From assembly GCF_003591515.1 (NCBI RefSeq), contig NZ_QZCG01000001.1, positions 186,001 through 250,000 of the forward strand: 64,000 nt of DNA, in the 5' to 3' direction. Shown here in pieces: positions 1 to 64,000 of this stretch. Each line of letters opens with the position of its first letter. Positions within the stretch are counted from its first letter, which is position 1. Source of the DNA: Paracoccus onubensis (GTDB lineage Bacteria > Pseudomonadota > Alphaproteobacteria > Rhodobacterales > Rhodobacteraceae). The notes beneath the pieces were generated by a model that was not told the origin of the DNA, ran no database searches, and was given only the letters and a program-made list of their open reading frames with translations. The position numbers and the translations under genes were made by a program.

Positions 1-558
1 GGAACGCTGACCCTGACGGCCGAGACCCTGATCCGGGTGCTGACCGAGATCGGCGCAAGCGTGGCACGGGCAGGGGTCCGCAAGCTGATTCTGCTGAACG
101 GTCATGGCGGCAATATTCCGGTCATGGAGACTGCCGCGCGGCAGTTGCGGATATCGCATGGGATGATGACATTTTCGGTGAACTGGTTCGGCTTTGGCAT
201 GCCCGACGGGCTGTATTCACCGACCGAGCGCAGCCACGGCATCCATGCCGGCGACATGGAAACCTCGGTCATGCTGGCCCTGGATCCGGCGAATGTGGAT
301 ATGAGCCTTGCCCGGGATTTCCGGTCGCGTGGTCAGGATCTGGCCGAGCGGTTCAGTCATGTCGGGCTGGGTCGGGCAGTGAAGCCGGGGTGGAAGACGC
401 AGGATCTGAACATTGCCGGCGCCTGCGGCGAAGCGCATCTGGCAAGTGCCGAAAAGGGCGAGGCGACTCTGGCCCATGCCGTCGAACGGCTGGTCGAGGC
501 GATGGCCGAGATCGACGCCATCCCGCTCGACTGGCTTGACCGCGTACCGGAGGAATGA
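1..558 (+). CDS. Creatininase-family amidohydrolase, 5'-truncated by the window edge
   Basis: The reading frame is open from base 1 and the sequence begins inside the protein, so the N-terminus lies outside the window; 185 residues remain. The family (creatininase, MftE, ArfB, IolN-type hydrolases) are metal-dependent enzymes that mostly cleave cyclic or linear amides. Visible here are the family hallmark NGHGGN (about residues 33-38 of the fragment) and HAGDMETS (about 84-91), which carry metal-ligand His/Asp/Glu. The next gene overlaps the stop codon (ATGA), so it is the first visible gene of an operon with an ABC importer, an amidohydrolase and an FAD oxidase. That context suggests a step in breakdown of a nitrogen heterocycle such as creatinine, a hydantoin or a pyrimidine derivative. 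The substrate cannot be read from sequence. Confidence 0.88.
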   Translation, partial: GTLTLTAETLIRVLTEIGASVARAGVRKLILLNGHGGNIPVMETAARQLRISHGMMTFSVNWFGFGMPDGLYSPTERSHGIHAGDMETSVMLALDPANVDMSLARDFRSRGQDLAERFSHVGLGRAVKPGWKTQDLNIAGACGEAHLASAEKGEATLAHAVERLVEAMAEIDAIPLDWLDRVPEE

Positions 559-1358
559 AGATGCTTGACCGCCCCGAGGCTTCGAACCTGATAGAGATGC
601 GCGATGTCGGCAAGCGGTTCGCGAATGGAACCGTGGCGATCCGCGACATGTCCCTGACCATAAGGGACGGTGAATTCGTCAGCTTCCTTGGCCCCTCGGG
701 CTGCGGCAAAAGCACCGCGCTGAAGATGATCTCGGGGCTGCTGTCGGTCTCGGGCGGTCAGCTTGCGGTGAACGGTCATCCCCCCGGCCAAGGCCGCGAT
801 AATGCCGATATCGGCTTTGTATTCCAGGATGCCACGCTGATGCCCTGGGCCACGGTTTTCGACAATGTCTACCTGCCGCTGAAGCTGAGCGGCCGAAGCC
901 GGGCCGAGGCCCGTTCACGCGTCGAAGAGGCGCTTGCAATGGTCGGTTTGGCGAATTTCGCGAAAGCCTATCCGCGCGAATTGTCGGGCGGGATGAAGAT
1001 GCGCGTATCGATCGCGCGTGCGATGGTCACCCGGCCCAAGCTTTTGCTGATGGACGAGCCTTTCGCGGCGCTGGACGAGATGACCCGCGCCAAGCTGAAT
1101 GACGAGGTGCTGTCGTTGTGGCGCTCGCACGGGCTGACGGTGATCTTCGTGACCCATTCGGTGTTCGAGTCGGTCTACCTGTCCAGCCGCGTCGTGGTCA
1201 TGGCGGCGCGTCCCGGCCGGGTCGTGCATGATATCCCGTTGCCCGGCGGCTATCCGCGCGATGCCTCCTATCGGATGACGCCCGAATATACCGAGAGCTG
1301 CCGCATGGTCAGCAACGCATTGGAAGGGACCATGGATCATGTCGATCTCAACCATTGA
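555..1358 (+). CDS. ABC transporter ATP-binding protein, nitrate/sulfonate/taurine (SsuB/TauB) type
   Basis: Cytoplasmic ATPase that should drive import through the permease encoded immediately downstream. The 267-residue protein has one ABC domain: Walker A GPSGCGKST near residue 48, Q-loop VFQDATLMPW, signature LSGGMKMRV, Walker B LLLMDEPFAALD and switch His in VTHSVFES. The VFQ...LMPW and FAALDEMTR features fit the SsuB/TauB/ThiZ group rather than amino-acid importers. The start overlaps the creatininase stop; a second ATG six bases downstream (MLDRP) is an alternative. The matching binding protein is encoded at 4783-5793, so the transporter genes are split around two catabolic genes. Confidence 0.93.
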   Translation: MKMLDRPEASNLIEMRDVGKRFANGTVAIRDMSLTIRDGEFVSFLGPSGCGKSTALKMISGLLSVSGGQLAVNGHPPGQGRDNADIGFVFQDATLMPWATVFDNVYLPLKLSGRSRAEARSRVEEALAMVGLANFAKAYPRELSGGMKMRVSIARAMVTRPKLLLMDEPFAALDEMTRAKLNDEVLSLWRSHGLTVIFVTHSVFESVYLSSRVVVMAARPGRVVHDIPLPGGYPRDASYRMTPEYTESCRMVSNALEGTMDHVDLNH

Positions 1359-2202
1359 AGCCAGAGCCGACGCGATGCCCGATCAGCCGCAGACCGATCC
1401 CCGTATCCTGCGCGAACGGAAAGAGCGTCGGCTGCGGATCGTCATGCCGATCACGGCGATTCTTCTGGCATTGGGGCTGTGGGAATTTCTGGTGTGGTAC
1501 AATGAGGTACCGCATTACCTGATCCCGGCACCCAGCCTGATCGCGAAGACTCTGGTCGAGGATTGGGCCAGCCTGATGCAAAGCGCCGCCTTCACCGTCA
1601 AGCTGACCCTGATGTCGCTTGCTCTGGCGATCGTTGGCGGTGTGGCTTTGGGCATGCTGTTCGCGCTGTCGCGCCCGTTGGAGATGAGCTTGTTTCCCTT
1701 TGCCGTCATCATGCAGGTGACGCCGGTCATCGCGATTGCGCCGCTGATCCTGATCTATGTCAGCAATACCTTTGTGGCGCTGCTGATCTGTGCATGGATC
1801 GTGGCGTTCTTTCCGATCCTGTCGAATACGGCCATCGGGCTGCGCAGCGCGGATCACAATCTGCGCGATCTGTTCCGGCTGTATCAGGCGACGCCGTGGC
1901 AGCGGCTGCGTTATCTGCTGATCCCGTCGGCACTGCCCTATTTCATGGCGGCATTGAAGATCGCGGGCGGGCTTGCACTGATCGGCGCGGTGGTGGCGGA
2001 ATTCGTCGCAGGGACCGCAGGGCAGAATACCGGGCTTGCCTCGCGCATTCTGGAATCCAGCTTCCGAAACGAGATCCCGCGCATGTTCGCCGCGCTGTTT
2101 CTGGTGTCGCTGCTGGGGGTCGTCATCTTTCTGATCACCTCGTGGTTGTCGCGAGCCGTGCTGGGGCACTGGCACGAAAGCGAAATCAAGCGCGAGGGCT
2201 GA
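1339..2202 (+). CDS. ABC transporter permease, SsuC/TauC type
   Basis: Inner-membrane subunit of the same importer, 287 residues with about six hydrophobic segments. The first, around residues 35-55 (ITAILLALGLWEFLV), is preceded by a basic cytoplasmic stretch. The EAA-type coupling loop is recognisable in the second half (RLYQATPWQRLRYLLIPSALPYFMAALKI, split here as ATPWQRLRYLL then IPSALPYFMA). The start lies 20 bases inside the preceding ATPase gene behind a GGAAGGG Shine-Dalgarno sequence, so the genes are translationally coupled. It belongs to the BPD_transp_1 family that works with NMT1/SsuA-like binding proteins, consistent with the binding protein encoded later in this operon. Confidence 0.92.
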   Translation: MSISTIEARADAMPDQPQTDPRILRERKERRLRIVMPITAILLALGLWEFLVWYNEVPHYLIPAPSLIAKTLVEDWASLMQSAAFTVKLTLMSLALAIVGGVALGMLFALSRPLEMSLFPFAVIMQVTPVIAIAPLILIYVSNTFVALLICAWIVAFFPILSNTAIGLRSADHNLRDLFRLYQATPWQRLRYLLIPSALPYFMAALKIAGGLALIGAVVAEFVAGTAGQNTGLASRILESSFRNEIPRMFAALFLVSLLGVVIFLITSWLSRAVLGHWHESEIKREG

Positions 2203-3395
2203 TGCGGATGCGTGACATGGATGATCGCGGCGAGCTGACAGGCATCGCTCTGGCCGGGCGGGCGGGGCATTGGGACCTTCGGCATGAAGGCGGACGGATC
2301 ACTGCTCTACGCCCCTCGCAAAAGGGAGGCGGCGGCTTCGTCACGCCCTTGCTGGCGGATATCCATACGCATCTGGACAAGACGTTTACCGCCGCGCGGA
2401 TGCCGCATCGGGCCGGGTCGCTGTTTGACGCCATCGAGATGATGGCCCGGGATGCCGAAGGCTGGACCGAGGATGACCTGCGATCCCGCGCAGGCCGTGC
2501 ATTGGGCAAGGCATACCATCACGGGACCGCCTTGATGCGCAGTCATGTCGACTGGAACGATGCGCAGGCGCCTTTGGCATGGCAGGTCCTGTGCGGGCTG
2601 GCCGAGGATTGGCGCGGCCGGATCGGGTTGCAACTGGCCTCGCTGACGCCGCTGGATCGTCTGGTCGAGATCGGTTCCTCCGTGGCCGCGCAAATTCGCG
2701 ACAGCGGCGGCATTCTGGGCGCTTTCGTGTATCGCAATGCCGATCTGGCGGCAAAAATCGGGACGGTGTTCGATCTGGCGGAAAGATACGGGCTGGATCT
2801 GGATTTTCACGTTGATGAAGGGCTGGACCCCGATGCCCGCGGCATCGATGCGATCATCGGGGAAACCGCGCGGCGTGGCATGGCGGGGCGCGTGCTGTGC
2901 GGGCATGGCTGCGCGTTGTCGATCCGCGACAGCCAAGAGGTTGCCGGTATCCTGGACCGGGCGTCCGAGGCCGGAATTGGCCTGACCGTGCTGCCGGGCG
3001 CCAACAGCTATCTTCAGGACGCCGCCCCGGGCCGGACGCCGCGCCTGCGCGGGCTGGCACCCTTGCGAGAGGCGCAGGAGGCGGGCGTGCCGGTGATGAT
3101 CGGCTCGGATAATGTCCGGGACGGGTTTTTCCCCTATGGCGATTACGATCTTGGCGACATGTTCCGCCTTGCCGTTCTGGCCGGGCATCTGCCGCCCGAT
3201 GAATGGCTGGATTCCATCAGCGAGAGGCCCGCGAACTGGATGGGCCACAGCCTGCGCCTGACCGAAGGCGGGCCGGCCAGTTTTATCCGCATCGCGGCCG
3301 AGGATGCGGGCGACGCAATCAGCCGTTCCCGCGCCGCACGGGCGATCTGGCGCGACGGCAAGGTGCTGCCGGAATTGCAAGGAGAACAACAATGA
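2202..3395 (+). CDS. Cytosine-deaminase-like metal-dependent amidohydrolase
   Basis: A 397-residue cytosolic hydrolase of the amidohydrolase superfamily, cytosine deaminase (CodA) subgroup, expected to deaminate or ring-open a nitrogen heterocycle with a bound divalent metal. The first metal motif HTHLDKT is at residues 55-61, the DFHVDEG motif carries the next His and Glu, GHGCAL carries another His, and GSDNVRDGFFPYG carries the catalytic Asp. The start ATG overlaps the permease stop (TGATG); a second in-frame ATG six bases later is possible. It lies between transporter genes and an FAD oxidase, which suggests the imported compound is its substrate or close to it. Cytosine itself, creatinine and related lactams are all possible. 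Confidence 0.87.
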   Translation: MRMRDMDDRGELTGIALAGRAGHWDLRHEGGRITALRPSQKGGGGFVTPLLADIHTHLDKTFTAARMPHRAGSLFDAIEMMARDAEGWTEDDLRSRAGRALGKAYHHGTALMRSHVDWNDAQAPLAWQVLCGLAEDWRGRIGLQLASLTPLDRLVEIGSSVAAQIRDSGGILGAFVYRNADLAAKIGTVFDLAERYGLDLDFHVDEGLDPDARGIDAIIGETARRGMAGRVLCGHGCALSIRDSQEVAGILDRASEAGIGLTVLPGANSYLQDAAPGRTPRLRGLAPLREAQEAGVPVMIGSDNVRDGFFPYGDYDLGDMFRLAVLAGHLPPDEWLDSISERPANWMGHSLRLTEGGPASFIRIAAEDAGDAISRSRAARAIWRDGKVLPELQGEQQ

Positions 3396-4786
3396 CCGCA
3401 ATTCGCAATCTGGAGGCGTTCAAGGCTGCACTGAACGGTGTCCGCTTTCATGATGATGAGAAATATCTGGCGGCGCGGTCGCATGATTATTTCTGGTACA
3501 GCCCGATTTTGAACGAACAGCTGAAGGATCTGACCGGTGATCTGGTCGTTCTGCCGCAAAACCTCGATGAGGTGATGCAGGTGGCGGCGCTGGCGGCCCG
3601 CCACAGGCTTCCCCTGACCCTGCGCGGCGGCGGCACCGGCAATTACGGGCAATGTGTGCCTTTGGAGGGCGGGGTCATCATGGACCTGACCCGTCTCGAC
3701 AGGGTGATAGAAATCACCGATGGCCATGTCCGGGTCGAGGCCGGTGCGCGGATTTCGCGTCTGGACGATGCCGCGCGAGAGACCGGGCAGGAATTGCTGA
3801 TGTATCCCTCGACCCGCCAGATGGCCACGATCGGCGGGTTCATTGCCGGGGGTTCGGGCGGGATCGGCTCGCTGCGTCACGGCATGCTGCGCGATCCGGG
3901 CAACGTGACCTATGCCAAAGTCGTCACGGTCGAGCCCGAGCCGCAGGTGATCGAGCTTCACGGCGGCGATACGCAGAAAATCCAGCACGCCTACGGCACC
4001 AACGGCATCGTGGTGGAACTGGGACTTGCATTGACCCGTGCCACCGACTGGATCCATATAGCGGTTCTGTTCGACGGCTATGACAAGGCACTGCGCTTTG
4101 CGACGCGCGCGCAGGCGGATGGCATGGATTGCTATCTGCTGACCGCGGTCGAGCGGCGTTTCGCGCCGTTCTACCGCAAGTTCGGCGACCATTTTCCCGC
4201 TGACCGTGATGCGATCTTCGCGATGGTCGCCCCGGACGAGATGGAGCGCTTTACCGAAGAGGCCGAGGCGTGCGGCGGTCGGGTGTCCTTTGCCCTGACC
4301 AAGCCGGAAATCCGCGAGGCGGGGCTGCAACCGGCCTATGAATGCGGCTGGAACCACACCACGCTTCAGGCGCTCAAGGTTGACAGGGGCTGGACCTATC
4401 TTCAGGTCGCCTATCCGCGCCCCTTCGATCCCGATCTGGTCATGCGCCAGATGGAGCGTTATGGCGACGAGGTTTTCTGGCATCATGAAATGGCGCGGAT
4501 GGAGGGCGAAATCCAGATTTTCGCCCTGCCGCTGGTGCGCTGGCGCGGCAAGGAGGCGATGTATCGTCTGATCGACGAACTGGAGCGGCTGGATGGCTGC
4601 ACGATCTTCGATCCGCATGTGGTGACCATCGAGGATGGCGGCATGAAGCAGATCGACGATGCGCAGATCCGGTTCAAGAAACTGGCCGATCCATATGGCC
4701 TGATGAACCCCGGAAAAACGCGGGGCTGGCATGCGGGCATGGCGCGTGACGATCAAGATCAACGACAACAGGGAGAAACGGCGTGA
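3392..4786 (+). CDS. FAD-binding oxidase/dehydrogenase (GlcD/VAO-type FAD_binding_4)
   Basis: A 464-residue flavoprotein with the PCMH/FAD_binding_4 fold. The pyrophosphate-binding segment is at about residues 50-90 (VVLPQNLDEVMQVA, LRGGGTGNYGQ), and a second FAD contact is around TIGGFIAGGSGGIGSLRHG. This class includes glycolate oxidase GlcD, D-lactate dehydrogenase and 6-hydroxynicotine oxidase. The ATG overlaps the amidohydrolase stop (ATGA). It presumably oxidises an intermediate produced by the two neighbouring hydrolases; the ferredoxin at 7006-7329 could accept electrons, but that is inference. A reading frame on the opposite strand spans most of this gene and is a codon-bias shadow. 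Confidence 0.85.
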   Translation: MTAIRNLEAFKAALNGVRFHDDEKYLAARSHDYFWYSPILNEQLKDLTGDLVVLPQNLDEVMQVAALAARHRLPLTLRGGGTGNYGQCVPLEGGVIMDLTRLDRVIEITDGHVRVEAGARISRLDDAARETGQELLMYPSTRQMATIGGFIAGGSGGIGSLRHGMLRDPGNVTYAKVVTVEPEPQVIELHGGDTQKIQHAYGTNGIVVELGLALTRATDWIHIAVLFDGYDKALRFATRAQADGMDCYLLTAVERRFAPFYRKFGDHFPADRDAIFAMVAPDEMERFTEEAEACGGRVSFALTKPEIREAGLQPAYECGWNHTTLQALKVDRGWTYLQVAYPRPFDPDLVMRQMERYGDEVFWHHEMARMEGEIQIFALPLVRWRGKEAMYRLIDELERLDGCTIFDPHVVTIEDGGMKQIDDAQIRFKKLADPYGLMNPGKTRGWHAGMARDDQDQRQQGETA

Positions 4787-5793
4787 ACAGGATGATTTCC
4801 GCCCTTGGCGCAATCTGTGGCCTGCTGGTCGCCGGTGCCGCATGGGCGAATGACAAGGTGGTGCTGGGCACGAACTGGCTGGCACAGGGCGGTCATGGCG
4901 GGTTTTATCAAGCCGTTGCCGACGGCACCTATGAGAAATACGGGTTGGATGTCGAAATTCAGCCCGGCGGGCCTCAGGTGAATAATCGGCCGATGCTGGC
5001 GGCGGGGCGGCTGGATTTCCTGATCGCCGGCAATCTGTTGCTGTCCTTCGACAATGTTCGCAACGGCATTCCGACCAAGGTCGTCGCGGCCATCTATCAA
5101 AAGGATCCGCAGGCGCTTATGGCTCATAAGGGGCAGTATGAGGATTTCGCGGCACTGGCACAGGCTCCGGCGGTCCTGATGGGCAAGGATGGGCAATTCA
5201 GCTTCTGGCAATGGATGGTCGCGTCCAAGGGATTCCGGGACGAGCAGCTTCGGCCATATGGCTACAACCTCGCGCAGTTCCTGGGGGATGAGACAATGGT
5301 TCAGCAAGCCTATGGCACCGCCGAGCCGCTTTACGCCAAGGCCGAGGGGGCCGAGGTCGACACGTTCCTGCTGGCCGATCAGGGGTGGAATACCTATGGC
5401 GCCACGATCGAGACGCGGCAGGATCTGATCGACGAGAACCCGGATCTGGTGCAGCGCTTCGTCGATGCCTCGATCGAGGGCTGGTACAATTATCTCTATG
5501 GCGACCGCAGCGCGGCCTATGACGCCATCATCGCGGCCAATCCCGAAATGACGGTCGAGAAGCTGGACGCCGAAATGACGCAGTTCGAGTCGCTGGACAT
5601 CATCGATACCGGCGATGCGCAGGAGAAAGGCATCGGCGCGCTGGATGAGGCGCGGATCGAGGCGTTCCACGATCTGGCCGTCGAGGCCGGGATCATCGAA
5701 GCCGGCAGCGTCGATCTGTCGATGGTTGCCGATAGCGCTTTCGTCAATCGCGGGACCGGCCTTGAGATCAAGGAAAAGCTGCGGGCCGAGTGA
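4783..5793 (+). CDS. ABC transporter substrate-binding protein, NMT1/THI5-like (SsuA/ThiY group)
   Basis: A 336-residue periplasmic protein with a Sec signal peptide (basic MNRM, hydrophobic core ISALGAICGLLVAGAA, cleavage near AWA-N). Mature features such as GTNWLAQGGHGGFYQAVADGTY then YGLDV and AAGRLDFLIAGN are typical of NMT1-like proteins that bind pyrimidine-type (HMP) or sulfonate ligands. The start is a GTG whose GTGA overlaps the stop of the FAD oxidase gene; an ATG nine bases further on is an alternative. It is the last gene of the operon and is followed by a copy of the recurrent stem-loop element. The family suggests a planar heterocyclic ligand, in line with the deaminase-like enzymes upstream. 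Confidence 0.92.
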   Translation: MNRMISALGAICGLLVAGAAWANDKVVLGTNWLAQGGHGGFYQAVADGTYEKYGLDVEIQPGGPQVNNRPMLAAGRLDFLIAGNLLLSFDNVRNGIPTKVVAAIYQKDPQALMAHKGQYEDFAALAQAPAVLMGKDGQFSFWQWMVASKGFRDEQLRPYGYNLAQFLGDETMVQQAYGTAEPLYAKAEGAEVDTFLLADQGWNTYGATIETRQDLIDENPDLVQRFVDASIEGWYNYLYGDRSAAYDAIIAANPEMTVEKLDAEMTQFESLDIIDTGDAQEKGIGALDEARIEAFHDLAVEAGIIEAGSVDLSMVADSAFVNRGTGLEIKEKLRAE

Positions 5794-5818
5794 ATGGTGG
5801 ACCCATGGTGCCCGGCAT

Positions 5819-5886
5819 CGGGGGCGCTGCCCCATCCGGCCCGGCCCGGCCGGATTCCTCCGGGATATTTGCATGAAGCAGAAGGG
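5819..5886 (+). repeat. Recurrent intergenic stem-loop element, copy A (GGATATTTGCATGAAG variant)
   Basis: The copy begins with a GGGGGC-GCT-GCCCC hairpin and ends in CCGGGATATTTGCATGAAGCAG. It starts about 26 bases after the binding-protein stop, in the orientation of that gene. The tail resembles copy I rather than the majority GGTATTTGGACAAAG form, so two tail types exist in the window. Confidence 0.75.
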
Positions 5887-5975
5887 CATGCTGGTTTTGA
5901 CTGGATGCGGTTATGTAGCATTGTCGGGAAAGATGGGCGGTTGTGCCGCAGGTAAAGCATGATTGGGAGCAGGTT

Positions 5976-6605
5976 ATGACCACCGCGCAGAAGAAACGCC
6001 GCGAAATGCATATCGCCATCCGCGATGCCGCGATTCGCGAATTCGCCCGGAACGGCCTTGCCGGCACATCGACGCAGGTGATCGCGCAAAGCGCGGGGAT
6101 CAGCAAGGCGCAGCTGCATTACTATATTTCCTCGAAGGAAGAGCTGTATCAGCAGGTGCTTGGCCATATCGTCAGGCAGTGGCGCGAGATTTTCTTTCTG
6201 TCGCCGACACGTGACGATCCGGCGACTGCGATCGCCACCTATATCGAGCGCAAGCTGCGGCATGCGCTGGAATATCCCGATATTTCCCGCCTTTTCGCCA
6301 ATGAGATCGCGCGGGGCGCGCCCGAGATGGCCGGGCATTGGGAGGAATTGAAAGCCTCGGTCGACGAGGCGAGCGAGGTGATCCGGGGCTGGATAGAGGC
6401 CGGGATGCTGGCGCCGGTCGATCCGCTGCTTTTCCAGATCAACATGTGGGCGGTGACCCAGCATTACGCGGAATATGAAGCGCAGGCGCGTGTGTTGATG
6501 GACGTCCCGGACGGTGCGCCGCTGGATGCCGACCGGATCATTGCCGAGGCGACGGAATTGTTCCTTTTGCGTTGCGGCTTGCAGGGGCGGGGGCCGCGGC
6601 CATGA
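5976..6605 (+). CDS. TetR-family regulator, RutR-like
   Basis: A 209-residue repressor with an N-terminal TetR helix-turn-helix (AIRDAAIREFARNGLAGTSTQVIAQSAGISKAQLHYY, roughly residues 15-50, with the recognition helix around SKAQLHYYISSKEELY) and a C-terminal ligand domain resembling the YcdC/RutR group (RQWREIFFLSP, LFANEIARGAPEM). RutR of E. coli senses uracil and controls pyrimidine catabolism. I prefer the ATG at 5976, behind GGGAGCAGG, over an in-frame GTG 33 bases upstream. Its position next to the amidohydrolase operon and translational coupling to ridA (ATGA) suggest it regulates this locus, probably in response to a pyrimidine-like compound. Confidence 0.88.
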   Translation: MTTAQKKRREMHIAIRDAAIREFARNGLAGTSTQVIAQSAGISKAQLHYYISSKEELYQQVLGHIVRQWREIFFLSPTRDDPATAIATYIERKLRHALEYPDISRLFANEIARGAPEMAGHWEELKASVDEASEVIRGWIEAGMLAPVDPLLFQINMWAVTQHYAEYEAQARVLMDVPDGAPLDADRIIAEATELFLLRCGLQGRGPRP

Positions 6606-6994
6606 AATCTCTGGTTCCCGACAGGATGGCCGCGCCTTTCGGCAATTATTCGCATGGTGTCGCGGCAGGGGGAATGATCGTGACCTCGGGGCAGCTTGGG
6701 CTTGCCGCTGATGGAACGGTGCCGGATGGCGTGACCGCGCAGGCGGAACTGTGTTTCGCGAATATCCATGCCATTCTGGCCGAGGCCGGTGCCGATCTCT
6801 CGCATGTGCTGCGCTTTACGGCATTCGTGACGCGACGCGACGATATGGCCGCCTATATGGCGGTGCGCGATCGCTGGGTGCGGGGATTGAAGGTCAAACC
6901 GGCCTCTACCCTGCTGATCGTTGACGGCTTCACGCGGCCCGAATTTCTGGTCGAAGTCGAGGCAATGGCTCTTGTCCCGTCCAGCCCGAACTGA
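6602..6994 (+). CDS. RidA/YjgF-family (RutC-like) imine/enamine deaminase
   Basis: A 130-residue RidA-family protein, the usual family length. Visible features are MAAPFGNYSHGVAAGGMIVTSGQ near the N-terminus, the central NIHAILAEAGADLSHVLRFTAFV, and the C-terminal PEFLVEVEAMA block with the family's conserved acidic residue. RidA proteins hydrolyse reactive enamines/imines; RutC does this for the aminoacrylate formed in pyrimidine breakdown, matching the RutR-like regulator that it overlaps by four bases. The usual ligand-binding Arg of classical RidA (in the ARSRV motif) is not present in that form here, so it belongs to a divergent subgroup and the exact substrate is open. Confidence 0.85.
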   Translation: MKSLVPDRMAAPFGNYSHGVAAGGMIVTSGQLGLAADGTVPDGVTAQAELCFANIHAILAEAGADLSHVLRFTAFVTRRDDMAAYMAVRDRWVRGLKVKPASTLLIVDGFTRPEFLVEVEAMALVPSSPN

Positions 6995-7005
6995 GGCGCC
7001 GCAAC

Positions 7006-7329
7006 ATGGTCGAGATCACCTTTGTCGAACCCGACGGCAGCAAGCGCGTCGTGGATGCCGTTGCCGGCCTGTCACTGATGGAAGCCGCCCGGAACGAAGG
7101 GGTGCGCGGGATCGAGGCCGAATGCGGCGGTGCCTGTTCCTGTTCGACCTGCCATGTCTATATCGCCGCCGATTGGATAGACCGGCTGCCCGGGATGTCG
7201 GCCCTCGAGGAAGACATGCTGGATTTTGCGTATGAGCCCGATCCGAGCGCATCGCGGCTGGCCTGCCAGATTACCGTGACAGACGATTTGCACGGTTTGC
7301 TGGTGAACATGCCTCAGCGGCAGGGCTGA
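7006..7329 (+). CDS. 2Fe-2S ferredoxin, adrenodoxin/putidaredoxin type
   Basis: A 107-residue electron carrier. The four cluster ligands are Cys40, Cys46, Cys49 and Cys87 (C-x5-C-x2-C...C), in the segments ECGGACSCSTCH and RLACQIT; an extra Cys44 lies inside the first loop. Length and spacing are those of [2Fe-2S] ferredoxins that serve monooxygenases or oxidases. It starts 11 bases after ridA, so it is probably the last gene of the tetR-ridA-fdx unit. The likely role is redox partner for an oxygenase or for the FAD enzyme at 3392-4786; no cognate reductase is encoded nearby. Confidence 0.92.
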   Translation: MVEITFVEPDGSKRVVDAVAGLSLMEAARNEGVRGIEAECGGACSCSTCHVYIAADWIDRLPGMSALEEDMLDFAYEPDPSASRLACQITVTDDLHGLLVNMPQRQG

Positions 7330-7413
7330 GAGGGGTTTTCGCCATGGCGCGGGCGGATCCACCGGAATGGTCTGTCCGCCTGACCGGAACCGCCCTTTGA
7401 TGGGCTTTGATCG

Positions 7414-8199
7414 CTAGGCTTCGATCACCTGCAGCTCTCCTCCTCCGGCCTGCCATGCTTTCGCGAAACCGGGATCGGGCAGGCGGTCGGTATAGATGGC
7501 GCGATCAGGGGCAGGGCCGGCGACGCGGTCGAGCTCGTTCCGGCCAAGCTTGCTGTGGTCGATCAGGAAGACCGACCGCGCCGCCTGCGCCATCATGGCG
7601 CGTTTGACATCGGCGAAACCGGGGATGGCCTCGCTGATGCCCTGATCGCTTGCCGCCGAGGCGCCGAGAAAGCAGCAATCGACATTGTGCCGGGCGATAT
7701 ATGCCGATGTGTCCGGGCCGATCACCGCCGCTTCCGGGGCAAGCAGATCGCCGGGGCATAGCCGCAGATAGATCTTCGGCGCCGGGCCAAGGATCATCGC
7801 GACCGGCAGGCTGTTGGTCACGATTTTCAGATTCAGATCCGCGACGGCGAGACAGCGGGCAAGCGCGATGGTAGAGGCGCCCGCGTCGATCATCAGGGAT
7901 GCGCCATCGGCGATCTGACGGACGGCGAAGCGGGCGATGCGTTCGCGTTCCTCGACCCGTGATGTCTGTCGCTCGTCGAGGCTGGGCTGGCTTTCCGGTA
8001 TCCGCGCCGAAGCGCCGCCATGCGCGCGGTCGAGTTCCCGCGCCTCGTTCATCTCCTGCAGATCGCGGCGGATGGTTTCGGTGGAGACGCCGAATTGCTC
8101 GGCCAGTTCAGTCACGCGCACATGCGGCTTCCAGCGCAGTTCCATCAGGATCTGTGCCCTGCGCTCTGATTTGCGTATGCGTTCGGGCACCGAGTTCAT
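7414..8199 (-). CDS. DeoR-family transcriptional repressor
   Basis: A 261-residue regulator with an N-terminal DeoR helix-turn-helix (RRAQILMELRWKPHVRVTEL, FGVSTETIRRDLQEMNE, about residues 13-55, followed by RAHGGAS) and a DeoR C-terminal sugar-phosphate sensor domain (DAGASTIALARCL, VTNSLPVA, GPDTSAYI, FLIDHSKLGR). DeoR repressors normally bind a phosphorylated sugar or a related phosphate ester. The gene is divergent from the phosphonate-type importer beginning at 8344, and the 144-base region between them carries two TTTATGT motifs, so repression of that importer is a reasonable inference. Confidence 0.92.
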   Translation of the reverse strand: MNSVPERIRKSERRAQILMELRWKPHVRVTELAEQFGVSTETIRRDLQEMNEARELDRAHGGASARIPESQPSLDERQTSRVEERERIARFAVRQIADGASLMIDAGASTIALARCLAVADLNLKIVTNSLPVAMILGPAPKIYLRLCPGDLLAPEAAVIGPDTSAYIARHNVDCCFLGASAASDQGISEAIPGFADVKRAMMAQAARSVFLIDHSKLGRNELDRVAGPAPDRAIYTDRLPDPGFAKAWQAGGGELQVIEA

Positions 8200-8241
8200 C
8201 TGCCAGGTCCCTTTTCTGGTGATTCATGCCTGTTTCGCAGA

Positions 8242-8283
8242 TTTATGTGACAATTTTGTTGCAATAGCCACAGGTTTATGTTG
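8242..8283. promoter_or_regulatory. Paired TTTATGT motifs between deoR-type gene and phnD
   Basis: TTTATGTG at 8242 and TTTATGTT at 8275 are direct repeats 33 bases apart (about three helical turns) in the divergent intergenic region. TTTATGTT-like half-sites are common in DeoR-family operators, so these are candidate binding sites for the adjacent repressor. This is inference from motif and position only. Confidence 0.4.
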
Positions 8284-8343
8284 GAAATCCCAATAAGGGG
8301 CTGTGTAACTCTGGTTGTGCCAGCCCGAGGAGGAGGTTTCATC

Positions 8344-9324
8344 ATGTTCAGTCCCGACAAATATCTTGGTGCCGCGGTTTTCGTTGCGCTGGCCTTCGGC
8401 TCTGCGGCGAATGCGCAGGATTGCCCCGATCACGGGGAACTCGACCCGATCTACTGCGATTCCGACGGCGATCTGGTGGCGGATGCCCCGACCGACGAAA
8501 GCGAACTGGTCGATCCCGATACGCTGGTCTTTGCCTATACGCCGGTCGAGGATCCGGCGGTCTATGAGGATATCTGGGATCCGTTCATCGAGCATCTTTC
8601 CGAGGTGACCGGCAAGAAGGTGCAGTTCTTTGCCGTGCAGTCCAACTCGGCCGAGGTCGAGGCGATGCGCTCGGGCCGCCTGCATATCGCCGGTTTTTCC
8701 ACTGGCCCGACGCCCTTTGCCGTCAATCTGGCCGGTGCGGTGCCTTTCGCATTGATGGGTTCGGATGACGGCCGTTTCGGCTATACCCTGCAGGTCTTTA
8801 CGCAGGCCGACAGCGATATCCAGGAAATGTCCGATCTGGCGGGAAAGCGGGTCGCGCATACCTCGCCGACCTCGAATTCCGGCAACCAGGCGCCGCGGGC
8901 GCTGTTCCCCGCGCTTGGCGTTGTTCCGGATGAGGATTACGAAGTGACCTATTCGGGTTCGCATGACCAGTCCATGCTGGGCGTTGTCGCGGGCGATTAC
9001 GATGCGGCACCCGTCGCGTCCGAGGTCGTCGATCGGATGGCCGAGCGCGGGCTTTACGATCCCGCCGATGTCCGCGTCATCTGGGAAAGCGAACCTTTCC
9101 CGACGACCTCTTATACCTATGCCCATAATCTGGCGCCGGAATTGAAGGAGAAGATCGAAGAGGCATTCTTCAGCTTCGATTTCGCCGGCACCGCCCTGGG
9201 TGAGGAATTCGAGGGGGTCAGCAAGTTCATCCCCATCACCTATAACGACCAATGGGCGGTGATCCGCGAGATTCAGCAGGCTAACGGCGTTTCCTACACG
9301 CCCGAAGACCTTGCCGCCGAATAA
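8344..9324 (+). CDS. phnD: Phosphonate/phosphite-type ABC transporter substrate-binding protein (PhnD-like)
   Basis: A 326-residue periplasmic binding protein of the PhnD/PtxB family. The start is the ATG behind GAGGAGG; the frame stays open 66 bases further upstream but without a better site. The signal peptide covers about residues 1-22 (KYLGAAVFVALAFGSAANAQ). Family features include FAYTPVEDPAVYEDIWDPF, SAEVEAMRSGRLHIAGFSTG and HTSPTSNSGNQAP, the Ser/Thr-rich phosphonate-binding loop. An unusual acidic insert with two Cys follows the signal peptide (DCPDHGELDPIYCDSDGD). First gene of phnD-C-E-E, followed by a hairpin before phnC. Phosphonate, phosphite or a phosphate ester could be the ligand; no C-P lyase genes are in the window. 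Confidence 0.92.
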   Translation: MFSPDKYLGAAVFVALAFGSAANAQDCPDHGELDPIYCDSDGDLVADAPTDESELVDPDTLVFAYTPVEDPAVYEDIWDPFIEHLSEVTGKKVQFFAVQSNSAEVEAMRSGRLHIAGFSTGPTPFAVNLAGAVPFALMGSDDGRFGYTLQVFTQADSDIQEMSDLAGKRVAHTSPTSNSGNQAPRALFPALGVVPDEDYEVTYSGSHDQSMLGVVAGDYDAAPVASEVVDRMAERGLYDPADVRVIWESEPFPTTSYTYAHNLAPELKEKIEEAFFSFDFAGTALGEEFEGVSKFIPITYNDQWAVIREIQQANGVSYTPEDLAAE

Positions 9325-9348
9325 GCCTGCCGTTCCGATCTTTTCCCT

Positions 9349-9367
9349 GCCCGGCTTCTGGCCGGGC
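9349..9367 (+). terminator. Intercistronic hairpin between phnD and phnC
   Basis: GCCCGGC-TTCTG-GCCGGGC forms a perfect 7-bp stem with a 5-base loop and no U-tract. Such hairpins after a binding-protein gene commonly stabilise its mRNA relative to downstream transporter genes, so attenuation or processing is more likely than full termination. Confidence 0.6.
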
Positions 9368-9384
9368 CATTCCGGAGGGCTGCC

Positions 9385-10164
9385 ATGCTCAGGATCACCG
9401 ATCTGGTCAAACGTTATGCGGGCGGTGACCCGGTTCTCAAGAATCTCGACCTGACTGTGGAAGGCGAAAGCGTCGTTTCCATCATCGGGTCTTCCGGGGC
9501 CGGTAAAAGCACGCTTTTGCGCTGTATCAACAAACTGGTCGAGCCAAGCTCGGGAAGCATTGTCCTGAACGGCATGGAACTGACCACGCTGAAAGGGCGC
9601 AAGCTGCGCGAGGCCCGCCGCAAGATCGGCATGGTGTTTCAGGGCTTCAATCTTGTCGACCGCCTGACGGTGATGGAGAATGTGCAATCCGGCAGGCTTG
9701 GCTATATCTCGACATGGTCGGCGATCAGCCGCAGATATCCGAAACAGGATATCCGCCGCGCCTATGAACTGATGGAGCGGGTCGGCATTGCCCATTATGC
9801 CGACAAGCGCGCCGACGAGCTTTCCGGTGGCGAGCGTCAGCGGGTCGGCGTGGTGCGGGCATTGATGCAGGAGCCCGAGATTCTGCTGGCGGATGAACCG
9901 ACCGCGTCGCTGGATCCGAAGACCTCGGAGCAGATCATGCAGTTGCTGCGCGATCTGGCGCGTGAATTGTCACTACCGGTGCTGATCAATATCCACAACG
10001 TGGCTGAGGCGCGGCAATATACGGACCGTATCGTCGGCATGCGCTATGGCCGGATCATCTTCGACGGCCCCCCGGCGGAACTCGATGAAACGGCGATGGA
10101 CCGGATCTATTCCGGCAGCCCCGCCGCCGACCGCGCCTCCCCACAACCGGAGCCCGTATCATGA
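9385..10164 (+). CDS. phnC: Phosphonate ABC transporter ATP-binding protein
   Basis: A 259-residue ABC ATPase of the PhnC group. Walker A is GSSGAGKSTLL near residue 37, the Q-loop is MVFQGFNLVDRLTVMENV, the signature is LSGGERQRVGVVRAL, Walker B is ILLADEPTASLDP and the switch His is in NIHNVAEAR. The GRLGYISTWSAISRRYP segment after the Q-loop is characteristic of PhnC proteins. It follows phnD by 60 bases and its last four bases overlap the first permease gene, consistent with one transcript. Confidence 0.95.
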   Translation: MLRITDLVKRYAGGDPVLKNLDLTVEGESVVSIIGSSGAGKSTLLRCINKLVEPSSGSIVLNGMELTTLKGRKLREARRKIGMVFQGFNLVDRLTVMENVQSGRLGYISTWSAISRRYPKQDIRRAYELMERVGIAHYADKRADELSGGERQRVGVVRALMQEPEILLADEPTASLDPKTSEQIMQLLRDLARELSLPVLINIHNVAEARQYTDRIVGMRYGRIIFDGPPAELDETAMDRIYSGSPAADRASPQPEPVS

Positions 10165-10952
10165 GCGCGACGCGGGACAGTTGGCGCAAACCGCCGATGA
10201 TCGCCAATCCGGTCCTGCGCTGGGTCACGATCCTTGGGATTTTCGCCTATATTCTCTGGTCCGTCGCGACGCTGCCCATCGACTGGCAGAGGGTTGCCGA
10301 GGGACTGGTGCGGGCGCAGCGGATATTCAGCGGCGCCATCCCGCCCAGCTTCGAGCGCAGCGGGCTGCTGATCGACGGGTTTCTTGAAAGCCTGAAGATC
10401 GCGATTCTGGCAACATTCGGCGGCGTGCTGCTGTCGATCCCGATCGCCTTCATGGCGGCGGGAAATATCGCCCCGCGCCCGATCTTCTATCTTGGCCGCG
10501 CGATCATCATCCTAGCCCGCAGCTTTCATCCGGTCATCGTCGCCATCATTTTCGTCAAGGCCGTGGGTTTCGGCCCGCTGGCCGGTGTTCTGACATTGAT
10601 CATCTATTCCATCGGTTTTGTCGCGAAGATGCTGGCCGAGCGGATCGAAGAGATCGATTTCGGTCAGGTAGAGGCAATGCGCGCCGCCGGGGCGTCGTTC
10701 CTGCCGACCCTGTTCTACGCCATCTTTCCACAGATCCTGCCGCGCCAGATCGGGCTGACGATCTACCAGCTTGACAGCAACCTGCGTGCCTCGGCCGTTG
10801 TCGGCATCGTGGGGGCAGGGGGGATCGGCGCCACTCTGGCCAATGCCTTCGGGCGCTATGATTACGATTTCGCGCTGGCCATCACCATGGTCATCATCGG
10901 CGTGATCCTTATCAGCGAGGCCGTCAGCGGCCAGATCAGGAAACGGATATGA
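10161..10952 (+). CDS. phnE: Phosphonate ABC transporter permease 1
   Basis: A 263-residue inner-membrane permease with about six transmembrane segments beginning near residue 17 (VTILGIFAYILWSVATLPI). The EAA coupling loop is around VEAMRAAGASFLPTLFYAIFP, and VGIVGAGGIGATLANAF is the PhnE-type ending. Two consecutive, related permease genes are typical of PhnE1/PhnE2 systems, in which they probably form a heterodimer. Four-base overlaps join it to both neighbours. Confidence 0.94.
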   Translation: MSATRDSWRKPPMIANPVLRWVTILGIFAYILWSVATLPIDWQRVAEGLVRAQRIFSGAIPPSFERSGLLIDGFLESLKIAILATFGGVLLSIPIAFMAAGNIAPRPIFYLGRAIIILARSFHPVIVAIIFVKAVGFGPLAGVLTLIIYSIGFVAKMLAERIEEIDFGQVEAMRAAGASFLPTLFYAIFPQILPRQIGLTIYQLDSNLRASAVVGIVGAGGIGATLANAFGRYDYDFALAITMVIIGVILISEAVSGQIRKRI

Positions 10953-11752
10953 GCTTGCCGGATATGGACCGCGACGACTGGAGCCGCTTTACCACGCGTC
11001 AGCGGCTGACGCGCTATGGCAGCCTGATCGTCACATTGCTGGTCATCGCCTGGTCGGTGAGCAGTATCGATGTCATCTGGGCCTGGGTATGGGATGCGCC
11101 CAGCCAGATGGGAGATCTGCTGGCCCGGATGTTTCCCCCCGATCCGCGCAATCTGCCGAACATCCTTCAGGTCTTGTGGGAAACCGTCAATATCGCCACG
11201 ATCGCGACGTTTTTCGCGGTGCTGATCTCGCTTCCCGTCGCTTATCTGGCGGCGCGGAATACCACACCCAACCTTGCGACGCTTTGGCTGGGCCGGTTCA
11301 TTCTGGTATCGTCACGCTCGATCAACACGATCATCTGGGCGCTGCTGTTCGTTGCCATTTTCGGCCCCGGTGTGGTGGCGGGGATCGTGGCAATCATGTT
11401 CCGTTCGGTCGGTTTCATCGGCAAATTGCTGGGCGAGGCAATCGAGGAGATCGACCGTCGCCCGGTCGAGGCGCTTGAGGCGACGGGGGCATCGCGCCTC
11501 AAGGTGATCGTCTATGCCATCGTGCCGCAGGTCATGCCGACTTTCTGGGCGGTCAGTATCCTGCGCTGGGATATCAATCTGCGCGAATCCACCGTGCTGG
11601 GTCTGGTCGGGGCGGGCGGTATCGGGATCATCCTGCAAGGTGCCATAGACACATTCAACTGGCCCGAGGTGGCGATGGTCCTGCTGGCCATCCTTGCCCT
11701 CGTCATCCTGGGAGAGATCGCCTCGGCCATGATACGCCGCCGTATCCTGTAG
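10949..11752 (+). CDS. phnE: Phosphonate ABC transporter permease 2
   Basis: A 267-residue paralogue of the preceding permease, with the same topology and the matched motifs VEALEATGASRLKVIVYAI and VLGLVGAGGIGIILQGAI. It completes the phnD-phnC-phnE1-phnE2 operon. Its stop codon lies inside a perfect 14-bp tandem duplication (11744-11771), which would repeat part of the C-terminal coding sequence after the stop and has no effect on the protein. Confidence 0.94.
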   Translation: MSLPDMDRDDWSRFTTRQRLTRYGSLIVTLLVIAWSVSSIDVIWAWVWDAPSQMGDLLARMFPPDPRNLPNILQVLWETVNIATIATFFAVLISLPVAYLAARNTTPNLATLWLGRFILVSSRSINTIIWALLFVAIFGPGVVAGIVAIMFRSVGFIGKLLGEAIEEIDRRPVEALEATGASRLKVIVYAIVPQVMPTFWAVSILRWDINLRESTVLGLVGAGGIGIILQGAIDTFNWPEVAMVLLAILALVILGEIASAMIRRRIL

Positions 11753-11771
11753 GCATCATCCTGTAGGCATC
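11744..11771. repeat. Perfect 14-bp tandem duplication across the phnE2 stop codon
   Basis: ATCCTGTAGGCATC occurs twice head to tail. The TAG in the first copy is the phnE2 stop. It looks like a recent slippage or small duplication event. Confidence 0.9.
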
Positions 11772-11881
11772 CGTCCGGGATATGAAAGACGCCATGGCGG
11801 GCCGCCGGACATGTCCACCAGCGGGACTGCCCTGCCGGAAACGGTGGGAGGTGAACCTTGAGAGCCGGGCGTATTGACGTA

Positions 11882-11963
11882 GGGACGCTGGTTATTTGCG
11901 TCCCGCGAGGGCCGGGGGCGCTGCCCCCGGACCCCCGAGGTATTTGTTCAAAGAAGAAGGGGA
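11882..11963 (+). repeat. Recurrent intergenic stem-loop element, copy B
   Basis: This is the clearest copy. Hairpin 1 is GGGACGC...GCGTCCC (9-base loop), hairpin 2 is CCGGGGGC-GCT-GCCCCCGG, and the tail is ACCCCCGAGGTATTTGTTCAAAGAAG. It is downstream of phnE2 and in phnE2 orientation. The rest of the 293-base gap before the convergent beta-propeller gene shows no gene. Confidence 0.85.
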
Positions 11964-12045
11964 AGCGAGTCCGAGCGGGCACGACACGCTCTGGATCGTG
12001 GGAGCGGGGGCAGAATAGCAGGCCGGTGGAATATTCCGTCCGGTA

Positions 12046-12699
12046 TTATTTCGCAGGGATATTCGCCTTTCCGGGGCGGCGGACAACCTTGAGCTTTCCG
12101 CCGCCGCTGCCGCAGAAGAACCGTTCATCGCCATCCGATTCCAGCCCCGAGACTCCGACACCTGCCGGCATTTCCAGCTGTTCCAGCACCTTGCCGGTCC
12201 CGGAGTCGATGCGCCGGATATCGCTTTTCCCTTCCTGCCATGTGCCATGCCATAATTCCCCGTCGACCCAGGTGACGCCGGTGACGAAGCGGTCGGATTC
12301 GATGACGCGCAGCACCGCCCCGCTATCGGGATCGACCTGATGGATTCTGCAGCCACGGTGCTGGCCGACCCAAAGCATGCCCTCGGCCCATGCCAGCCCG
12401 GAATTGCCACCTTCCGGGGCCGGGATCGTGCCCAGTACCTTGCCGTTTTGAGGATCGATCCTGCGGATGACCGGCCCGGCGATCTGATACAGATGCGTGC
12501 CGTCGAAGGCGGTTCCGGCATCCGCTGGAATTTCCAGCGCGCGCAGAACCGTTCCGCTGTTGGGATCAAGCGCGTTCAGCCGGTCGCCGCTGGCGAACCA
12601 GACCTGATGCCCGTCGAAGGTGACGCCATGCACATCTTCGACGCCATGAAAGGGACCATATTCGCGGATGATTTCAGCCATATGTTTCATGAAACCCAT
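12046..12699 (-). CDS. Small beta-propeller protein (glutaminyl-cyclotransferase/Vgb-like repeats), function unknown
   Basis: A 217-residue protein made of about five propeller-like repeats of roughly 40 residues: TFDGHQVWFASGDRLNALDPNSG, AFDGTHLYQIAGPVIRRIDP, AWAEGMLWVGQHRGCRIHQVDP, TWVDGELWHGT and so on. The recurring pattern is 'hydrophobic-W/Y...I/L-D-P-x-(S/N)-G'. There is no signal peptide, so it is probably cytosolic. I start it at the ATG at 12699 preceded by GAAAGG; the upstream regulator ends at TAG two bases before this ATG, so the two are translationally coupled. A second ATG nine bases downstream is possible. Its job is unknown; the partner gene suggests a sensory or regulatory accessory role. 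Confidence 0.75.
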   Translation of the reverse strand: MGFMKHMAEIIREYGPFHGVEDVHGVTFDGHQVWFASGDRLNALDPNSGTVLRALEIPADAGTAFDGTHLYQIAGPVIRRIDPQNGKVLGTIPAPEGGNSGLAWAEGMLWVGQHRGCRIHQVDPDSGAVLRVIESDRFVTGVTWVDGELWHGTWQEGKSDIRRIDSGTGKVLEQLEMPAGVGVSGLESDGDERFFCGSGGGKLKVVRRPGKANIPAK

Positions 12700-12700
12700 C

Positions 12701-13921
12701 CTATCCTTTCGGCAGGAGAACCGGGAGTAACAAACTTGTCGGGAAACCCGGCACGTTTCGCACGATCCAGCGGCGCGCCCTGCCATGGCCGAACCAATCG
12801 ACCCGCCCTGCCTCTTTCAGGGCCTCGAGCCCGCGCAGCACGGTCCGGGGGCTGACATCCAGAGCCAGCGCCAGCGCCGAACTCGACCAGGTCTCGCCAT
12901 CGGCAAGCAGCGCCAGCAGCGCGGCATGTTCCCCCTCGACCGGTGGGGTGAGTACGGCGATCTTCCGTGCGCCGCGGGGCTCCAGCACGAAACCCCGGCC
13001 GGTCGCCTTCACCCCGGCCAGAGGTTTTATTAGTCCGCGCAACCGCCCGATCTCGACCCGCAGCCTTGCGCGATGCGATTCGTCCACATGGCGCGCGCGA
13101 AAGGCATGTAAAAGCAGCGCCTCGCGCGAGGCGTCGCGGGGCCAGGCTTCGGCCAGTTTGCGCAGCAGGGCAAGCAGCACCGGGCGCCCGGCAAGCGGGA
13201 TCACAGTCGCGCCGCATCGCAGGACATTGCGGCAGATATCGACAAGCAGCATATCCGTGGCGATCAGGGTTTCCACCTTGGCCAGATCCAGCAGCCGGTC
13301 ACCCCCGTTTTCGATGAGTCGCGCAGCCGGGGCATCGAATGCGGCGCGCGCCTGCGCCACCTCGGCCGCCAGCGCGGAGATACCCGTTTCACGCGCGGTC
13401 TGAGCAGCCCGGTCCAAAGCCGCCCGCGCATCCCGGGCCCGGATGCGCCGCATGGCGATGCCCGCCGCAACCAGCCAATAGCCGGGACGCGACGCTGCGG
13501 GCAGGGCCTTGGTTTCCAGGGTATTGCAACGTTGTTCGGCATCATCGAGACGCCCGGTCAAAAGCAGCAGCCGGGCCTGAAGACAGGCGGCATGGGCGGC
13601 ATTCGCCCGGTCGGCATGCGCCTCCAGCACCGCCTGCGCCGTGCCAAGCGCCCGCAACGCGGTGACCAGATCGCGCGTAACCAATGCGATCTCGGCGCCG
13701 GCAAGAATGCAGCGGGCGCGGGCCACGGGTTCCCTTGCGCCAAACCCGCGCGCGGCCGCCTGCAACAATTCCCGCGCCCGCGCCAGATCGCCCAGTTGCG
13801 CCATGGCGGTGCCGCGCAGCGCCAGCGCGGGCGGGTCGTCGCGCAGGGAGATCCGCTTCAGTGCCGACAGCGCGTCACCCCCGGCCAGAGACTGCGCCGC
13901 AGAGGCAATCAGCCTGTCCAT
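12701..13921 (-). CDS. Probable transcriptional regulator: TPR-like helical region plus C-terminal winged helix
   Basis: A 406-residue Ala/Arg-rich protein. The N-terminal 200 residues show degenerate TPR-like helix pairs (GTAMAQLGDLARARELLQAA, then AACLQARLLLLTGRLDDAEQR). A middle segment (LHAFRARHVDESHRARLRVEIGRLRGLI) resembles an OmpR/SARP-type winged helix, and the C-terminus carries a clear wHTH (SSALALALDVSPRTVLRGLEAL, KEAGRVDWFGHGRARRW). I chose the ATG at 13921; the frame remains open far upstream but runs into the divergent gene's region. It is divergent from the DUF899 operon and coupled to the beta-propeller gene. Ligand and targets are unknown. Confidence 0.75.
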   Translation of the reverse strand: MDRLIASAAQSLAGGDALSALKRISLRDDPPALALRGTAMAQLGDLARARELLQAAARGFGAREPVARARCILAGAEIALVTRDLVTALRALGTAQAVLEAHADRANAAHAACLQARLLLLTGRLDDAEQRCNTLETKALPAASRPGYWLVAAGIAMRRIRARDARAALDRAAQTARETGISALAAEVAQARAAFDAPAARLIENGGDRLLDLAKVETLIATDMLLVDICRNVLRCGATVIPLAGRPVLLALLRKLAEAWPRDASREALLLHAFRARHVDESHRARLRVEIGRLRGLIKPLAGVKATGRGFVLEPRGARKIAVLTPPVEGEHAALLALLADGETWSSSALALALDVSPRTVLRGLEALKEAGRVDWFGHGRARRWIVRNVPGFPTSLLLPVLLPKG

Positions 13922-14012
13922 CGAAATCCCGTCATGCTTGTTACTCTCACCCGGTTTCCGTCCTGTCGTAGATTTACCCCGATTCAGCAGATCATCGGAT
14001 GGAGGGTGAAAA

Positions 14013-14276
14013 ATGACAACGCTTTCGACGGCAGGAACACCCGGCGCGGCAGATTGGCTGACCCTTGCGGCTATGCCGGGCTTCGCCCTCATGGCCGGGA
14101 TCACCTCGATGGATGTGAATGCGCTCTGCCTGTCTGATCCGGGCATGCTGCCGATGAATGGCATGACCACGATGTATCTGCTGATGAGCCTGTTTCACCT
14201 GCCGCCCTGGCTAAGACTGATGTCGGGCCGAAAGGGAACAGGCTGTCACGGCAACCCTACAGGAGACCGATCATGA
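14013..14276 (+). CDS. Small membrane-associated protein preceding a DUF899 gene
   Basis: An 87-residue protein starting at an ATG behind GGAGGG. It has two hydrophobic stretches (WLTLAAMPGFALMAGIT, about residues 15-31, and MTTMYLLMSLFHLPPWL, about 51-67) and many Met. Its last four bases overlap the DUF899 gene, so it is co-expressed with that protein. Function is not recognisable. The divergent TPR/winged-helix regulator may control the pair. Confidence 0.7.
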   Translation: MTTLSTAGTPGAADWLTLAAMPGFALMAGITSMDVNALCLSDPGMLPMNGMTTMYLLMSLFHLPPWLRLMSGRKGTGCHGNPTGDRS

Positions 14277-14962
14277 CACCTCCCGTCGTCTCACGCGAAG
14301 ACTGGCTGACGGCCCGCAAGGTGCTGCTGGCCAAAGAGCGCGACATGACCCATCAGCTTGACGCGTTGCGCGCCGAGCGCAGGCGGATGCCCTGGGTCCA
14401 TATCGACAAACCCTATCGTTTCGAAGGCTCCAAGGGCGAATGCGGGCTTGGCGATCTTTTCGGTGACCGCGATCAGCTTGCCATCTATCACTTCATGCTG
14501 ACGCCGGGATCGGATCATATCTGCTCTGGCTGCTGTTTCGTCGCGGATCATATCGATGCGGCCCGGCAGCATTTCGAGCAGGCGGATCTGGCCTTCGCGG
14601 CGGTTTCCCGCGCGCAGCTTCAGCAGATCGAAAAGGTCAGGCGGCGGATGGGCTGGAGCTTTCCGTGGGTTTCGTCGGGGGATGGCGATTTCAACTATGA
14701 TTTCGGCGTTTCCTTCACCAGTGCGGACCGCGCCGCCGGCAGGGCCATCTACAATTACGGCCTGGTCATTCAGAACAGCCCGGACATGTTCGGGATCAGC
14801 ATTTTCACAAAGGATCGCGAAGGGGCGATCTTTCACAGCTATTCAACCTATCATCGCGGTGTCGAGCTGGTGATGGGCGCGTTCAACTGGCTTGACCTGA
14901 CCCCAAAGGGCCGCAATGAAAACGGCACGATGAGCTGGCTGAAGCTGCATGACGAATACTGA
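14273..14962 (+). CDS. DUF899 thioredoxin-like family protein
   Basis: A 229-residue cytosolic protein of the DUF899 (AhpC/TSA-like, thioredoxin-fold) family, matched by LLAKERDMTHQLDALRAERRRMPWV at the N-terminus, YHFMLTPGSDHICSGCCF around residues 72-88 (with the Cys pair where redox members carry their active site), and GDFNYDFGVSF and YSTYHRGVELVMGAFNWLDL near the end. The biochemical role of the family is not established. It is the second gene of an operon with the small membrane protein. Confidence 0.88.
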   Translation: MTPPVVSREDWLTARKVLLAKERDMTHQLDALRAERRRMPWVHIDKPYRFEGSKGECGLGDLFGDRDQLAIYHFMLTPGSDHICSGCCFVADHIDAARQHFEQADLAFAAVSRAQLQQIEKVRRRMGWSFPWVSSGDGDFNYDFGVSFTSADRAAGRAIYNYGLVIQNSPDMFGISIFTKDREGAIFHSYSTYHRGVELVMGAFNWLDLTPKGRNENGTMSWLKLHDEY

Positions 14963-14977
14963 ACCGGATGGGCCGCG

Positions 14978-15337
14978 CTATTCCGGCAGGACCCTGTCCC
15001 GGTCCTGCCGCTGCGGGTTTTCCGATTCCTGCCTGATTTCGCTGAGCATATTGACCGCATAGGCGGCGTATCGGCCGATCCAGCGTTCGTTCAGGGCATG
15101 GATGGGCAGGGCGTCGAGATGATTCCATCTTTCGCGCCCCCGCCTTTCGACGATGAGCAATCCGGCCGTTTCCAGCACCCGCAGATGTTGCATGACCGTG
15201 CAGCGGTCCAGTTGCGGCAATGCCTCGCACAGCTCGCCGGTGGTTTTCGGCCCCGCCTTCAGCAGGTCCAGCAATTGCCGGCGTGCCCGGTGCCCCAGCG
15301 CCTTGAACAGCGCGTCATCCTGATCTTCGATTGACAT
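14978..15337 (-). CDS. ArsR-family winged-helix repressor
   Basis: A 119-residue ArsR/SmtB-type regulator (DDALFKALGHRARRQLLDLL, TTGELCEALPQLDRCTVMQHLRVLETAGLLIVERRGRERWNHL with the recognition helix RCTVMQHLRVLE). No metal-binding Cys cluster is visible, as usual for ArsR proteins paired with SRPBCC proteins. The start ATG at 15337 overlaps a TGTTATA/TATAACA palindrome, which implies autoregulation. It is divergent from the SRPBCC gene at 15387. Confidence 0.9.
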   Translation of the reverse strand: MSIEDQDDALFKALGHRARRQLLDLLKAGPKTTGELCEALPQLDRCTVMQHLRVLETAGLLIVERRGRERWNHLDALPIHALNERWIGRYAAYAVNMLSEIRQESENPQRQDRDRVLPE

Positions 15338-15358
15338 GTTATAATTATATAACATAAT
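15331..15358 (+). promoter_or_regulatory. Promoter of the SRPBCC gene with an ArsR operator in the spacer
   Basis: TTGACA at 15331-15336 and CATAAT at 15353-15358 are separated by 16 bases. A dyad with perfect 7-base arms (TGTTATA, 4-base centre, TATAACA) fills 15337-15354, exactly between the two promoter boxes, and also covers the start codon of the divergent arsR-type gene. Binding there would block both genes. Confidence 0.65.
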
Positions 15359-15386
15359 AGAGTTCAAGACAAGGAGAATCATTGCC

Positions 15387-15833
15387 ATGGAACTGAAATT
15401 CACAGTCAGCGGCCGGATATCGAAGCCGGTCGACGAGGTGTTCGAAACCGTCGTGAACCCGGACACGCTATCGAAATTCTTCACCACCGGCGGCGCGAAG
15501 GGCCGTCTGGCCACCGGCGCCGAGGTGACCTGGGATTTCCATGATTTCCCCGGAGCCTTTCCGGTACTGGTGCAAGAGGTCGTGCCCAACGAACGGATCG
15601 TCCTGCAATGGGAAGTCGAGGGCAGTCCCGACAGCTGGACCACTGTGACCATGACCTTCCAGCCGCTGGAGGACGGGCGCACATTGGTGCGGATCAGCGA
15701 ATATGGCTGGCCCGATACCGAGATCGGCCTGAAGGGTTGCCTGGGCAATTGCGAGGGCTGGACCGGTATGATTTGCGCGATGAAGGCGTGGATGGAACAC
15801 GGTATCAACCTGCGCGACGGTTTCTACAAATAG
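15387..15833 (+). CDS. SRPBCC (AHSA1/START-like) domain protein
   Basis: A 148-residue single-domain hydrophobic-ligand-binding protein. The family pattern is clear: TVSGRISKPVDEVFETVVNPDTLSKFF at the N-terminus, GAEVTWDFHDFPGAFPV, then VTMTFQPLEDGRTLVRISEYGW and the C-terminal helix GWTGMICAMKAWMEHGI. ArsR-SRPBCC pairs are widespread, but their ligands are mostly unknown. The start has a GGAG site (aaggagaatc). The gene is under the divergent ArsR operator described separately. Confidence 0.9.
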   Translation: MELKFTVSGRISKPVDEVFETVVNPDTLSKFFTTGGAKGRLATGAEVTWDFHDFPGAFPVLVQEVVPNERIVLQWEVEGSPDSWTTVTMTFQPLEDGRTLVRISEYGWPDTEIGLKGCLGNCEGWTGMICAMKAWMEHGINLRDGFYK

Positions 15834-15930
15834 CTTCGATCGCCAATCTGCCGTCCGGCCGGGAGGAAATGTTTCTGTCGAACCCGGCGGTTTCGGGGGT
15901 TTTCTACCCTATAGCGTGTCGTGCTGAATC

Positions 15931-16016
15931 GGAGACGCTGGTGACTTGCGTCCCGCGATGGCCGGGGGCGCTGCCCCCTGGACCCCCGAGGTATTTGGAC
16001 AAAGAAGAAGCAGAAG
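15931..16016 (+). repeat. Recurrent intergenic stem-loop element, copy C
   Basis: GAGACGC...GCGTCCCG, then GGGGGC-GCT-GCCCCC, then GACCCCCGAGGTATTTGGAC and AAAGAAGAAG. It lies about 98 bases after the SRPBCC gene, in its orientation, in the 298-base convergent gap before tonB. No gene is visible in the remainder of the gap. Confidence 0.85.
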
Positions 16017-16131
16017 GGGAGAAACCGGGCCGGGGAAGCCGTGGTCTGATTGAGGCCACCGCCGGGAAATCTGACGGGACGGATCAGAAGGGCCGCCCCG
16101 CGCGGCATGCGTGCGGGGCGGGTGGGGCCGG

Positions 16132-17015
16132 TTATTGGGCAATCCGGATCGGCAGCGCGAAGCTATAGGACGCGTCGGTCAACCCGGCCGGGGCAGGGGG
16201 GCAGCGACCGGCGCGCTGTGCCGCTTGCAATGCCGCCTGATCCAGTTCGGGCAGACCGGAAGACCCGGCCACGCCCTGGACCTGCACAGTGCCGCTGCGC
16301 GATACCGCCAATGCCAGCGTGACGGTGCCGCCGCTGCGGACTCCGCGCGGCAGGCGCGCCCGCCGCTGGATGCAGGCGCCGATGCTGCCGCCCCATTGCT
16401 GAAGCAGATTTGCTTCCTGCTGCTGGCTGATGCCGCTGGCCCCCTGTCCGGCTGCGCCCTGCGGGGCCTGCTGGCCCGCCGGCTGCGGGGCGGGTTGCTG
16501 CTGCGGTTCCGGCGCCTGCTGCGTCTGGCGCTGCGGTTCCGGTTCGCGGCGGGGTTCGGGCTCTGGCTGCGGCTCGGGTTCCGGCTCTGGCTCGGGCGGG
16601 CGGCGCATCGGGCGGGTCGACGCGCTGAGCGTCAGTTCCGGAGTCGATTCCACCTCGGGCGGAGTCATTTCCTCCTCCTGCGGTTCGGGAAACAACTCGC
16701 TGAAATCCTCGATCGGCTCCAGCTCCTGGATCGGCGGCAGTTCGACAGCTTCGGGCTCAGGCTCCGGCTCGGGCTCCGGTTCCGGCTCGGCCTCGGGTTC
16801 TTCGGTCTCTTCCACCGTCTGTTCGGCGGCGGGGGCCTCTGCCGGTTCCGGAGCCGGCATCAGGTCGACAAAGACCGGTTCGGGCAGACCCGGAGGGGCA
16901 GCCGCTTCGGCCTGACGGGTGATCCAGACCCCAAAGGCGATATGCGCGGCCAGAACCAGAACACCTACGGCGCCCCATAACGCGGCTTCGCGCGTGATGA
17001 CAGAGGCGCGTTCGC

Positions 17016-17019
<4 letters not shown>
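16132..17019 (-). CDS. tonB: Energy transducer TonB
   Basis: A 295-residue periplasm-spanning protein that carries the ExbBD-harvested proton-motive force to outer-membrane receptors. One N-terminal transmembrane helix (about residues 13-32, AALWGAVGVLVLAAHIAFGVWI, with the membrane His typical of TonB), then a long Pro/Glu-rich linker with (EP)n runs, and a C-terminal TonB domain (GGTVTLALAVSRSGTVQVQGV, SSGLPELDQAALQAAQRA, about 215-290). It is last in the exbB-exbD-tonB operon; its start overlaps the exbD stop. Iron or haem/cobalamin uptake is the usual role; no TonB-dependent receptor is in the window. Confidence 0.92.
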
Positions 17020-17534
<515 letters not shown>

Positions 17535-17537
17535 GGC

Positions 17538-18833
17538 CTAGGCCTCCGTTGCCGGTGCCGCGGCTGGCGTGATGCCACGGAAATCCAGATCGCGGCTGAC
17601 CAGACGGCGCACGCCGGCGGCGGCATTCGCGAGACGCAGGCGATAGCCGGCAATGGCGCGGGCGAAGACGTTATAGATGACCACGGCGGGAATGGCGGCG
17701 ATAAGGCCCAGAGCGGTGGCCAGCAGCGCCTCGGCGATACCCGGCGCCACGACGGCAAGATTCGTGGTCTGCGCCTCGGAGATGCCGATGAAGCTGTTCA
17801 TGATCCCCCAGACGGTCCCGAACAGACCGACGAAGGGCGCGGTCGAGCCGATTGTGGCAAGAATGCCGGTTCCACGCGCCATGCCGCGGCCGGCAACGGC
17901 CTCGATCCGTTCGAGATGCGAATCGACACGCTCCTTGATCCCGTCATTGCCCGCCCGATCGAAGGCCGGGGCCGACTGGTCGTATTCCTGCGATGCGGCG
18001 CGGATCATGCGAGAGACGGGATCGCGGCGACGAGCGGCTGCGGCAAGTGCGGCGGGCAGGTTGGCAGAGCGTCCGATGCGGTTGATACCCGACTGGACAT
18101 TCGCACCCGCGCGCCACAGTTCCAGCAGCTTCACCACAAAGACCGTCCATGTGACGATCGAGGCAAAGGCCAGGCCGATCATCACCGCCTTCACCACCCA
18201 GTCGGCGGCCAGGAACATGCCGACGGGCGACAGGTCATGTGGCAAATTCGGGTCACGCTCGGGCGTGTTCAGGATGGGGGCCAGCGCGTCATGAATGGAT
18301 TGCGGCAGGAAGCCGGGAGCCTCGGCCGGTTCTTCTGTGGCGGGCGCTTCCACAGCTGGGGTGTCAGTGGTCGGGGCATTTGCGGCCGAGGCATTTGCGG
18401 CCGGGGCATCTGCGGCCGGGGTGCCGGCTGCCGGAGCCTCTGTTTCGGTTCCCGTTTCGGCGGCGGGCGCATCTGCGGCTGGCGCTTCGGTCGCCGGCGT
18501 CTCTGCTCCGGTATCCGTGTCGCCGTCGGTTGCCGCGTCAGCCGGGATTTCGGCTTCCGCTGCAGGTGTTTCCGTTTCGCCAGAGCCGGCGTCAGCCTCA
18601 TCTGCGGCTTCGGCCCCGGTTGAGCCTGCCCCTGCGTCATCGGCCTGGGTCCCGGTCGTCTCGCCTGCGGGGGCCGCCGCTTCGGGCGTTTCGGCCTCAG
18701 GCGTTGTCTGGGCCTGCGTTTCGGTCTGCGGAGCAGCCGGAGTGGTATCCTGCGCAAGGCCGGGCGCTGCGATCAGGCAGGCAAGCGTTGCAACGATCCC
18801 CGCGCTCAAACGCGGCAGCGGTTTATGGTTCAT
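17538..18833 (-). CDS. exbB: TonB-system proton channel protein ExbB with long low-complexity N-terminal domain
   Basis: A 431-residue protein, much longer than minimal ExbB (about 240). A signal peptide (LSAGIVATLACLIAAPGLAQ) is followed by about 130 residues dominated by Ala, Thr, Glu, Pro and Gly, presumably a disordered periplasmic segment. The MotA/TolQ/ExbB core starts near residue 185 (FLAADWVVKAVMIGLAFASIV) and includes GILATIGSTAPFVGLFGTVWGIMNSF and the final VVIYNVFARAIAGY. The low-complexity region is encoded by degenerate short repeats, including three tandem 15-bp units. First gene of exbB-exbD-tonB. Confidence 0.93.
   Translation of the reverse strand: MNHKPLPRLSAGIVATLACLIAAPGLAQDTTPAAPQTETQAQTTPEAETPEAAAPAGETTGTQADDAGAGSTGAEAADEADAGSGETETPAAEAEIPADAATDGDTDTGAETPATEAPAADAPAAETGTETEAPAAGTPAADAPAANASAANAPTTDTPAVEAPATEEPAEAPGFLPQSIHDALAPILNTPERDPNLPHDLSPVGMFLAADWVVKAVMIGLAFASIVTWTVFVVKLLELWRAGANVQSGINRIGRSANLPAALAAAARRRDPVSRMIRAASQEYDQSAPAFDRAGNDGIKERVDSHLERIEAVAGRGMARGTGILATIGSTAPFVGLFGTVWGIMNSFIGISEAQTTNLAVVAPGIAEALLATALGLIAAIPAVVIYNVFARAIAGYRLRLANAAAGVRRLVSRDLDFRGITPAAAPATEA
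18375..18419. repeat. Three tandem 15-bp units in the exbB low-complexity region
   Basis: GGCATTTGCGGCCGA, GGCATTTGCGGCCGG and GGCATCTGCGGCCGG follow each other. On the coding strand they encode a repeated Ala-rich pentapeptide, so copy-number change would leave the frame intact. Confidence 0.85.
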
Positions 18834-18929
18834 GACGTTCCTTGTCTCTTTCCCGCATTCGGACTTGCCGCAGGCTGTCGGGATAAAGGCGGCCTTGAGG
18901 CAACCCTAACCCTGGCGCGACTCGGGCCG

Positions 18930-18958
18930 GGTATCGAACGTCGGGGTAAAATTGTCAA
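18930..18958 (-). promoter_or_regulatory. exbB: Candidate promoter of exbB-exbD-tonB
   Basis: On the minus strand TTGACA (18953-18958) is followed after 17 bases by GATACC (18930-18935). It lies about 100 bases upstream of exbB. The remainder of the 327-base gap between exbB and the divergent M23 gene shows no gene. Confidence 0.45.
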
Positions 18959-19160
18959 CTATTGCTCTGAGGGAATATCTGCCGGGCACGGCCGTCATCC
19001 CGCTGGATATCTTCGGCTGCGGCGGAGGCTGCGGCGGAAAAATGCATAAATTTCCCACATGCAGAAGTTCAGCTTGACAGTGGCGAAGGGAAGGCTGCGA
19101 GTCGCCGGTGTTATGCGCTGACAATGCCGGAATTGGGCCTCTCGATGGAAAGGGACGGAA

Positions 19161-20150
19161 ATGAATCGCTGGACGCTTTTGATCGGAGTTCTTGCGCAAG
19201 CTGGCGCCGCCTTGTCTGCGCAGGCTGACCCGCTCTCTGCGGGACAGCAGGTGTCGGAAGCGTTCTTGCGCGGTGATGTCGAATCCGTCTGGACGAGATC
19301 GACGCCCGACATGCAGGAAGCCTTCGGCTCGATCGACGACCTGACCTCGCTGCAGGACGGCTTGCTGAGCGATTTAGGTACCGAGGAAGCAGTCCTGTCC
19401 GAGCGCGTGGAAAAGCAGGCGGGCCATGATGTCTTTACCCGTCTTTCGCGCTGGACCGACGCTCCGGCATTGATAGAGATTGTCATAGCTTTTGACGATG
19501 CCGAGCATATTGCCGGTTTCTATGTAAGACCGCAGCCTGTTGCTGCCGACAGTCCGTATCTGAATTACGAGACAAAGGCGCAAATGCGCTTGCCGGTGGA
19601 TGGCGAGTGGTATGTTTACTGGGGTGGGCGCAGTCTCGAAGATAATTATCACGCCGTCGATATGGGACAGCGTTTCGCGCTGGACCTTCTTGTCCTGGAA
19701 GACGGAGAGAGCCATGACGGTGATGATCCGAATAATCTGGAAAGTTATCATTGTTGGGGCCGCCCAATCCTTGCTCCGGCGGGCGGAATTGTTGCCGGCG
19801 TCGTGGATGGGTTGCCCGATCAGGCGATAGGAAGCACCGATCCGGGAAATCCAGCCGGAAATCATGTGGTGATCGACTTCGGCAATGACGAATACGGGTT
19901 TCTTGCGCATCTCAGGCAGAACAGCGTGCGCGTTGCCAAGGGCGATCATGTGGTGCCGGGCCAGGAGATTGGCAGGTGTGGCAACAGCGGCAATACATCC
20001 GAGCCACATCTGCATTTCCACCTGCAAACAGGCCCAGGTCTTGGCCAAGGGAAAGGCCTGCCTGCGCAGTTCACGGATTATCGGGCAAACGGCGTGGTAA
20101 TCCACCGGGGCGAGCCGAGAAAAGGAGAAATCATTCAGCCGGTCAAGTGA
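19161..20150 (+). CDS. Exported M23-family metallopeptidase (LytM domain)
   Basis: A 329-residue protein with a signal peptide (MNRWTLLIGVLAQAGAALSAQA) and thus periplasmic or secreted. The C-terminal half is an M23 domain: the first zinc ligands in HAVDMGQRFALDLL (about residues 165-178), the second in SEPHLHFHLQTG (about 281-292), with PILAPAGGIVAGV and HVVIDFGNDEYGFLAHL between. The N-terminal half (about 25-150) has no recognised domain but resembles a DUF3887-like NTF2 fold. M23 enzymes cut peptidoglycan cross-bridges. It appears monocistronic; codon usage and base composition look less GC-biased than its neighbours, which may mean acquisition by transfer. Confidence 0.87.
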   Translation: MNRWTLLIGVLAQAGAALSAQADPLSAGQQVSEAFLRGDVESVWTRSTPDMQEAFGSIDDLTSLQDGLLSDLGTEEAVLSERVEKQAGHDVFTRLSRWTDAPALIEIVIAFDDAEHIAGFYVRPQPVAADSPYLNYETKAQMRLPVDGEWYVYWGGRSLEDNYHAVDMGQRFALDLLVLEDGESHDGDDPNNLESYHCWGRPILAPAGGIVAGVVDGLPDQAIGSTDPGNPAGNHVVIDFGNDEYGFLAHLRQNSVRVAKGDHVVPGQEIGRCGNSGNTSEPHLHFHLQTGPGLGQGKGLPAQFTDYRANGVVIHRGEPRKGEIIQPVK

Positions 20151-20211
20151 CTGCAAACTCCCACGCAGAGGCGTCATATGGGATCGCACAAATCGCCGCG
20201 ACCGCTGCCGG

Positions 20212-20261
20212 TTGACACCAATAACCATTCGGTTATATGAATTCCATAGCCAAACGGTTAT
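20212..20261 (+). promoter_or_regulatory. Promoter and two ArsR operators upstream of the ArsR-SRPBCC-DoxX operon
   Basis: TTGACA (20212-20217) and TATATG (20234-20239) are 16 bases apart. ATAACC-ATTC-GGTTAT, with perfect 6-base arms, occupies 20221-20236, in the promoter spacer. A second, one-mismatch copy ATAGCC-AAAC-GGTTAT occupies 20246-20261, just before the start codon at 20268. The two sites are 25 bases apart and fit autorepression by the ArsR protein. Confidence 0.65.
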
Positions 20262-20267
20262 GGAATA

Positions 20268-20591
20268 ATGACTCAGTTCCGGAACGAAGTTTTCAGATCC
20301 CTTGCCGACCCGACGCGCCGGGCGATTTTCGAGCGGCTGTGCCGCGACGGTGCGCAATCGGTCAGCACCATCACTGCGCAGGCGGCAATCTCGCAACCGG
20401 CGGTTTCGAAGCATCTGCGCATCCTGAAAGGCTCTGGCCTGGTGCAGGGGACCATTCATGGGCGCGAGACATTGTACCGGGCCGATGTCGCGGCGCTGGC
20501 GCCGTTGCAGGGCTGGGTGCGTGAGATGACCGGCTTCTGGGACGAGAAATTCGACAAGCTTGAAAACCTGCTGAAACGGATGGACAGATGA
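20268..20591 (+). CDS. ArsR-family winged-helix repressor (SRPBCC-associated)
   Basis: A 107-residue ArsR regulator (FRSLADPTRRAIFERLCRDG, then VSTITAQAAISQPAVSKHLRILKGSGLVQGTIHGRETLY, with recognition helix ISQPAVSKHLRIL). No metal-site Cys. This subgroup is typically followed by an SRPBCC gene, as here. The start codon lies just after two palindromic sites. The stop overlaps the next gene by four bases, so regulator and SRPBCC protein are co-translated. Confidence 0.93.
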   Translation: MTQFRNEVFRSLADPTRRAIFERLCRDGAQSVSTITAQAAISQPAVSKHLRILKGSGLVQGTIHGRETLYRADVAALAPLQGWVREMTGFWDEKFDKLENLLKRMDR

Positions 20592-21031
20592 TGGATGAAC
20601 ACAGGGGCGAGGGTTCCGTCGTGGTCGAGCGCGAGTTTCGCTGCAGGCCGGATTTGCTTTGGAGAGCACTGACCGAGCCGCATCTGATCGCGGAATGGCT
20701 GATGCAGAACGATTTTCTGCCGCAGATGGGGCATCGTTTCAGCCTGACTGCGGATTGGGGCAGCGTGTCCTGCGAAGTGCAGGTCGTCGAGCCGAATGAA
20801 AAGCTGTCCTATCGCTGGGATACGAAGGATCTCCGCAGCCTGGTGACCTGGACGCTTGTGCCGACCGCGGCGGGCACGCTGTTGCGGATGGAACAGGTCG
20901 GGTTCCAGCCTCAGCAGACCGCATATCACCGGGGCGCAATGGCAGGCTGGCCGCGTTTTCTGGACGCGCTGGAGAAAGTCGTGGCCGGGATCACCGCCAC
21001 CGGATCGTCAGCACAGGGAGAAGGGCAATGA
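20588..21031 (+). CDS. SRPBCC (AHSA1-like) domain protein
   Basis: A 147-residue single-domain protein (VVEREFRCRPDLLWRALTEPHLIAEWL, VSCEVQVVEPNEKLSYRWDT, VTWTLVPTAAGTLLRMEQVGF, and the C-terminal helix FLDALEKVVAG). It overlaps arsR and the DoxX-like gene by four bases on either side. Ligand unknown; co-expression with a DoxX-like membrane protein is a common arrangement. It is only distantly similar to the SRPBCC protein at 15387-15833. Confidence 0.9.
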   Translation: MMDEHRGEGSVVVEREFRCRPDLLWRALTEPHLIAEWLMQNDFLPQMGHRFSLTADWGSVSCEVQVVEPNEKLSYRWDTKDLRSLVTWTLVPTAAGTLLRMEQVGFQPQQTAYHRGAMAGWPRFLDALEKVVAGITATGSSAQGEGQ

Positions 21032-21405
21032 ATATCATCCTTTGGGTTTTGCAGGTCGCTCTGGCGATACATACGGCGATAGGTGCCTTCTGGAAATTCT
21101 CGAATTCCATAGAGATGGTGCCGTCGCTGAAGGCGATGCCGAATAGTGTCTGGATGTCGCTGATCGGCATCGAGCTGCTCTGCGCTGCAGGGCTGGTCCT
21201 GCCCGCGATCAACCGGCAATGGGGCATGCTGGTGCCGCTGGCGGCGATCATTATCGCGCTGGAGATGGTGCTGTTCACCATCCTTCACCTGCGCTCTGGC
21301 CAGACCACGCAAGGAGAGATCATCTACTGGCTCTGCGTCGCGGCGGTCTGTCTCGTCATCGCCTATGGACGAAGCTTTGTCGCGCCGCTGGGGGCGGCGG
21401 CATAA
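21028..21405 (+). CDS. DoxX-like integral membrane protein
   Basis: A 125-residue protein with four hydrophobic segments (about residues 3-20, 45-63, 67-86 and 100-118) and the DoxX-like pattern ALAIHTAIGAFWKFSNS near the N-terminus and MSLIGIELLCAAGLVLP. It is the last gene of the arsR-SRPBCC-doxX operon. The family has no agreed biochemical role; links to redox and stress functions have been proposed for other members. Confidence 0.85.
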   Translation: MNIILWVLQVALAIHTAIGAFWKFSNSIEMVPSLKAMPNSVWMSLIGIELLCAAGLVLPAINRQWGMLVPLAAIIIALEMVLFTILHLRSGQTTQGEIIYWLCVAAVCLVIAYGRSFVAPLGAAA

Positions 21406-21478
21406 ACAGGGCTATCGGCGGGGAGATGTAACGCGCGACCGGTCGCAGCGAGGTGATGCGGAGCCTGCCCGGCCGGCG

Positions 21479-22510
21479 TCACCCGAAATTCGAGAATTTC
21501 GAAGGTGACACGCCGTATTTCTTGCGAAAGGCCTTGGCGAAATGCGAGGATGACGAATAGCCGCAGGCAAGGGCGACATCCATTACCGACATATTCGTTT
21601 CCGATAGAAATATCCGCGCCTTCCTGAGCCGCGTATTATTACGGTAATCCATGGGCGTTATGCCCAGATACTGACGGAACAGGCGCTGTATCTGCCGAAG
21701 AGTCACACCGGAATAGGCGGCGCATTCGGCCAGATTGAACTCTTCATCCACATGCGCCTCGATGAACTCGACCGCGCGCACCAGATATTCGTTCCGGGTT
21801 CCCAGCCTTGCGGCAATGGAAATGACCTGCGGATCCTCGGCGGTCCGCCTGTGGGTCAGAAGGCACATATTCATCGCGGCCTGACCAAGCTCTGCGCCGC
21901 AATGGTCGTTGATCAGCCTCAATGCGATCTCGGCCGCGGCGATGCCGCCGGCGCAGGTGATCAGGCGATTGTCGATGCAATAGCTGCGCTCGACCGGATC
22001 CAGATCGGGATAGGCTTCGCGGAAGCCGGGAATATTCTCCCAGTGCAGGGTGAATTTCCTGCCCTTGAGGATGCCCGCTTCGGCAAGGACATAGGCGCCG
22101 CTGCACAGGCTTCCGACCGTGTGGCCATGACGCCATTGCGCGCGCAGCCAATCGGCGATGACGGGCGAACTCGTGCTTTCAGGCTCGACTCCGCCGCAGA
22201 CGAAGACATAGCCGGGCGCGGATTGCTGTGGCAACGCCCCGTCGGGGATGATCACGACCCCGTTGGATGCCACGACCGCCTCGCCATTTTCCGAAAAAAT
22301 CTGCCACTCGAACAGGTTGCTGCCCGAAAGCTGGTTCGCGGCCCTGAGCGGCTCGATCGCGGAGGTGAGGGCAAGCATGGTGAATTTCGGCACCAATACG
22401 AAATTCACCAGAACGGGTTCGTCCCGGCGCGGGGTATCGACATGCGCCACGCCATGAGAAACGAAGCGGTTCGCAGAGGAACGTCCGGTCACCTGTCCAG
22501 TCATCTTCAA
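21479..22510 (-). CDS. GlxA-type AraC-family transcriptional regulator
   Basis: A 343-residue regulator with an N-terminal DJ-1/PfpI-like domain (about residues 32-200: VNFVLVPKFTMLALTSAIEPLRAAN, VCGGVEPESTS, VGSLCSGAYVLAEAGIL with the Cys at the nucleophile elbow) and a C-terminal AraC DNA-binding domain with two helix-turn-helix units (FNLAECAAYSGVTLRQIQRLFRQYLG; MSVMDVALACGYSSSSHFAKAFRKKYG). The architecture is that of GbdR/CdhR/ArgR-type activators, several of which respond to choline-derived betaines, carnitine or arginine. The nearest genes give no clear target. A second ATG two codons downstream is possible. Confidence 0.92.
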   Translation of the reverse strand: MKMTGQVTGRSSANRFVSHGVAHVDTPRRDEPVLVNFVLVPKFTMLALTSAIEPLRAANQLSGSNLFEWQIFSENGEAVVASNGVVIIPDGALPQQSAPGYVFVCGGVEPESTSSPVIADWLRAQWRHGHTVGSLCSGAYVLAEAGILKGRKFTLHWENIPGFREAYPDLDPVERSYCIDNRLITCAGGIAAAEIALRLINDHCGAELGQAAMNMCLLTHRRTAEDPQVISIAARLGTRNEYLVRAVEFIEAHVDEEFNLAECAAYSGVTLRQIQRLFRQYLGITPMDYRNNTRLRKARIFLSETNMSVMDVALACGYSSSSHFAKAFRKKYGVSPSKFSNFG

Positions 22511-22642
22511 CGCTTTTCCTGCATTGCCTGTTCACGTCACGACAAGACATGATGGCATGCCCGCGAGAAAAGTGGGATAGGTCATCGGTCATTCTTTATG
22601 CGCGTGTTTCGTGCCCGGCATGAGCAGGGCCTGCCCCGGTCC

Positions 22643-23536
22643 TTACCGGGTCTTCGAAATCATTCTGAACGCATCGGCCAAACTGTCAAAGACCGCACGC
22701 ACGCGCGGAACCCGGGACAGGTTCTCATGCGTCACGATCCAGGTATCGAGCCGGGTGATCTCGAAATCGGGCAAGAGGCGGACAAGATTCGGATCGGCGG
22801 CGGCGGTCGGAACCTGCACTGCCCCGACGCCAAGCCCGGCACGCAGCGCGGCCAGTTGCGCGGGGTGGCTGTCGGTGCGCAGGACCATACGTTCGCGGAT
22901 GGCACCCATGCCTGAACTGTCGATCAGGGCAAGATCGCTGCGCGACCGGTCGGGTCCGATGAAATCATGAGCGGCAAGCTCGGCGATATCGGCGGGCAGG
23001 CCGCGCCGGGCGACATAATCCCGCGATGCGAACAGTCCCAGGGGAATCGACGCGACCTTGCGGGCAACCAGTGCGCCCTGCGTCGGCGCTACAGTTCGCA
23101 CGGCCAGATCGACTTCCTGCGCCAGAAGATCCGCCTGAATATTGCTGAGTGACAATTCGATCCGAATAGCCGGATATTCCCGGTGCAGGCGCGCCAGTAT
23201 GGCAGGGATCACCTCGATCCCCATGAAGTCCGGCACGCTGATGCGGACGGTGCCGGCAACCTGTCCGGCAGGCGCAGATGCCACACGCACGAACAGTTCC
23301 GACGCCATCGCCATGGCCCGCGCGGGATCGCGCAGGGTCTGGGCCGTTTCCGTGGGCGTCAGGCCATTGACCGACCGGGTGAACAGGACCGCGCCCAGCC
23401 GTTTCTCAAGCGTTTCGATCCGGGCGCGAACAGTCGGATGCGACAAGCCCAGCCGACGGGCGGCGGCCGACAGGCTGCCCTCTTCCAGGACCGCCAGAAA
23501 TATTCGCTGATCGTCCCATGAAATCACGTTGCTCAT
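22643..23536 (-). CDS. LysR-family transcriptional regulator
   Basis: A 297-residue LysR protein with N-terminal winged helix (DDQRIFLAVLEEGSLSAAARRLGLSHPTVRARIETLEKRLG) and a LysR substrate-binding domain from about residue 92 (GTVRISVPDFMGIEVIPAILARLHREYP). It is transcribed divergently from the NAD(P)-binding oxidoreductase gene at 23635, the classic arrangement of a LysR regulator and its target. The short intergenic region (98 bases) is AT-rich and contains TTGCAA-like elements, but no convincing T-N11-A site can be singled out. Confidence 0.93.
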   Translation of the reverse strand: MSNVISWDDQRIFLAVLEEGSLSAAARRLGLSHPTVRARIETLEKRLGAVLFTRSVNGLTPTETAQTLRDPARAMAMASELFVRVASAPAGQVAGTVRISVPDFMGIEVIPAILARLHREYPAIRIELSLSNIQADLLAQEVDLAVRTVAPTQGALVARKVASIPLGLFASRDYVARRGLPADIAELAAHDFIGPDRSRSDLALIDSSGMGAIRERMVLRTDSHPAQLAALRAGLGVGAVQVPTAAADPNLVRLLPDFEITRLDTWIVTHENLSRVPRVRAVFDSLADAFRMISKTR

Positions 23537-23634
23537 AAACTTCTTTCTAGCAACTGTTGGATTTCTTGCAATTCCTTTTCATGTATCCGCAAGCCATGCT
23601 GCCCTTATCGCAACAGATGCAGATCAGGAGACGC

Positions 23635-24627
23635 ATGATGGAACAGAACAGGACCGCACTCGTACTGGGCGCCACGGGCGGAATCGGTGGCGGCATTGCC
23701 AAGGCGCTGTGCCGCCACGGCTGGCAGGTTCGCGGATTGGCGCGAGATCTTGCCGCTGCCCGCAACCGGGGGCCGGCGCATGTCGAATGGTTCGAGGGCG
23801 ATGCGATGCGGGGCGCGGATGTCATCCGCGCGGCACAGGGCGTTTCCGTCATCGTTCATGCGGTGAACCCGCCGGGCTATCGGGACTGGGACCGGCTTGT
23901 CCTGCCCATGATCGACAATACCATCGCCGCGGCGCGGGCTGCGGGCGGAGCGCGGATCGTTCTGCCTGGCACGATCTACAATTTCGATCCTGCGAAGACC
24001 CCGGTCATCAGCGAAACCAGCCGGCAGCACCCGAAAAGCCGCAAGGGCACGATACGTGTCGAGCTGGAAGAGCGGCTAAGACTGGCTGCGCCGGAGGTTC
24101 CGTCGCTGATCCTGCGCGCCGGTGACTTCTTTGGTCCGGGCATGCGGGCAAGCTGGTTCGCGCAGGCAATGGTTTCGGCCGGCAATCCGCTGAAGCGCAT
24201 CATCAATCCGGCACGGGGGGCCGGGCATAGCTGGGCCTATCTGCCCGATCTGGCCGAAACCTTCGCCCGGTTGCTTGACCTGCCCGAGCGCCTGAAACCC
24301 TTCGAGATGTTACAGTTCGAGGGCATTTACGACGCGGACGGACAGCAGATGATCAGGGCGATCCGCAACGCGGCGGAGCGTCGGCTGCCGGTCTATGGCT
24401 TTCCCTGGTGGCTTATTTCGCTGGTGGCACCCTTTGGTGGCTTCCCGCGCGAGGCGGCCGAAATCGCCCCTTATTGGAAACACCCGATCCGCCTCGACAA
24501 CAGCCGTCTGACCGGTCTGCTGGGCAATGAACCCCATACGTCGCCCGAGATCGCGGTACGTAATTCGCTTGCCGCCCTTGGTTGCCTCGAGGCACGGGCG
24601 GTTCTGCCTGCGCCGCAGGAACAATAA
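23635..24627 (+). CDS. NAD(P)-binding SDR/epimerase-family oxidoreductase
   Basis: A 330-residue atypical/extended short-chain dehydrogenase. The Rossmann motif GATGGIGGGIA is near residue 14-24, followed by the ARDLAAAR nucleotide-specificity segment; VIVHAVNPPGYRDW, IVLPGTIYNFDP and LRAGDFFGPG are the usual epimerase-family positions. The canonical YxxxK catalytic pair is not obvious, so it may be a non-catalytic or unusual member. The ATG at 23635 follows AGGAG by four bases and is immediately followed by a second ATG; the frame is open further upstream without a better site. It is probably regulated by the divergent LysR gene. Confidence 0.82.
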   Translation: MMEQNRTALVLGATGGIGGGIAKALCRHGWQVRGLARDLAAARNRGPAHVEWFEGDAMRGADVIRAAQGVSVIVHAVNPPGYRDWDRLVLPMIDNTIAAARAAGGARIVLPGTIYNFDPAKTPVISETSRQHPKSRKGTIRVELEERLRLAAPEVPSLILRAGDFFGPGMRASWFAQAMVSAGNPLKRIINPARGAGHSWAYLPDLAETFARLLDLPERLKPFEMLQFEGIYDADGQQMIRAIRNAAERRLPVYGFPWWLISLVAPFGGFPREAAEIAPYWKHPIRLDNSRLTGLLGNEPHTSPEIAVRNSLAALGCLEARAVLPAPQEQ

Positions 24628-24782
24628 GCGCGAGAGCGTCACTGGTTTGAAACCCTGCCCGGACGATGAGTAGCCGGCATCAGACCCTGAACGCGCGGGC
24701 TGCGGGCACCAAAAGAAATCCCCGCCCACACTCCGGAACACGGTTGCTGAAGCATGTTGCGGCTGCCCGGATCGCTTTCTTC

Positions 24783-24866
24783 CCCCTTCTTCTTTGTCCA
24801 AGTACCTCGGGGTCCGGGGGCAGCGCCCCCGGCCATCGCGGGACGCAAGCAACCTGCGTTTCCGAT
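24783..24866 (-). repeat. Recurrent intergenic stem-loop element, copy D
   Basis: Read on the minus strand: hairpin region around GCTTGCGTCCCGCGATGG, GGGGGC-GCT-GCCCCC, GGACCCCGAGGTACTTGGAC, AAAGAAGAAG. It begins about 16 bases after the stop of the fur/mur gene and has that gene's orientation, although it is also 3' of the convergent epimerase gene. Confidence 0.85.
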
Positions 24867-24881
24867 ACGGCGCGACGGACT

Positions 24882-25307
24882 CTAATGCCCTTTGCGGCGC
24901 CTGACATAGAGTTCAAGCTTGTGGCTCACGATCTCGAAACCGTATTTCCGGGCGATCTCTTCCTGCAAATCTTCGATTTCGTCCGACCTGAACTCGATAA
25001 CCTCGCCGGTTTCGACATTGATGAAATGGTCGTGATGCTCTTCGGGGGCCGGTTCGTAACGCAGACGTCCGTCATCGAATTGGTGACGCTCGATCAGACC
25101 CTGCTCGGCCAGTTTGTTCATCGTCCGGTAGACGGTCGCGATATTCACCCCCGGCTCGATCGCACTGACGCGGCGATGAAGTTCCTCCACATCCGGATGA
25201 TCGTCGGATGCGTCCAGCACTTCCAGGATCACGCGGCGCTGTCCGGTGATGCGAAGCCCATGCTGTTTGCACCTGTCGATAAGGCTTTCTTGCCTGGAAC
25301 TGCTCAT
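24882..25307 (-). CDS. Fur-family regulator, probably Mur (manganese/iron uptake regulator)
   Basis: A 141-residue Fur protein. The N-terminal winged helix (LRITGQRRVILEVLDASDDHPDVEELHRRV, then NIATVYRTMNKLAEQGLI) is followed by the metal/dimerisation domain with HHDHFINVETGEVIEF and the C-terminal EIARKYGFEIVSHKLELYVRR. In alphaproteobacteria the Fur orthologue next to sitABCD usually acts as Mur, a Mn(II)-responsive repressor. I start it at the ATG at 25307, because the extra N-terminal residues of the longer frame are not family-like. Divergent orientation to sitA and the large palindrome between the genes support this assignment. Confidence 0.9.
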   Translation of the reverse strand: MSSSRQESLIDRCKQHGLRITGQRRVILEVLDASDDHPDVEELHRRVSAIEPGVNIATVYRTMNKLAEQGLIERHQFDDGRLRYEPAPEEHHDHFINVETGEVIEFRSDEIEDLQEEIARKYGFEIVSHKLELYVRRRKGH

Positions 25308-25417
25308 CCGGTTTCCCGCGTCGACTAAAACATGCCAGCCGAGCATCGGAGCGGACCGATCAGGCTGAAGCGACCTTTAACATGACCGAATCCAAAGGTC
25401 ATCAATTTTGGCCGCGT

Positions 25418-25446
25418 TTGCAAGTGCGAATGCATTGCACTTGCAA
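25418..25446. promoter_or_regulatory. Candidate Mur/Fur box upstream of sitA
   Basis: A perfect inverted repeat with 10-base arms (TTGCAAGTGC and GCACTTGCAA) and a 9-base centre. The inner sequence TGCGAATGCATTGCA is a second overlapping dyad. TGCAA-type dyads are characteristic of Mur-responsive sites in alphaproteobacteria. It is 101 bases upstream of sitA. Confidence 0.7.
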
Positions 25447-25546
25447 TAAAGGCGGAACCTGATATCTCTACCTGCGACTCACTCGCATCTGCGGGGCGGG
25501 CGCGTGGCGATTCGCGTCCAGAGCGGCAAACCGGGAAAGGGATTTC

Positions 25547-26452
25547 ATGATTTTGACGATGGCACGCTTGTCGGGAACTGCGGCGGTAATCACGCTGATG
25601 GCAGGCACTGCACTGGCCGATGAGGATCGGATGAAGGTCGTGACCACGTTCACGGTACTTGCCGATATGGCGCAGCAGGTGGCTGGCGATGCGGCGGATG
25701 TGGTTTCGGTCACTCGCCCGGGGGCCGAGATCCACGGCTATGAACCCACTCCGCAGGACATCGTCAGGGCGCAGGATGCCGATCTGATCCTGTGGAACGG
25801 CATGAATCTCGAACTCTGGTTCGAGCAATTCCTGACCAATCTCGGGGATGTGCCTTCGGCAACCCTGACCGAGGGAATCGATCCGATCCCGATCGCGGCC
25901 GGCGCATATGAGGGATCGCCGAATCCGCATGCCTGGATGGGATTGGATAACGCATTGATCTATATCGATAACATTCTGGATGCCTTTGTCGAGCACGATC
26001 CCGGGAATGCGGAAACCTATACCGCCAACGCGGAAGCCTATAAGGAAGAGCTGCGTGCCACGCTTGAACCGCTGCGGCAGGAGATCGCCACCATCCCCGA
26101 GGCGCAGCGCTGGCTTGTGACCTGTGAAGGCGCATTCAGCTATCTGGCGCGGGATTTCGGCATGAAAGAGCTTTATCTCTGGCCGATGAATGCCGATCAG
26201 ATGGGCACGCCGCAGCAGGTGCGCGCGGTGATCGACGGGGTGAAGGGGAACGACATCCCGGTGGTCTTCTGCGAAAGCACGGTGAATACCGCGCCCGCCG
26301 AGCAGGTCGCGCGTGAAACCGGCGCGCATTATGGCGGGGTGCTTTATGTGGACAGCCTGTCCGAGCCCGATGGTCCTGTGCCGTCCTATCTCGACCTGCT
26401 CAGGGTGACGTCCCAGACGATTGCGGGTGGGTTACAGGCCGGTATGGACTGA
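25547..26452 (+). CDS. sitA: Manganese/iron ABC transporter substrate-binding protein SitA-like
   Basis: A 301-residue periplasmic metal-binding protein (cluster 9, ZnuA/SitA/TroA). A signal peptide covers about residues 1-25 (cleavage near ALA-DED). The metal ligands expected for the family are visible: His in GAEIHGYEP, His in SPNPHAWM, Glu in VFCESTVN, and Asp in [11 protein letters not shown]. The absence of a His-rich loop argues against a zinc-specific ZnuA. The next three genes supply ATPase and two permeases. It is controlled in all likelihood by the divergent Fur/Mur regulator. Confidence 0.93.
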
Positions 26453-26501
26453 GATCGCTTTTCTTATCGGGCGACCGGCCCTTCCGGCAGAAAGATTCAC
26501 G

Positions 26502-27404
26502 ATGAAGCATGACAGCCAGATGGCGCAATCGGCAGATTCTGAAAGCGCCAGCCATCAAGACGGAATCGAGGTGCGGGAGGTGACCGTCACCTATCGCAAC
26601 GGTCAAACCGCGCTGCGCAACGCCTCGTTTCAGATCCCGCGCGGCACGGTGACGGCGCTTGTGGGCGTGAATGGCGCGGGCAAATCGACGCTTTTCAAGG
26701 CGATCATGGGCTTCGTCCCGGTGGCGAAAGGCGATATCCGTCTGCTGGGGCTTTCGGTCAACGAGGCACTGAAGAAAAACCTTGTCGCCTATGTGCCGCA
26801 GTCGGAAGAGGTCGACTGGACCTTCCCGATTCTGGTCGAGGATGTGGTCATGATGGGCCGATATGGCCGTATGGGCTTTCTGCGCCGCCCGTCCTCTGCG
26901 GATCATGCGGCGGTCGAGGCGGCGCTGTCGCGCGTGGATATGCAGGATTTCCGCCGCCGCCAGATCGGCGAACTGTCGGGCGGGCAGAAAAAGCGGGTCT
27001 TCCTTGCCCGCGCGCTGGCGCAGGACGGGCAGGTGATCCTGCTGGACGAGCCCTTTACCGGCGTCGATGTGAAGACCGAAGAGCAGATCACCGCTTTGCT
27101 GCGCGAATTGCGCGATGAGGGGCGGGTGATGCTGGTCTCGACCCATAATCTGGGCACCGTGCCCGAATTCTGCGACCGGGTGGTTCTGGTCAAGGGCACC
27201 GTGCTGGGCTATGGGCCGACCGAGACGACCTTCACCCGCGAGAACCTTGAACAGGCATTTGGAGGCGTGCTGCGGCATTTCACCCTGAGCGGCGCAGAAC
27301 TGCACGAAGATGACGATGCGCGGAATCTGTCGATCCTGACCGATGACGAACGGCCTTTGGTGCAATATGGCGACAAGCTGCGCCGTTCGGAGGGGCGGAA
27401 ATGA
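26502..27404 (+). CDS. sitB: Manganese/iron ABC transporter ATP-binding protein
   Basis: A 300-residue ATPase. One ABC domain with Walker [13 protein letters not shown]-loop [13 protein letters not shown], which is typical of SitB/MntB-type subunits, signature [15 protein letters not shown] and Walker [13 protein letters not shown]. About 50 C-terminal residues beyond the domain are acidic. I start at the ATG at 26502 (MKHDSQ); the frame extends further upstream into the end of sitA. Its last four bases overlap sitC. Confidence 0.93.
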
Positions 27405-28261
27405 GCGCGCTTCTTGAGCCATTCACCTATGGTTATATGACCAACGCGATGTGGGTATCCGCCCTTGTCGGAGGGGTCTGCGCCTTTCTGTCCTCTTATC
27501 TCATGCTGAAAGGCTGGTCGCTGATCGGGGACGCGCTGTCCCATTCCGTCGTGCCGGGCGTGGCCGGCGCCTATATTCTGGGGATACCCTTCGCGCTTGG
27601 GGCGTTCATCTCGGGCGGGCTCGCGGCGGCGGCAATGCTGTTTCTGTCGGACCGTTCGGGCCTGAAAGTCGATGTGATCATCGGAATCATCTTCACCTCG
27701 TTTTTCGGGCTTGGGCTTTTCATGGCGTCTCTCAGCCCGATGTCGGTCTCGATCCAGACGATCACCATGGGCAATATTCTTGCGATCACGCCTGAAGATA
27801 CGCTGCAACTGGCGATCATCGGTTTTGTCTCGCTTGGGGTCTTGCTTGCGAAATGGAAGGATCTGATGGTCGTGTTTTTCGATGAAAGCCATGCGCGCTC
27901 GATCGGGTTGCGGCCCGGGCTGCTGAAAGCCGTGTTCTTCGTGCTGCTTTCGGCCTGCGTGGTTGCGGCGATGCAGACGGTCGGCGCCTTTCTCGTCATC
28001 GCGATGGTCGTAACGCCGGGGGCGACGGCCTATCTGCTGTGCGACCGTTTCCCGCGCCTGATCATGACTTCGGTCGCCATCGGCACGGTCACGAGTTTCG
28101 CGGGCGCCTATATCAGCTATTTCCTTGACGGAGCGACGGGCGGGGTCATCGTCGTCCTGCAGACGCTGATCTTTCTGGCGGTTTTCGTCCTTGCGCCGAA
28201 GCACGGGCTTCTTGCGGCGCGGCGCAAGGCCGCGGAAGCCCTGCGGTCAGAGGCGGCATAA
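27401..28261 (+). CDS. sitC: Manganese/iron ABC transporter permease 1
   Basis: A 286-residue ABC-3 family permease with about eight hydrophobic segments. Family motifs include [30 protein letters not shown] and the later [20 protein letters not shown]. It overlaps sitB by four bases and is followed after two bases by the second permease gene. The pair form the membrane channel of the SitABCD importer. Confidence 0.94.
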
Positions 28262-28263
28262 GG

Positions 28264-29094
28264 ATGGAGACGCTTCTGATGCCGTTCCAGTTCGGCTTCA
28301 TGCAGAACGCCTTCTGGATCTCGATGATCGTCTCGGTGCCCACGGCGTTGCTGTCCTGTTTCCTTGTGCTCAAGGGTTGGGCCCTGATGGGAGATGCAAT
28401 CAGTCACGCGGTGCTGCCGGGGATCGTTCTGGCCTATATTCTTGGCTTCCCGCTGATCTTGGGGGCTTTTGCGGCGGGCATGGTGACCGCGCTTGCCACC
28501 GGCTACCTGTCCGAGAACAGCCGGGTGAAACAGGACACCGTCATGGGGGTGGTCTTTTCCGGCATGTTCGGGCTTGGGCTGGTGATCTATGTCTCGATCC
28601 ATACCAATATCCACCTTGACCATATCCTGTTCGGGAACATGCTGGGCGTCGGGCTGCAGGATCTGTGGACGGCGGGGCTGATCTCGGTCTTTGTCGCGGC
28701 AGCCCTGCTGCTGAAATGGAAGGACCTGATGCTGCATGCCTTCGATCCGGTACAGGCGCGGGCCTCGGGCCTGCCGGTAGGGCTGCTGCATTACGGGTTG
28801 CTGACGATCCTGTCGCTTACCATCGTCGCGACGCTTTCGGCGACGGGACTGATCCTTGCGGTCGGGCTGCTGATCGCACCCGGTGCCATCGCGTTCCTTC
28901 TGGTGCGAAGTTTCGGGAAAATGCTGGCCGTGTCCGTGATGGTCTGCATGCTGTCGATGCTGGGGGGAACCTATCTCAGCTTCTTTCTGGACAGCGCACC
29001 GGCACCGACCATCATTCTGATCCTGACGGCGATATTCCTGTTCGCCTTCGTCCGCCGGATGTTCAAGGTCAGGCGGGCCTCGGCCACGGTCTGA
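28264..29094 (+). CDS. sitD: Manganese/iron ABC transporter permease 2
   Basis: A 276-residue ABC-3 permease, clearly paralogous to sitC (LVLKGWALMGDAISHAVLPGIVLAY corresponds to the sitC motif; ATGLILAVGLLIAPGAIAFLL to the later one). It completes sitABCD. A long open frame on the opposite strand across this gene is a shadow, rich in Arg, Gln and His. Confidence 0.94.
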   Translation: METLLMPFQFGFMQNAFWISMIVSVPTALLSCFLVLKGWALMGDAISHAVLPGIVLAYILGFPLILGAFAAGMVTALATGYLSENSRVKQDTVMGVVFSGMFGLGLVIYVSIHTNIHLDHILFGNMLGVGLQDLWTAGLISVFVAAALLLKWKDLMLHAFDPVQARASGLPVGLLHYGLLTILSLTIVATLSATGLILAVGLLIAPGAIAFLLVRSFGKMLAVSVMVCMLSMLGGTYLSFFLDSAPAPTIILILTAIFLFAFVRRMFKVRRASATV

Positions 29095-29170
29095 CGAAGC
29101 CCGGCGGCGGGAGCGGATATCAGGTTTTTCGGGTGGCCCGGCATCGCGGAACCGCGGTTTACTGGCCTTG

Positions 29171-29246
29171 CCTCGCCCGGTCGTCAACTTGACCCTCCTT
29201 CGGCTGTCCGACATAGTGGCGGCAGTATGAAGTTATCCGGGCGAGG
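29171..29246. promoter_or_regulatory. Long-range inverted repeat in the leader of the amino-acid importer
   Basis: CCTCGCCCGG (29171-29180) and its perfect complement CCGGGCGAGG (29237-29246) flank 56 bases upstream of the binding-protein ATG at 29256. In RNA the arms would form a 10-bp stem whose 3' strand contains the GCGAGG that would act as ribosome-binding site, so pairing could hide it. Confidence 0.45.
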
Positions 29247-29255
29247 GAACGCGTT

Positions 29256-30017
29256 ATGAAATATTCATTGAAATCAATGCTGCTGCTGTCCTGCTTTGGC
29301 ATCGGGCTTGCGGGAATGGCACATGCCCAAAGCGAGACCCTTGATGTCGTCACGGACCCAAGTTTCGTGCCGTTCGAGATGATGGATCAGGAATCCGGCG
29401 AGATGGTCGGTTTCGACATGGATATCATCAACGAGGTGGCCGAGCGTGCCGGCTTTGAAATCAACATGAGAACCATGGATTTCAACGGTATCATTCCCGC
29501 CGTACAGACCGGCAATGTCGATATTGCCATCGCAGGCATCACCATCACCGACGAACGCGCCAAGATCGTCGATTTCTCTTCGCCTTATTACGACAGCGGT
29601 CTTCGTCTTCTGGTCAATGCCAATGATGACAGTATCGAATCCATAGAGGATCTCGAAGGCAAGACCGTCGCGACCAAGATTGGCTCGACCAGTTTCGATT
29701 ATCTTCAGGAAAATCTGGGCGACAGCGCGGAAATCACCCCTTATCCGGGCTCCAGCGATATGTATATGGCGCTGCTGGGCGGATCTGCCGATGCGGTTTT
29801 CTATGACGCGCCCAATGTCGGCTATTTCTCGCAGACCCAGGGCAAGGGCCGGGCGAAGACGGTCGGTGAACTCTATGAAGGTCAGCAATACGGGATCGTG
29901 CTGGTCAAGGGCAGCGAGTGGGTAGAGCCCGTGAACGAAGCCCTGGCTGCCATGAAAGAGGATGGAACCTACGACGAGATCCATACGAAATGGTTCGGCA
30001 GCCCAAGCGGCGAGTGA
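29256..30017 (+). CDS. Polar/basic amino-acid ABC transporter substrate-binding protein
   Basis: A 253-residue periplasmic protein (cluster 3, SBP_bac_3). Signal peptide about residues 1-24 (MLLLSCFGIGLAGMAHAQ). Ligand-domain features: TDPSFVPFEMMDQESGEMVGFDMDIINEVAERAG, DIAIAGITITDERAKIVDFSSPYYDSG and the hinge VATKIGSTSFDYL. This pattern fits glutamine/His/Arg-type binding proteins (GlnH-like); the exact amino acid is not predictable. First gene of a three-gene importer operon. Confidence 0.9.
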   Translation: MKYSLKSMLLLSCFGIGLAGMAHAQSETLDVVTDPSFVPFEMMDQESGEMVGFDMDIINEVAERAGFEINMRTMDFNGIIPAVQTGNVDIAIAGITITDERAKIVDFSSPYYDSGLRLLVNANDDSIESIEDLEGKTVATKIGSTSFDYLQENLGDSAEITPYPGSSDMYMALLGGSADAVFYDAPNVGYFSQTQGKGRAKTVGELYEGQQYGIVLVKGSEWVEPVNEALAAMKEDGTYDEIHTKWFGSPSGE

Positions 30018-30142
30018 TCCGCGCGCCCCGGCAATGCGGTGTCGGCCCCTGGGGTCGCGCCGCCGCCCATGACCATGAACCCGATGACGTGCCTGCAATC
30101 ATGCTGTGGAACGCGTTGACCGCATCCTGACGGAGATTCCTT

Positions 30143-30814
30143 TTGGACGTCACCTTTCAATTCAACTGGCAAGCGGCCTTCGCCTCGCTGCCGCATCTTG
30201 TGGCCGGCATTCCCTATACGCTGCTGATTTCCTTCGGGGGGCTGGCAATCGGGTTCTTCATCGGGATCGTTGTCGGCCTTCTGAGGATCAGCCGGACGGC
30301 ATGGCTGCGCTGGCCTGCGATCATCTATATCGAGATCTTCCGGGGCACGCCGGTTCTGGTTCAGGTGCTGTTCATCTTCTATGGCCTGCCGCAATTGCTG
30401 GGCGGTCCCATCAATGCGCTGGTCGCGGGGATCGCCGCCATCGCCGTCAATTCCGGCGCCTATATCTCGGAGATCGTCCGCGGCGGCGTGCAATCGATCG
30501 AACGCGGCCAAAGCGAAGCCGGGCTGTCGCTGGGCCTGTCGCGCGGGCAGGCGTTCCGCTATGTCATCTGGCCGCAGGCGTTCCGGCGGATGATCCCGCC
30601 GCTGGGCAATCAGGGTATTATCAGCATCAAGGATACCTCGCTGTTCTCGGTGATCGGGGTCGGCGAACTGGTGCGTCAGGGGCAGATCTATATCGCCACC
30701 ACCTTCACCGCGCTGGAGGTCTATCTGATGGTTGCGCTGCTTTATCTGGTGATCACCCTGTCATTGTCGCTTGCCCTGCGCCTGCTTGAGCGCAAGGGGC
30801 TGGTGGGTCAATGA
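30143..30814 (+). CDS. Polar amino-acid ABC transporter permease
   Basis: A 223-residue permease of the HisMQ/GlnP group with about five transmembrane helices. The coupling loop is visible as [40 protein letters not shown]. Start: a TTG seven to eight bases after GGAG, giving MDVTFQFNW; no ATG gives a complete first helix. A 125-base non-coding gap separates it from the binding-protein gene. Confidence 0.9.
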
Positions 30815-30842
30815 GCGGAGCAAGGAAAGAAGGAAGCCCGAC

Positions 30843-31616
30843 ATGACGCAAGACAGGCAGGCATCCGGTTCCCCGCCGATCGTGCATCTGAGCAAGCTCA
30901 ACAAGCATTACGGCGAGCTGCATGTGCTGAAGGATATCGACCTGACAGTGACGCCCGGTGAGGTGGTGGTCATTATCGGGGCCAGTGGCTCTGGCAAATC
31001 GACGCTGATCCGCTGCGTCAACGGGCTGGAGGAATTCCAGCAAGGTGAGCTGGAAGTGGACGGCAATACCCTGCTGCCCAATGGCAAGGCCACAAAGGCA
31101 TTGCAGAAGATCCGTACCGAAGTCGGAATGGTCTTCCAGCAATTCAATCTGTTTCCGCATCTGAGCGTGCTGGACAATGTGGTGCTTGCGCCGATGAAGG
31201 TCCGCGGCTGGGACCGTGACAGGGCCGAGGCGACGGCGCAGCGGCTTCTGGCGCGGGTGGGGATCGGCGATCAGGCCGGAAAATATCCCTCGCAGCTTTC
31301 CGGCGGGCAGCAGCAGCGGGTGGCGCTTGCGCGGGCGCTGGCCATGGAGCCGCGATTGATGCTGTTCGACGAGCCGACCTCGGCGCTTGATCCCGAGATG
31401 ATCGGCGAGGTTCTGGATGCGATGCGCGAACTGGCCAATGAGGGGATGACGATGATGATCGTGACCCATGAGATGGGCTTCGCGCGCGAGGTCGCGGACC
31501 GGGTGATCTTCATCGACAAGGGCCGGATTGCCGAGCAGGGCCGCCCCGAGCAGATCTTTGATTCCCCTCAACAGGCCCCGACCCAGAGCTTCCTGTCGCG
31601 GGTGCTGAAGCATTAG
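30843..31616 (+). CDS. Polar amino-acid ABC transporter ATP-binding protein
   Basis: A 257-residue GlnQ/HisP-type ATPase. Walker [20 protein letters not shown]-loop [19 protein letters not shown], signature [15 protein letters not shown], Walker [15 protein letters not shown], and switch His in [11 protein letters not shown]. These motifs are diagnostic for amino-acid importers. The ATG at 30843 follows AAGGAAGGAAG; the frame also reads through the end of the permease gene but that part is not family-like. It ends the operon, convergent with maiA. Confidence 0.95.
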
Positions 31617-31689
31617 GCAGAATGCCGGTTCGGCCCGGCGCGGGAAGGTCGGCAACCGGTCCCATGTCACGGGGCCTGAGGACATGTGA

Positions 31690-32385
31690 TCAGGCAGGCA
31701 TGGTGCAATTGTCGGGATGAGCGGCCTGAAAGGCGGGATGCGTCTCGCAGTTTAGCGCCACGGCGGCGATCCGGGGCAGATGGCCGAAGCTCACGCCCCA
31801 GCGCGTGGCGTTGTAAAGTTGCGGAATCAGGGCGCAGTCGGCCAGACCCGGGATGTCCCCGTAACAGAAGCGCCCGATATGGCCGGGATGATCCAGCATG
31901 ATCTCGAATGCGGTCAGGCCGCGGATGATATTGTCCCGGTTCCATTCCAGTCGCGCCGCGGTTCCGGCAAGCTTCTCGACACGCCCGAGAGTGCCCTGAT
32001 TCGAAACCGGATGGATCTCGCAGGCGATGGCAAGCGTCAGGGCGCGGATATGGGCGCGGGCATCGGGGCTGTCCGGCAGAAGCGGCGGCACGGGCCGGGT
32101 TTCCTCCAGATATTCGATGATTGCCAGCGACTGGGTCAGGATCAGGCCGTCGATCTCCAGCGCCGGGACCAGACCTTGCGGATTGAGGCGCAGATATGCC
32201 GGATCCCGCTGCTGCCCCGTCGCCAGATCGACCGATATCCTGTCATGGGCGATCCCTTTCAGTGCAAGCGCGATGCGCACCCGGTAAGAGGCCGAGGATC
32301 GCCAGTAATCATGCAGCACGATCCCGGGGGATGCGGTTTGCCTCGCAGTGCCTCCGTTTTGCTTTCCCGAGCCATGCATGATCAT
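31690..32385 (-). CDS. maiA: Maleylacetoacetate isomerase
   Basis: A 231-residue zeta-class glutathione S-transferase that isomerises 4-maleylacetoacetate to fumarylacetoacetate in tyrosine/homogentisate degradation. The active-site motif SSASYRVRIALALKGI (normally SS(C/S)xxRVRIAL) is near residues 30-45, followed by NPQGLVPALEIDGLILTQSLAIIEYLEE; the C-terminal helical domain includes NQGTLGRVEKL. It starts with an ATGA overlap to fahA and has about 15 extra N-terminal residues compared with most homologues. Third gene of hmgA-fahA-maiA. Confidence 0.93.
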   Translation of the reverse strand: MIMHGSGKQNGGTARQTASPGIVLHDYWRSSASYRVRIALALKGIAHDRISVDLATGQQRDPAYLRLNPQGLVPALEIDGLILTQSLAIIEYLEETRPVPPLLPDSPDARAHIRALTLAIACEIHPVSNQGTLGRVEKLAGTAARLEWNRDNIIRGLTAFEIMLDHPGHIGRFCYGDIPGLADCALIPQLYNATRWGVSFGHLPRIAAVALNCETHPAFQAAHPDNCTMPA

Positions 32386-33578
32386 TCGACCGCGGGCAGG
32401 ACCCGCCCGCTGCAGGGGCCGAACCCGATACGGTAGCCATCGCCTTCGGCATGGGCGAACAGGTCGATCTCATCGCCATCCTCGATGAAGCTGCGGGGCT
32501 CGCCGTTCACCGTGACCGGATTTTTGCCGCCCTGTGTCATTTCCAGCAGCGCGCCGGTCTGTTCGGGCGCCGGTCCCGAGATCGTCCCGCTGCCCAGCAA
32601 ATCGCCGACCCGCATCGGGCAGCCCGAACTCGTGTGATGCGCCAATTGCTGGGCGCTGGAATAATACATCACGTTATAGTTCGTTTGCGCCACCTTCTGC
32701 CCGTTCATCCTCCAGCCGATGGCCAGATCGTAAAAGCCCGGACGGCTTTCATGCAGATAGGGCAGCAGCGGATTGTCCCTTGCCGCGCCTTCGCAGCGGA
32801 AAGGCTCGAGCGCGGCCTGCGTCACGATCCAGGGGCTGATCGTCGTGCCCAGAGCCTTGGCCTGAAACGGACCCAGCGGCTGGTATTCCCAAGCCTGAAT
32901 GTCACGCGCCGACCAATCGTTCAGCAGCACATAGCCGAAGATCATCCCCTCGGCCTCTTCGACGCTCACACGCTGGCCCATGGGACTGTCGGCCCCGACG
33001 ATCGCGCCCAGTTCCAGTTCAAGATCCAGCCGTCGGCAGGCGGCCCATTCCGGCCCGTTCACCCCGCGAAGCTGTCCCATCGGGCGGCGGATCGGCGTGC
33101 CGGACACGACCACCGACGAGGCCCGGCCGTTATAGCCGATGGGCATATGGGTCCATTGCGCCGGCAATGCGTTTTCAGCACCGCGAAATAGCAGACCGAC
33201 ATTGAAGGCATGGTTGCGCGACGAATAGAAATCGGTGAATTCCGTCACCCGGATCGGCAGATGCAGCCGCGCATCCCTCATCGCCACCAAAGGCAGCGAT
33301 TCGTCGCCGCCCTCTGTCAGCAATTCGGTCAGCCGGGTACGGTTCTCATCCCATTTCGCGCGCCCCTGCGCGATGAAGGCGTTCAGTTGCGGTTCGGAAA
33401 AGGCGTCGCCCGTGTCGAACAGCCCCCGCGCTTCGCAGGCGGCCAGATCAACGATCATGTCGCCGATGGCCACCCCGCATCTCGCCGCCCCGTCACCAAC
33501 GGAAAAAACCCCGTAAGGCAGATTCTGCACGGGAAAATCGCATCCCTCCCTATTGGCGCTTGCCAGCCATGAACGCAC
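32382..33578 (-). CDS. fahA: Fumarylacetoacetase
   Basis: A 398-residue enzyme that splits fumarylacetoacetate into fumarate and acetoacetate, the last step of homogentisate catabolism. Family features: SWLASANREGCDFPVQNLPYGVF at the N-terminus, FTDFYSSRNHAFNVG with the catalytic His, GYVLLNDWSARDIQAWEYQPLGPF with metal and catalytic residues, and GSGTISGP. I choose the GTG at 33578 because AAGGAGGGG lies three bases upstream and the protein then begins like its relatives (MRSWLASAN). An in-frame ATG at 33599 would add MKKKEGP, encoded by the AAGAAGAAG tail of recurrent element copy I. Confidence 0.93.
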   Translation of the reverse strand: MRSWLASANREGCDFPVQNLPYGVFSVGDGAARCGVAIGDMIVDLAACEARGLFDTGDAFSEPQLNAFIAQGRAKWDENRTRLTELLTEGGDESLPLVAMRDARLHLPIRVTEFTDFYSSRNHAFNVGLLFRGAENALPAQWTHMPIGYNGRASSVVVSGTPIRRPMGQLRGVNGPEWAACRRLDLELELGAIVGADSPMGQRVSVEEAEGMIFGYVLLNDWSARDIQAWEYQPLGPFQAKALGTTISPWIVTQAALEPFRCEGAARDNPLLPYLHESRPGFYDLAIGWRMNGQKVAQTNYNVMYYSSAQQLAHHTSSGCPMRVGDLLGSGTISGPAPEQTGALLEMTQGGKNPVTVNGEPRSFIEDGDEIDLFAHAEGDGYRIGFGPCSGRVLPAVE

Positions 33579-33582
33579 CGGC

Positions 33583-33642
33583 CCCTCCTTCTTCTTCATG
33601 CGGATATCCTGCGGGGGTCCGGGGGTGTGAAGCCCCCGGCTG
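33583..33642 (-). repeat. Recurrent intergenic stem-loop element, copy I, between hmgA and fahA
   Basis: Minus strand: GCCGGGGGC-TTCACA-CCCCCGG stem-loop, then ACCCCCGCAGGATATCCGCATG and AAGAAGAAGGAG. It begins about four bases after the hmgA stop, in hmgA orientation, inside an operon. Its purine tail doubles as the Shine-Dalgarno sequence of fahA. Confidence 0.8.
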
Positions 33643-33645
33643 TCC

Positions 33646-35025
33646 TCATTTCACGCCCGGCGTGCCATCGAACTTCTTCTCGAGATGATCCCAGACCTCG
33701 ATATATTCTTCCTGCATCGGAGCCTCTTTCGCCGCGAATTCGGTCAGGTGCTGAGGGAAGCGCGTCTCGAACATGAAGGACATGGTATGGTCCAGCTTCT
33801 CGGGCTTCAGATCCGCGTTCGACGCGCCTTCAAAGGCGTCCCGGTCGGGACCGTGGGGCAGCATGCAGTTATGCAGGCTGATCCCCCCCGGCGCGAAGCC
33901 CTGCGGCTTGGCATCGTAAACCCCGTAGATATTGCCCATCAGTTCGGACATGATGTTCTTGTGGTACCAGGGCGGGCGGAACGAGTGTTCGGCGACCGCC
34001 CAGCGTTCCCGGAACAGCACGAAATCGATATTCGCCGTCCCCTCCTGCCCTGAAGGAGCGGTCAGCACGGTGAAGATCGAGGGATCGGGATGATCGAACA
34101 GAATTGCGCCGACCGGCGAATAGGTCCGCAGGTCGTATTTATATGCGCAGTAATTCCCATGCCATGCCACGACATCCAGCGGTGAATGATCGATCCATGT
34201 CTCGTGAAACTGGCCGCACCATTTGATCACGACGCGGGACCGCGTTTCGCGATCCTCGAAAGCTGCGACGGGGCATTTGAAGTCGCGCGGATTAGCCAGG
34301 CAGTTCGCACCGATCGGCCCCCGGTTGGGCAGGTCGAATTTCTGTCCGTAATTCTCGCAGACGAAGCCGCGGCAGGGGCCTTCCAGAACTTCGGTGCGAT
34401 AGACAAGGCCCCGCGGGATGATGGCGATTTCCTTCGGCTCAAGATCGATGATGCCCAGTTCAGTGCAGAACCGCAGCCGGCCTTCCTGCGGCACGATCAG
34501 CAATTCGCTGTCGGCGGAAAAGAAATACTCGTCCTGCATCGAGCGGGTGACCAGATAGACATGGCTGGCCATGCCCATCTGGATATTGACATCGCCCGCC
34601 GTAGTCATCGTGCGCATCCCGGTGATCCATGTCAGATCCTCGTCGGGGACCGGAATCGGATCCCAGCGATACTGGCCAAGGCTTGTGATATTCTGCCGGT
34701 GGGGATCATGCGGCAGGATATTCGGCGCGGTTTTCCAATAGGGCACGTCGATCGGCGCGAAACGCCCGGTATGATGCACCGAGGGGCGGATACGATAGCA
34801 CCATGTCCGCTCGTTCTGGCCGCGCGGCGCGGTAAAGGCGGTGCCCGAAAGCTGTTCGGCATAGAGGCCGTAATTGCATTTCTGCGGGCTGTTTTGTCCT
34901 TGCGGCAGGGCATCGGGCAGGGCCTCGGTTTCGAAATCGTTGCCGAAGCCCGGCATATAGCCTTTCGTCGTGCCGATCGCCGTGGTCCCGCGAACCATCC
35001 CCGTGGCGGTTTCATGAGTGGTCAA
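33646..35025 (-). CDS. hmgA: Homogentisate 1,2-dioxygenase
   Basis: A 459-residue non-haem iron dioxygenase that opens the ring of homogentisate to maleylacetoacetate. N-terminal family signature [19 protein letters not shown]; the iron-ligand region is [14 protein letters not shown] (His and Glu) and [20 protein letters not shown] (His), near residues 335-385. Length matches the family. The frame opens at a GTG at 35034 that overlaps GGAGGT; I prefer the TTG at 35025, seven bases after GGAGGT. First gene of hmgA-fahA-maiA; divergent from an aldo/keto reductase gene. Confidence 0.95.
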
Positions 35026-35062
35026 GGCTATCACCTCCGTCGGGCGCGAATTTCATTGCCGA

Positions 35063-35082
35063 TGCAACGAATATTCATTGCA
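35063..35082. promoter_or_regulatory. 20-bp palindrome upstream of hmgA
   Basis: TGCAAC-GAATATTC-ATTGCA is symmetric except for one base pair (C/A at the sixth position from each end). It is 38 bases upstream of the hmgA start in the 237-base divergent region with the aldo/keto reductase, and CATTGC/GCAATG fragments recur on both sides. Candidate operator for an unlinked regulator of tyrosine catabolism. Confidence 0.55.
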
Positions 35083-35262
35083 ACAGCAATGATGTCAATG
35101 ATTCGCTCGCTTCGGAGCGGGGAGCGGTCGGTTTTGGGGTCCGTTCATGCCGCCTGACCGGACGCAGCCTTTGCGTCATGACCGCATATTCGGCCCGTCA
35201 ACATGGCTTTTCATCCGAACCGGCAGAGGGCAGGATTGCGGCAGCAGAGCAGGAGACGAAAA

Positions 35263-36246
35263 ATGCAGAAACGGCGACTGGGTCAGGATGGCCCGATGAT
35301 TGGCGCGGTGGCGCTTGGGACGATGAATTTCGTCGGGGCCTATGGACCGGCTGACCCGGAAGAAAGCCTGCGCTGCATGGCTGCCTGCCTTGAAATGGGG
35401 GTCGATCATTTCGATACCTCGAATGTCTACGGCATGGGCCGCGCCGAAGAGCTGCTGTCGCGGTTTCTGAAGGACCATGGCGATCGCGTGGTGCTGGCCA
35501 GCAAATGCGGAATCACCCGCAACCCCGATCATCCTTTCGACAACTCACCCACGCATATGCGGCAATCCCTGGACGCTTCGCTGAAGCGGCTGGGAGTGGA
35601 GCATATCCATCTTTATTACCTGCACCGGCACGAGGCCGCCCGGCCAATCGAAGAGATCATGGAGACACTGCTGAAATTCCGCGACGAGGGCAAGATCGGC
35701 GCGATCGGCCTGTCCGAGATCGCGCCCTCCACCTTGGAGCGCGCGGCAGCGGTGGGGCCGGTGGCTGCGGTGCAGTCGGAATATTCGCTTTGGACCCGTC
35801 AACCCGAACTGGGAATTTTGCAAGGTTGCGCGCGCCATGATGCCGCTCTGGTGGCGTTCTCGCCCATCGCGCGCGGGGTGCTGTCCGACACGCTGCCCGA
35901 ACCGAAAGAACTGGGCGATGGGGATATACGGCTCAGGATCCCGCGCTTCAACGGCGAGAACTGGCCCCGTAACCTGATCCGTCTGCGGGCCTTCCGCGAA
36001 TATGCGCATGACAATGGCCATAGCCCGGCCACGCTGGCCATTGCATGGGTTCTGTCACGGGGGCCGCATGTGATTGCCCTTCCCGGCTCGCGCAGCATCG
36101 CGCATATGCAGGAAAATGCCCACGGCGGAACGATCACGCTGACCTCGCAGCAGTTGGAGGAGATCGAGCGGATTCTGCCTGTCGGCTGGGCGCATGGACC
36201 GCGCTACGGAGAGGAATTGTCGAAAGGGCCCGAGGGCTATTGCTGA
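35263..36246 (+). CDS. Aldo/keto reductase
   Basis: A 327-residue NADPH-dependent reductase with a (beta/alpha)8 barrel, AKR family. Catalytic tetrad candidates: Asp and Tyr in DHFDTSNVYGMGRAEELL (about residues 48-65), Lys in VVLASKCGI, and His in HLYYLHRHE. The cofactor end shows ALPGSRSIAHMQEN, a typical AKR phosphate-binding motif. The ATG at 35263 follows AGGAG. It is close to AKR13/YakC-like enzymes (LYYLHRHEAARPIEEIMETL); physiological substrate unknown. It is divergent from hmgA and may share its control region. Confidence 0.92.
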   Translation: MQKRRLGQDGPMIGAVALGTMNFVGAYGPADPEESLRCMAACLEMGVDHFDTSNVYGMGRAEELLSRFLKDHGDRVVLASKCGITRNPDHPFDNSPTHMRQSLDASLKRLGVEHIHLYYLHRHEAARPIEEIMETLLKFRDEGKIGAIGLSEIAPSTLERAAAVGPVAAVQSEYSLWTRQPELGILQGCARHDAALVAFSPIARGVLSDTLPEPKELGDGDIRLRIPRFNGENWPRNLIRLRAFREYAHDNGHSPATLAIAWVLSRGPHVIALPGSRSIAHMQENAHGGTITLTSQQLEEIERILPVGWAHGPRYGEELSKGPEGYC

Positions 36247-36290
36247 CAGGTACCGGGGAAACTCGGGCATCCCGGGGTGAGACGCGCCGC

Positions 36291-36414
36291 ATCGGAAACG
36301 CCAGTGGCCTGCGTCCCGCGATGGCCGGGGGCGCTGCCCCGTCGCCGGCAGGTCTCTCGAACCAGTGGCGCGACCCGCCGGCGACCCCCGAGGTATTTGG
36401 ACAAAGAAGAAGCA
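36291..36414 (+). repeat. Recurrent intergenic stem-loop element, copy E, with inserted module
   Basis: CTGCGTCCCGCGATGGCC, GGGGGC-GCT-GCCCC, then an inserted hairpin module bounded by GTCGCCGGC and GCCGGCGAC, then CCCCGAGGTATTTGGAC and AAAGAAGAAG. It lies about 45 bases downstream of the aldo/keto reductase in its orientation and ends 36 bases before the convergent SorC gene stop. Confidence 0.85.
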
Positions 36415-36449
36415 GAGGAAGGAAGCGATCCGGGCGGGCGCGATATGCT

Positions 36450-37436
36450 CTAACCGGCTGCCAGCCGTTCGGCCACGGTTTCGTCTGTGATCAGCACCGA
36501 GGGCGAAAGCATCTTCAACGCGGCGCGGATGATCGTGACTTTCTGCCAGCCGCCGGATGCGAGTACGGTCCGGCGGGCGGCGCGGATATCGTCGGGATGG
36601 GCGGCTAGCACGCGGCGATTGACCGGGTGATCAACGATTTCGCCCTCGGCATTGACGAAGCGGCACAGGACATCGCCCACTGCGCCCGCCTGTTCGAGCG
36701 AGGCGATCTCTTCGGCGCTCAGCAGGCCGTAGCGGACAAAGATCGAATGCGGCGTCAGGTCTCCGACCGAAAGGATCGCCAGATCCAGCCTGCCGGCCCG
36801 GTGCAGGACCTCGGCGATGCCGCTATGGGCAAGCAGCGCATCGCGCGTGGCCTCGTCGGGCGCGTAGACCGGCGCGGCCATCAGATAGCATTCCGCCGAG
36901 AGGCGATCGGCTACGCGCCATGCGAATTCCGAAGGGTTGACGACGCTGACCTTGGTCAATCCGCCAAGCAGCGATATCACCTTCAGCCCGTTTTCGCTGC
37001 GAGGCTCGATTGCCGTGACGCCGGCGGTCAGCGTGCCGCCCCAGCCCAGGCCGATGCTCATGTCCGGGCCGACCGATTGCGAAAGAAAGCTTCCCAGCTC
37101 GCGGCCGATGATTTTCGGGATCATCGACTGGTCCTTCGGGCGGGGAATGACGATGGCGCGCTGCAATCCCCAGCGTTCCTCCAGCCGCCGTTCAAGTTCG
37201 ACGCATTGGGAAACGCGGCTTGTGACCCGGATCTGGACGGTGCCGTCATTGCGGGCCGCCGCCAGAATGCGCAACACGCGGGTCCGGCTGAGACCGACGA
37301 TATCGGCGACCTCATCCTGGGTCATGCCCTCGACATGATAAAGCCAGGCGATTCTTGTTTTCAGGTCGTCTGCGATATCGGTCCCGTTCAAATTCCCGTC
37401 CTTTTCGGCCCTCGGCTTGGGCGCATATCCATGCAC
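36450..37436 (-). CDS. SorC/DeoR-type sugar-binding transcriptional regulator (polyol locus)
   Basis: A 328-residue regulator with an N-terminal helix-turn-helix (TRIAWLYHVEGMTQDEVADIVGLSRTRVLRILAAARNDG) and a SorC sugar-phosphate-binding domain (IGLGWGGTLTAGVTAIE, VISLLGGLTKVSVVNPSEFAWRVAD, AGAVGDVLCRFVNAEGEIVDHPVNRRVL). The same family includes EryD of the Brucella erythritol operon. It is the last gene after kinase, binding protein, ATPase and permease. The frame opens with a GTG at 37436; a TTG at 37391 behind AAGGACGGG would remove 15 poorly conserved residues. It is a clear paralogue of the regulator at 51476-52462. Confidence 0.92.
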   Translation of the reverse strand: MHGYAPKPRAEKDGNLNGTDIADDLKTRIAWLYHVEGMTQDEVADIVGLSRTRVLRILAAARNDGTVQIRVTSRVSQCVELERRLEERWGLQRAIVIPRPKDQSMIPKIIGRELGSFLSQSVGPDMSIGLGWGGTLTAGVTAIEPRSENGLKVISLLGGLTKVSVVNPSEFAWRVADRLSAECYLMAAPVYAPDEATRDALLAHSGIAEVLHRAGRLDLAILSVGDLTPHSIFVRYGLLSAEEIASLEQAGAVGDVLCRFVNAEGEIVDHPVNRRVLAAHPDDIRAARRTVLASGGWQKVTIIRAALKMLSPSVLITDETVAERLAAG

Positions 37437-37460
37437 CGTCGCAACTCGTCTTCGCAGAGT

Positions 37461-38456
37461 TCAGGATTTTCTGCGCAGAAGGTCAACCAATACCGCGACC
37501 AGAACGACAGCGCCGACGATTACCCGCTGCCAGAAACCGGATACGTTCATCAGCACGGTCCCGTTCGCCAGCACCGCCAGCAGCAGGGCGCCCAGCACGG
37601 TTCCGACGATCGAGCCCTGTCCGCCGCGTAGCGAAGTTCCGCCCAGAATGGCGGCGGTGATCGCGCCCATCAGCCAGCCTTCCCCGACCGAGGGTTGCCC
37701 CGCATCCATGCGGCTGGCGAACAGGATCCCCGCCAGGGCCGCGAACATGCCCGCAAGTCCGAAGGCCAGGAATTCGATGGCTTTCACCCTGATTCCGGCA
37801 AGGATGGCGGCGTCGCGATTGCCTCCGACGGCGAATATGTTCCGTCCCAGCCGTGTCTGGCTCAGCACCCAGATCAGACATATCGCGGCAAGTCCGAAGA
37901 TCAGCACCGGCAGCGGGATGCCGAAGAGCTCTCCTTGCCCGAACACGGTAAAGGCTTCGCCAAGCGGCCGGATGGGATAACCCTTGGTGATGACCAGTGT
38001 CATCCCCGCGAATATCTCCCATGTGGCGAGCGTCACGATGAACGGATTCAGGCGCAGCCCGGCGACGAAGACGCCGTTCAATGCGCCAAGGCCGAAGCCG
38101 AAAAGCATCGTGAAGGGAATGATCAGCCAGGGATGGATACCCCATTGGGTCAATGCGATCGAGCCGACGATCGCGGAAAGCCCTGCCGCCGCGCCGACCG
38201 ACAGATCGATGCCGCCGACCAGCAGCACCAATGTCTGACCCAGCGCGACCAGCCCGACAAAGGCGGCCTGCCGGGCGACGACGGACATGTTGTAGGACGA
38301 CATGAAATTGTCGGTGGCCAGCGATAGCGCAAGGCCCAGTACGATCAATGCCACAAGAATGCCGCTGGCTTCCCATTTCCAGAAGCGGGCCAGAATTGCC
38401 TTGCCGCCACGATTGCCGCGATCATTCACGGCGGCGGTCTGGATATTGTTTGTCAT
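37461..38456 (-). CDS. Sugar ABC transporter permease, RbsC-like
   Basis: A 331-residue permease of the BPD_transp_2 family (RbsC/XylH/AraH) with about ten hydrophobic segments. Hallmark region: FVGLVALGQTLVLLVGGIDLSVGAAAGLSAIVGSIA; and IFAVGGNRDAAILAGIRVKAIEFLAFGLAGMFAALAG. I use the ATG at 38456 preceded by GGGAGA. The frame continues upstream into recurrent element copy F, whose translation (starting MDKEEG) is not part of the gene. It imports a monosaccharide or polyol with the neighbouring ATPase and binding protein. Confidence 0.93.
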   Translation of the reverse strand: MTNNIQTAAVNDRGNRGGKAILARFWKWEASGILVALIVLGLALSLATDNFMSSYNMSVVARQAAFVGLVALGQTLVLLVGGIDLSVGAAAGLSAIVGSIALTQWGIHPWLIIPFTMLFGFGLGALNGVFVAGLRLNPFIVTLATWEIFAGMTLVITKGYPIRPLGEAFTVFGQGELFGIPLPVLIFGLAAICLIWVLSQTRLGRNIFAVGGNRDAAILAGIRVKAIEFLAFGLAGMFAALAGILFASRMDAGQPSVGEGWLMGAITAAILGGTSLRGGQGSIVGTVLGALLLAVLANGTVLMNVSGFWQRVIVGAVVLVAVLVDLLRRKS

Positions 38457-38499
38457 CGCGCTTTCTCCCATTGGAACAGGCCAGGTCCGATAAGAAACG

Positions 38500-38616
38500 A
38501 CCCCTTCTTCTTTGTCCAAATACCTCGGGGGTCGCCGACGGGTCGCGCCACCGGTTCAAAAGACCTGCAGGCGACGGGCAGCGCCCCCGGGCCCTCGCCA
38601 GAGGCGGATGCCTTTC
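38500..38616 (-). repeat. Recurrent intergenic stem-loop element, copy F, with inserted module, inside the ABC operon
   Basis: Minus strand: GAGGGCCCGGGGGC-GCT-GCCC, an inserted module bounded by GTCGCC and GGCGAC, CCCCGAGGTATTTGGAC, then AAAGAAGAAG. It is just 3' of the ATPase gene in its orientation and upstream of the permease gene of the same operon. Confidence 0.82.
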
Positions 38617-38644
38617 CGTCACGGCCGAACGAACCCCGCATCCC

Positions 38645-40138
38645 TCAGCTCATCGCCAGTTCCAGCAGGCGTTCCTGCGTGGTTCCATCGCGATTCACGC
38701 ATCCCTTCACCTCGCCCTCATGCATGACCAGAATCCGGTCGGCGACATCCAGAAGCTCTTCCATTTCGGATGAGATCAGGATGATGGACAGCCCGCGCTC
38801 TTCGGTAAGGCGGCGCAGGACGGTCTGGATTTCCAGCTTCGCGTTGACATCGATGCCGCGTGTCGGCTCGTCCATGATCAGGACTTTCGCCTCGCGCATC
38901 AGCCATCGGGCGATGATGAATTTCTGCTGATTGCCGCCGGATAGCGAGGTGATCGGATCGCCGAGGCGGCCGAATTTCGCTTTCATCTGCCGCGCCAGCG
39001 CGCCGACCTCGTTCAGCATGTCGCGGTTGCGGATGCGCAGCCAGCCGCTGAAACGATCGAGCGTCGGCAGCGCGGTGTTCTCGGCGATGGACAAAAGCGG
39101 GAAGATGCCCTCTTGCTTGCGTTCTTCGGGAAGATAGATCAGCCCCGCCCTGATCGCGTCCAGAGGCGCCCGGAAACGGGTTTCGCGCCCTTCCAGCGCG
39201 ACTGTGCCGGTATCGGCTCTGGTGGCGCCGAAAAGGCATTTCGCCATCTCGCTGCGCCCCGATCCGATCAGGCCCGAGACGCCGAGTATCTCGCCCTTGC
39301 GAAGCGTGAAGGAGACATCGCGGAATTCGTGCTCGCGGCCAAGGTTCCGGACGTCCAGAATGGTCTCTGCCTCATCCAGATGTCGGATCGGCTGCCGGCC
39401 GGCCTTGGGCGGACGCCCCGCCATCAGCGAGACCATGCGTTCGCGCGTGGCTTCCTGTGGTGGAATGGCCCCGACATTCATGCCGTCGCGCAGGACGGTG
39501 ATCCGTTGTGACAACTCGCGCACCTCGTCCAGCCGGTGCGATATGTAGAAGGCCGACCGGCCCTCGCTTGTGACCTTGCGGATATAGCGCATCAGCTTTT
39601 CCGTCTCGCGCCATGTAAGCGCTGCGGTCGGTTCGTCGAAGATGATGATGCGCGCGCGTGTCGCCGCCGCCCGCGCGATCTGGACCAGCTGCTGCTGCGC
39701 TTTCGAGAGTTCGCGGACCGGCATGCGCGGGTCGATGCTGTCATCGACCTCGTGCAGATAGAATGCCGCATCGGTATAGGTGGCCCGCCAGTCGATGGCC
39801 GCCGCGCGTCCGCGATGCGCGCCAAGCAGGATGTTTTCCGCCACCGACAGATGCGGCACAAGGTTGATCTCCTGCGGGGCGATCGCGATGCCATGCATCT
39901 GCGCGTCCAGCGGTGAATGGAATTCCACGGCCCGCCCGTCGACATGAATACTGCCGGAAGATGGCCGAAGTTTCCCGCAGATGATATTCATCAGCGTCGA
40001 TTTCCCCGCGCCGTTCTCTCCTATGACCGAATGGGTTTCGCCCTTGTCCAGAGCCAGCGAAACGCCGTTCAGTGCCTGAACGGGGCCGAAGTTGCGCGAA
40101 ATGTCGCGCACTTCGAAAAGGGGTGCCGCCTGTGTCAT
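38645..40138 (-). CDS. Sugar ABC transporter ATP-binding protein, RbsA/XylG-like double ABC domain
   Basis: A 497-residue ATPase with two ABC domains, as usual for CUT2 importers. Domain 1: Walker [13 protein letters not shown] near residue 40, signature-like LSKAQQQLVQIARA, Walker B IIIFDEPTAAL. Domain 2: degenerate Walker A GLIGSGRSEMAKCLFG, signature LSGGNQQKFIIARWL, Walker B VLIMDEPTRGIDVNAK. I start at the ATG at 40138 (MTQAAPLFEV) preceded by AAGGCAAGG; the frame extends upstream into the 3' region of the binding-protein gene. Confidence 0.94.
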   Translation of the reverse strand: MTQAAPLFEVRDISRNFGPVQALNGVSLALDKGETHSVIGENGAGKSTLMNIICGKLRPSSGSIHVDGRAVEFHSPLDAQMHGIAIAPQEINLVPHLSVAENILLGAHRGRAAAIDWRATYTDAAFYLHEVDDSIDPRMPVRELSKAQQQLVQIARAAATRARIIIFDEPTAALTWRETEKLMRYIRKVTSEGRSAFYISHRLDEVRELSQRITVLRDGMNVGAIPPQEATRERMVSLMAGRPPKAGRQPIRHLDEAETILDVRNLGREHEFRDVSFTLRKGEILGVSGLIGSGRSEMAKCLFGATRADTGTVALEGRETRFRAPLDAIRAGLIYLPEERKQEGIFPLLSIAENTALPTLDRFSGWLRIRNRDMLNEVGALARQMKAKFGRLGDPITSLSGGNQQKFIIARWLMREAKVLIMDEPTRGIDVNAKLEIQTVLRRLTEERGLSIILISSEMEELLDVADRILVMHEGEVKGCVNRDGTTQERLLELAMS

Positions 40139-40214
40139 CGTGCCTTGCCTTTGCTGTTGGATGATCGCCGCGGAAGCGGCGCGCAAGCTGCGGGAAGCCT
40201 GCGCGCGCTGGGGC

Positions 40215-41171
40215 CTATTCGCCGCAATCATCCTGAGTGATAAGCCGCGATCCGGTGTTGTGATCCATCGGATAGGTGTGGTTCTGATTCATCGCGACCA
40301 TGTATTTGACCGCCCAGTAACCGATATCCCATTGCCGCTGGGCCTTGAGCGCGGTGATCGTGCCGTCGCAGACGAAATCCACGGCTTCGGGCAGGTCGTC
40401 CATCCCGACGATAGCCACTTCGCCGGTCTTTCCGGCATTCTTGACGGCCCGCGCCGCGCCGATGGGATTCGACGCATTCGATCCGAAGAACCCGGCGATA
40501 TCGGGATGCGCCTGAAGCGCGTTTTCCGTCAGGGCGACGGCTTCCTCGAGGATATCGTTATCGGGTTGCTCGAACACGATCTCCATCTCGGGATATTCTT
40601 TCAGTGCTTCCTTGAAACCCTGAATGCGTTCGACGTGATCCGTCGCGGTCAGGGAGCCTGCAAGAATGCCGATCTTGCCCTTGCCGCCAAGATGCTCTGC
40701 AAGATACTTGCCCAGATCGTAGCCGTCGCCATAGCTGTCGCGCTGGCCGACAAAGGGAAACTCCTCGTCGCAGAAACTGTTGAATGTATAGACATTCACC
40801 CCGGCCTCTTTGGCCTCGCGCAGCAATTGCGTATTGGTGGCCTGATCCAGACATGCAACGGCCAACCCGTCGGGTTGCCGTCCGATATTGGTCTCGATCC
40901 GCCGGTTCTGGTCGGCGACATCGGCCGTGGGCGGCTGATCCCAGATCATCTCGACCTTGATGCCGGATTTGGCCAGCTCATCCACGGCGAACTGCCCGCC
41001 TTCACGAACCACATCGTACCACGGATGGATCACCTTGGGGATGAAGACGAATGTCAGTTCGTCCTCGACTGGCGTGATCAAATCCGCCTGTGACTGGGCG
41101 TTTGCCGGCAAAGCCATGCATAATGCCGTCAGGGCAGCAACCATTGCCCCCTTGCCTGAGTGGGTGGTCAT
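40215..41171 (-). CDS. Sugar/polyol ABC transporter substrate-binding protein, RbsB-like (Peripla_BP_4)
   Basis: A 318-residue periplasmic protein with signal peptide (KGAMVAALTALCMALPANAQS). The CUT2 fold is indicated by FVFIPKVIHPWYDVVREGGQFAVDELAKSGI, TNIGRQPDGLAVACLDQATNTQLLREAKEAG, GKYLAEHLGGKGKIGILAGSL and FGSNASNPIGAARAVKNAG. Start ATG at 41171 behind AAGGGAGAGAG. Ligand is a sugar or sugar alcohol judging from neighbouring kinase and dehydrogenases. Confidence 0.93.
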   Translation of the reverse strand: MTTHSGKGAMVAALTALCMALPANAQSQADLITPVEDELTFVFIPKVIHPWYDVVREGGQFAVDELAKSGIKVEMIWDQPPTADVADQNRRIETNIGRQPDGLAVACLDQATNTQLLREAKEAGVNVYTFNSFCDEEFPFVGQRDSYGDGYDLGKYLAEHLGGKGKIGILAGSLTATDHVERIQGFKEALKEYPEMEIVFEQPDNDILEEAVALTENALQAHPDIAGFFGSNASNPIGAARAVKNAGKTGEVAIVGMDDLPEAVDFVCDGTITALKAQRQWDIGYWAVKYMVAMNQNHTYPMDHNTGSRLITQDDCGE

Positions 41172-41234
41172 TTCTCTCTCCCTTTTGAAATATGCCCGAA
41201 GCAAGCCGGGCTGTTTACGCCCCGGGCCGCTTGC

Positions 41235-42203
41235 CTAGCCTGCCCCGGCGAGCCGTTCCGACGCGCGCGTCGGATTGGAATTCATGAATTGTCGCACCTG
41301 TGCGAGATCCTGTATGCCTGCCTGGGATCCAAGCCCCGTAGCGTTCAATGCCGAACTCGCCTGTGCCAGTCTGACGGAATCCCGGGCGTCCAGACCGTTC
41401 AGCAGGCCGACAGCAAAACCCGCATTGAAGACATCGCCGCAGCCGCATGTGCATTTCACGTCAATGTCGAAGGCGGGAACCGAGAAGGCGGTGCCATCGC
41501 GATGATGGTAATATGCGCCATGCTCGCCAAGGGTGATCACGCAGCATGCGGCGCCTCGGTCGTGGAAGAATTTCACCATGCCGCGCAGATCTGAAATCCC
41601 GCTGAGGGCCTCGGCTTCTTCGATGGAGGGGATGAAATAATCGGTATAGGGCAGAACTGCCTCGACATCCGGCAGGTCGTCCTGACTTCCCGCGAACACA
41701 TCCACGGTGGTGATGCAGCCGCGTTCTTTCGCATGGCGCATCAATGCGGCGTTGCGTTCGCCATCCATCGCGTCCATCAGTCCGACGCCGCCAAGATGGA
41801 AGACCCTTGCATCGGTGACGGAATCGAACATCGGTCTGTCGACGATGAATGCGCCGGTTGCGCCCTTGAGATGCAGGGCCGGGCGCGAACCATCCGCGCG
41901 GGTCAGCACGATAGAGCTTGAGGTGGGAACGCCGGGGCAGTGTTGCAGCCCCGAGATGTCGATGCCGTAGGATGCGATCTGCTCAAGCGCCCAGGCGCCC
42001 ATCAAATCCTCTCCGACGCCGCCAACCGCCAGGGTCTTCAGGCCCATTTTCGCGCCGGCGATGGCGGCCGTGCCGGCGGCCCCGGAAACGGCCATCGCGA
42101 TCTCGTCGATAAGAAAGGTGCCACCGCCCGGCGGGATGGCCGAAACGGGCCAGCCGAGGCAATCGAACGTATAGAATCCCATTGCAGAATAATCGTGCCG
42201 CAT
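41235..42203 (-). CDS. PfkB-family carbohydrate kinase
   Basis: A 322-residue ribokinase/fructokinase-family enzyme, first gene of the ABC operon, with a strong AGGAGGAG site before ATG. Motif 1 appears as GAAGTAAIAGAKMGLKTLAVGGVGEDLMG; the C-terminal signature, usually DTTGAGDxF, reads KCTCGCGDVFNAGF, so the catalytic Asp is kept but the anion-hole Gly-Ala-Gly is Gly-Cys-Gly and the preceding Asp is Cys. It should phosphorylate the sugar or polyol brought in by the adjacent importer. The cluster composition suggests it replaces the FGGY-type kinase of erythritol operons. Confidence 0.9.
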   Translation of the reverse strand: MRHDYSAMGFYTFDCLGWPVSAIPPGGGTFLIDEIAMAVSGAAGTAAIAGAKMGLKTLAVGGVGEDLMGAWALEQIASYGIDISGLQHCPGVPTSSSIVLTRADGSRPALHLKGATGAFIVDRPMFDSVTDARVFHLGGVGLMDAMDGERNAALMRHAKERGCITTVDVFAGSQDDLPDVEAVLPYTDYFIPSIEEAEALSGISDLRGMVKFFHDRGAACCVITLGEHGAYYHHRDGTAFSVPAFDIDVKCTCGCGDVFNAGFAVGLLNGLDARDSVRLAQASSALNATGLGSQAGIQDLAQVRQFMNSNPTRASERLAGAG

Positions 42204-42413
42204 GGCGTCTCCTCCTCATCCTGAGGGGATTGAAACGCACATTGGTATAATAGTCAATACAGATGTTATTGTAAATTGCACAGCTTTGCGAAGAATTTGT
42301 AACGTATCTTCGCTAAATCAGTCCAAATACCGCAACAAAAGTTTTTTATTGATAACTTAAGATCAAATGCTAGATCTGACGTGGCGAACAAAAGTTTCAA
42401 CGGAGAGATGATT
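42204..42413. promoter_or_regulatory. AT-rich divergent control region of the polyol locus with paired AACAAAAGTTT sites
   Basis: This 210-base region between the divergent kinase and dehydrogenase genes is markedly AT-rich. AACAAAAGTTT occurs at 42334-42344 and again at 42387-42397 (53 bases apart), each preceded by GC or GCG. The two sites, close to the dehydrogenase start, are candidate operators for the SorC regulator of this cluster. GGTATAATAG around 42245 resembles a -10 element. Confidence 0.5.
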
Positions 42414-43451
42414 GTGAAAGCCGCCCTTCTTACTGCTCCCGATGCGCTGGTATTGACTGAATTGCCTGTTCCGGCGCTCGAATCGGGGGATGTGCTGATT
42501 CGTGTGCGTGCTGCAACGATCTGTGGCACCGATATCAGGATATTCCGTGGCCGTAAGACTGCCGGCATCCGGTATCCTTCCGTTCTGGGGCATGAATTTG
42601 CAGGTGAGGTCGTCGATGCCGGCGGGAATCCACATCTGGGCGCGGGCGACCGGGTCGCGCTGTGCCCCGCCATCTCTTGCGGTCGCTGTCACCTGTGCAA
42701 GACTGGGCGCGAAAATCTGTGCAAGGACGGGCAGGCAGTGGGATACGAGATAGACGGTGCCTTCGCGGAATTCATCCGCATTCCCGCGCGTGCCGTCGCG
42801 GCCGGCAATATCCGCAAACTGCCCGAGACGACAGGTTTCGACGAGGCCGCACTGGCCGAACCGCTGGCCTGTGTACTGAACGGGCAGGAAAAGGTCGGGG
42901 TCACTGCCGGGGATGTGGTTCTGGTTCTGGGGGCGGGACCCATCGGCTTGCTGCATGTTTATCTGGCGCGGTTGCGGGGCGCGGCGAAGATCATCGTTTC
43001 GGATCCCAATGCCCATCGCCGCGATGCGGCCATGACCGGAGGGGCCGACGTCACGATCGACCCCCGGGCCGAGGATGTCGCGGCGCGCGTGGCCGAAGAA
43101 ACGGCGGGGATGGGGGCGACGGTGGTGATTTGCGCCATCGGTGTTCCGGCACTGGCGCGGCAGGCAAGCGATCTGGTGGCGCATGGCGGGCGCATCAGCC
43201 TGTTTGCCGGGTTCTCGAAGGGCGAGATGGCCGAGATGGACGTCAATGCGATCCATTACAACGAAATCACGGTGACGGGCGCTTTCGGTCTGTCGCGGCG
43301 CGACTATGATCGCGCCTTCGATATGATTGCGGGCCGGGGCATGGATGTGAGGGGCCTGATCACCCACAGATACGGTCTTGATTCCATCGTGGAGGCGTTC
43401 AAGACGGCAGAAAGTGGCGGCGCGATCAAGGTGGCGATCATCAATGACTGA
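42414..43451 (+). CDS. Zinc-dependent medium-chain alcohol/polyol dehydrogenase
   Basis: A 345-residue MDR enzyme of the sorbitol/threonine dehydrogenase type. Catalytic zinc ligands: Cys in ATICGTDIRIFRG and the His/Glu of LGHEFAGEV; structural zinc Cys cluster CGRCHLCKTGRENLC; NAD-binding LVLGAGPIGLLHVYLARLRG. I select the GTG at 42414 (MKAALLTAP), eight bases after GGAG; an ATG at 42408 is too close to that site, and a GTG at 42381 would add a non-conserved leader. It overlaps the next gene by eight bases. It probably oxidises a polyol or polyol phosphate imported by the divergent ABC system. Confidence 0.92.
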   Translation: MKAALLTAPDALVLTELPVPALESGDVLIRVRAATICGTDIRIFRGRKTAGIRYPSVLGHEFAGEVVDAGGNPHLGAGDRVALCPAISCGRCHLCKTGRENLCKDGQAVGYEIDGAFAEFIRIPARAVAAGNIRKLPETTGFDEAALAEPLACVLNGQEKVGVTAGDVVLVLGAGPIGLLHVYLARLRGAAKIIVSDPNAHRRDAAMTGGADVTIDPRAEDVAARVAEETAGMGATVVICAIGVPALARQASDLVAHGGRISLFAGFSKGEMAEMDVNAIHYNEITVTGAFGLSRRDYDRAFDMIAGRGMDVRGLITHRYGLDSIVEAFKTAESGGAIKVAIIND

Positions 43452-45102
43452 TATTCATGAAACGGATGTGCTGATCATCGGCGGCGGCATCAACGGATGC
43501 GGCGTCTTTCGCGACCTTTCCGCGCAGGGCGTCACCTGCCTGCTGCTTGAGCGCAACGATTTCTGCGCAGGCGCCTCCGCGGGTTCGTCCAGGCTGATGC
43601 ATGGCGGGCTGAAATATCTTGAAACCGGAGAGTTCAGACTGGTCCGCGAAAGCGCCGAAGAGCGAAACCGGCTGCTGCGCAACGCGGCCCATTATGTCAG
43701 CCCGCTGCCATCGCTGGTGCCGGTTCGCAGCCGGTTCGGAGGGCTTTGGGCCTCGGCCGCAAGGTTCTTTGGGATGAATGCCCGGCTTGACGACCGGGGA
43801 GGGGTGATCCTGCGTCTTGGCCTGACGCTTTACGATCTGTATGGGCGGCGTTTCCGGTCGATGCCGAGGCATCGTATGCTGGGGCGCAGGCGGCTTGACG
43901 CGCTGGTCGCGGGGCTTTCGCCCGAGATTATCGGAGCCGGGCTGTATTACGAGGGGCGTATCAGTCATGCCGAGCGGCTGGGGCTGGAACTGCTTCTGGA
44001 CGGCGAGGAAATGCATCCTGCTTCACATGCGCTCAACCATGTGGAAATCCTTGGAGCCGAGGGCGGGGTGATCTCGTACCGGCATGGCGGCGCGGTGCAT
44101 CGCGTCAGGCCGCGCGCGATCGTCAATGCAGGCGGCGCGTGGATCGATGTGGTGAATGATGCGCTGGGCATCCCGTCCCGGCTTATGGGAGGATCGAAAG
44201 GGGCGCATCTGGTGGTCGAGAACCCGGCGCTTCTGAAGGCGTTGAACGGCCATATGATCTATTTCGGAACCGCCGATGGCCGCGTGAATCTGTTATATCC
44301 TTTCATGGGCCGCGTCCTGATCGGTTCGACCGATCATCGGATCGATCATCCCGACGATGCCGCCTGTTCGGATGACGAGGCGGATTATCTCTGTGCGGCG
44401 GTGGGTGAGATATTTTCCGCTATTCCGGTCACGCCCGAACAGATCCGGCATCGTTTCAGCGGCGTGCGTCCCTTGCCTCGGGCGGATGGCGATATCGGGA
44501 TGGTGACGCGGGATCATTCCATCGTGGAGCTTGAACTGGACTCCGGCATTCCGGTCCTGTGCCTGATCGGCGGCAAATGGACGACATTCCGCGGCTTTTC
44601 GGAACAGGCTGCGGATCGCCTGCTTGAACTGACGGGAAGGCCCCGGCTTCGGAAAACCGATGACATGCAGATCGGCGGCGGGCGCGATTATCCGGATGCC
44701 GCCGGGCGCGAGGCATGGATCGGCCGAAGGGCTGACAGCTCTTCGCTGGCGCCGGTGCGTGTCGGGATGCTTCTTTCCCGCTATGGCACCCGGCTGGACA
44801 GGATGCTGCCGGAACTGACGGGTGGTGAGACCCCGTTGGTTCATCTGCCGGATTATAGCCGTGAAGAGCTTGAATGGCTGTGCCGGAATGAGCGCGTGAT
44901 CACCTTGGCGGATCTGCTGTTGCGCCGGACGGGTATTGCCATTTCCGGCGACCTGACTCCGGAAGTCGCGGAGGAGGTGGCAGGGATTGCGGCGCAGGTA
45001 TTCGGGTGGGACGCCGCCGGAAAGCAGGCCGAGATCGACGCGCTTTCACCCGGAGCATGTCGCGTTGAAGCGGAGCCGCCGGTTGCTTGCGTCCCGCGAT
45101 GA
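43444..45102 (+). CDS. FAD-dependent glycerol-3-phosphate dehydrogenase-like protein (GlpD/EryB family)
   Basis: A 552-residue flavoprotein with the DAO fold: FAD motif VLIIGGGINGCGVFRDLS at the N-terminus, LERNDFCAGASAGSSRLMHGGLKYLE, and the C-terminal GlpD-type helical domain (LLSRYGTRLDRML, VITLADLLLRRTGIA). GlpD oxidises glycerol 3-phosphate into the quinone pool; EryB of erythritol operons does the same with erythritol phosphate. Here, next to a PfkB kinase and a SorC regulator, a polyol-phosphate substrate other than glycerol 3-phosphate is plausible. The last dozen residues (EPPVACVPR) and the stop codon are read from recurrent element copy G, so the native end was probably remodelled. 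Confidence 0.9.
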   Translation: MTDIHETDVLIIGGGINGCGVFRDLSAQGVTCLLLERNDFCAGASAGSSRLMHGGLKYLETGEFRLVRESAEERNRLLRNAAHYVSPLPSLVPVRSRFGGLWASAARFFGMNARLDDRGGVILRLGLTLYDLYGRRFRSMPRHRMLGRRRLDALVAGLSPEIIGAGLYYEGRISHAERLGLELLLDGEEMHPASHALNHVEILGAEGGVISYRHGGAVHRVRPRAIVNAGGAWIDVVNDALGIPSRLMGGSKGAHLVVENPALLKALNGHMIYFGTADGRVNLLYPFMGRVLIGSTDHRIDHPDDAACSDDEADYLCAAVGEIFSAIPVTPEQIRHRFSGVRPLPRADGDIGMVTRDHSIVELELDSGIPVLCLIGGKWTTFRGFSEQAADRLLELTGRPRLRKTDDMQIGGGRDYPDAAGREAWIGRRADSSSLAPVRVGMLLSRYGTRLDRMLPELTGGETPLVHLPDYSREELEWLCRNERVITLADLLLRRTGIAISGDLTPEVAEEVAGIAAQVFGWDAAGKQAEIDALSPGACRVEAEPPVACVPR

Positions 45103-45190
45103 CCGGGGGCCGGCCCCGTCGCCGGCTGGTTCTAGAACCAGTGGCGCACCTGCCGGCGACCCCTGAGGTATTTGGACAAAGAAGAAGGGG
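45078..45190 (+). repeat. Recurrent intergenic stem-loop element, copy G, with inserted module, overlapping the glpD-like stop
   Basis: GGTTGCTTGCGTCCCGCGATG, GGGGGC-CG-GCCCC, inserted module bounded by GTCGCCGGC and GCCGGCGAC (its core contains GGTTCTAGAACC), CCCTGAGGTATTTGGAC, AAAGAAGAAG. It has the orientation of the glpD-like gene and supplies that gene's final codons. Confidence 0.85.
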
Positions 45191-45220
45191 GGGAGCGAGT
45201 TCGGGCAGGTGCAACAGGCT

Positions 45221-45838
45221 TTAGCCCAATCGTGGAGCGGAGGGCTTCGGAGACAGCAGCGTCGGGTCATTCGGGTTGAAGCTGTCGGGCATTTGCCAAT
45301 TCGGGGTTCCGCCGGCGAACAGCTTGAAGAACGCGACGGCGGTTGCGCCGCTTTTGCTGGTGTTCTCCCGGAATGACCACCAGGTCCGCAGATCGTGAAG
45401 CTCTTCCCCCGCCGATGCGATTTCGCCGTATTCCTGCTGAATCGCTGCGGCGCGGACATTCATGCAATAGATGGTGTAGCAATATCCCTCGGGCCAGAAA
45501 TGCGCCGGGTTGGCGGGATCCGGCTCGGTCGGCGGAGAAACGATCCGGCAGGGCTGCGCGTTGATCAGCTCGCGCAGCATGAGGCCGGCGGCATGGTCGA
45601 AAAAGCCGCGCCGGATTTTTTCGGAACGTGGGTTGATTTGTTCGACCTTGCGCAGCCACGAGACGAAGCATCGGGCCAGAGCCGCGTCATCGATTTCGAT
45701 CGTCGCGCCGATTTCATGGCCGATGCGATCGACAACGGCGGCGAATGAAGCGCGGAACCACCGCATGCGCCGGACGGCGACGCGGATCGGATCCGGGCTG
45801 TCGGGAAGCCTGACGGTCAGGAACGGCGTTTCAGACAT
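45221..45838 (-). CDS. Uncharacterised protein, second gene of an unrecognised pair
   Basis: A 205-residue protein I do not recognise. It is soluble (no signal peptide or membrane helix), with an N-terminal FLTVRLPDSPDPIRVAVRRM, a central EGYCYTIYCMNVRAAAIQQEYGE and a Trp/Arg-rich LRTWWSFRENTSKSGATAVAFFKLFAGG. Codon usage is like the neighbours and the frame is overlapped by eight bases with the gene upstream (45831-46514), so it is very likely real and co-translated. It is transcribed away from the DRL operon. Confidence 0.65.
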   Translation of the reverse strand: MSETPFLTVRLPDSPDPIRVAVRRMRWFRASFAAVVDRIGHEIGATIEIDDAALARCFVSWLRKVEQINPRSEKIRRGFFDHAAGLMLRELINAQPCRIVSPPTEPDPANPAHFWPEGYCYTIYCMNVRAAAIQQEYGEIASAGEELHDLRTWWSFRENTSKSGATAVAFFKLFAGGTPNWQMPDSFNPNDPTLLSPKPSAPRLG

Positions 45839-46514
45839 GGTAACGGAATTCTTTCAGCAATGCGGCAATCGCCTGACGATCACCCCGGGCCTTCAGTATA
45901 TCGTCCTGAAGCGCAAGGGACAGGGCCGTCGCCGCATCAAGTGCCTCTTGCGCGTCATCGGCGGCCTTGTCGGCCAGCATCCACAGCATCAGGCCGAAAC
46001 AGGCAAGCTGCGTGGCGTCCTCTTCGGATAGCGGTACGCCGGGATTCATCCGCAGCTCGGCAATGGCGCCATGATTCTGCATCGCGACGATCAGGGCGGT
46101 GGCGCGCTGGATATCGTTCGTTCCGCGAATCGATTCGAAGGCCATCGCTGATTTGACCTCGGAAATAAGCCAGCTATGCGCTCCCAGATTGCGCAGGGCA
46201 TGGCCAAGGGCCGCATAGGCGGCATGGGCAAAGGCCGAGGCGTTCAATGCGCCGGCCTGAAGCGCGGTCGCGGGAAGGCGGACCCTGCCGCTGTCTCCCA
46301 GCATCAGATGCGCGACTTCCTCTGCGCCATGGGCAATGCGATCGACCTGGGCAATCGCGGCGCCCGCGATCTGATCCACGGGCTTGCCGGCCCTGCTGGT
46401 GTTCTGCTGGACGATATCGCGCCCCTCGCGGGCGACATGTCTGACGATACGCAATGCGTCGCGAAGTAGTAATGCGCCGGGAAGTCCTGGGTCGGAGTGT
46501 CGTGGCAATGTCAT
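45831..46514 (-). CDS. Uncharacterised Ala-rich helical protein, first gene of an unrecognised pair
   Basis: A 227-residue protein with no recognised domain, predominantly helical and rich in Ala and Leu (LPATALQAGALNASAFAHAAYAALGHALRNLG, QALIVAMQNHGAIAELR-like segments, then LACFGLMLWMLADKAADDAQEALDAATALSLALQDDILK). No signal peptide. It is divergent from the DRL operon across a 222-base AT-rich gap and overlaps the next gene by eight bases. Conserved gene-neighbourhood analysis would tell whether it belongs to the methylerythritol/polyol locus. Confidence 0.62.
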   Translation of the reverse strand: MTLPRHSDPGLPGALLLRDALRIVRHVAREGRDIVQQNTSRAGKPVDQIAGAAIAQVDRIAHGAEEVAHLMLGDSGRVRLPATALQAGALNASAFAHAAYAALGHALRNLGAHSWLISEVKSAMAFESIRGTNDIQRATALIVAMQNHGAIAELRMNPGVPLSEEDATQLACFGLMLWMLADKAADDAQEALDAATALSLALQDDILKARGDRQAIAALLKEFRYHV

Positions 46515-46668
46515 CTCCGTCTTGATCGGGGGTTTGGCAGAGTTGCCGATGTTATCTCAGACAAGCCGCAAACATTAGGAATAATTGTATAACACCTGTT
46601 CTTCCATGGGAACGCAAAGAATCGCTCTTACCCAAGTTTTCTGTCGCAGTTTGATCTTATCGATATTA

Positions 46669-46711
46669 TTGAACATAAGTATTGACAAAATATCATAAGT
46701 GCAAATATATC
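46669..46711 (+). promoter_or_regulatory. Promoter and candidate operators of the DRL operon
   Basis: TTGACA (46682-46687), 18-base spacer, TATATC (46706-46711), in an AT-rich stretch 26 bases before the ATG. CATAAGT occurs at 46674-46680 and again at 46694-46700 (20 bases apart), flanking and overlapping the -35 and spacer. The first is within TTGAACATAAGT, which recurs as TTGAACATATGT (minus strand) upstream of gutM. Confidence 0.6.
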
Positions 46712-46736
46712 GGCATGGAACTCAGGAGGAACCACC

Positions 46737-48062
46737 ATGCCAACCAACGTCGCCTTGACCGGCCTTGCCCGTGACCTGCGTGAGCGCGGGGATAGTGGAA
46801 AACCCATTCGCGTCGGCCTTGTCGGTTCGGGTGAGATGGGCACCGATATCGTCGCGCGGGTCGCGCATATGCCGGGAATCGAGATCGGGGCGATCTCGGA
46901 ACTGAACATTCCCGCGGCCGACCGTGCGGTCGATATCGCATATCAGGAGACCGGTCATGCGCGGCAGGTAAGTGATCTCGATCAACTCAACTCAGCCATG
47001 GAAGCCGGAAAGGTCGCGACGACGGACAAGGTCGACTTGCTGCTGGAATCGGGGCTGATCGATGTCGTGGTGGATGCGACGGGCGTTCCTGCAGTCGGCG
47101 CGGAAATCGGCCTTCGCGCGATGGAGCATGGCAAGCATCTGGTGATGATGAATGTCGAGGCGGATGTGACCATCGGCGCATATCTGCGGGCCGAGGCCGA
47201 ACGTCTGGGTGTGGTCTATACGCTGGGCGCGGGCGACGAGCCCTCATCCTGCATGGAACTGATCGAATTCGTGTCCGCCATGGGGCACCGGATCGTGTCG
47301 GCGGGCAAGGGCAAGAACAATCCGCTGAATATCGATGCCGTCCCGGCGGAATACGAAGCCGAGGCCAAGCGCCGCAACATGAATCCCCGGATGCTGGTGG
47401 AATTCGTGGATGGCTCGAAAACCATGGTCGAGATGGCCGCCATCGCCAATGCCACCGGGTTGATCCCCGACAAGCCGGGAATGCATGGTCCGGCCTGCTC
47501 GCGCGATGAACTGTCCAAGGTGCTGGTTCCCGAAAGCGATGGCGGGTTGCTGTCTTCGGGTGAAGGCCGCGTGGATTACACCATCGGCAAGGGGGTCGCC
47601 CCCGGTGTGTTCGTGGTCGCCGAAATGGGCCATCCGCGTATCCGCGAACGCATGGAAGATCTGAAGATGGGTGAGGGTCCGTATTTCACCTTTTTCCGCC
47701 CCTATCACCTGACCTCGCTGGAGGTGCCGCTTAGCTGTGCCCGTGCGGTGCTTTACGGCAAGGCCGATATGGTCCCCATGCCGCGCCCGGTGGCCGAGGT
47801 CTGTGCGGTGGCCAAGAAGGATATGCAGCCCGGAGAGAGACTCGATCAGATCGGCGAATATTGCTATCGCGCATGGATCATGACCTCGGAACAGGCCCGC
47901 GATGGGCAGGCTATCCCCTGCGGTCTGCTGGCCGGGGCAGTCGTGACGGCGCCGATCCGCAAGGGCGAGCTGATCACCTATGCCAACGCATCCGTTCCTG
48001 CCGACAGCCGCATCGCGGCGCTGCGCGCCCGTCAGGACGACATGCTGCTTGCCACAGCCTGA
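46737..48062 (+). CDS. SAF-domain NAD(P)-dependent oxidoreductase, DXR-like (DRL, type II DXP reductoisomerase) family
   Basis: A 441-residue protein. The N-terminal Rossmann domain begins RVGLVGSGEMGTDIVARV (about residues 25-42) and resembles homoserine dehydrogenase; the central catalytic domain contains AGDEPSSCMELIEFVSAMGHRIV and SAGKGKNNPLN; a SAF domain occupies about residues 357-420 (AKKDMQPGERLDQIGEY, RKGELITYANAS). This layout is that of DRL, which replaces DXR in Brucella by interconverting DXP and 2-C-methylerythritol 4-phosphate. In this operon, with acetoin-dehydrogenase-like subunits and a glucitol-type PTS, the oxidative direction is more likely. The start follows AGGAGGA. 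Family membership is from my recognition of the architecture; other SAF oxidoreductases act on other branched sugars. Confidence 0.78.
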   Translation: MPTNVALTGLARDLRERGDSGKPIRVGLVGSGEMGTDIVARVAHMPGIEIGAISELNIPAADRAVDIAYQETGHARQVSDLDQLNSAMEAGKVATTDKVDLLLESGLIDVVVDATGVPAVGAEIGLRAMEHGKHLVMMNVEADVTIGAYLRAEAERLGVVYTLGAGDEPSSCMELIEFVSAMGHRIVSAGKGKNNPLNIDAVPAEYEAEAKRRNMNPRMLVEFVDGSKTMVEMAAIANATGLIPDKPGMHGPACSRDELSKVLVPESDGGLLSSGEGRVDYTIGKGVAPGVFVVAEMGHPRIRERMEDLKMGEGPYFTFFRPYHLTSLEVPLSCARAVLYGKADMVPMPRPVAEVCAVAKKDMQPGERLDQIGEYCYRAWIMTSEQARDGQAIPCGLLAGAVVTAPIRKGELITYANASVPADSRIAALRARQDDMLLATA

Positions 48063-48074
48063 GGATCCAGCCCG

Positions 48075-49076
48075 ATGAGTGATGACAACCGTCCCTTCGC
48101 CATCCGCAAATATGACGCGGCACGGCTGCGCGACGCCTTGCGCAAGATGTATCTGATCCGGTTCTTCGAGGAAGGCGCCGAAGACAGCTATATGCGCGGC
48201 CTGATCCACGGCACCATGCATCTGTCCATCGGGCAGGAGGCATCTGCGGTTGCCTCGTGCATCGGGCTGACCGATGAGGACAAGATCACCTCGACCCATC
48301 GGGGCCACGGGCATTGCATTTCCAAGGGGGCCGAAGTCGGACGCATGTTCGCGGAATTCTTTGGCAAGGAAGAAGGCTATTGCCATGGACGTGGCGGCTC
48401 GATGCATATTGCCGATGTGACCAAGGGCAATCTTGGCGCGAATGGCATCGTCGGTGGCGGGCTGCCTATTGCCGTGGGCGCGGGGCTGACGGCCAAACGG
48501 CTGAACACGGGCGCGGTCGCGATCTGCTTTTTCGGCGATGGCGCGAATAACGAAGGCGCGTTTCACGAAGCACTGAACATGGCGGCGATCTGGAAACTGC
48601 CGGTCGTGTTCATCTGTGAGAACAACAAATACGGCATGTCCACCTCGACCGAGCGTTCGACTGCCGTGAAGAATATCGCCGAACGCGCGGTGGCCTATGC
48701 GATGCCGGGGCATACCGTGGATGGCAATGATTTCTCGGCGGTGGCGGAAACCGTGGAAACGGCGATTGCCCGTGCCCGCGCCGGAGAGGGGCCAAGCCTG
48801 ATCGAGAACCTGACCTATCGCTGGCGCGGTCATTCGAAATCGGACCGCAACCGGTATCGGACCAAGCAGGAAATCGACGAATGGATCGCCAGGGATCCGA
48901 TCCAGCGTTTCCGGAAAGAGCTGATCGAACACGCTATCCTTGACGAAAGCGAGGCGGAAAAGGTCGCAACCGAAGCGCGGCAGGAGGTCGAGGCCGGGAT
49001 CGAGTTTGCCAAATCGGGTACCGCGCCGCGTGTCTCGGACCTTGCCAGATATGTCTATGCAGAGGAAAACGCATGA
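48075..49076 (+). CDS. TPP-dependent dehydrogenase E1 alpha subunit, acetoin dehydrogenase (AcoA)-like
   Basis: A 333-residue E1 alpha subunit. Thiamine-diphosphate motif [31 protein letters not shown] at about residues 154-184; catalytic loop His in [14 protein letters not shown]; the phosphorylation-loop region is [16 protein letters not shown]. Closest by eye to AcoA-type acetoin dehydrogenase rather than pyruvate dehydrogenase. It would cleave an acetoin-like alpha-hydroxymethylketone and pass the acetyl group to the lipoyl E2. It starts 12 bases after the DRL gene and overlaps the E1 beta gene (ATGA). Confidence 0.92.
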
Positions 49077-50092
49077 ACGCCCCCACCAGGCAACCCGACG
49101 CGGATATCCGGGAACTCAGCTATTCCGAGGCGATCCGCGAAGCGATGGGACTGGCCCTTGAACGCGATGAGCGCGTCGTGCTGATGGGCGAGGATATCGG
49201 CGTCTATGGTGGGGCTTTTCAGGTGACCGGCGATCTGGTTGAACGTTTCGGCGCCGACCGGGTGATGGATACGCCCATCTCCGAACTGGGCGGGGCCGGT
49301 GTGGCTGTGGGTGCGGCACTGACGGGGCTTCGTCCGATCTATGAATTCCAGTTCTCGGATTTCGCCGCATTGGCCATGGAACAGATCGTCAATCAGGCCG
49401 CCAAAATGCGCTATATGCTGGGCGGCGAGGCTTCGGTGCCGGTGGTCTTCCGGATGCCTGCCGGTTCCGGAACCGGGGCGGCGGCGCAGCATAGCCAAAG
49501 CTTCGAGGCATGGTTCGGTCATGTGCCGGGGCTGAAGGTCGTCCAGCCCTCGACCCCCGAGGATGCCAAGGGGTTGTTGCTGGCGGCGCTTGAGGATCCG
49601 GACCCGGTCGTCATGTTCGAGCATAAGCTGCTTTACAAGATGAAGGGTCATGTTCCCGAGGGCTGGTATACAACGCCGATTGGTAAATCCGCCATACGGC
49701 GTCACGGCAAGGATGTGACGATCGTCGCCTCGGCGATCATGGTTCACCGGGCACTGGCCGCCGCCGAGAAACTGGCCGGGGAAGGGATTGAGGTTGAAAT
49801 CATCGATCTGCGCTCGGTCCGGCCCATCGATGGCGACGCCATTATCGGCAGCGTCAAGAAAACCGGCAGGCTTCTTTGCGTCTATGAAGGGGTTCGCACG
49901 CTTGGGATCGGCGCCGAGATCTCGGCGATGATCGCGGAAAGCGAAGCGTTCGATTTTCTGGATGCGCCGGTTCTGCGGCTTGGCGGGGCGGAAGCGCCGA
50001 TCCCCTATAACCCGGATCTGGAAAAGGCCGCCGTTCCCCAGATTCCCGATATCGAGTCTGCCGCGCGCCGTCTTGCCCGCCGGGAGGTCTGA
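49073..50092 (+). CDS. TPP-dependent dehydrogenase E1 beta subunit, acetoin dehydrogenase (AcoB)-like
   Basis: A 339-residue E1 beta subunit with transketolase pyrimidine and C-terminal domains: [86 protein letters not shown] and [17 protein letters not shown]. It pairs with E1 alpha to form the alpha2beta2 E1 component. Overlaps E1 alpha by four bases; the E2 gene begins two bases after its stop. Confidence 0.93.
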
Positions 50093-50093
50093 T

Positions 50094-51473
50094 ATGCCGA
50101 CCGAAGTCATCCTGCCCAAGGTGGATATGGATATGGACGCCGGGTTGCTGGCGCAATGGCATGTCGCGACCGGCGAACATGTCGAGAAAGGGGCGGCGCT
50201 TTTCGATATCGAGACCGACAAGGCCGCGATGGAGGTTGAAGCCCCTGCCTCGGGGATCGTCGGCCATATCGTGGCAGAGGCGGGCAGCCGGATTCCCGTT
50301 GGTCAGGTCGTGGCGTGGATCTATGCGGAAAACGAAGAGATTCCCGATCTGCCTCCGGGTGGGACGATTTCCGGGGATACCGGTGCCGCCGAACAAGAAG
50401 CCGGACGGAACGAGGTTGCGGAAGTTCCGCAGCCAACGGCTCCTGCCGCCCGGGGTTCCGATGAAGCGGGCGCGGAAAATGATTCCGGCAGCCCGCGTCC
50501 TCGCGCGACCCCTGCGGCGCGGGCTGCCGCCCGGAAAAGCGGCGTGGATCTCGGCCGGGTGGCGGGATCGGGTCCCAAAGGGCGCATACAGGCCGATGAC
50601 GTGATGCGCCAGCAGCCGGTCTCCTCAGGACCTGCCGCCGTCGCTGGCCTTTCCGAAGCCGCGCCGCCGGTCGACTGGGCGGAAAATCAGCGTCCGCTTG
50701 CCATGACCCGCAGGAAGGGCCGCGCGAAAGGTCATCCCATCCTGCTGATCCACGGTTTCGCAGCCGATGCCTCCGGATGGGCACCGCTTGAAAAGGCTCT
50801 GGGGGATGCGCGCGAGATCATCCGGATCGAATTGCCCTGCCACGGGCGCTCGCCGCTGGTCAGGATAGGATCGTTCCGCGAATTCACCCGTATGATGGTC
50901 CGGGCATTCGACGATCTGGATGTCGCGCAACTGCATCTGGTCGGCCATTCTCTGGGTGGCGCGGTTGCCGCCGCTATCGCCGATATTCGTCCGCGCCGGA
51001 TCGCCAGCCTGTCGCTGATCTCGCCTGCCGGGCTGGGGCCTGAGATAGACGGCGCCACGCTGTATGGAATCGCCCGCGCGACGCGGACCGACAGTCTTGC
51101 CCCGTGGTTGAAACGGCTCGCTGCGCGCCCGGACGCAATCAGTCATGATTTCGCGAAAGCCGCGATGATGGCGAGGATGGAGCCGGAATTGCGTGCCGCA
51201 CAAGTGGAGCTGGCCGATATGCTGTTCCCGGATGGCACGCAATCCTTCGATCTGTCCGCCGCGATGGCCCGTGTGGATACGCCTTTCAAGATTGTCTGGG
51301 GCAGGCAGGACCGGATTCTGCCGTGGCGGCACGCCTTGCGCGCGCCTGACGTCGCGGGGCTGCATTTGCTGGACAAGGCGGGGCATATTCCGCATATAGA
51401 ACGCCCAGAAGCCGTTGCTCTTCCGTTGCTTGAGAATTTTCGGACGGGAGAGATTCCGGTACAGCAGAGATAA
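50094..51473 (+). CDS. E2 component with lipoyl domain, E3-binding domain and alpha/beta-hydrolase catalytic domain (AcoC-like)
   Basis: A 459-residue three-part protein. Residues 1-80: biotinyl/lipoyl domain with the lipoyl Lys43 in DIETDKAAMEVEAP. Residues 136-170: peripheral subunit-binding domain (ATPAARAAARKSGVDLGRV, GSGPKGRI). From about residue 213: alpha/beta hydrolase with oxyanion segment LLIHGFAADASGW, nucleophile Ser286 in VGHSLGGA, Asp in WGRQDRILP and His in KAGHIPHIERP. This fusion, instead of the usual chloramphenicol-acetyltransferase-like E2 core, is the hallmark of AcoC of acetoin dehydrogenase. The start ATG follows GGGAGGT. No E3 (dihydrolipoyl dehydrogenase) gene is linked, so E3 must come from elsewhere in the genome. 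Confidence 0.92.
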   Translation: MPTEVILPKVDMDMDAGLLAQWHVATGEHVEKGAALFDIETDKAAMEVEAPASGIVGHIVAEAGSRIPVGQVVAWIYAENEEIPDLPPGGTISGDTGAAEQEAGRNEVAEVPQPTAPAARGSDEAGAENDSGSPRPRATPAARAAARKSGVDLGRVAGSGPKGRIQADDVMRQQPVSSGPAAVAGLSEAAPPVDWAENQRPLAMTRRKGRAKGHPILLIHGFAADASGWAPLEKALGDAREIIRIELPCHGRSPLVRIGSFREFTRMMVRAFDDLDVAQLHLVGHSLGGAVAAAIADIRPRRIASLSLISPAGLGPEIDGATLYGIARATRTDSLAPWLKRLAARPDAISHDFAKAAMMARMEPELRAAQVELADMLFPDGTQSFDLSAAMARVDTPFKIVWGRQDRILPWRHALRAPDVAGLHLLDKAGHIPHIERPEAVALPLLENFRTGEIPVQQR

Positions 51474-51475
51474 GA

Positions 51476-52462
51476 ATGGCACAGAACAGAACCGCTCGCG
51501 CAGCTCAGACGGCAGGAAGGACATCCGAACTTGACAGGCTGCGCTCGCGGGCGGTCTGGCTGTATTATGCCGAGGGAATGAAACAATCCGAGATCGCGGA
51601 TGTTCTTGGCATGACGCGTGTCAGTATCGTCAGGCTGCTTGCCGATGCCCGGCGCCGCAACGAAGTGCGCGTCACGATCTCGTCGCCGCTGGCTGAATTC
51701 GCGCAGGCCGAAATGGAACTGCGGGAGCGTTACGGGATAGGCGAGGTCATTCTTGCGCCGGTTCACGAGGAAGACGCCGATCCGACGCTGACGATTGCGG
51801 CGATTGCGGGGGCGTTCATTTCCTCACGTGTGGGCGACGGGATGACTGTCGGGGTCGGCTGGGGCCGGACCCTGCATTCGACCCTGCCATTCATCGAGGG
51901 CCGCACAGTCGAAAACCTGCGGGTGATCTCGCTGCTGGGCGGAATCTCGCAGGCCCGGCGGTTCAATCCCGCCGAATTCGCCTGGCAGTTCGCCGAACTG
52001 TTTCAGGGAGAAGGCTACCTGATCCCCGCGCCTGCTCTGGTTGACAGCCCCGAGACCCGCCATGCGCTGCTGGAGCGGTGTGGGCTGGCGTCGATCTTCG
52101 AGATGGCTGACAAGCTGGATCTTGCGCTGCTGTCCACCGGCGGTATCGCCCAGTTGGAGACCTCTTACCGGACCGGGCATCTGTCCGAAGCCGATCGCCA
52201 GAGCCTGATCGAGCATGGCGCGGTCGGGGATGTGCTGTATAATTTCATCGACAGCAACGGAAATACCATCGATCATCCGGTGAATAACCGCGCGATATCC
52301 GCCAAGCTGGAACGGCTTCGGAATGCGCGTGAACGGGTTCTGCTTTCCGGTGGCCGTGACAAATATCGGGTCATGAGGGCGGCGATCAAGGCGCTGAGCC
52401 CGACCGTTCTCATCACCGATGAATTCACCGCGCGATCGCTTCTTTCCGATCCGGAGGAATAG
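51476..52462 (+). CDS. SorC/DeoR-type sugar-binding transcriptional regulator (DRL/PTS locus)
   Basis: A 328-residue SorC-family regulator: helix-turn-helix SRAVWLYYAEGMKQSEIADVLGMTRVSIVRLLADARRR (about residues 23-60), sensor domain with VGVGWGRTLHSTLPFIEGR, VISLLGGISQARRFNPAEFAWQFAEL and HGAVGDVLYNFIDSNGNTIDHPVNNRAI. It is paralogous to the SorC protein of the neighbouring polyol locus. It starts two bases after the E2 gene stop, so it is in the DRL operon and probably senses a phosphorylated intermediate such as methylerythritol phosphate or DXP. TTGAACATAWGT sites upstream of the DRL, HAD and gutM transcription units are the candidate operators. Confidence 0.92.
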   Translation: MAQNRTARAAQTAGRTSELDRLRSRAVWLYYAEGMKQSEIADVLGMTRVSIVRLLADARRRNEVRVTISSPLAEFAQAEMELRERYGIGEVILAPVHEEDADPTLTIAAIAGAFISSRVGDGMTVGVGWGRTLHSTLPFIEGRTVENLRVISLLGGISQARRFNPAEFAWQFAELFQGEGYLIPAPALVDSPETRHALLERCGLASIFEMADKLDLALLSTGGIAQLETSYRTGHLSEADRQSLIEHGAVGDVLYNFIDSNGNTIDHPVNNRAISAKLERLRNARERVLLSGGRDKYRVMRAAIKALSPTVLITDEFTARSLLSDPEE

Positions 52463-52519
52463 GCGAAAGCAGCCTTTCCAGATGGTGGATCAAAGAATAT
52501 CGGCCCAGGCCACCGCTTG

Positions 52520-53179
52520 TCAGGATCGTATTCCGCGCTTCAGGAAGCTTTCGGCGGCATGCCAGTCCTGAATGATTTCCCTGGCGCCCGCCGCGCGCAG
52601 CTTGCTGTCATGCCCGCGTGGTAAATGCTCGCCGCCGATATAGCCGATTGGCGTCATGCCCGCCGCCACCGCTGCTGTGACGCCAGCAACGGAATCCTCG
52701 AATACGACGCAATCACCGGGATCGACGCCCAGCCTTTCCGCCGCAAGCAGGAACAGATCCGGAGCCGGCTTGCCATTGGCGACCATGCTTGACGAAAAGA
52801 TGCGGCCGTCGAACCGGTCAAGGATTCCTGCGGTTGCCAGCGACAGCCGGATCCTTGGCACATCCGAGGATGACGCGACGCAATAGGGCAGATCCAGCCG
52901 ATCCATGAAGGTGGTCAGGCCGGGAGTATGCCGGACCTTCTGCCCAAGCAGCGAAAGGATTTCCTCAGTCAGCTCGCCGCTGGCTTCGGCGGGAAGAAGC
53001 CCGCCTTCCTCTCCGCGCAGATTTGCCAGAATATCGGTTTGTTTCATTCCGAGCATTGCCGAAAATGCCTTGGGCGCGATTGTAAGCCCATGCCGCGCAT
53101 AGACCCGTTTATACGCAATCGCCGTCAGCGTTTCACTGTTGACCAGAACCCCGTCGCAATCAAAAATTATGGCTTTCAT
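52520..53179 (-). CDS. HAD-superfamily sugar-phosphate phosphatase/mutase (beta-phosphoglucomutase-like)
   Basis: A 219-residue HAD hydrolase of subfamily IA. Motif I FDCDGVLVNSE (nucleophile Asp8), motif II VASSSDVPR, motif III Lys in ANGKPAPDLFL, motif IV VVFEDSVAGVTAAVAAGM; the cap domain is helical, as in YniC/GPP-type phosphatases. I start at the ATG at 53179; the frame continues far upstream without family similarity. It is transcribed opposite to the flanking operons and lies between them. A housekeeping role, such as removing surplus polyol phosphate, is likely but unproven. Confidence 0.9.
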   Translation of the reverse strand: MKAIIFDCDGVLVNSETLTAIAYKRVYARHGLTIAPKAFSAMLGMKQTDILANLRGEEGGLLPAEASGELTEEILSLLGQKVRHTPGLTTFMDRLDLPYCVASSSDVPRIRLSLATAGILDRFDGRIFSSSMVANGKPAPDLFLLAAERLGVDPGDCVVFEDSVAGVTAAVAAGMTPIGYIGGEHLPRGHDSKLRAAGAREIIQDWHAAESFLKRGIRS

Positions 53180-53559
53180 CAGTTGCTTATGACCTTGTTT
53201 CAGTGGTTTTCCGCGTGGGGCGTGCAGGCGATCCGGGATGTGGTATCCGGGTTGCGTGGGGATCGGATATCGGAACTTATGATTCATTTGATTATCATAT
53301 GTTATAATTCTGCACAATGACGATCACATTGATTCGGTGTGATAACCCGGTTCCGCAGATGGCCAGATCATCAGTGCCCCGCATTGCCGCTATGTCACAG
53401 GAGTGCTTCTGGTGGCGAATGGTTGAGATTACCCCGCCATCAGGATGGATCCGGTGTTTCGAGTTGAAGACGGGAATATCTGCTTGATCCCTTAATTCGG
53501 AACTTCTTGACAATAAATATTACATATGTTCAAACCTGAGAAAATGGGAGGGGGTATCA
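53180..53559. promoter_or_regulatory. AT-rich divergent control region between the HAD and gutM genes
   Basis: 380 non-coding bases. CATATGTTATAA at 53296-53307 and CATATGTTCAA at 53523-53533 share the core AACATATG (complement) with TTGAACATAAGT in the DRL promoter. TTGACA at 53507-53512 is a -35 candidate for gutM, but I see no convincing -10 at 16-18 bases. GGGAGGGGG precedes the gutM ATG. No gene is visible in the region. Confidence 0.5.
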
Positions 53560-53988
53560 ATGGAACTCTGGAAGATAGCTTTGCTTTTGCTGGCCGCCGT
53601 CTGGGGGCTTCAATCTGTCGGCATGTGGTTTCAGATGCGGCACTACAGGTCGGTGATGGGAGCGATCACCGACAAGTGGTCCGATGGCCATCTGGGCGCC
53701 GGAAACGCGCGCGGTCGCCTTGGCAAGGGCGTCATCGCGATCGTCTGCGTCGACGGAAACGCCGTCATTCGCAAGCTGATGGTAATGGAGGGGCGAAGTG
53801 TCTTCGCGAAATTCCGGCCAATGACGGAATATGAAGGCCGGCGGCTGTCCGAGGTCAAGGCCGAGTTCGCGGAGCTTGCGTCACAGGACGGGCGTGCCCG
53901 TGCCATATCGCAGGCGATCGATCAGCTCGAACGGGTGAAGGAAGCGCCCGTTCAGGATTCTGCGCAGGACATGGCGCAAGCGGCCTGA
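53560..53988 (+). CDS. gutM: Glucitol operon activator-like protein GutM
   Basis: A 142-residue protein with one N-terminal hydrophobic helix (WKIALLLLAAVWGLQSVGMWFQ) and the GutM core QMRHYRSVMGAI, LGKGVIAIVCVDGNAVIRKLMVMEGRSVFAKF. GutM activates the glucitol (sorbitol) PTS operon in E. coli together with GutR/SrlR. Here it precedes the glucitol-type PTS genes by 40 bases and heads their operon. The N-terminal helix raises the possibility that it is membrane-linked and senses transport rather than binding DNA alone. A frame starting 34 bases earlier in another phase is a shadow. Confidence 0.85.
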   Translation: MELWKIALLLLAAVWGLQSVGMWFQMRHYRSVMGAITDKWSDGHLGAGNARGRLGKGVIAIVCVDGNAVIRKLMVMEGRSVFAKFRPMTEYEGRRLSEVKAEFAELASQDGRARAISQAIDQLERVKEAPVQDSAQDMAQAA

Positions 53989-54028
53989 GATATCGACAGA
54001 TACGAATATCAGATGGAGGAGGGGAAAG

Positions 54029-54820
54029 TTGGCTTACTCCGAATTGACGATACATGTGACCGATCTGGCGCCGCAATATCTTGACTGGGCGGCCGGTCAC
54101 GCAGAGGGCTTGCTGCATGCGGTCAGGATGACTGCCGAAAACGGCGGCCCCGGCATGGATGGTGGCGCCGGCGGTCAGGAACTGATCCGGCTTGCCCAGG
54201 CAACGACGGACACGGCAAATGACGCGGCCAGCTATGCCGAGCAGGTGCAGAACGTGGCCCAGGAAGAGCAGCTTTCATGGCTGACCACCATCGGGCGGCA
54301 TTTCATCGGTGTTTTCCAGAAGGGCGGAGAGACCTTCGCGGGATTCGTCACGGGCATCATTCCGACGCTGATCGTCCTCATGACCGCCTTTTACGCGCTG
54401 ACCGAACTGGTTGGCGAACAGCGGGTGCATGGGTTCGCGCGGTTTGCGGGCCGCATTGCGTTGACCCGCTACACGGTGCTGCCGGTGCTGGCGATGTTCT
54501 TCCTGACCAATCCGATGGCTTATACGTTCGGCACCTTTCTGGAAGAAAAACACAAACCCGCCTTCTACGACTCGGCGGTCTCTTTCTGTCATCCGATCCT
54601 AGGCCTGTTTCCGCATGCCAACCCGGGCGAATATTTCGTCTGGGGCGGCATTCTTGTCGCCCTGCAAGAGCTGGAGCGGAACGGCACGTTGCCACCCAAT
54701 TACCATATCCGGCTTGCCATCTTCTATTTCGGGGTCGGCGTGGTGGTGATCCTGCTGCGCGGCATGCTGACCGAACGCATTACGCGTTTCATGGCGGCCC
54801 GCCAGAAAATCGAACTCTGA
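54029..54820 (+). CDS. srlA: Glucitol/sorbitol-type PTS permease subunit EIIC (SrlA-like) with N-terminal extension
   Basis: A 263-residue membrane protein. From about residue 86 it follows SrlA: WLTTIGRHFIGVFQKGGETFAGFVTGIIPTLIVLM, LPVLAMFFLTNPMAYTFGTFLEEKHKPAFYDSA, SFCHPILGLFPHANPGEYFVW. The first 85 residues (Gln/Ala/Asp-rich, GGPGMDGGAGGQELIRLA) have no counterpart in E. coli SrlA (about 187 residues). The start is a TTG five bases after GGAGGAGGGG. It transports and, with EIIB and EIIA, phosphorylates a polyol. In the operon gutM-srlA-srlE-srlB-HPr/EI. Confidence 0.9.
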   Translation: MAYSELTIHVTDLAPQYLDWAAGHAEGLLHAVRMTAENGGPGMDGGAGGQELIRLAQATTDTANDAASYAEQVQNVAQEEQLSWLTTIGRHFIGVFQKGGETFAGFVTGIIPTLIVLMTAFYALTELVGEQRVHGFARFAGRIALTRYTVLPVLAMFFLTNPMAYTFGTFLEEKHKPAFYDSAVSFCHPILGLFPHANPGEYFVWGGILVALQELERNGTLPPNYHIRLAIFYFGVGVVVILLRGMLTERITRFMAARQKIEL

Positions 54821-54841
54821 TCGGGGCCGGGAGGAAAAGCG

Positions 54842-55855
54842 ATGAGCGATAAATACAAGGCCGTCCGCATCGAACGCGGCTCCAATGGCTGGGGAGGGCC
54901 GCTGATCATCAAGCCGACCGCGCAGCGCGACAAGATCGTCGCGGTGACCGGAGGGGGCATTCCGCCGCTGGCCAGAAAGATCGCCGAGATGACCGGAGGA
55001 ACCGCGGTCGACGGGTTCCGTTCGCCTCCGGTCGAAGGAGAGATCGCCGCGGTGGTCATCGATTGCGGCGGAACGGCGCGTTGCGGGGTATATCCGCGCA
55101 AGCGCATCCCCACGATCAACCTGACCCCGGTCGGACAATCAGGCCCGCTGGCGCAGTTCATTACCGAAGATATCTATGTCTCGGATGTGAAGCCCGACTG
55201 CCTGTCCTTCGCGGATGGCGAGGAAGCGGCAGCGTCCGGGGCGGCGGCTGCATCCGTGCCGCAGAATGCCCCGGCCGCCGAGGCAGCCGCGACGGTGGCT
55301 GACGATGACGACTACGATCAGGGCGGCTTTATCGGAGCGATCACCTCTGTCGGCCGCGTCATGGGCAAGGCGGTCGGCGTGTTTTTCAATGCCGGACGGC
55401 GCAGCATCGATCAGGTGATCCGCAATGTGCTGCCCTTCATGGCCTTTGTGACCATGCTGATCGGTTTCATCCTTTATACAGGGGTCGGCGATCTGCTGGC
55501 TGCGCCGATGGGGCCGCTGGCCAATAATATCCTCGGCCTTCTGGTAATCTCCAGCATATGCTCACTGCCGTTCCTGTCGCCTATCCTGGGACCGGGGGCC
55601 GTGATCGCGCAGGTGATCGGCATGGCGATCATCGGCCCCCAGATCGCGAATGGAACCATCTCGCCCGCAATGGCCCTGCCTGCGCTGTTCGCCTATGATT
55701 CGCAGGTCGGGTGCGATTTCGTGCCGGTGGGGCTTGCGCTGGGAGAGGCCAAGCCGAAGACGATCGAAATCGGTGTGCCGGCGGTGCTGATGAGCCGGCA
55801 GATTATGGGACCCGTCGCCGTGCTTATTGCCTGGGTGGCCAGTTTCGCGCTTTGA
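54842..55855 (+). CDS. srlE: Glucitol/sorbitol-type PTS EIIB (EIIBC) subunit, SrlE-like
   Basis: A 337-residue protein. The N-terminal EIIB domain has the phospho-Cys motif VVIDCGGTARCGVYPRKRIPT (Cys75, possibly Cys81) and KIVAVTGGGIPPLA, an acidic linker around residues 150-160 (DDDDYDQGG), then a membrane domain (NVLPFMAFVTMLIGFILYTG, PLANNILGLLVISSICSLPFLSP). It receives phosphate from EIIA (SrlB) and hands it to the substrate bound to the membrane part. Starts 21 bases after srlA. Confidence 0.92.
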   Translation: MSDKYKAVRIERGSNGWGGPLIIKPTAQRDKIVAVTGGGIPPLARKIAEMTGGTAVDGFRSPPVEGEIAAVVIDCGGTARCGVYPRKRIPTINLTPVGQSGPLAQFITEDIYVSDVKPDCLSFADGEEAAASGAAAASVPQNAPAAEAAATVADDDDYDQGGFIGAITSVGRVMGKAVGVFFNAGRRSIDQVIRNVLPFMAFVTMLIGFILYTGVGDLLAAPMGPLANNILGLLVISSICSLPFLSPILGPGAVIAQVIGMAIIGPQIANGTISPAMALPALFAYDSQVGCDFVPVGLALGEAKPKTIEIGVPAVLMSRQIMGPVAVLIAWVASFAL

Positions 55856-55861
55856 GCCTTG

Positions 55862-55884
55862 CCGGGCGGATCGGTTCCGCCCGG
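55862..55884 (+). terminator. Intercistronic hairpin between srlE and srlB
   Basis: CCGGGCGGA-TCGGT-TCCGCCCGG is a perfect 9-bp stem with a 5-base loop six bases after the srlE stop. There is no U-tract, so it is more likely an mRNA processing or stability element than a full terminator. Confidence 0.65.
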
Positions 55885-55960
55885 AAATCATTGCCCGCAT
55901 CAGTCTTTCCGTTCAGGGAAGGCGGCAGGGAATGCACTCTATCGCATGGAGAAAAATGAT

Positions 55961-56341
55961 ATGAAGACCTATCTGCGCACGGAAATCACCGCGGTCGGCA
56001 AGGATGCCGCCGATCTGGTCGAAGGGGGCGTTCTGATCCTTTTCGCCGAAGGAGCGCCAGAGGAGTTGGCCGAGGTATCGGTTCTGCATCGCGTGGCCGA
56101 AGGGCCGCTGGACGAGGCCCCGGGACCCGGCGCGGAAATTCTGGTGGGCGGGGTGTCGGCCATCCTGACCGGGCTGGGCGATCTGGCCTGGAACAAGATC
56201 CGGGATATCGGCCATGTCGTCATCAATTTCAACGACAGCGATACGCCCGACAGGCCGGGCGAGATCTGCGCGAGTGTCGTGAATTCCGAGGCTTTGGTGC
56301 AGGCTATCCATTCGGGCAAGGAGATCGTGATCCGTTCGTGA
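55961..56341 (+). CDS. srlB: Glucitol/sorbitol-type PTS EIIA subunit, SrlB-like
   Basis: A 126-residue EIIA-Gut protein (PTSIIA_gutA): TEITAVGKDAADLVEGGVLILFAEGAPEELAEVSVLHRV with the candidate phospho-His in SVLHR, then GGVSAILTGLGDLAWNKIRDIGHVVINFN. It accepts phosphate from HPr and donates it to EIIB. I use the ATG at 55961 (MKTYLRTE) behind GGAG; an ATG 15 bases upstream adds MEKND. The HPr-EI gene follows after element copy H. Confidence 0.9.
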   Translation: MKTYLRTEITAVGKDAADLVEGGVLILFAEGAPEELAEVSVLHRVAEGPLDEAPGPGAEILVGGVSAILTGLGDLAWNKIRDIGHVVINFNDSDTPDRPGEICASVVNSEALVQAIHSGKEIVIRS

Positions 56342-56379
56342 TGCCGTGCGGTTCTGACCGTGGACAGATATTGAAACAG

Positions 56380-56450
56380 GTTGCGTCCGAGGGGCACCTC
56401 CCGGGGGCCAGCCCCCGGATCCCGAGGTATTTGGACAAAGAAGAAGCAGA
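56380..56450 (+). repeat. Recurrent intergenic stem-loop element, copy H, inside the PTS operon
   Basis: TTGCGTCC, CCGGGGGC-CA-GCCCCCGG, ATCCCGAGGTATTTGGAC, AAAGAAGAAG. It is about 40 bases after srlB in its orientation and about 50 bases before the HPr-EI start. The frame of the HPr-EI gene is open through it but the translation there is not part of the protein. Confidence 0.82.
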
Positions 56451-56499
56451 GGGCGCGGCGTTTTTGATCCGGCCCGGCTTGATGTGGGAGAAGAAGCCG

Positions 56500-58434
56500 A
56501 TGATGGAACGGACCTTCGCGGTCAGGGTGCGGGATGGGCTGCATGCGCGCCCCGCGACCCAATTCGTGAAACTGGCGAAGAGTTTCGCGTCCGAGATCAC
56601 GATCACCTGTAACGGGCAGGCGGCAAGCGCCAAGAGTGCGGTGAAGCTTATGCTGCTTGGGATCAAGGAAGATGACGAGGCGACATTGCGGGTCGAGGGC
56701 GAGGATGCGCCGGATGCGCTTTCGGCGCTATCGACTTTCTTGCAGAACCCGGCTGCCGGGGACATCGCCCTGCCAAAAACCGGCGGCGCTGCACCTGCGT
56801 CCTCCGCGAAGGCGGGGCCGGAGGATGACGGTTCCGACGGGATCGCCGCGAGCGAGGGAACCGGCTACGGCCCGTCCTTCGCATTTTTTCCGCCTGTCCT
56901 GAAAATCGAACCGCAGGCTGTTTCCGATACCGAAGCCGAGATTTCGCGCTATCGGGATGCGGTGTCCGGCGTCACGACCGCCTTTGCCCGGAACAAGCAG
57001 CGTGCCGGGACCGAAAGCGATACGAATGCCATTATCGATGCATTGATCGATGTCGCGCAGGATGCGGAATTCGCGGAGGAGATCGAAGCCGCAATCCGTG
57101 GCGGTCAGGATGCCGCCAGTGCGGTCATGTCAGTGGGAACGCGCCTGACCGAGAGTTTCGAGGCGATGGACGACCCCTATATCCGTGCCCGCGGCGAGGA
57201 TATGCGCAGCGTGACCCGCCAGATCGTTCTGGCGCTGGTCGGGCAGGCGGATGTCTCGCTTGCCGATGTGGCGCCGGGATCGGTGATTGTCGCCGATGAG
57301 ATCACCGCCTGGGATCTGGCCCGCGCCAATCTTCCGGATATCGCCGGGATCGTTTGCCGCAAGGGCGCGGCGACCTCGCATGTCGCGATCATGGCGCGTG
57401 CCCATGGCATCCCCGCGGTTCTGGGGGCCTCGATTTCGGCGGATCGGCTGGCGGGTGCCGGAACTGTCGGGCTGGACGGGGCGGCGGGGAAGGTTTTCAT
57501 CGATCCGGACCCGGCGACCCGTGCGCGGCTGAATGATGCGATCGCCCGGGAAGCCGCCGAGAAGAAGGCGCTCGAGGCATATCGGACGGTCGAGCCGGTG
57601 ACTTCTGCGGGTATCCGGGTCGAGGTTGCGGCAAATCTGGGAAGCCTCGCCGAAATCCCGGCGGCGCTGGAGGCCGGAGCAATGGGGGTCGGCCTGTTCA
57701 GGACCGAATTTCTGTTCATGGAGCGCAAGACCCTGCCGACCGAGGATGAGCAGGCCGAGGTCTATACACGCCTTGCCGAAGCCTTCGCCCCTTATCCGGT
57801 GGTGATCCGGACCCTGGATATCGGAGGCGACAAGCCGATTACGGGCGTCGATTTCGAACATGAGGACAACCCGTTTCTGGGATGGCGCGGGATCCGCATG
57901 TGTCTGGAGCGGCCGGATATCTTCAAGCCTCAGCTTCGCGCCCTGCTGCGGGCCTCGGTCGTCGGCAATGTCAAGGTGCTCATCCCCATGATTGCGGACG
58001 GCTCGGAAGTTCGGGAGGTTCGCAGGCTGTTCGAGGAATGCCGGGACGAAATGCGGCAGGAAGGAACCGCCTTCGGCAGCTTCGAGCTTGGCGTGATGAT
58101 CGAAACCCCGGCGGCGGTTTTTCTTGCCGCGGAACTGGCGCAGCAGGTCGATTTCTTCTCGATCGGCACCAATGATCTGACGCAATATGTGATGGCGGCG
58201 GATCGTCTGAATCCGAAAGTCGCCAGCCTCAACCGTGCCGAACATCCCGCAGTGCTGCGCGCGATTTCCGCCACCTGCGAGGCCGCGAAGGCTGCCAATA
58301 TCTGGATCGGCGTCTGTGGTGAAGCTGCGGCGCGTCAGGACCTGACAGGGTTTTTCATCGAGAACGGGGTAACGGAACTGTCGATGAGTTCCACATCGAT
58401 TCCACGCACAAAGCAGGCGATTACGCGTCTTTGA
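56500..58434 (+). CDS. HPr-EI fusion protein (PTS phosphocarrier HPr plus enzyme I)
   Basis: A 644-residue general PTS energy-coupling protein. Residues 1-88 form HPr with phospho-His15 in RVRDGLHARPATQF; starting at the first of two ATGs places this His at the canonical number. After a short linker comes enzyme I (from about 115): phospho-His294 in GAATSHVAIMARAHGIPAV, the PEP-binding domain with GLFRTEFLFMERKTLPTEDEQ, TLDIGGDKPI, IGTNDLTQYVMAADRLN, and the catalytic Cys606 in IGVCGEAA. No EIIA-Fru domain is attached, unlike FruB-type multi-domain proteins. The cluster therefore has its own complete phosphorelay from PEP to the glucitol-type permease. SD GGGAG nine bases upstream. Confidence 0.94.
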   Translation: MMERTFAVRVRDGLHARPATQFVKLAKSFASEITITCNGQAASAKSAVKLMLLGIKEDDEATLRVEGEDAPDALSALSTFLQNPAAGDIALPKTGGAAPASSAKAGPEDDGSDGIAASEGTGYGPSFAFFPPVLKIEPQAVSDTEAEISRYRDAVSGVTTAFARNKQRAGTESDTNAIIDALIDVAQDAEFAEEIEAAIRGGQDAASAVMSVGTRLTESFEAMDDPYIRARGEDMRSVTRQIVLALVGQADVSLADVAPGSVIVADEITAWDLARANLPDIAGIVCRKGAATSHVAIMARAHGIPAVLGASISADRLAGAGTVGLDGAAGKVFIDPDPATRARLNDAIAREAAEKKALEAYRTVEPVTSAGIRVEVAANLGSLAEIPAALEAGAMGVGLFRTEFLFMERKTLPTEDEQAEVYTRLAEAFAPYPVVIRTLDIGGDKPITGVDFEHEDNPFLGWRGIRMCLERPDIFKPQLRALLRASVVGNVKVLIPMIADGSEVREVRRLFEECRDEMRQEGTAFGSFELGVMIETPAAVFLAAELAQQVDFFSIGTNDLTQYVMAADRLNPKVASLNRAEHPAVLRAISATCEAAKAANIWIGVCGEAAARQDLTGFFIENGVTELSMSSTSIPRTKQAITRL

Positions 58435-58646
58435 AACAGGCCGGGCGGGATCGCCCATAGGCCGGATTTCCCGGGCCTCCGGTTAATTCCGGCTTTTCCG
58501 GAAAATGCGCCCGCTTGGCGCAGGGTCCGAATCGGATCGCGATTCCCCTCAGATTGACCGGGGTCATCTATCAGGAATTCCGATTTGTATCGCGCATGTC
58601 AGTGGTGTTTGATCTGCGCATATCAGCGCATTTGGGGGACACCTAG

Positions 58647-59303
58647 ATGGAGGGACCAAGGCTCGCGCAGCCGCTGGATCACCGGGAATCCGACATATAT
58701 CCTCCCCAGCTTTCCTCGCCGGAGCGGCGCTCGCGCCGCTTCGCCTGGGTTCGCAAGGTTCACACACTTGGCCCGCAGGGCACTAATTGCGAAAAGGCGG
58801 CCCGGTTCTGGGTCGATCGCCTTTCTCTCGATGCCCCGATCGTGCTTCATCGGAGCATCGAACAGGCAGCCACCGAAGTCGCGGTCTGCGAAACCGAGGT
58901 CATGCTTGGCGTCGTGGCATATCCCGATCTTCATTCGGTCATGTATACTCATGTCCGGACCATGCGGCTGCTTGATCTGTTCATCATGAACACGGACGAG
59001 ATGGTGATGGCGATTCCGCCGGACAGGGATACGGAGCCGCTGATTTGCGTCACCCATCCCGCCCCGCAAGCCCTGCTGCCCGAGCGGATCCAGCGGCGCT
59101 TTGTCGCCAGCACCGCGCTGGCCGCGCAGGAATGCGCATGTGGCAAGGCCGAGGGATGCATCACCACGCTTGCGGCGGCGAATCGGTATGGGCTGCGCGT
59201 CCTGCATCGCTATGGCCCCGTTCCGATGGGGTTCACCATCCACGGCCCGGCTGCCCGCGACACCCTGTCCCCCACCGCCACATGCTGCCGCGCACATTTA
59301 TGA
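58647..59303 (+). CDS. Prephenate-dehydratase-like (PDT/type 2 periplasmic-binding fold) domain protein
   Basis: A 218-residue protein. The HTLGPQGTNCEKAARFW motif near residue 39-55 corresponds to the start of prephenate dehydratase domains, and EVMLGVVAYPDLHSVMYTHVRTMRLLD to the first lobe. The Thr-Arg-Phe catalytic motif of true dehydratases is not visible in the second lobe, and there is no ACT regulatory domain. Proteins of this kind include the decarboxylase BacA; many are uncharacterised. It overlaps the thioesterase gene by four bases. SD GGGGGA. The 212-base gap upstream holds no gene. Confidence 0.78.
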   Translation: MEGPRLAQPLDHRESDIYPPQLSSPERRSRRFAWVRKVHTLGPQGTNCEKAARFWVDRLSLDAPIVLHRSIEQAATEVAVCETEVMLGVVAYPDLHSVMYTHVRTMRLLDLFIMNTDEMVMAIPPDRDTEPLICVTHPAPQALLPERIQRRFVASTALAAQECACGKAEGCITTLAAANRYGLRVLHRYGPVPMGFTIHGPAARDTLSPTATCCRAHL

Positions 59304-59743
59304 CCCGTCAGAAAGCAGAGGACGAGATGGACGAAAAACCATATGTGACCGAGATCGAAATCCGTTATCGCGACACCGATTCCATGGGGCATGTCAGCAG
59401 CCCGATCTATTATGATTATCTGCAATCCGCCTATCTGGAATATATGCATGATCTGCTGCGCTTGCCCAAGGATCGCAAACTGCCGCATATCATGGTCCGC
59501 ACCTCCTGCGAATATGTCTCGCAGGCGGTCTATGGCGACAGGATCAACGTCCTGAGCCGGGTGACCAGATTCGGAACCAAGAGCTTCGAGATGGAGCATG
59601 TGATGCGGCTGGCCGATGACAGCGCGCGCGAGGTGGCGCGGGCGGCTTCGGTTCATGTGATGTTCGATTACGAGGCGCAGAAAACCTATCCGGTCCCCGA
59701 CGAATTCAAATCCGCCGTCGCGACCTATCAGGAAAGCGCCTGA
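59300..59743 (+). CDS. Acyl-CoA thioesterase, 4-hydroxybenzoyl-CoA thioesterase (hotdog) family
   Basis: A 147-residue hotdog-fold protein. The conserved helix region is VTEIEIRYRDTDSMGHVSSPIYYDYLQSAYLEYM, with the catalytic-type Asp in RYRDTDSMGHV (residues 17-27), followed by SCEYVSQAVYGDRINVLSRV. The ATG at 59300 overlaps the previous stop; an internal ATG at 59327 preceded by AGAGGA is equally plausible and would give the more usual family length. Part of an operon with an acyl-CoA dehydrogenase. Confidence 0.88.
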   Translation: MTRQKAEDEMDEKPYVTEIEIRYRDTDSMGHVSSPIYYDYLQSAYLEYMHDLLRLPKDRKLPHIMVRTSCEYVSQAVYGDRINVLSRVTRFGTKSFEMEHVMRLADDSAREVARAASVHVMFDYEAQKTYPVPDEFKSAVATYQESA

Positions 59744-59775
59744 TTTCCCGATTCGGCTTGCCGGAGGTGGCAGTT

Positions 59776-60945
59776 ATGCAAATGCACTGGAACGAGGCGC
59801 AGACCATGATCCGCGCGAAATATGCCCGGATCGGGCAGGCGGAGCGGGACGACCCGGCACCGGCAGAGTTCGACAGGCGCCGATGGGAGGCGCTTGTCCG
59901 GGCCGGGATGTGGCATATGGTCGTGCCTTCGGCCTATGGTGGTCAGGGGATCGACTGGTGGAATTTCACTGCGGCACTGGAGGGGCTGGCCTCGACCATC
60001 CGCCATCCCGGGCTGGTTCTTTCGGTGATCGGTCAGGCGGGCATGGTGCGGGCGCTTGAACTTTATGGCACCGAGGCGCAAAGGGCGCGTTTCCTGCCGC
60101 GTATCCTTGCCGGGGAACTGAGTGCGACGGCAATCGCGGATCCCGGATCCGGCACGGATGTCCGCGCGACGAGTTCGATCCTCACGCCCGGCCCGAACGA
60201 GACCTTCGTGCTGAACGGCGCGAAACATAATATCGCTCATGCGCCGATTTCGACCATGGTGCTGATCGTCTGCAAGCTGGCCGGGCAGGAACGGCAGGGG
60301 ATCTCGCTGGTTCTGGTCGATACCGATCGGGCGGGACTGACGGCAGGCGCGGTGGATCGCAAGCTTGGCAATGCCGACCTGCCGACGGGACGGCTGGATT
60401 TCGATGATATGCGGCTTGATTACGGGGATCTTCTGGGCGAGCCGGGCAGGGGGCTTGGGCATCTTGTCAATATCGTTTCGCTGGGGCGGCTTTACTACGG
60501 GCTGGTGGGCGGCTGGCTTCTTGAGCCGGCCCTGAATGAGGCGCTGGACTATGCGCAGCAGCGGCAGACCTTTGGCGTTCCGATCCTTGATCATCAATAT
60601 GTCCAGAAGAAACTCACCGATATCCGCATAGGTATCGAGACCTCGCGCTGGACTGCCTATGGCGCGCTGCATCAGCTTCTGACCGGCGATCCGGCTGCGG
60701 CGATGAGCTGTTCGATCGCCAAGATCGCCGGGGCCGACACGGTAGTCGATGCGGCGGTCGATCTGGTCCGGTTGCATGGCAGCGACGGTTATCATGCCGG
60801 GCCGGTCTCGGACCTGCTGCGCGATGCGATGGCCTTTGCCTCGGTCGGCGGTACCGACGAGATGCACCGGCGCAATATCATGGGGCAGATGACGCGCCTG
60901 CGCCGGAACGCGCAACAGGTGGAAACGATGCGGGTGGCGGTCTGA
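59776..60945 (+). CDS. Acyl-CoA dehydrogenase
   Basis: A 389-residue FAD-dependent acyl-CoA dehydrogenase. Domain order: N-terminal helices (RWEALVRAGMWHMVVPSAYGGQGIDW), middle beta domain with ATAIADPGSGTDVRATSS and FVLNGAKHNIAHAP, C-terminal helices with RQTFGVPILDHQYVQKKLTDI, KIAGADTVVDAAVDLVRLHGSDGY and the end FASVGGTDEMHRRNIMGQM. I use the ATG at 59776, seven bases after GGAGGT; the frame opens at a TTG 18 bases earlier. The terminal TDEMHRR differs from the usual EGT(N/S) catalytic base region, so the substrate class is uncertain. Confidence 0.92.
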   Translation: MQMHWNEAQTMIRAKYARIGQAERDDPAPAEFDRRRWEALVRAGMWHMVVPSAYGGQGIDWWNFTAALEGLASTIRHPGLVLSVIGQAGMVRALELYGTEAQRARFLPRILAGELSATAIADPGSGTDVRATSSILTPGPNETFVLNGAKHNIAHAPISTMVLIVCKLAGQERQGISLVLVDTDRAGLTAGAVDRKLGNADLPTGRLDFDDMRLDYGDLLGEPGRGLGHLVNIVSLGRLYYGLVGGWLLEPALNEALDYAQQRQTFGVPILDHQYVQKKLTDIRIGIETSRWTAYGALHQLLTGDPAAAMSCSIAKIAGADTVVDAAVDLVRLHGSDGYHAGPVSDLLRDAMAFASVGGTDEMHRRNIMGQMTRLRRNAQQVETMRVAV

Positions 60946-61487
60946 TGGAAACCGGAACGCTTTGGGTGTTCGGATATGGTTCCCTTATCTGGGACCCGGG
61001 GTTCCGGCCTTCCCGGCAACTTCCTGCAAGGCTCGAGGACTGGCAGCGGCGCTTCTGCATCCAGTCGCAGCATTACCGTGGCACTGTCGAGCAGCCCGGG
61101 CTGGTACTGGCGCTGGACGAAGCGCCGGGGCGATATTGCGAAGGGCTGGCTTTGGCCGTGCCTGCCGGTCAGGAAGAGGCGGCGCTGGCGTCGCTTCGGG
61201 CGCGTGAGCTTGCCCGCCCCGCCTATCGGGAAATCCGGGTCACGCTGTCGCTGCGGCAGGGCGGGCAGGTCGATGCGGTGACTTACGTCGTGAACGGCGC
61301 CCATGATTCCTATTGCCTCATGCCCGTGCAGGAACAGGCCCAGATCATCGCGCGCGCCACGGGCGAGAAGGGGCCGAATTGCGATTATCTGTGGAATACC
61401 GCCGAGCGGCTGCGGCATCTGCGGATCTCTGACCCCGAGATCGAGCATCTGTCGGACGAGGTGCGGCGGCTTCGCGGGGCGGCCTGA
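60945..61487 (+). CDS. chaC: Gamma-glutamylcyclotransferase, ChaC family
   Basis: A 180-residue ChaC-type enzyme that releases 5-oxoproline from gamma-glutamyl peptides, in this group mainly glutathione. The substrate-loop motif VFGYGSLIWDPGF is at residues 8-20, followed by the arginine-rich RFCIQSQHYRGTVEQPG; YCEGLALAVP and the C-terminal GEKGPNCDYLWNTAERLRHLRISDPEIEHL are typical of ChaC. It starts on the A of the preceding TGA (TGATG). Convergent with the peptide-type ABC ATPase, with no intergenic base between stop codons. Confidence 0.93.
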   Translation: METGTLWVFGYGSLIWDPGFRPSRQLPARLEDWQRRFCIQSQHYRGTVEQPGLVLALDEAPGRYCEGLALAVPAGQEEAALASLRARELARPAYREIRVTLSLRQGGQVDAVTYVVNGAHDSYCLMPVQEQAQIIARATGEKGPNCDYLWNTAERLRHLRISDPEIEHLSDEVRRLRGAA

Positions 61488-62885
61488 TCAGCCATCCGGC
61501 CAGCCCGGATGCAGCCGCCCGTCCTTCAGATGACCGATATGGTCCGCTACGGCCTGCGCTGCCAGCCGGTCATGGGTCATCAGGACCAGTGTCACACCAC
61601 GCTCTCGCTTCAGGTGGTTGAACAGGCCAAGCACCTGATCGCGGCTTGCCGGATCCAGTGCCGATGTGGGTTCATCGGCAACAAGGATGTCGGGGCGCAA
61701 TGCGATGGCGCGTGCGATGACCAGCCGCTGCGCTTCGCCTCCTGACAGATCCGCCGCGCGGCGGGCACGGAATTCCGGCGTGTCCGGCAAGCCGATTTCG
61801 CGCAGTAAAGAACCGATGCGCGCAGCTTCGGGCCCGTCGCCGGCAAGGCGCAAGGCTTCGGCCAATACCTCGCTGACCGGGAAATGCGCGGCCATCGCAC
61901 GTTGCGGATGCTGCGAGATCAATGCGATTCTCGGACGACGGGAACCGTCCTGCCAGCGAATTCTGCCTTTCGGTTGCGCAATATACCCGGCAAGTATCTG
62001 CGCCAGCGTGGATTTTCCGCTACCGCTTGGACCTAACACGGCAAGACATTCCCCCGCAGGGACCTGCAATGAAATGTTTCGAAGCAGAGGTTCCCTGCCG
62101 ATCATATGACAAATCCCCGATATGACGAGGCCGCCGTTCCCGGGTTGCCGCGGCGCGGCGGGTGGGACCGAAAATTCCGGTTCGGGGGTGGGATCCATAA
62201 ATTTGCGGACGCATTGATGCCGGGGCGCGTCCAGAACATGCGCCGGACCGATCTCGGCCAGTTCGCCCGCGCGCATGACGGCGATACGATCGGCTAGCTG
62301 ACGCACAAGCTTCAGGTCATGCGAGATCAGAAGCTGCGCCCTTTCCCCGGCCCCTTCGACAAAGCGCCGCCGTGCCCAATCACGATTGGCGGGATCCAGC
62401 GCGGCAGTGGGTTCGTCCAGAAGCAGCAGACGCGGCGATTTCACCAGCGCGAGCGCGGTCAGAACACGCTGGATCTCTCCGCCGCTCAGGTCGCGGGGCA
62501 GGCGGGGCAGCAAGCTGACGGGGATGTTGAAATTCAGGCAAACCCGATGCGGATCCTGCCCGGTTTCGCGCAGATGCTGGCCCACGGTGAGATGCGGGTT
62601 CAGCGAATCCGCAAGGGCCTGCACGATCATTCCGGCGTCATGCCTGCGAAAGCTGCGCAGGCGTCGTGCCGGTGCGCGCAAGAGATCGAAACCGTCCACG
62701 GCGATCTGCCCCGACCATCCGGCCATGCGCGGAACAATGCCCAGCATCATCCGTGCCAGACTGGTCTTGCCGCTTCCCGACGGGCCGATCAGCCCAAGCG
62801 TTTCGCCACAAGCGATATCAAGCGAGATGTCCCGCAGGATCGTCTGATCGCCCTGCCACAAAGACAGGTTGCGGATGCGGATCAT
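61488..62885 (-). CDS. Peptide/nickel-type ABC transporter ATPase with two fused ABC domains (DppD-DppF-like)
   Basis: A 465-residue protein containing two nucleotide-binding domains. Domain 1: Walker A GPSGSGKTSLARMM near residue 34, signature LSGGEIQRVLTALAL, Walker B LLLLDEPTAALD. Domain 2 from about residue 260: Walker [15 protein letters not shown], signature LSGGEAQRLVIARAI, Walker [13 protein letters not shown]. In many Dpp/Opp/Nik systems these are separate genes; here they are fused and each half is compact. It overlaps the permease gene by four bases (ATGA) and I start it at that ATG, because the longer frame only adds sequence from the permease gene. Confidence 0.92.
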   Translation of the reverse strand: MIRIRNLSLWQGDQTILRDISLDIACGETLGLIGPSGSGKTSLARMMLGIVPRMAGWSGQIAVDGFDLLRAPARRLRSFRRHDAGMIVQALADSLNPHLTVGQHLRETGQDPHRVCLNFNIPVSLLPRLPRDLSGGEIQRVLTALALVKSPRLLLLDEPTAALDPANRDWARRRFVEGAGERAQLLISHDLKLVRQLADRIAVMRAGELAEIGPAHVLDAPRHQCVRKFMDPTPEPEFSVPPAAPRQPGNGGLVISGICHMIGREPLLRNISLQVPAGECLAVLGPSGSGKSTLAQILAGYIAQPKGRIRWQDGSRRPRIALISQHPQRAMAAHFPVSEVLAEALRLAGDGPEAARIGSLLREIGLPDTPEFRARRAADLSGGEAQRLVIARAIALRPDILVADEPTSALDPASRDQVLGLFNHLKRERGVTLVLMTHDRLAAQAVADHIGHLKDGRLHPGWPDG

Positions 62886-63652
62886 GCCCGCGCTCCGGCA
62901 GGGTCGTTTTCGATCAGCAGCAGCATGATCAGCAGGAATGCCGTCAGTGCGAAGGCGGGCGGCAGCAACAGCCAGAGCCACGCCGGGGTGTACAGGTGCT
63001 CCATCGCATCCTGCATCATGCCGCCCCAGGTCAGCAGGCGGGGATCGGTCAGGCCCAGAAAGGCCAGTCCTGCGGCACGCAGAGTGACCTGACGGATATT
63101 CTGAAGATACAGCGCGGCCAGCGCCGGGCGGATCGCGGGCAATACATGCCGGCGCAGGCAATAGGTCCGGCTTGCGCCCATATGCCGGGCGAAACGGACA
63201 TTCTCACGTTGCAATTCGCGGCGCAGCATCGCCAGCGCGACCCGGACATCCTCATGCCAGCTTGTCAGCCCCAGAAGCACCGCCAGCCCGGTCAGACCCG
63301 GTTGCATCAACGTCCCGATAAAAAGCAGTATCAGTATCGAAGGCACCACCTGTAACGCATCCACCAGCCGCAGGATCATATTTCGGATCGTGGCACTTGC
63401 TGCGGCCGCCACCCCCGCCACGATCAATGCCGCCGCGGTGGCCACCGCGGCGGCGGCAAGCGCCATCAGCACCGTATTCGGCGTCGCATGCAACAGTCCC
63501 GTCAGCACATCCTGCCCGATATCGTTCGTGCCCAGCAGATGCCCGCGCCCCGGAGGGGCAAGCACGTCACGGCTGCTGCGATAGGCGGGCATCAGCGGTT
63601 GCGCTGCCAGAAGCAGCAACAGACCGGCGGCAAGACCGAACAGCACCCGCAT
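62882..63652 (-). CDS. Peptide/nickel-type ABC transporter permease, DppC-like
   Basis: A 256-residue inner-membrane permease. N-terminal helix (VLFGLAAGLLLLLAAQPLM), family motif HLLGTNDIGQDVLTGLLHATPNTVLMAL, coupling loop RFARHMGASRTYCLRRHVLPAIRPAL, and AGLAFLGLTDPRLLTWGGMMQDAM near the end, all of the OppC/DppC type. It lies between the DppB-like permease and the double ATPase. Ligand unknown: peptides, nickel complexes or opines are all handled by this family. Confidence 0.92.
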   Translation of the reverse strand: MRVLFGLAAGLLLLLAAQPLMPAYRSSRDVLAPPGRGHLLGTNDIGQDVLTGLLHATPNTVLMALAAAAVATAAALIVAGVAAAASATIRNMILRLVDALQVVPSILILLFIGTLMQPGLTGLAVLLGLTSWHEDVRVALAMLRRELQRENVRFARHMGASRTYCLRRHVLPAIRPALAALYLQNIRQVTLRAAGLAFLGLTDPRLLTWGGMMQDAMEHLYTPAWLWLLLPPAFALTAFLLIMLLLIENDPAGARA

Positions 63653-63655
63653 GGC

Positions 63656-64000
63656 TCAGCCCCGCCCGGCCAGCGCTGTGCCGGCTGCATCGATCAGCCA
63701 GTTGAGCGCCAGCAGGCCCGCTGCCACGGCGATGGTGGTGCCCTGAAGCAATGTGTAATCCCGGTCCAGAATCGCGCCATAGATCAGGCCGCCGATGCCC
63801 GGATAGGAAAAGACGATCTCGATGATCACCACCGCGCTGACCAGCCCCGAGACCGAATCGCTGAGCCGGGCGATGAAGATCGGCAATATGTTGCGGCCGT
63901 AATACTCCGTCAGCAGACGACGGGGCGGCAGGCCGCGCGCGACTGCGTTCATGACGAAGGGACGATGTGCCAATACGACCGCTTCTCCACGGGCGAGATA
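63656..64000 (-). CDS. Peptide/nickel-type ABC transporter permease, DppB-like, N-terminal part outside the window
   Basis: The frame is open to the last base of the window, giving 114 residues of the C-terminal part. ARGLPPRRLLTEYYGRNILPIFIARLSDSVSG is the coupling-loop region, and VSAVVIIEIVFSYPGIGGLIYGAILDRDYTLLQGTT is the diagnostic DppB/OppB ending. The dppC-like gene starts three bases after its stop. The binding protein for this importer is presumably further along, beyond the window edge. Confidence 0.9.
   Translation of the reverse strand, partial: YLARGEAVVLAHRPFVMNAVARGLPPRRLLTEYYGRNILPIFIARLSDSVSGLVSAVVIIEIVFSYPGIGGLIYGAILDRDYTLLQGTTIAVAAGLLALNWLIDAAGTALAGRG

What the first reader, a model, noticed from the sequence alone, without database searches (positions are those of the whole stretch)
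46737..58434. Candidate catabolic pathway for 2-C-methyl-D-erythritol (or a related branched polyol): DRL + acetoin-dehydrogenase-like complex + glucitol-type PTS
Seen in sequence: a DRL-type SAF oxidoreductase, AcoA/AcoB-like E1 subunits, an AcoC-like lipoyl/hydrolase E2, a SorC regulator, a HAD phosphatase, GutM, PTS EIIC/EIIB/EIIA of the glucitol family and an HPr-EI fusion in one 11.7-kb block. Established: DRL interconverts DXP and methylerythritol 4-phosphate (Brucella), DXP reductoisomerase chemistry is reversible, and acetoin dehydrogenase cleaves CH3-CO-CHOH-R by TPP/lipoate to acetyl-CoA plus an aldehyde. DXP is exactly such an alpha-hydroxymethylketone. Inference: PTS uptake makes methylerythritol 4-phosphate, DRL oxidises it to DXP, and the Aco-like complex yields acetyl-CoA and glyceraldehyde 3-phosphate. 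The second half is DXS chemistry in reverse, with the acetyl group captured oxidatively. This would be a route degrading the plant/bacterial isoprenoid-pathway polyol rather than making isoprenoids.
Basis: partly seen in the sequence, partly recalled or inferred. Interest (0 to 1): 0.95.

Follow-up and report, generated by a model that had tools for sequence, protein, structure and literature searches.

The report
MEP pathway run backwards for food
A Paracoccus gene cluster joins a relative of the enzyme that makes the isoprenoid precursor methylerythritol phosphate to a sugar-import system and an acetoin-dehydrogenase-like complex, and it likely runs the first two isoprenoid-making steps in reverse to eat 2-C-methylerythritol, a degradation route our paper searches did not find described.

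Summary
The genome also has a canonical dxr, so DRL is not needed for isoprenoids here. In relatives (113 distinct DRL genes), 69 DRLs sit directly before E1alpha-E1beta (67 consecutive; two cut by contig ends) and 44 do not (3 undecidable). DRLs away from the complex occur in 38 of 48 genomes without dxr but 1 of 26 with it, and look like biosynthetic replacements. In three dxr-less genomes the linked and unlinked copies are about 99% identical (one linked copy has a stop codon), so linked DRL very probably handles the same DXP/MEP pair. Linked loci carry a glucitol-type PTS, a PfkB kinase or a phosphonate-type ABC importer (45 of 53); unlinked loci carry none of these (0 of 36). E1 forms its own subfamily beside acetoin dehydrogenase, with a basic active-site loop (HSKSDRNRYR against HFEGD), as expected for a phosphorylated substrate. 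Best reading: methylerythritol enters as its 4-phosphate, DRL converts it to DXP, and the complex splits DXP to acetyl-CoA and glyceraldehyde 3-phosphate. No step is assayed; the substrate is inferred. It would explain the published puzzle of active DXR-II in bacteria without a MEP pathway.

The parts
46737..48062 (+). DRL / DXR-II-type oxidoreductase (predicted MEP to DXP, reverse of biosynthesis)
   Evidence: PF21135 222 bits; solved Brucella DRL 660 bits; residues matching E174, F178, K191, K193, T229, H250, R320, Y322 kept
48075..49076 (+). E1 alpha subunit, TPP-dependent, acetoin-dehydrogenase-like but of its own subfamily
   Evidence: PF00676 298.5 bits; subfamily tree and HSKSDRNRYR loop
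49073..50092 (+). E1 beta subunit; overlaps E1 alpha by 4 bases
   Evidence: Transket_pyr and Transketolase_C; NF006667 400.8 over cut-off 321
50091..51473 (+). E2: lipoyl domain (ETDKA motif), E3-binding domain, alpha/beta-hydrolase domain (AcoC type)
   Evidence: Pfam; NF011457 355.8 over cut-off 307
51476..52462 (+). SorC/DeoR-type regulator with a sugar-binding domain, last gene of the DRL operon
   Evidence: PF04198 178.2 bits
52520..53317 (-). HAD phosphatase (beta-phosphoglucomutase/sugar-phosphatase group); role unknown
   Evidence: PF00702; recurs beside GutM in related PTS-type loci
53560..53988 (+). GutM-like protein
   Evidence: PF06923 82.9 bits
54029..54820 (+). PTS EIIC, glucitol family (SrlA)
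   Evidence: PF03608 219.7 bits; NF049923 189.7 over cut-off 150
54842..55855 (+). PTS EIIB(C), glucitol family (SrlE)
   Evidence: PF03612 and PF07663; NF049924 449.2 over cut-off 400
55952..56341 (+). PTS EIIA, glucitol family (SrlB)
   Evidence: PF03829 82.5 bits
56338..58434 (+). HPr-Enzyme I fusion: with EIIA, EIIB and EIIC the cluster encodes all PTS parts
   Evidence: PF00381, PF05524, PF00391, PF02896
36450..45102 (.). neighbouring block: SorC-type regulator, ribose-type ABC permease, ATPase and binding protein, PfkB kinase (minus strand); zinc ADH and GlpD-like dehydrogenase (plus strand); possibly a second entry route
   Evidence: Pfam; parts recur beside DRL in L033, L034, L040-L042, L044, L072, L080, L083, L093

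Best explanation
[quoted passage not shown] Shown by sequence and comparison: gene identities, operon order, a separate dxr, the conserved DRL-E1-E2 unit, the interchangeable uptake modules, the DXR-II active-site residues, and a distinct E1 subfamily. Inferred: DRL direction and substrate; the E1/E2 substrate (DXP has the CH3-CO-CHOH-R unit of acetoin); E3 supplied from elsewhere in the genome, as it is missing here; induction through the SorC protein. Cleaving DXP to a thioester would pull the unfavourable MEP-to-DXP step forward.
For: (1) Canonical dxr present. (2) DRL-E1alpha-E1beta consecutive in 67 of 69 linked loci; 0 of 17 loci of distant relatives (31-37% identical) have E1 nearby. 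(3) Unlinked DRLs in 38 of 48 dxr-less and 1 of 26 dxr-bearing genomes, Fisher p 1.1e-10 before correction for kinship; ispG found in 76 of 77 of these genomes, so they use the MEP pathway. In a separate class-wide draw (besides the window, 3 of 385 genomes with a DRL over 50% identical), the two whose flanks can be judged have no E1 beside DRL (L199, L201) and no dxr; the third cannot be judged and also has no dxr. (4) Linked and unlinked copies in one dxr-less genome differ at 4 of 433, 4 of 436 and 5 of 436 positions: whatever the unlinked copy does for isoprenoids, an intact linked one can very probably do too. (5) Ten dxr-less genomes have only a linked DRL at the threshold used. (6) The eight DXR-II residues checked are kept in 76 or 77 of 77 linked rows. 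(7) Uptake: PTS alone 17, PfkB kinase alone 18, phosphonate-type ABC alone 8, two modules in 2, none of them in 8 of 53 linked loci; 0 of 36 unlinked: the constant would be a phosphorylated substrate. (8) E1alpha subfamily: K255 in 77 of 78 linked rows (R in the other) and 1 of 34 others (E in 18, R in 8); R258 77 of 78 against 3 of 34; R260 76 of 78 against 0 of 34; H45 78 of 78 against 1 of 34. (9) Cofactor genes join some clusters: lpdA (L033, L034, L036), lipA (L034), thiamine operon (L035). (10) PDH makes 1-deoxyxylulose from pyruvate and glyceraldehyde, and aceE mutants make DXP (PMC3424233, abstract and passages), so this enzyme class can handle the chemistry.
Against: No assay, growth or expression data were found for any step. 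The association with dxr loss is phylogenetically clumped: independent pairs give about 2.7 in favour and 0.1 against, not significant. The 80 loci were the hits nearest to the window's DRL, so the sample is biased to one part of the family. One of the three linked twins (L125, A. anthyllidis) has a stop codon inside and may be dead, leaving two intact pairs. Listeria, Enterococcus and Ligilactobacillus records have DRL with glucitol-PTS genes but no E1/E2 in the 19-21 kb seen, so another DXP fate, or another substrate, is possible there. A C. difficile plasmid has the same E1 subfamily with a PTS but no DRL in the stretch seen. The Priestia E1 keeps K255 but not R258 or R260 (it has A and K). 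No dihydrolipoamide dehydrogenase in the window cluster. One dxr-bearing genome has an unlinked DRL (L141, with a 30% FGGY-kinase match nearby). Eight of 53 linked loci show none of the three uptake modules.
Confidence: 0.72

Rival explanations
1. The architecture is as proposed, but the outside substrate differs: an epimer such as 2-C-methylthreitol, 1-deoxyxylulose, a glycoside, or an already phosphorylated MEP-pathway product; DRL and E1/E2 still meet at DXP or a close analogue.
For: Uptake modules vary (PTS, PfkB, phosphonate-type ABC, in some with an MBL-fold protein), which could mean different outside substrates. The ADH/GlpD/PfkB block in the window suggests a second entry point.
Against: DRL is the constant of these loci (which were found through it), and its near-identical twins appear to serve MEP biosynthesis. 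If DXP itself were the entry point, DRL would be dispensable.
Confidence: 0.16
2. DRL here is a second, biosynthetic MEP synthase (dosage or fosmidomycin tolerance), and the neighbouring E1/E2 is an ordinary acetoin or pyruvate dehydrogenase with an unrelated PTS.
For: DXR-II enzymes of this family complement dxr loss (PMC3847144, parts 1-3 of 8 read); lower fosmidomycin sensitivity as an advantage is the paper's own suggestion (passages).
Against: Linkage in 67 of 69 loci; unlinked DRL, not linked DRL, follows the absence of dxr; E1 lacks the acetoin-type signature and lies outside the acetoin clade; no acetoin reductase or butanediol dehydrogenase among the neighbouring ORFs scanned, unlike L162 and L168.
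Confidence: 0.06
3. It is a sorbitol operon in which DRL has replaced sorbitol-6-phosphate dehydrogenase, as one database name suggests.
For: Glucitol-family PTS and GutM; a UniRef name for a relative begins 'Sorbitol-6-phosphate 2-dehy' (P0008).
Against: DXR-II residues kept; 35 of 53 well-flanked linked loci have no glucitol PTS; fructose 6-phosphate would need no lipoate complex.
Confidence: 0.03

Closest known systems
DXR-II / DRL (Brucella, PDB 3UPL/3UPY; PMC3847144)
   Same: Full-length homology, Pfam family and the residues checked.
   Different: Known as a biosynthetic MEP synthase; here in a genome that has dxr and inside a catabolic-looking operon.
Acetoin dehydrogenase complex (AcoABC)
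   Same: E1alpha, E1beta, AcoC-type E2 with an alpha/beta-hydrolase domain; acyloin-type cleavage expected.
   Different: E1 forms its own clade with HSKSDRNRYR in place of HFEGD; no acetoin or butanediol genes among the neighbours scanned; 28 of 69 linked loci have a standard catalytic E2 instead.
Glucitol PTS operon (srlAEB, gutM)
   Same: EIIC, EIIB, EIIA and GutM of the same families.
   Different: No SrlD-type dehydrogenase among the genes scanned; brings its own HPr-EI fusion; DRL and E1/E2 would follow uptake.
DXP synthase and DXR, the first steps of the MEP pathway
   Same: Same intermediates DXP and MEP, TPP chemistry.
   Different: Predicted to run in reverse, with the acetyl group captured oxidatively on lipoate and CoA.

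Membership tests
DXR-II (DRL) | DRL catalytic domain PF21135 with an NAD-binding domain | tested here: met
   222.4 bits and 36.5 bits
DXR-II (DRL) | Substrate and dimer residues K191, K193, T229 and E174, F178, R320, Y322 (Brucella numbering; named in PMC3847144) | tested here: met
DXR-II (DRL) | Makes MEP from DXP (complementation of dxr loss) | not testable with these tools
   only indirect: near-identical twins and sole-DRL genomes without dxr
Acetoin dehydrogenase | AcoC-type E2 (NCBIfam NF011457) | tested here: met
   355.8 bits, cut-off 307
Acetoin dehydrogenase | E1 alpha groups with E1 of acetoin/butanediol clusters | tested here: not met
   separate clade, SH-aLRT 95, in a quick 63-row tree with the linked rows thinned to 29; active-site loop differs
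Acetoin dehydrogenase | Acetoin reductase or butanediol dehydrogenase gene alongside | tested here: not met
   none among the ORFs scanned between 45221 and 60945; the zinc ADH at 42381 is nearest to threonine and inosose dehydrogenase models, below their cut-offs
Pyruvate dehydrogenase | E1 alpha over NCBIfam cut-off TIGR03182 | tested here: not met
   376.5 bits, cut-off 393.85; the Priestia E1 alpha of this subfamily does pass it, 396.7, so the cut-off alone does not separate them; a separate E1 alpha, 40% identical, exists at G000:C5
Glucitol PTS | SrlA and SrlE over the NCBIfam equivalog cut-offs | tested here: met
   189.7 over 150 and 449.2 over 400; the older subfamily models TIGR00821 and TIGR00825, and the SrlB and GutM models, are not reached
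Glucitol PTS | Transports and phosphorylates glucitol | not testable with these tools
   -
Biosynthetic replacement of dxr by DRL | No canonical dxr in the genome | tested here: not met
   dxr at G000:C37:79636-80019

The most novel reading that the evidence does not exclude
The DXR-II family is at root a catabolic enzyme of methylerythritol degradation, a pathway that runs the opening of isoprenoid biosynthesis backwards; bacteria repeatedly copied the catabolic gene and, having a second MEP synthase to hand, lost dxr. The alternative isoprenoid enzyme of Brucella and its kin would then be a domesticated food-use gene, which explains active DXR-II in species that have DXR-I or no MEP pathway at all.
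Probability: 0.55. Interest if true: 0.93.

Novelty: new variant of a known kind. Interest (0 to 1): 0.84.

Why it matters
The authors of PMC3847144 ask how DXR-II could arise beside DXR-I, and report it active from Finegoldia magna, in whose genome they found no other MEP-pathway gene, and from Chloroflexus, which they assign to mevalonate (passages). A catabolic origin would answer this and can be tested directly. It would also be a microbial sink for 2-C-methylerythritol; 2-methyltetrols are abundant isoprene oxidation products in air (recalled; PMC11868990 on 2-methyltetrols in Amazonian air was seen only in a search listing). DXP would gain a further fate besides isoprenoids, thiamine and pyridoxal, and a lipoate complex would act on a sugar phosphate. 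Calling an isoprenoid pathway from DXR-II alone would be unsafe.

Tried and rejected
Paper searches for a described methylerythritol catabolic route listed none; the library lacks most subscription papers, several of these searches returned only the top of long lists, and I saw only the listings. A paper on DRL that the review cites (PMC2922546) is not held, so I rely on what PMC3847144 says of earlier work.

Considered and rejected: DRL as the only MEP synthase (dxr is present); the E1/E2 as acetoin dehydrogenase or PDH; chance neighbourhood; the glucitol PTS as a fixed part of the system. I first counted 42 unlinked and 52 linked loci with good flanks; removes seven loci fetched twice and takes a 7.9 kb flank in place of 8 kb (36 unlinked, 53 linked). 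Module thresholds: any SrlA or SrlE match, PfkB at 50% identity or more, phosphonate-type ABC at 45% or more; two unlinked loci (L141, L149) have a weak FGGY-kinase match, which is not one of the three modules. Three unlinked calls cannot be decided for lack of sequence (L111, L114, L135); their genomes are dropped from the 74-genome table. With them in, the table is 41 of 51 against 1 of 26. L087's genome was not held and is in no genome count. The second-DRL search used E up to 1e-90, so a remote DRL could have been missed in the ten genomes with only a linked one. Contexts in Finegoldia, Anaerococcus, Chloroflexus and the C. difficile chromosome could not be reached here.
Full report
What is there. 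The window lies in a 4.76-Mb genome (G000, contig 11), close to Paracoccus onubensis (DRL 98% identical). The left unit DRL-E1alpha-E1beta-E2-SorC is tightly packed on one strand (gaps of 12 bases or less, two overlaps), and DRL has a good ribosome-binding site (AGGAGG). After a HAD gene on the other strand comes the second unit, GutM-SrlA-SrlE-SrlB-(HPr-EI), which encodes every PTS part from enzyme I to EIIC. DRL aligns end to end with the solved Brucella enzyme (660 bits) and keeps the residues checked. E2 carries a lipoyl domain, an E3-binding domain and an alpha/beta-hydrolase domain in the AcoC manner. No E3 gene was seen in this cluster.

Is DRL needed for isoprenoids here? No: a canonical dxr lies on contig 37.

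Comparative test. In 77 of the 78 genomes behind the 80 loci (one was not held) I looked for dxr, for every DRL copy at E up to 1e-90, and for ispG (present in 76 of 77). Second copies were fetched with flanks and scored for neighbours by tblastn. After removing duplicates there are 113 DRL genes: 69 linked to E1alpha and 44 not, of which 3 have too little sequence to tell. Among linked genes DRL-E1alpha-E1beta is consecutive in 67 of 69; the other two run off their contigs.

Linked and unlinked DRLs behave differently. Of 26 genomes with dxr, all have a linked DRL and one has an unlinked DRL. Of 48 genomes without dxr (three undecidable ones left out), 38 have an unlinked DRL (Fisher p 1.1e-10). 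The natural reading is that unlinked copies supply MEP where dxr is lost, and linked copies do something else. The genomes are related, and a kinship-corrected count goes the same way (about 2.7 pairs for, 0.1 against) but cannot reach significance. Ten dxr-less genomes have only a linked copy, which would then have to serve both ends. A separate draw of 385 genomes across the class held, besides the window, three DRLs over 50% identical. In the two that can be judged there is no E1 beside DRL (L199 in 17 kb; L201 in 2.7 kb downstream) and the genome has no dxr, as predicted; the third (L200, genome 64% complete) cannot be judged and has no dxr either.

Why the linked copy should act on DXP and MEP. 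In Aminobacter anthyllidis, A. ciceronei and Candidatus Phyllobacterium onerii, all without dxr, the linked and unlinked copies differ at 4 of 433, 4 of 436 and 5 of 436 residues. The linked A. anthyllidis copy has a stop codon inside and may be dead; the other two pairs are intact. Eight ORFs around the unlinked A. anthyllidis copy include no sugar-uptake gene. In the DRL tree (122 rows, quick search, SH-aLRT only) the two labels change at least 13 times (9 forced by well-supported branches; 36.6 expected for shuffled labels), with unlinked copies nested inside linked groups. So the same protein appears able to do both jobs, and in these nested cases the direction is linked to unlinked. The root of the family is not settled by this tree.

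Why a phosphorylated substrate. Of 53 linked loci with at least 7.9 kb on both sides, 17 have only the glucitol PTS, 18 only a PfkB-type kinase, 8 only an ABC importer distantly related to 2-aminoethylphosphonate transporters (below those families' cut-offs), 2 have two modules, and 8 none of these; 0 of 36 unlinked loci have any. In S. meliloti Rm41 a gene annotated 'sugar kinase' stands with sugar ABC genes next to the regulator and DRL (L034). A Bacillota plasmid (Priestia) has PTS, E1alpha-E1beta-E2-lpdA, an MFS transporter, DRL and an FGGY kinase. The shared outcome of these modules would be a phosphorylated polyol inside the cell.

Why the complex should split DXP. The E1alpha of linked loci forms its own clade with the Priestia protein and one C. 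difficile plasmid protein, beside the E1 of acetoin and butanediol clusters (63 rows, linked rows thinned to 29). Its active-site loop reads HSKSDRNRYR where acetoin-type proteins read HFEGD: K255 in 77 of 78 (R in the other) against 1 of 34 (E in 18, R in 8), R258 in 77 of 78 against 3 of 34, R260 in 76 of 78 against 0 of 34; also H45 in 78 of 78 against 1 of 34, and S51 in 76 of 78 where 33 of 34 others have Y (the 78 hold one gene fetched twice). Priestia has K255 but A258 and K260. From the alignment to human PDH this is the loop that carries the regulatory serine of PDH near the active site (recalled). A basic loop there fits a phosphate on the substrate; this is inference. DXP carries the CH3-CO-CHOH unit that acetoin dehydrogenases cleave, and PDH can form 1-deoxyxylulose, with aceE mutants forming DXP in vivo (PMC3424233, abstract and passages). 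Some clusters add lpdA, lipA or a thiamine operon, as a busy TPP/lipoate complex would need.

Mechanism proposed. Import and phosphorylation give MEP; DRL oxidises and rearranges it to DXP with NAD(P)+; E1 adds TPP to the C2 ketone, releases glyceraldehyde 3-phosphate, and passes the acetyl group to the lipoyl arm and CoA; E3 from elsewhere reoxidises the lipoate. The DXR equilibrium favours MEP (recalled), so capture of the acetyl group would drive the route. All of this is inference from the parts.

What does not fit, or is open. Bacillota DRLs on Listeria, Enterococcus and Ligilactobacillus records sit with GutM and glucitol-PTS genes but without E1/E2 in the 19-21 kb seen; Ligilactobacillus has a fructose-6-phosphate aldolase and a transketolase gene there instead, and Enterococcus a phosphoketolase on the other strand. 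They may split DXP another way, or use another substrate. The C. difficile plasmid E1 has a PTS and a class II aldolase but no DRL in the stretch seen.

Relation to known work. PMC3847144 (parts 1 to 3 of 8 and passages read) defines DXR-II as an alternative isoprenoid enzyme, notes functional paralogs in Mesorhizobium loti and Ochrobactrum anthropi, and reports activity from Finegoldia, in which no other MEP-pathway gene was found; a word search of its main text found no 'catabol', 'acetoin', 'phosphotransferase' or 'sorbitol'. A 2026 review says the scatter of type II Dxr is not easily explained by gene transfer (PMC13001223, passages). My paper searches found no described methylerythritol catabolism.

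Verdict. Observation confirmed; interpretation supported by comparison, with the biochemistry untested.

Noticed in passing
window 36450-45102: A block of SorC-type regulator, ribose-type ABC genes and PfkB kinase (minus) with zinc ADH and GlpD-like dehydrogenase (plus); its parts recur beside DRL in several other genomes and may be a second entry route into the same pathway.
   Followed up: partly
window 45221-46514: Two small minus-strand genes (205 and 227 aa) with no Pfam match over a cut-off; homologues of one or both lie beside DRL or the PTS genes in many linked loci.
   Followed up: no
L052:16496-21237, L060:15020-18846, L151:12710-17619: Several linked loci without PTS or PfkB have an ABC importer distantly related to 2-aminoethylphosphonate transporters, in some followed by an MBL-fold protein; possible uptake of an already phosphorylated compound such as MEP or its cyclodiphosphate.
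   Followed up: partly
linked loci in general: The E2 in the same operon slot comes in two architectures: AcoC-like with an alpha/beta-hydrolase domain (35 of 69) or a standard acyltransferase domain (28 of 69); 6 were not typed.
   Followed up: partly
L163 and L169 (Clostridioides difficile plasmid): SorC-type regulator, E1 of the DRL-linked subfamily, E2, lpdA, a sigma-54 activator, PTS IIABC, class II aldolase and lipoate ligase, without DRL in the stretch seen: perhaps a related sugar-phosphate pathway.
   Followed up: partly
L166:9001-16572 (Ligilactobacillus salivarius): DRL, glucitol PTS, GutM and a sugar-binding regulator followed by fructose-6-phosphate aldolase and transketolase genes: possibly a retro-aldol way to use DXP without the lipoate complex.
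   Followed up: no
L125 (Aminobacter anthyllidis): The linked DRL copy has one stop codon inside while its unlinked twin is open; either a recent loss or a sequencing error.
   Followed up: no
L096 and L037: A contig titled Bacillus subtilis SK6B4 carries a rhizobial-type DRL (75% identical to the window's), and a 2.9-Mb Listeria record is filed as a plasmid: both look mislabelled.
   Followed up: no
control genomes: The dxr Pfam model PF02670 also rings in Methanocaldococcus jannaschii, an archaeon not expected to have the MEP pathway (recalled), whereas PF04551 does not; unexplained.
   Followed up: no
window 32382-35034: Fumarylacetoacetase and homogentisate 1,2-dioxygenase genes (tyrosine breakdown), unrelated to the finding.
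   Followed up: no
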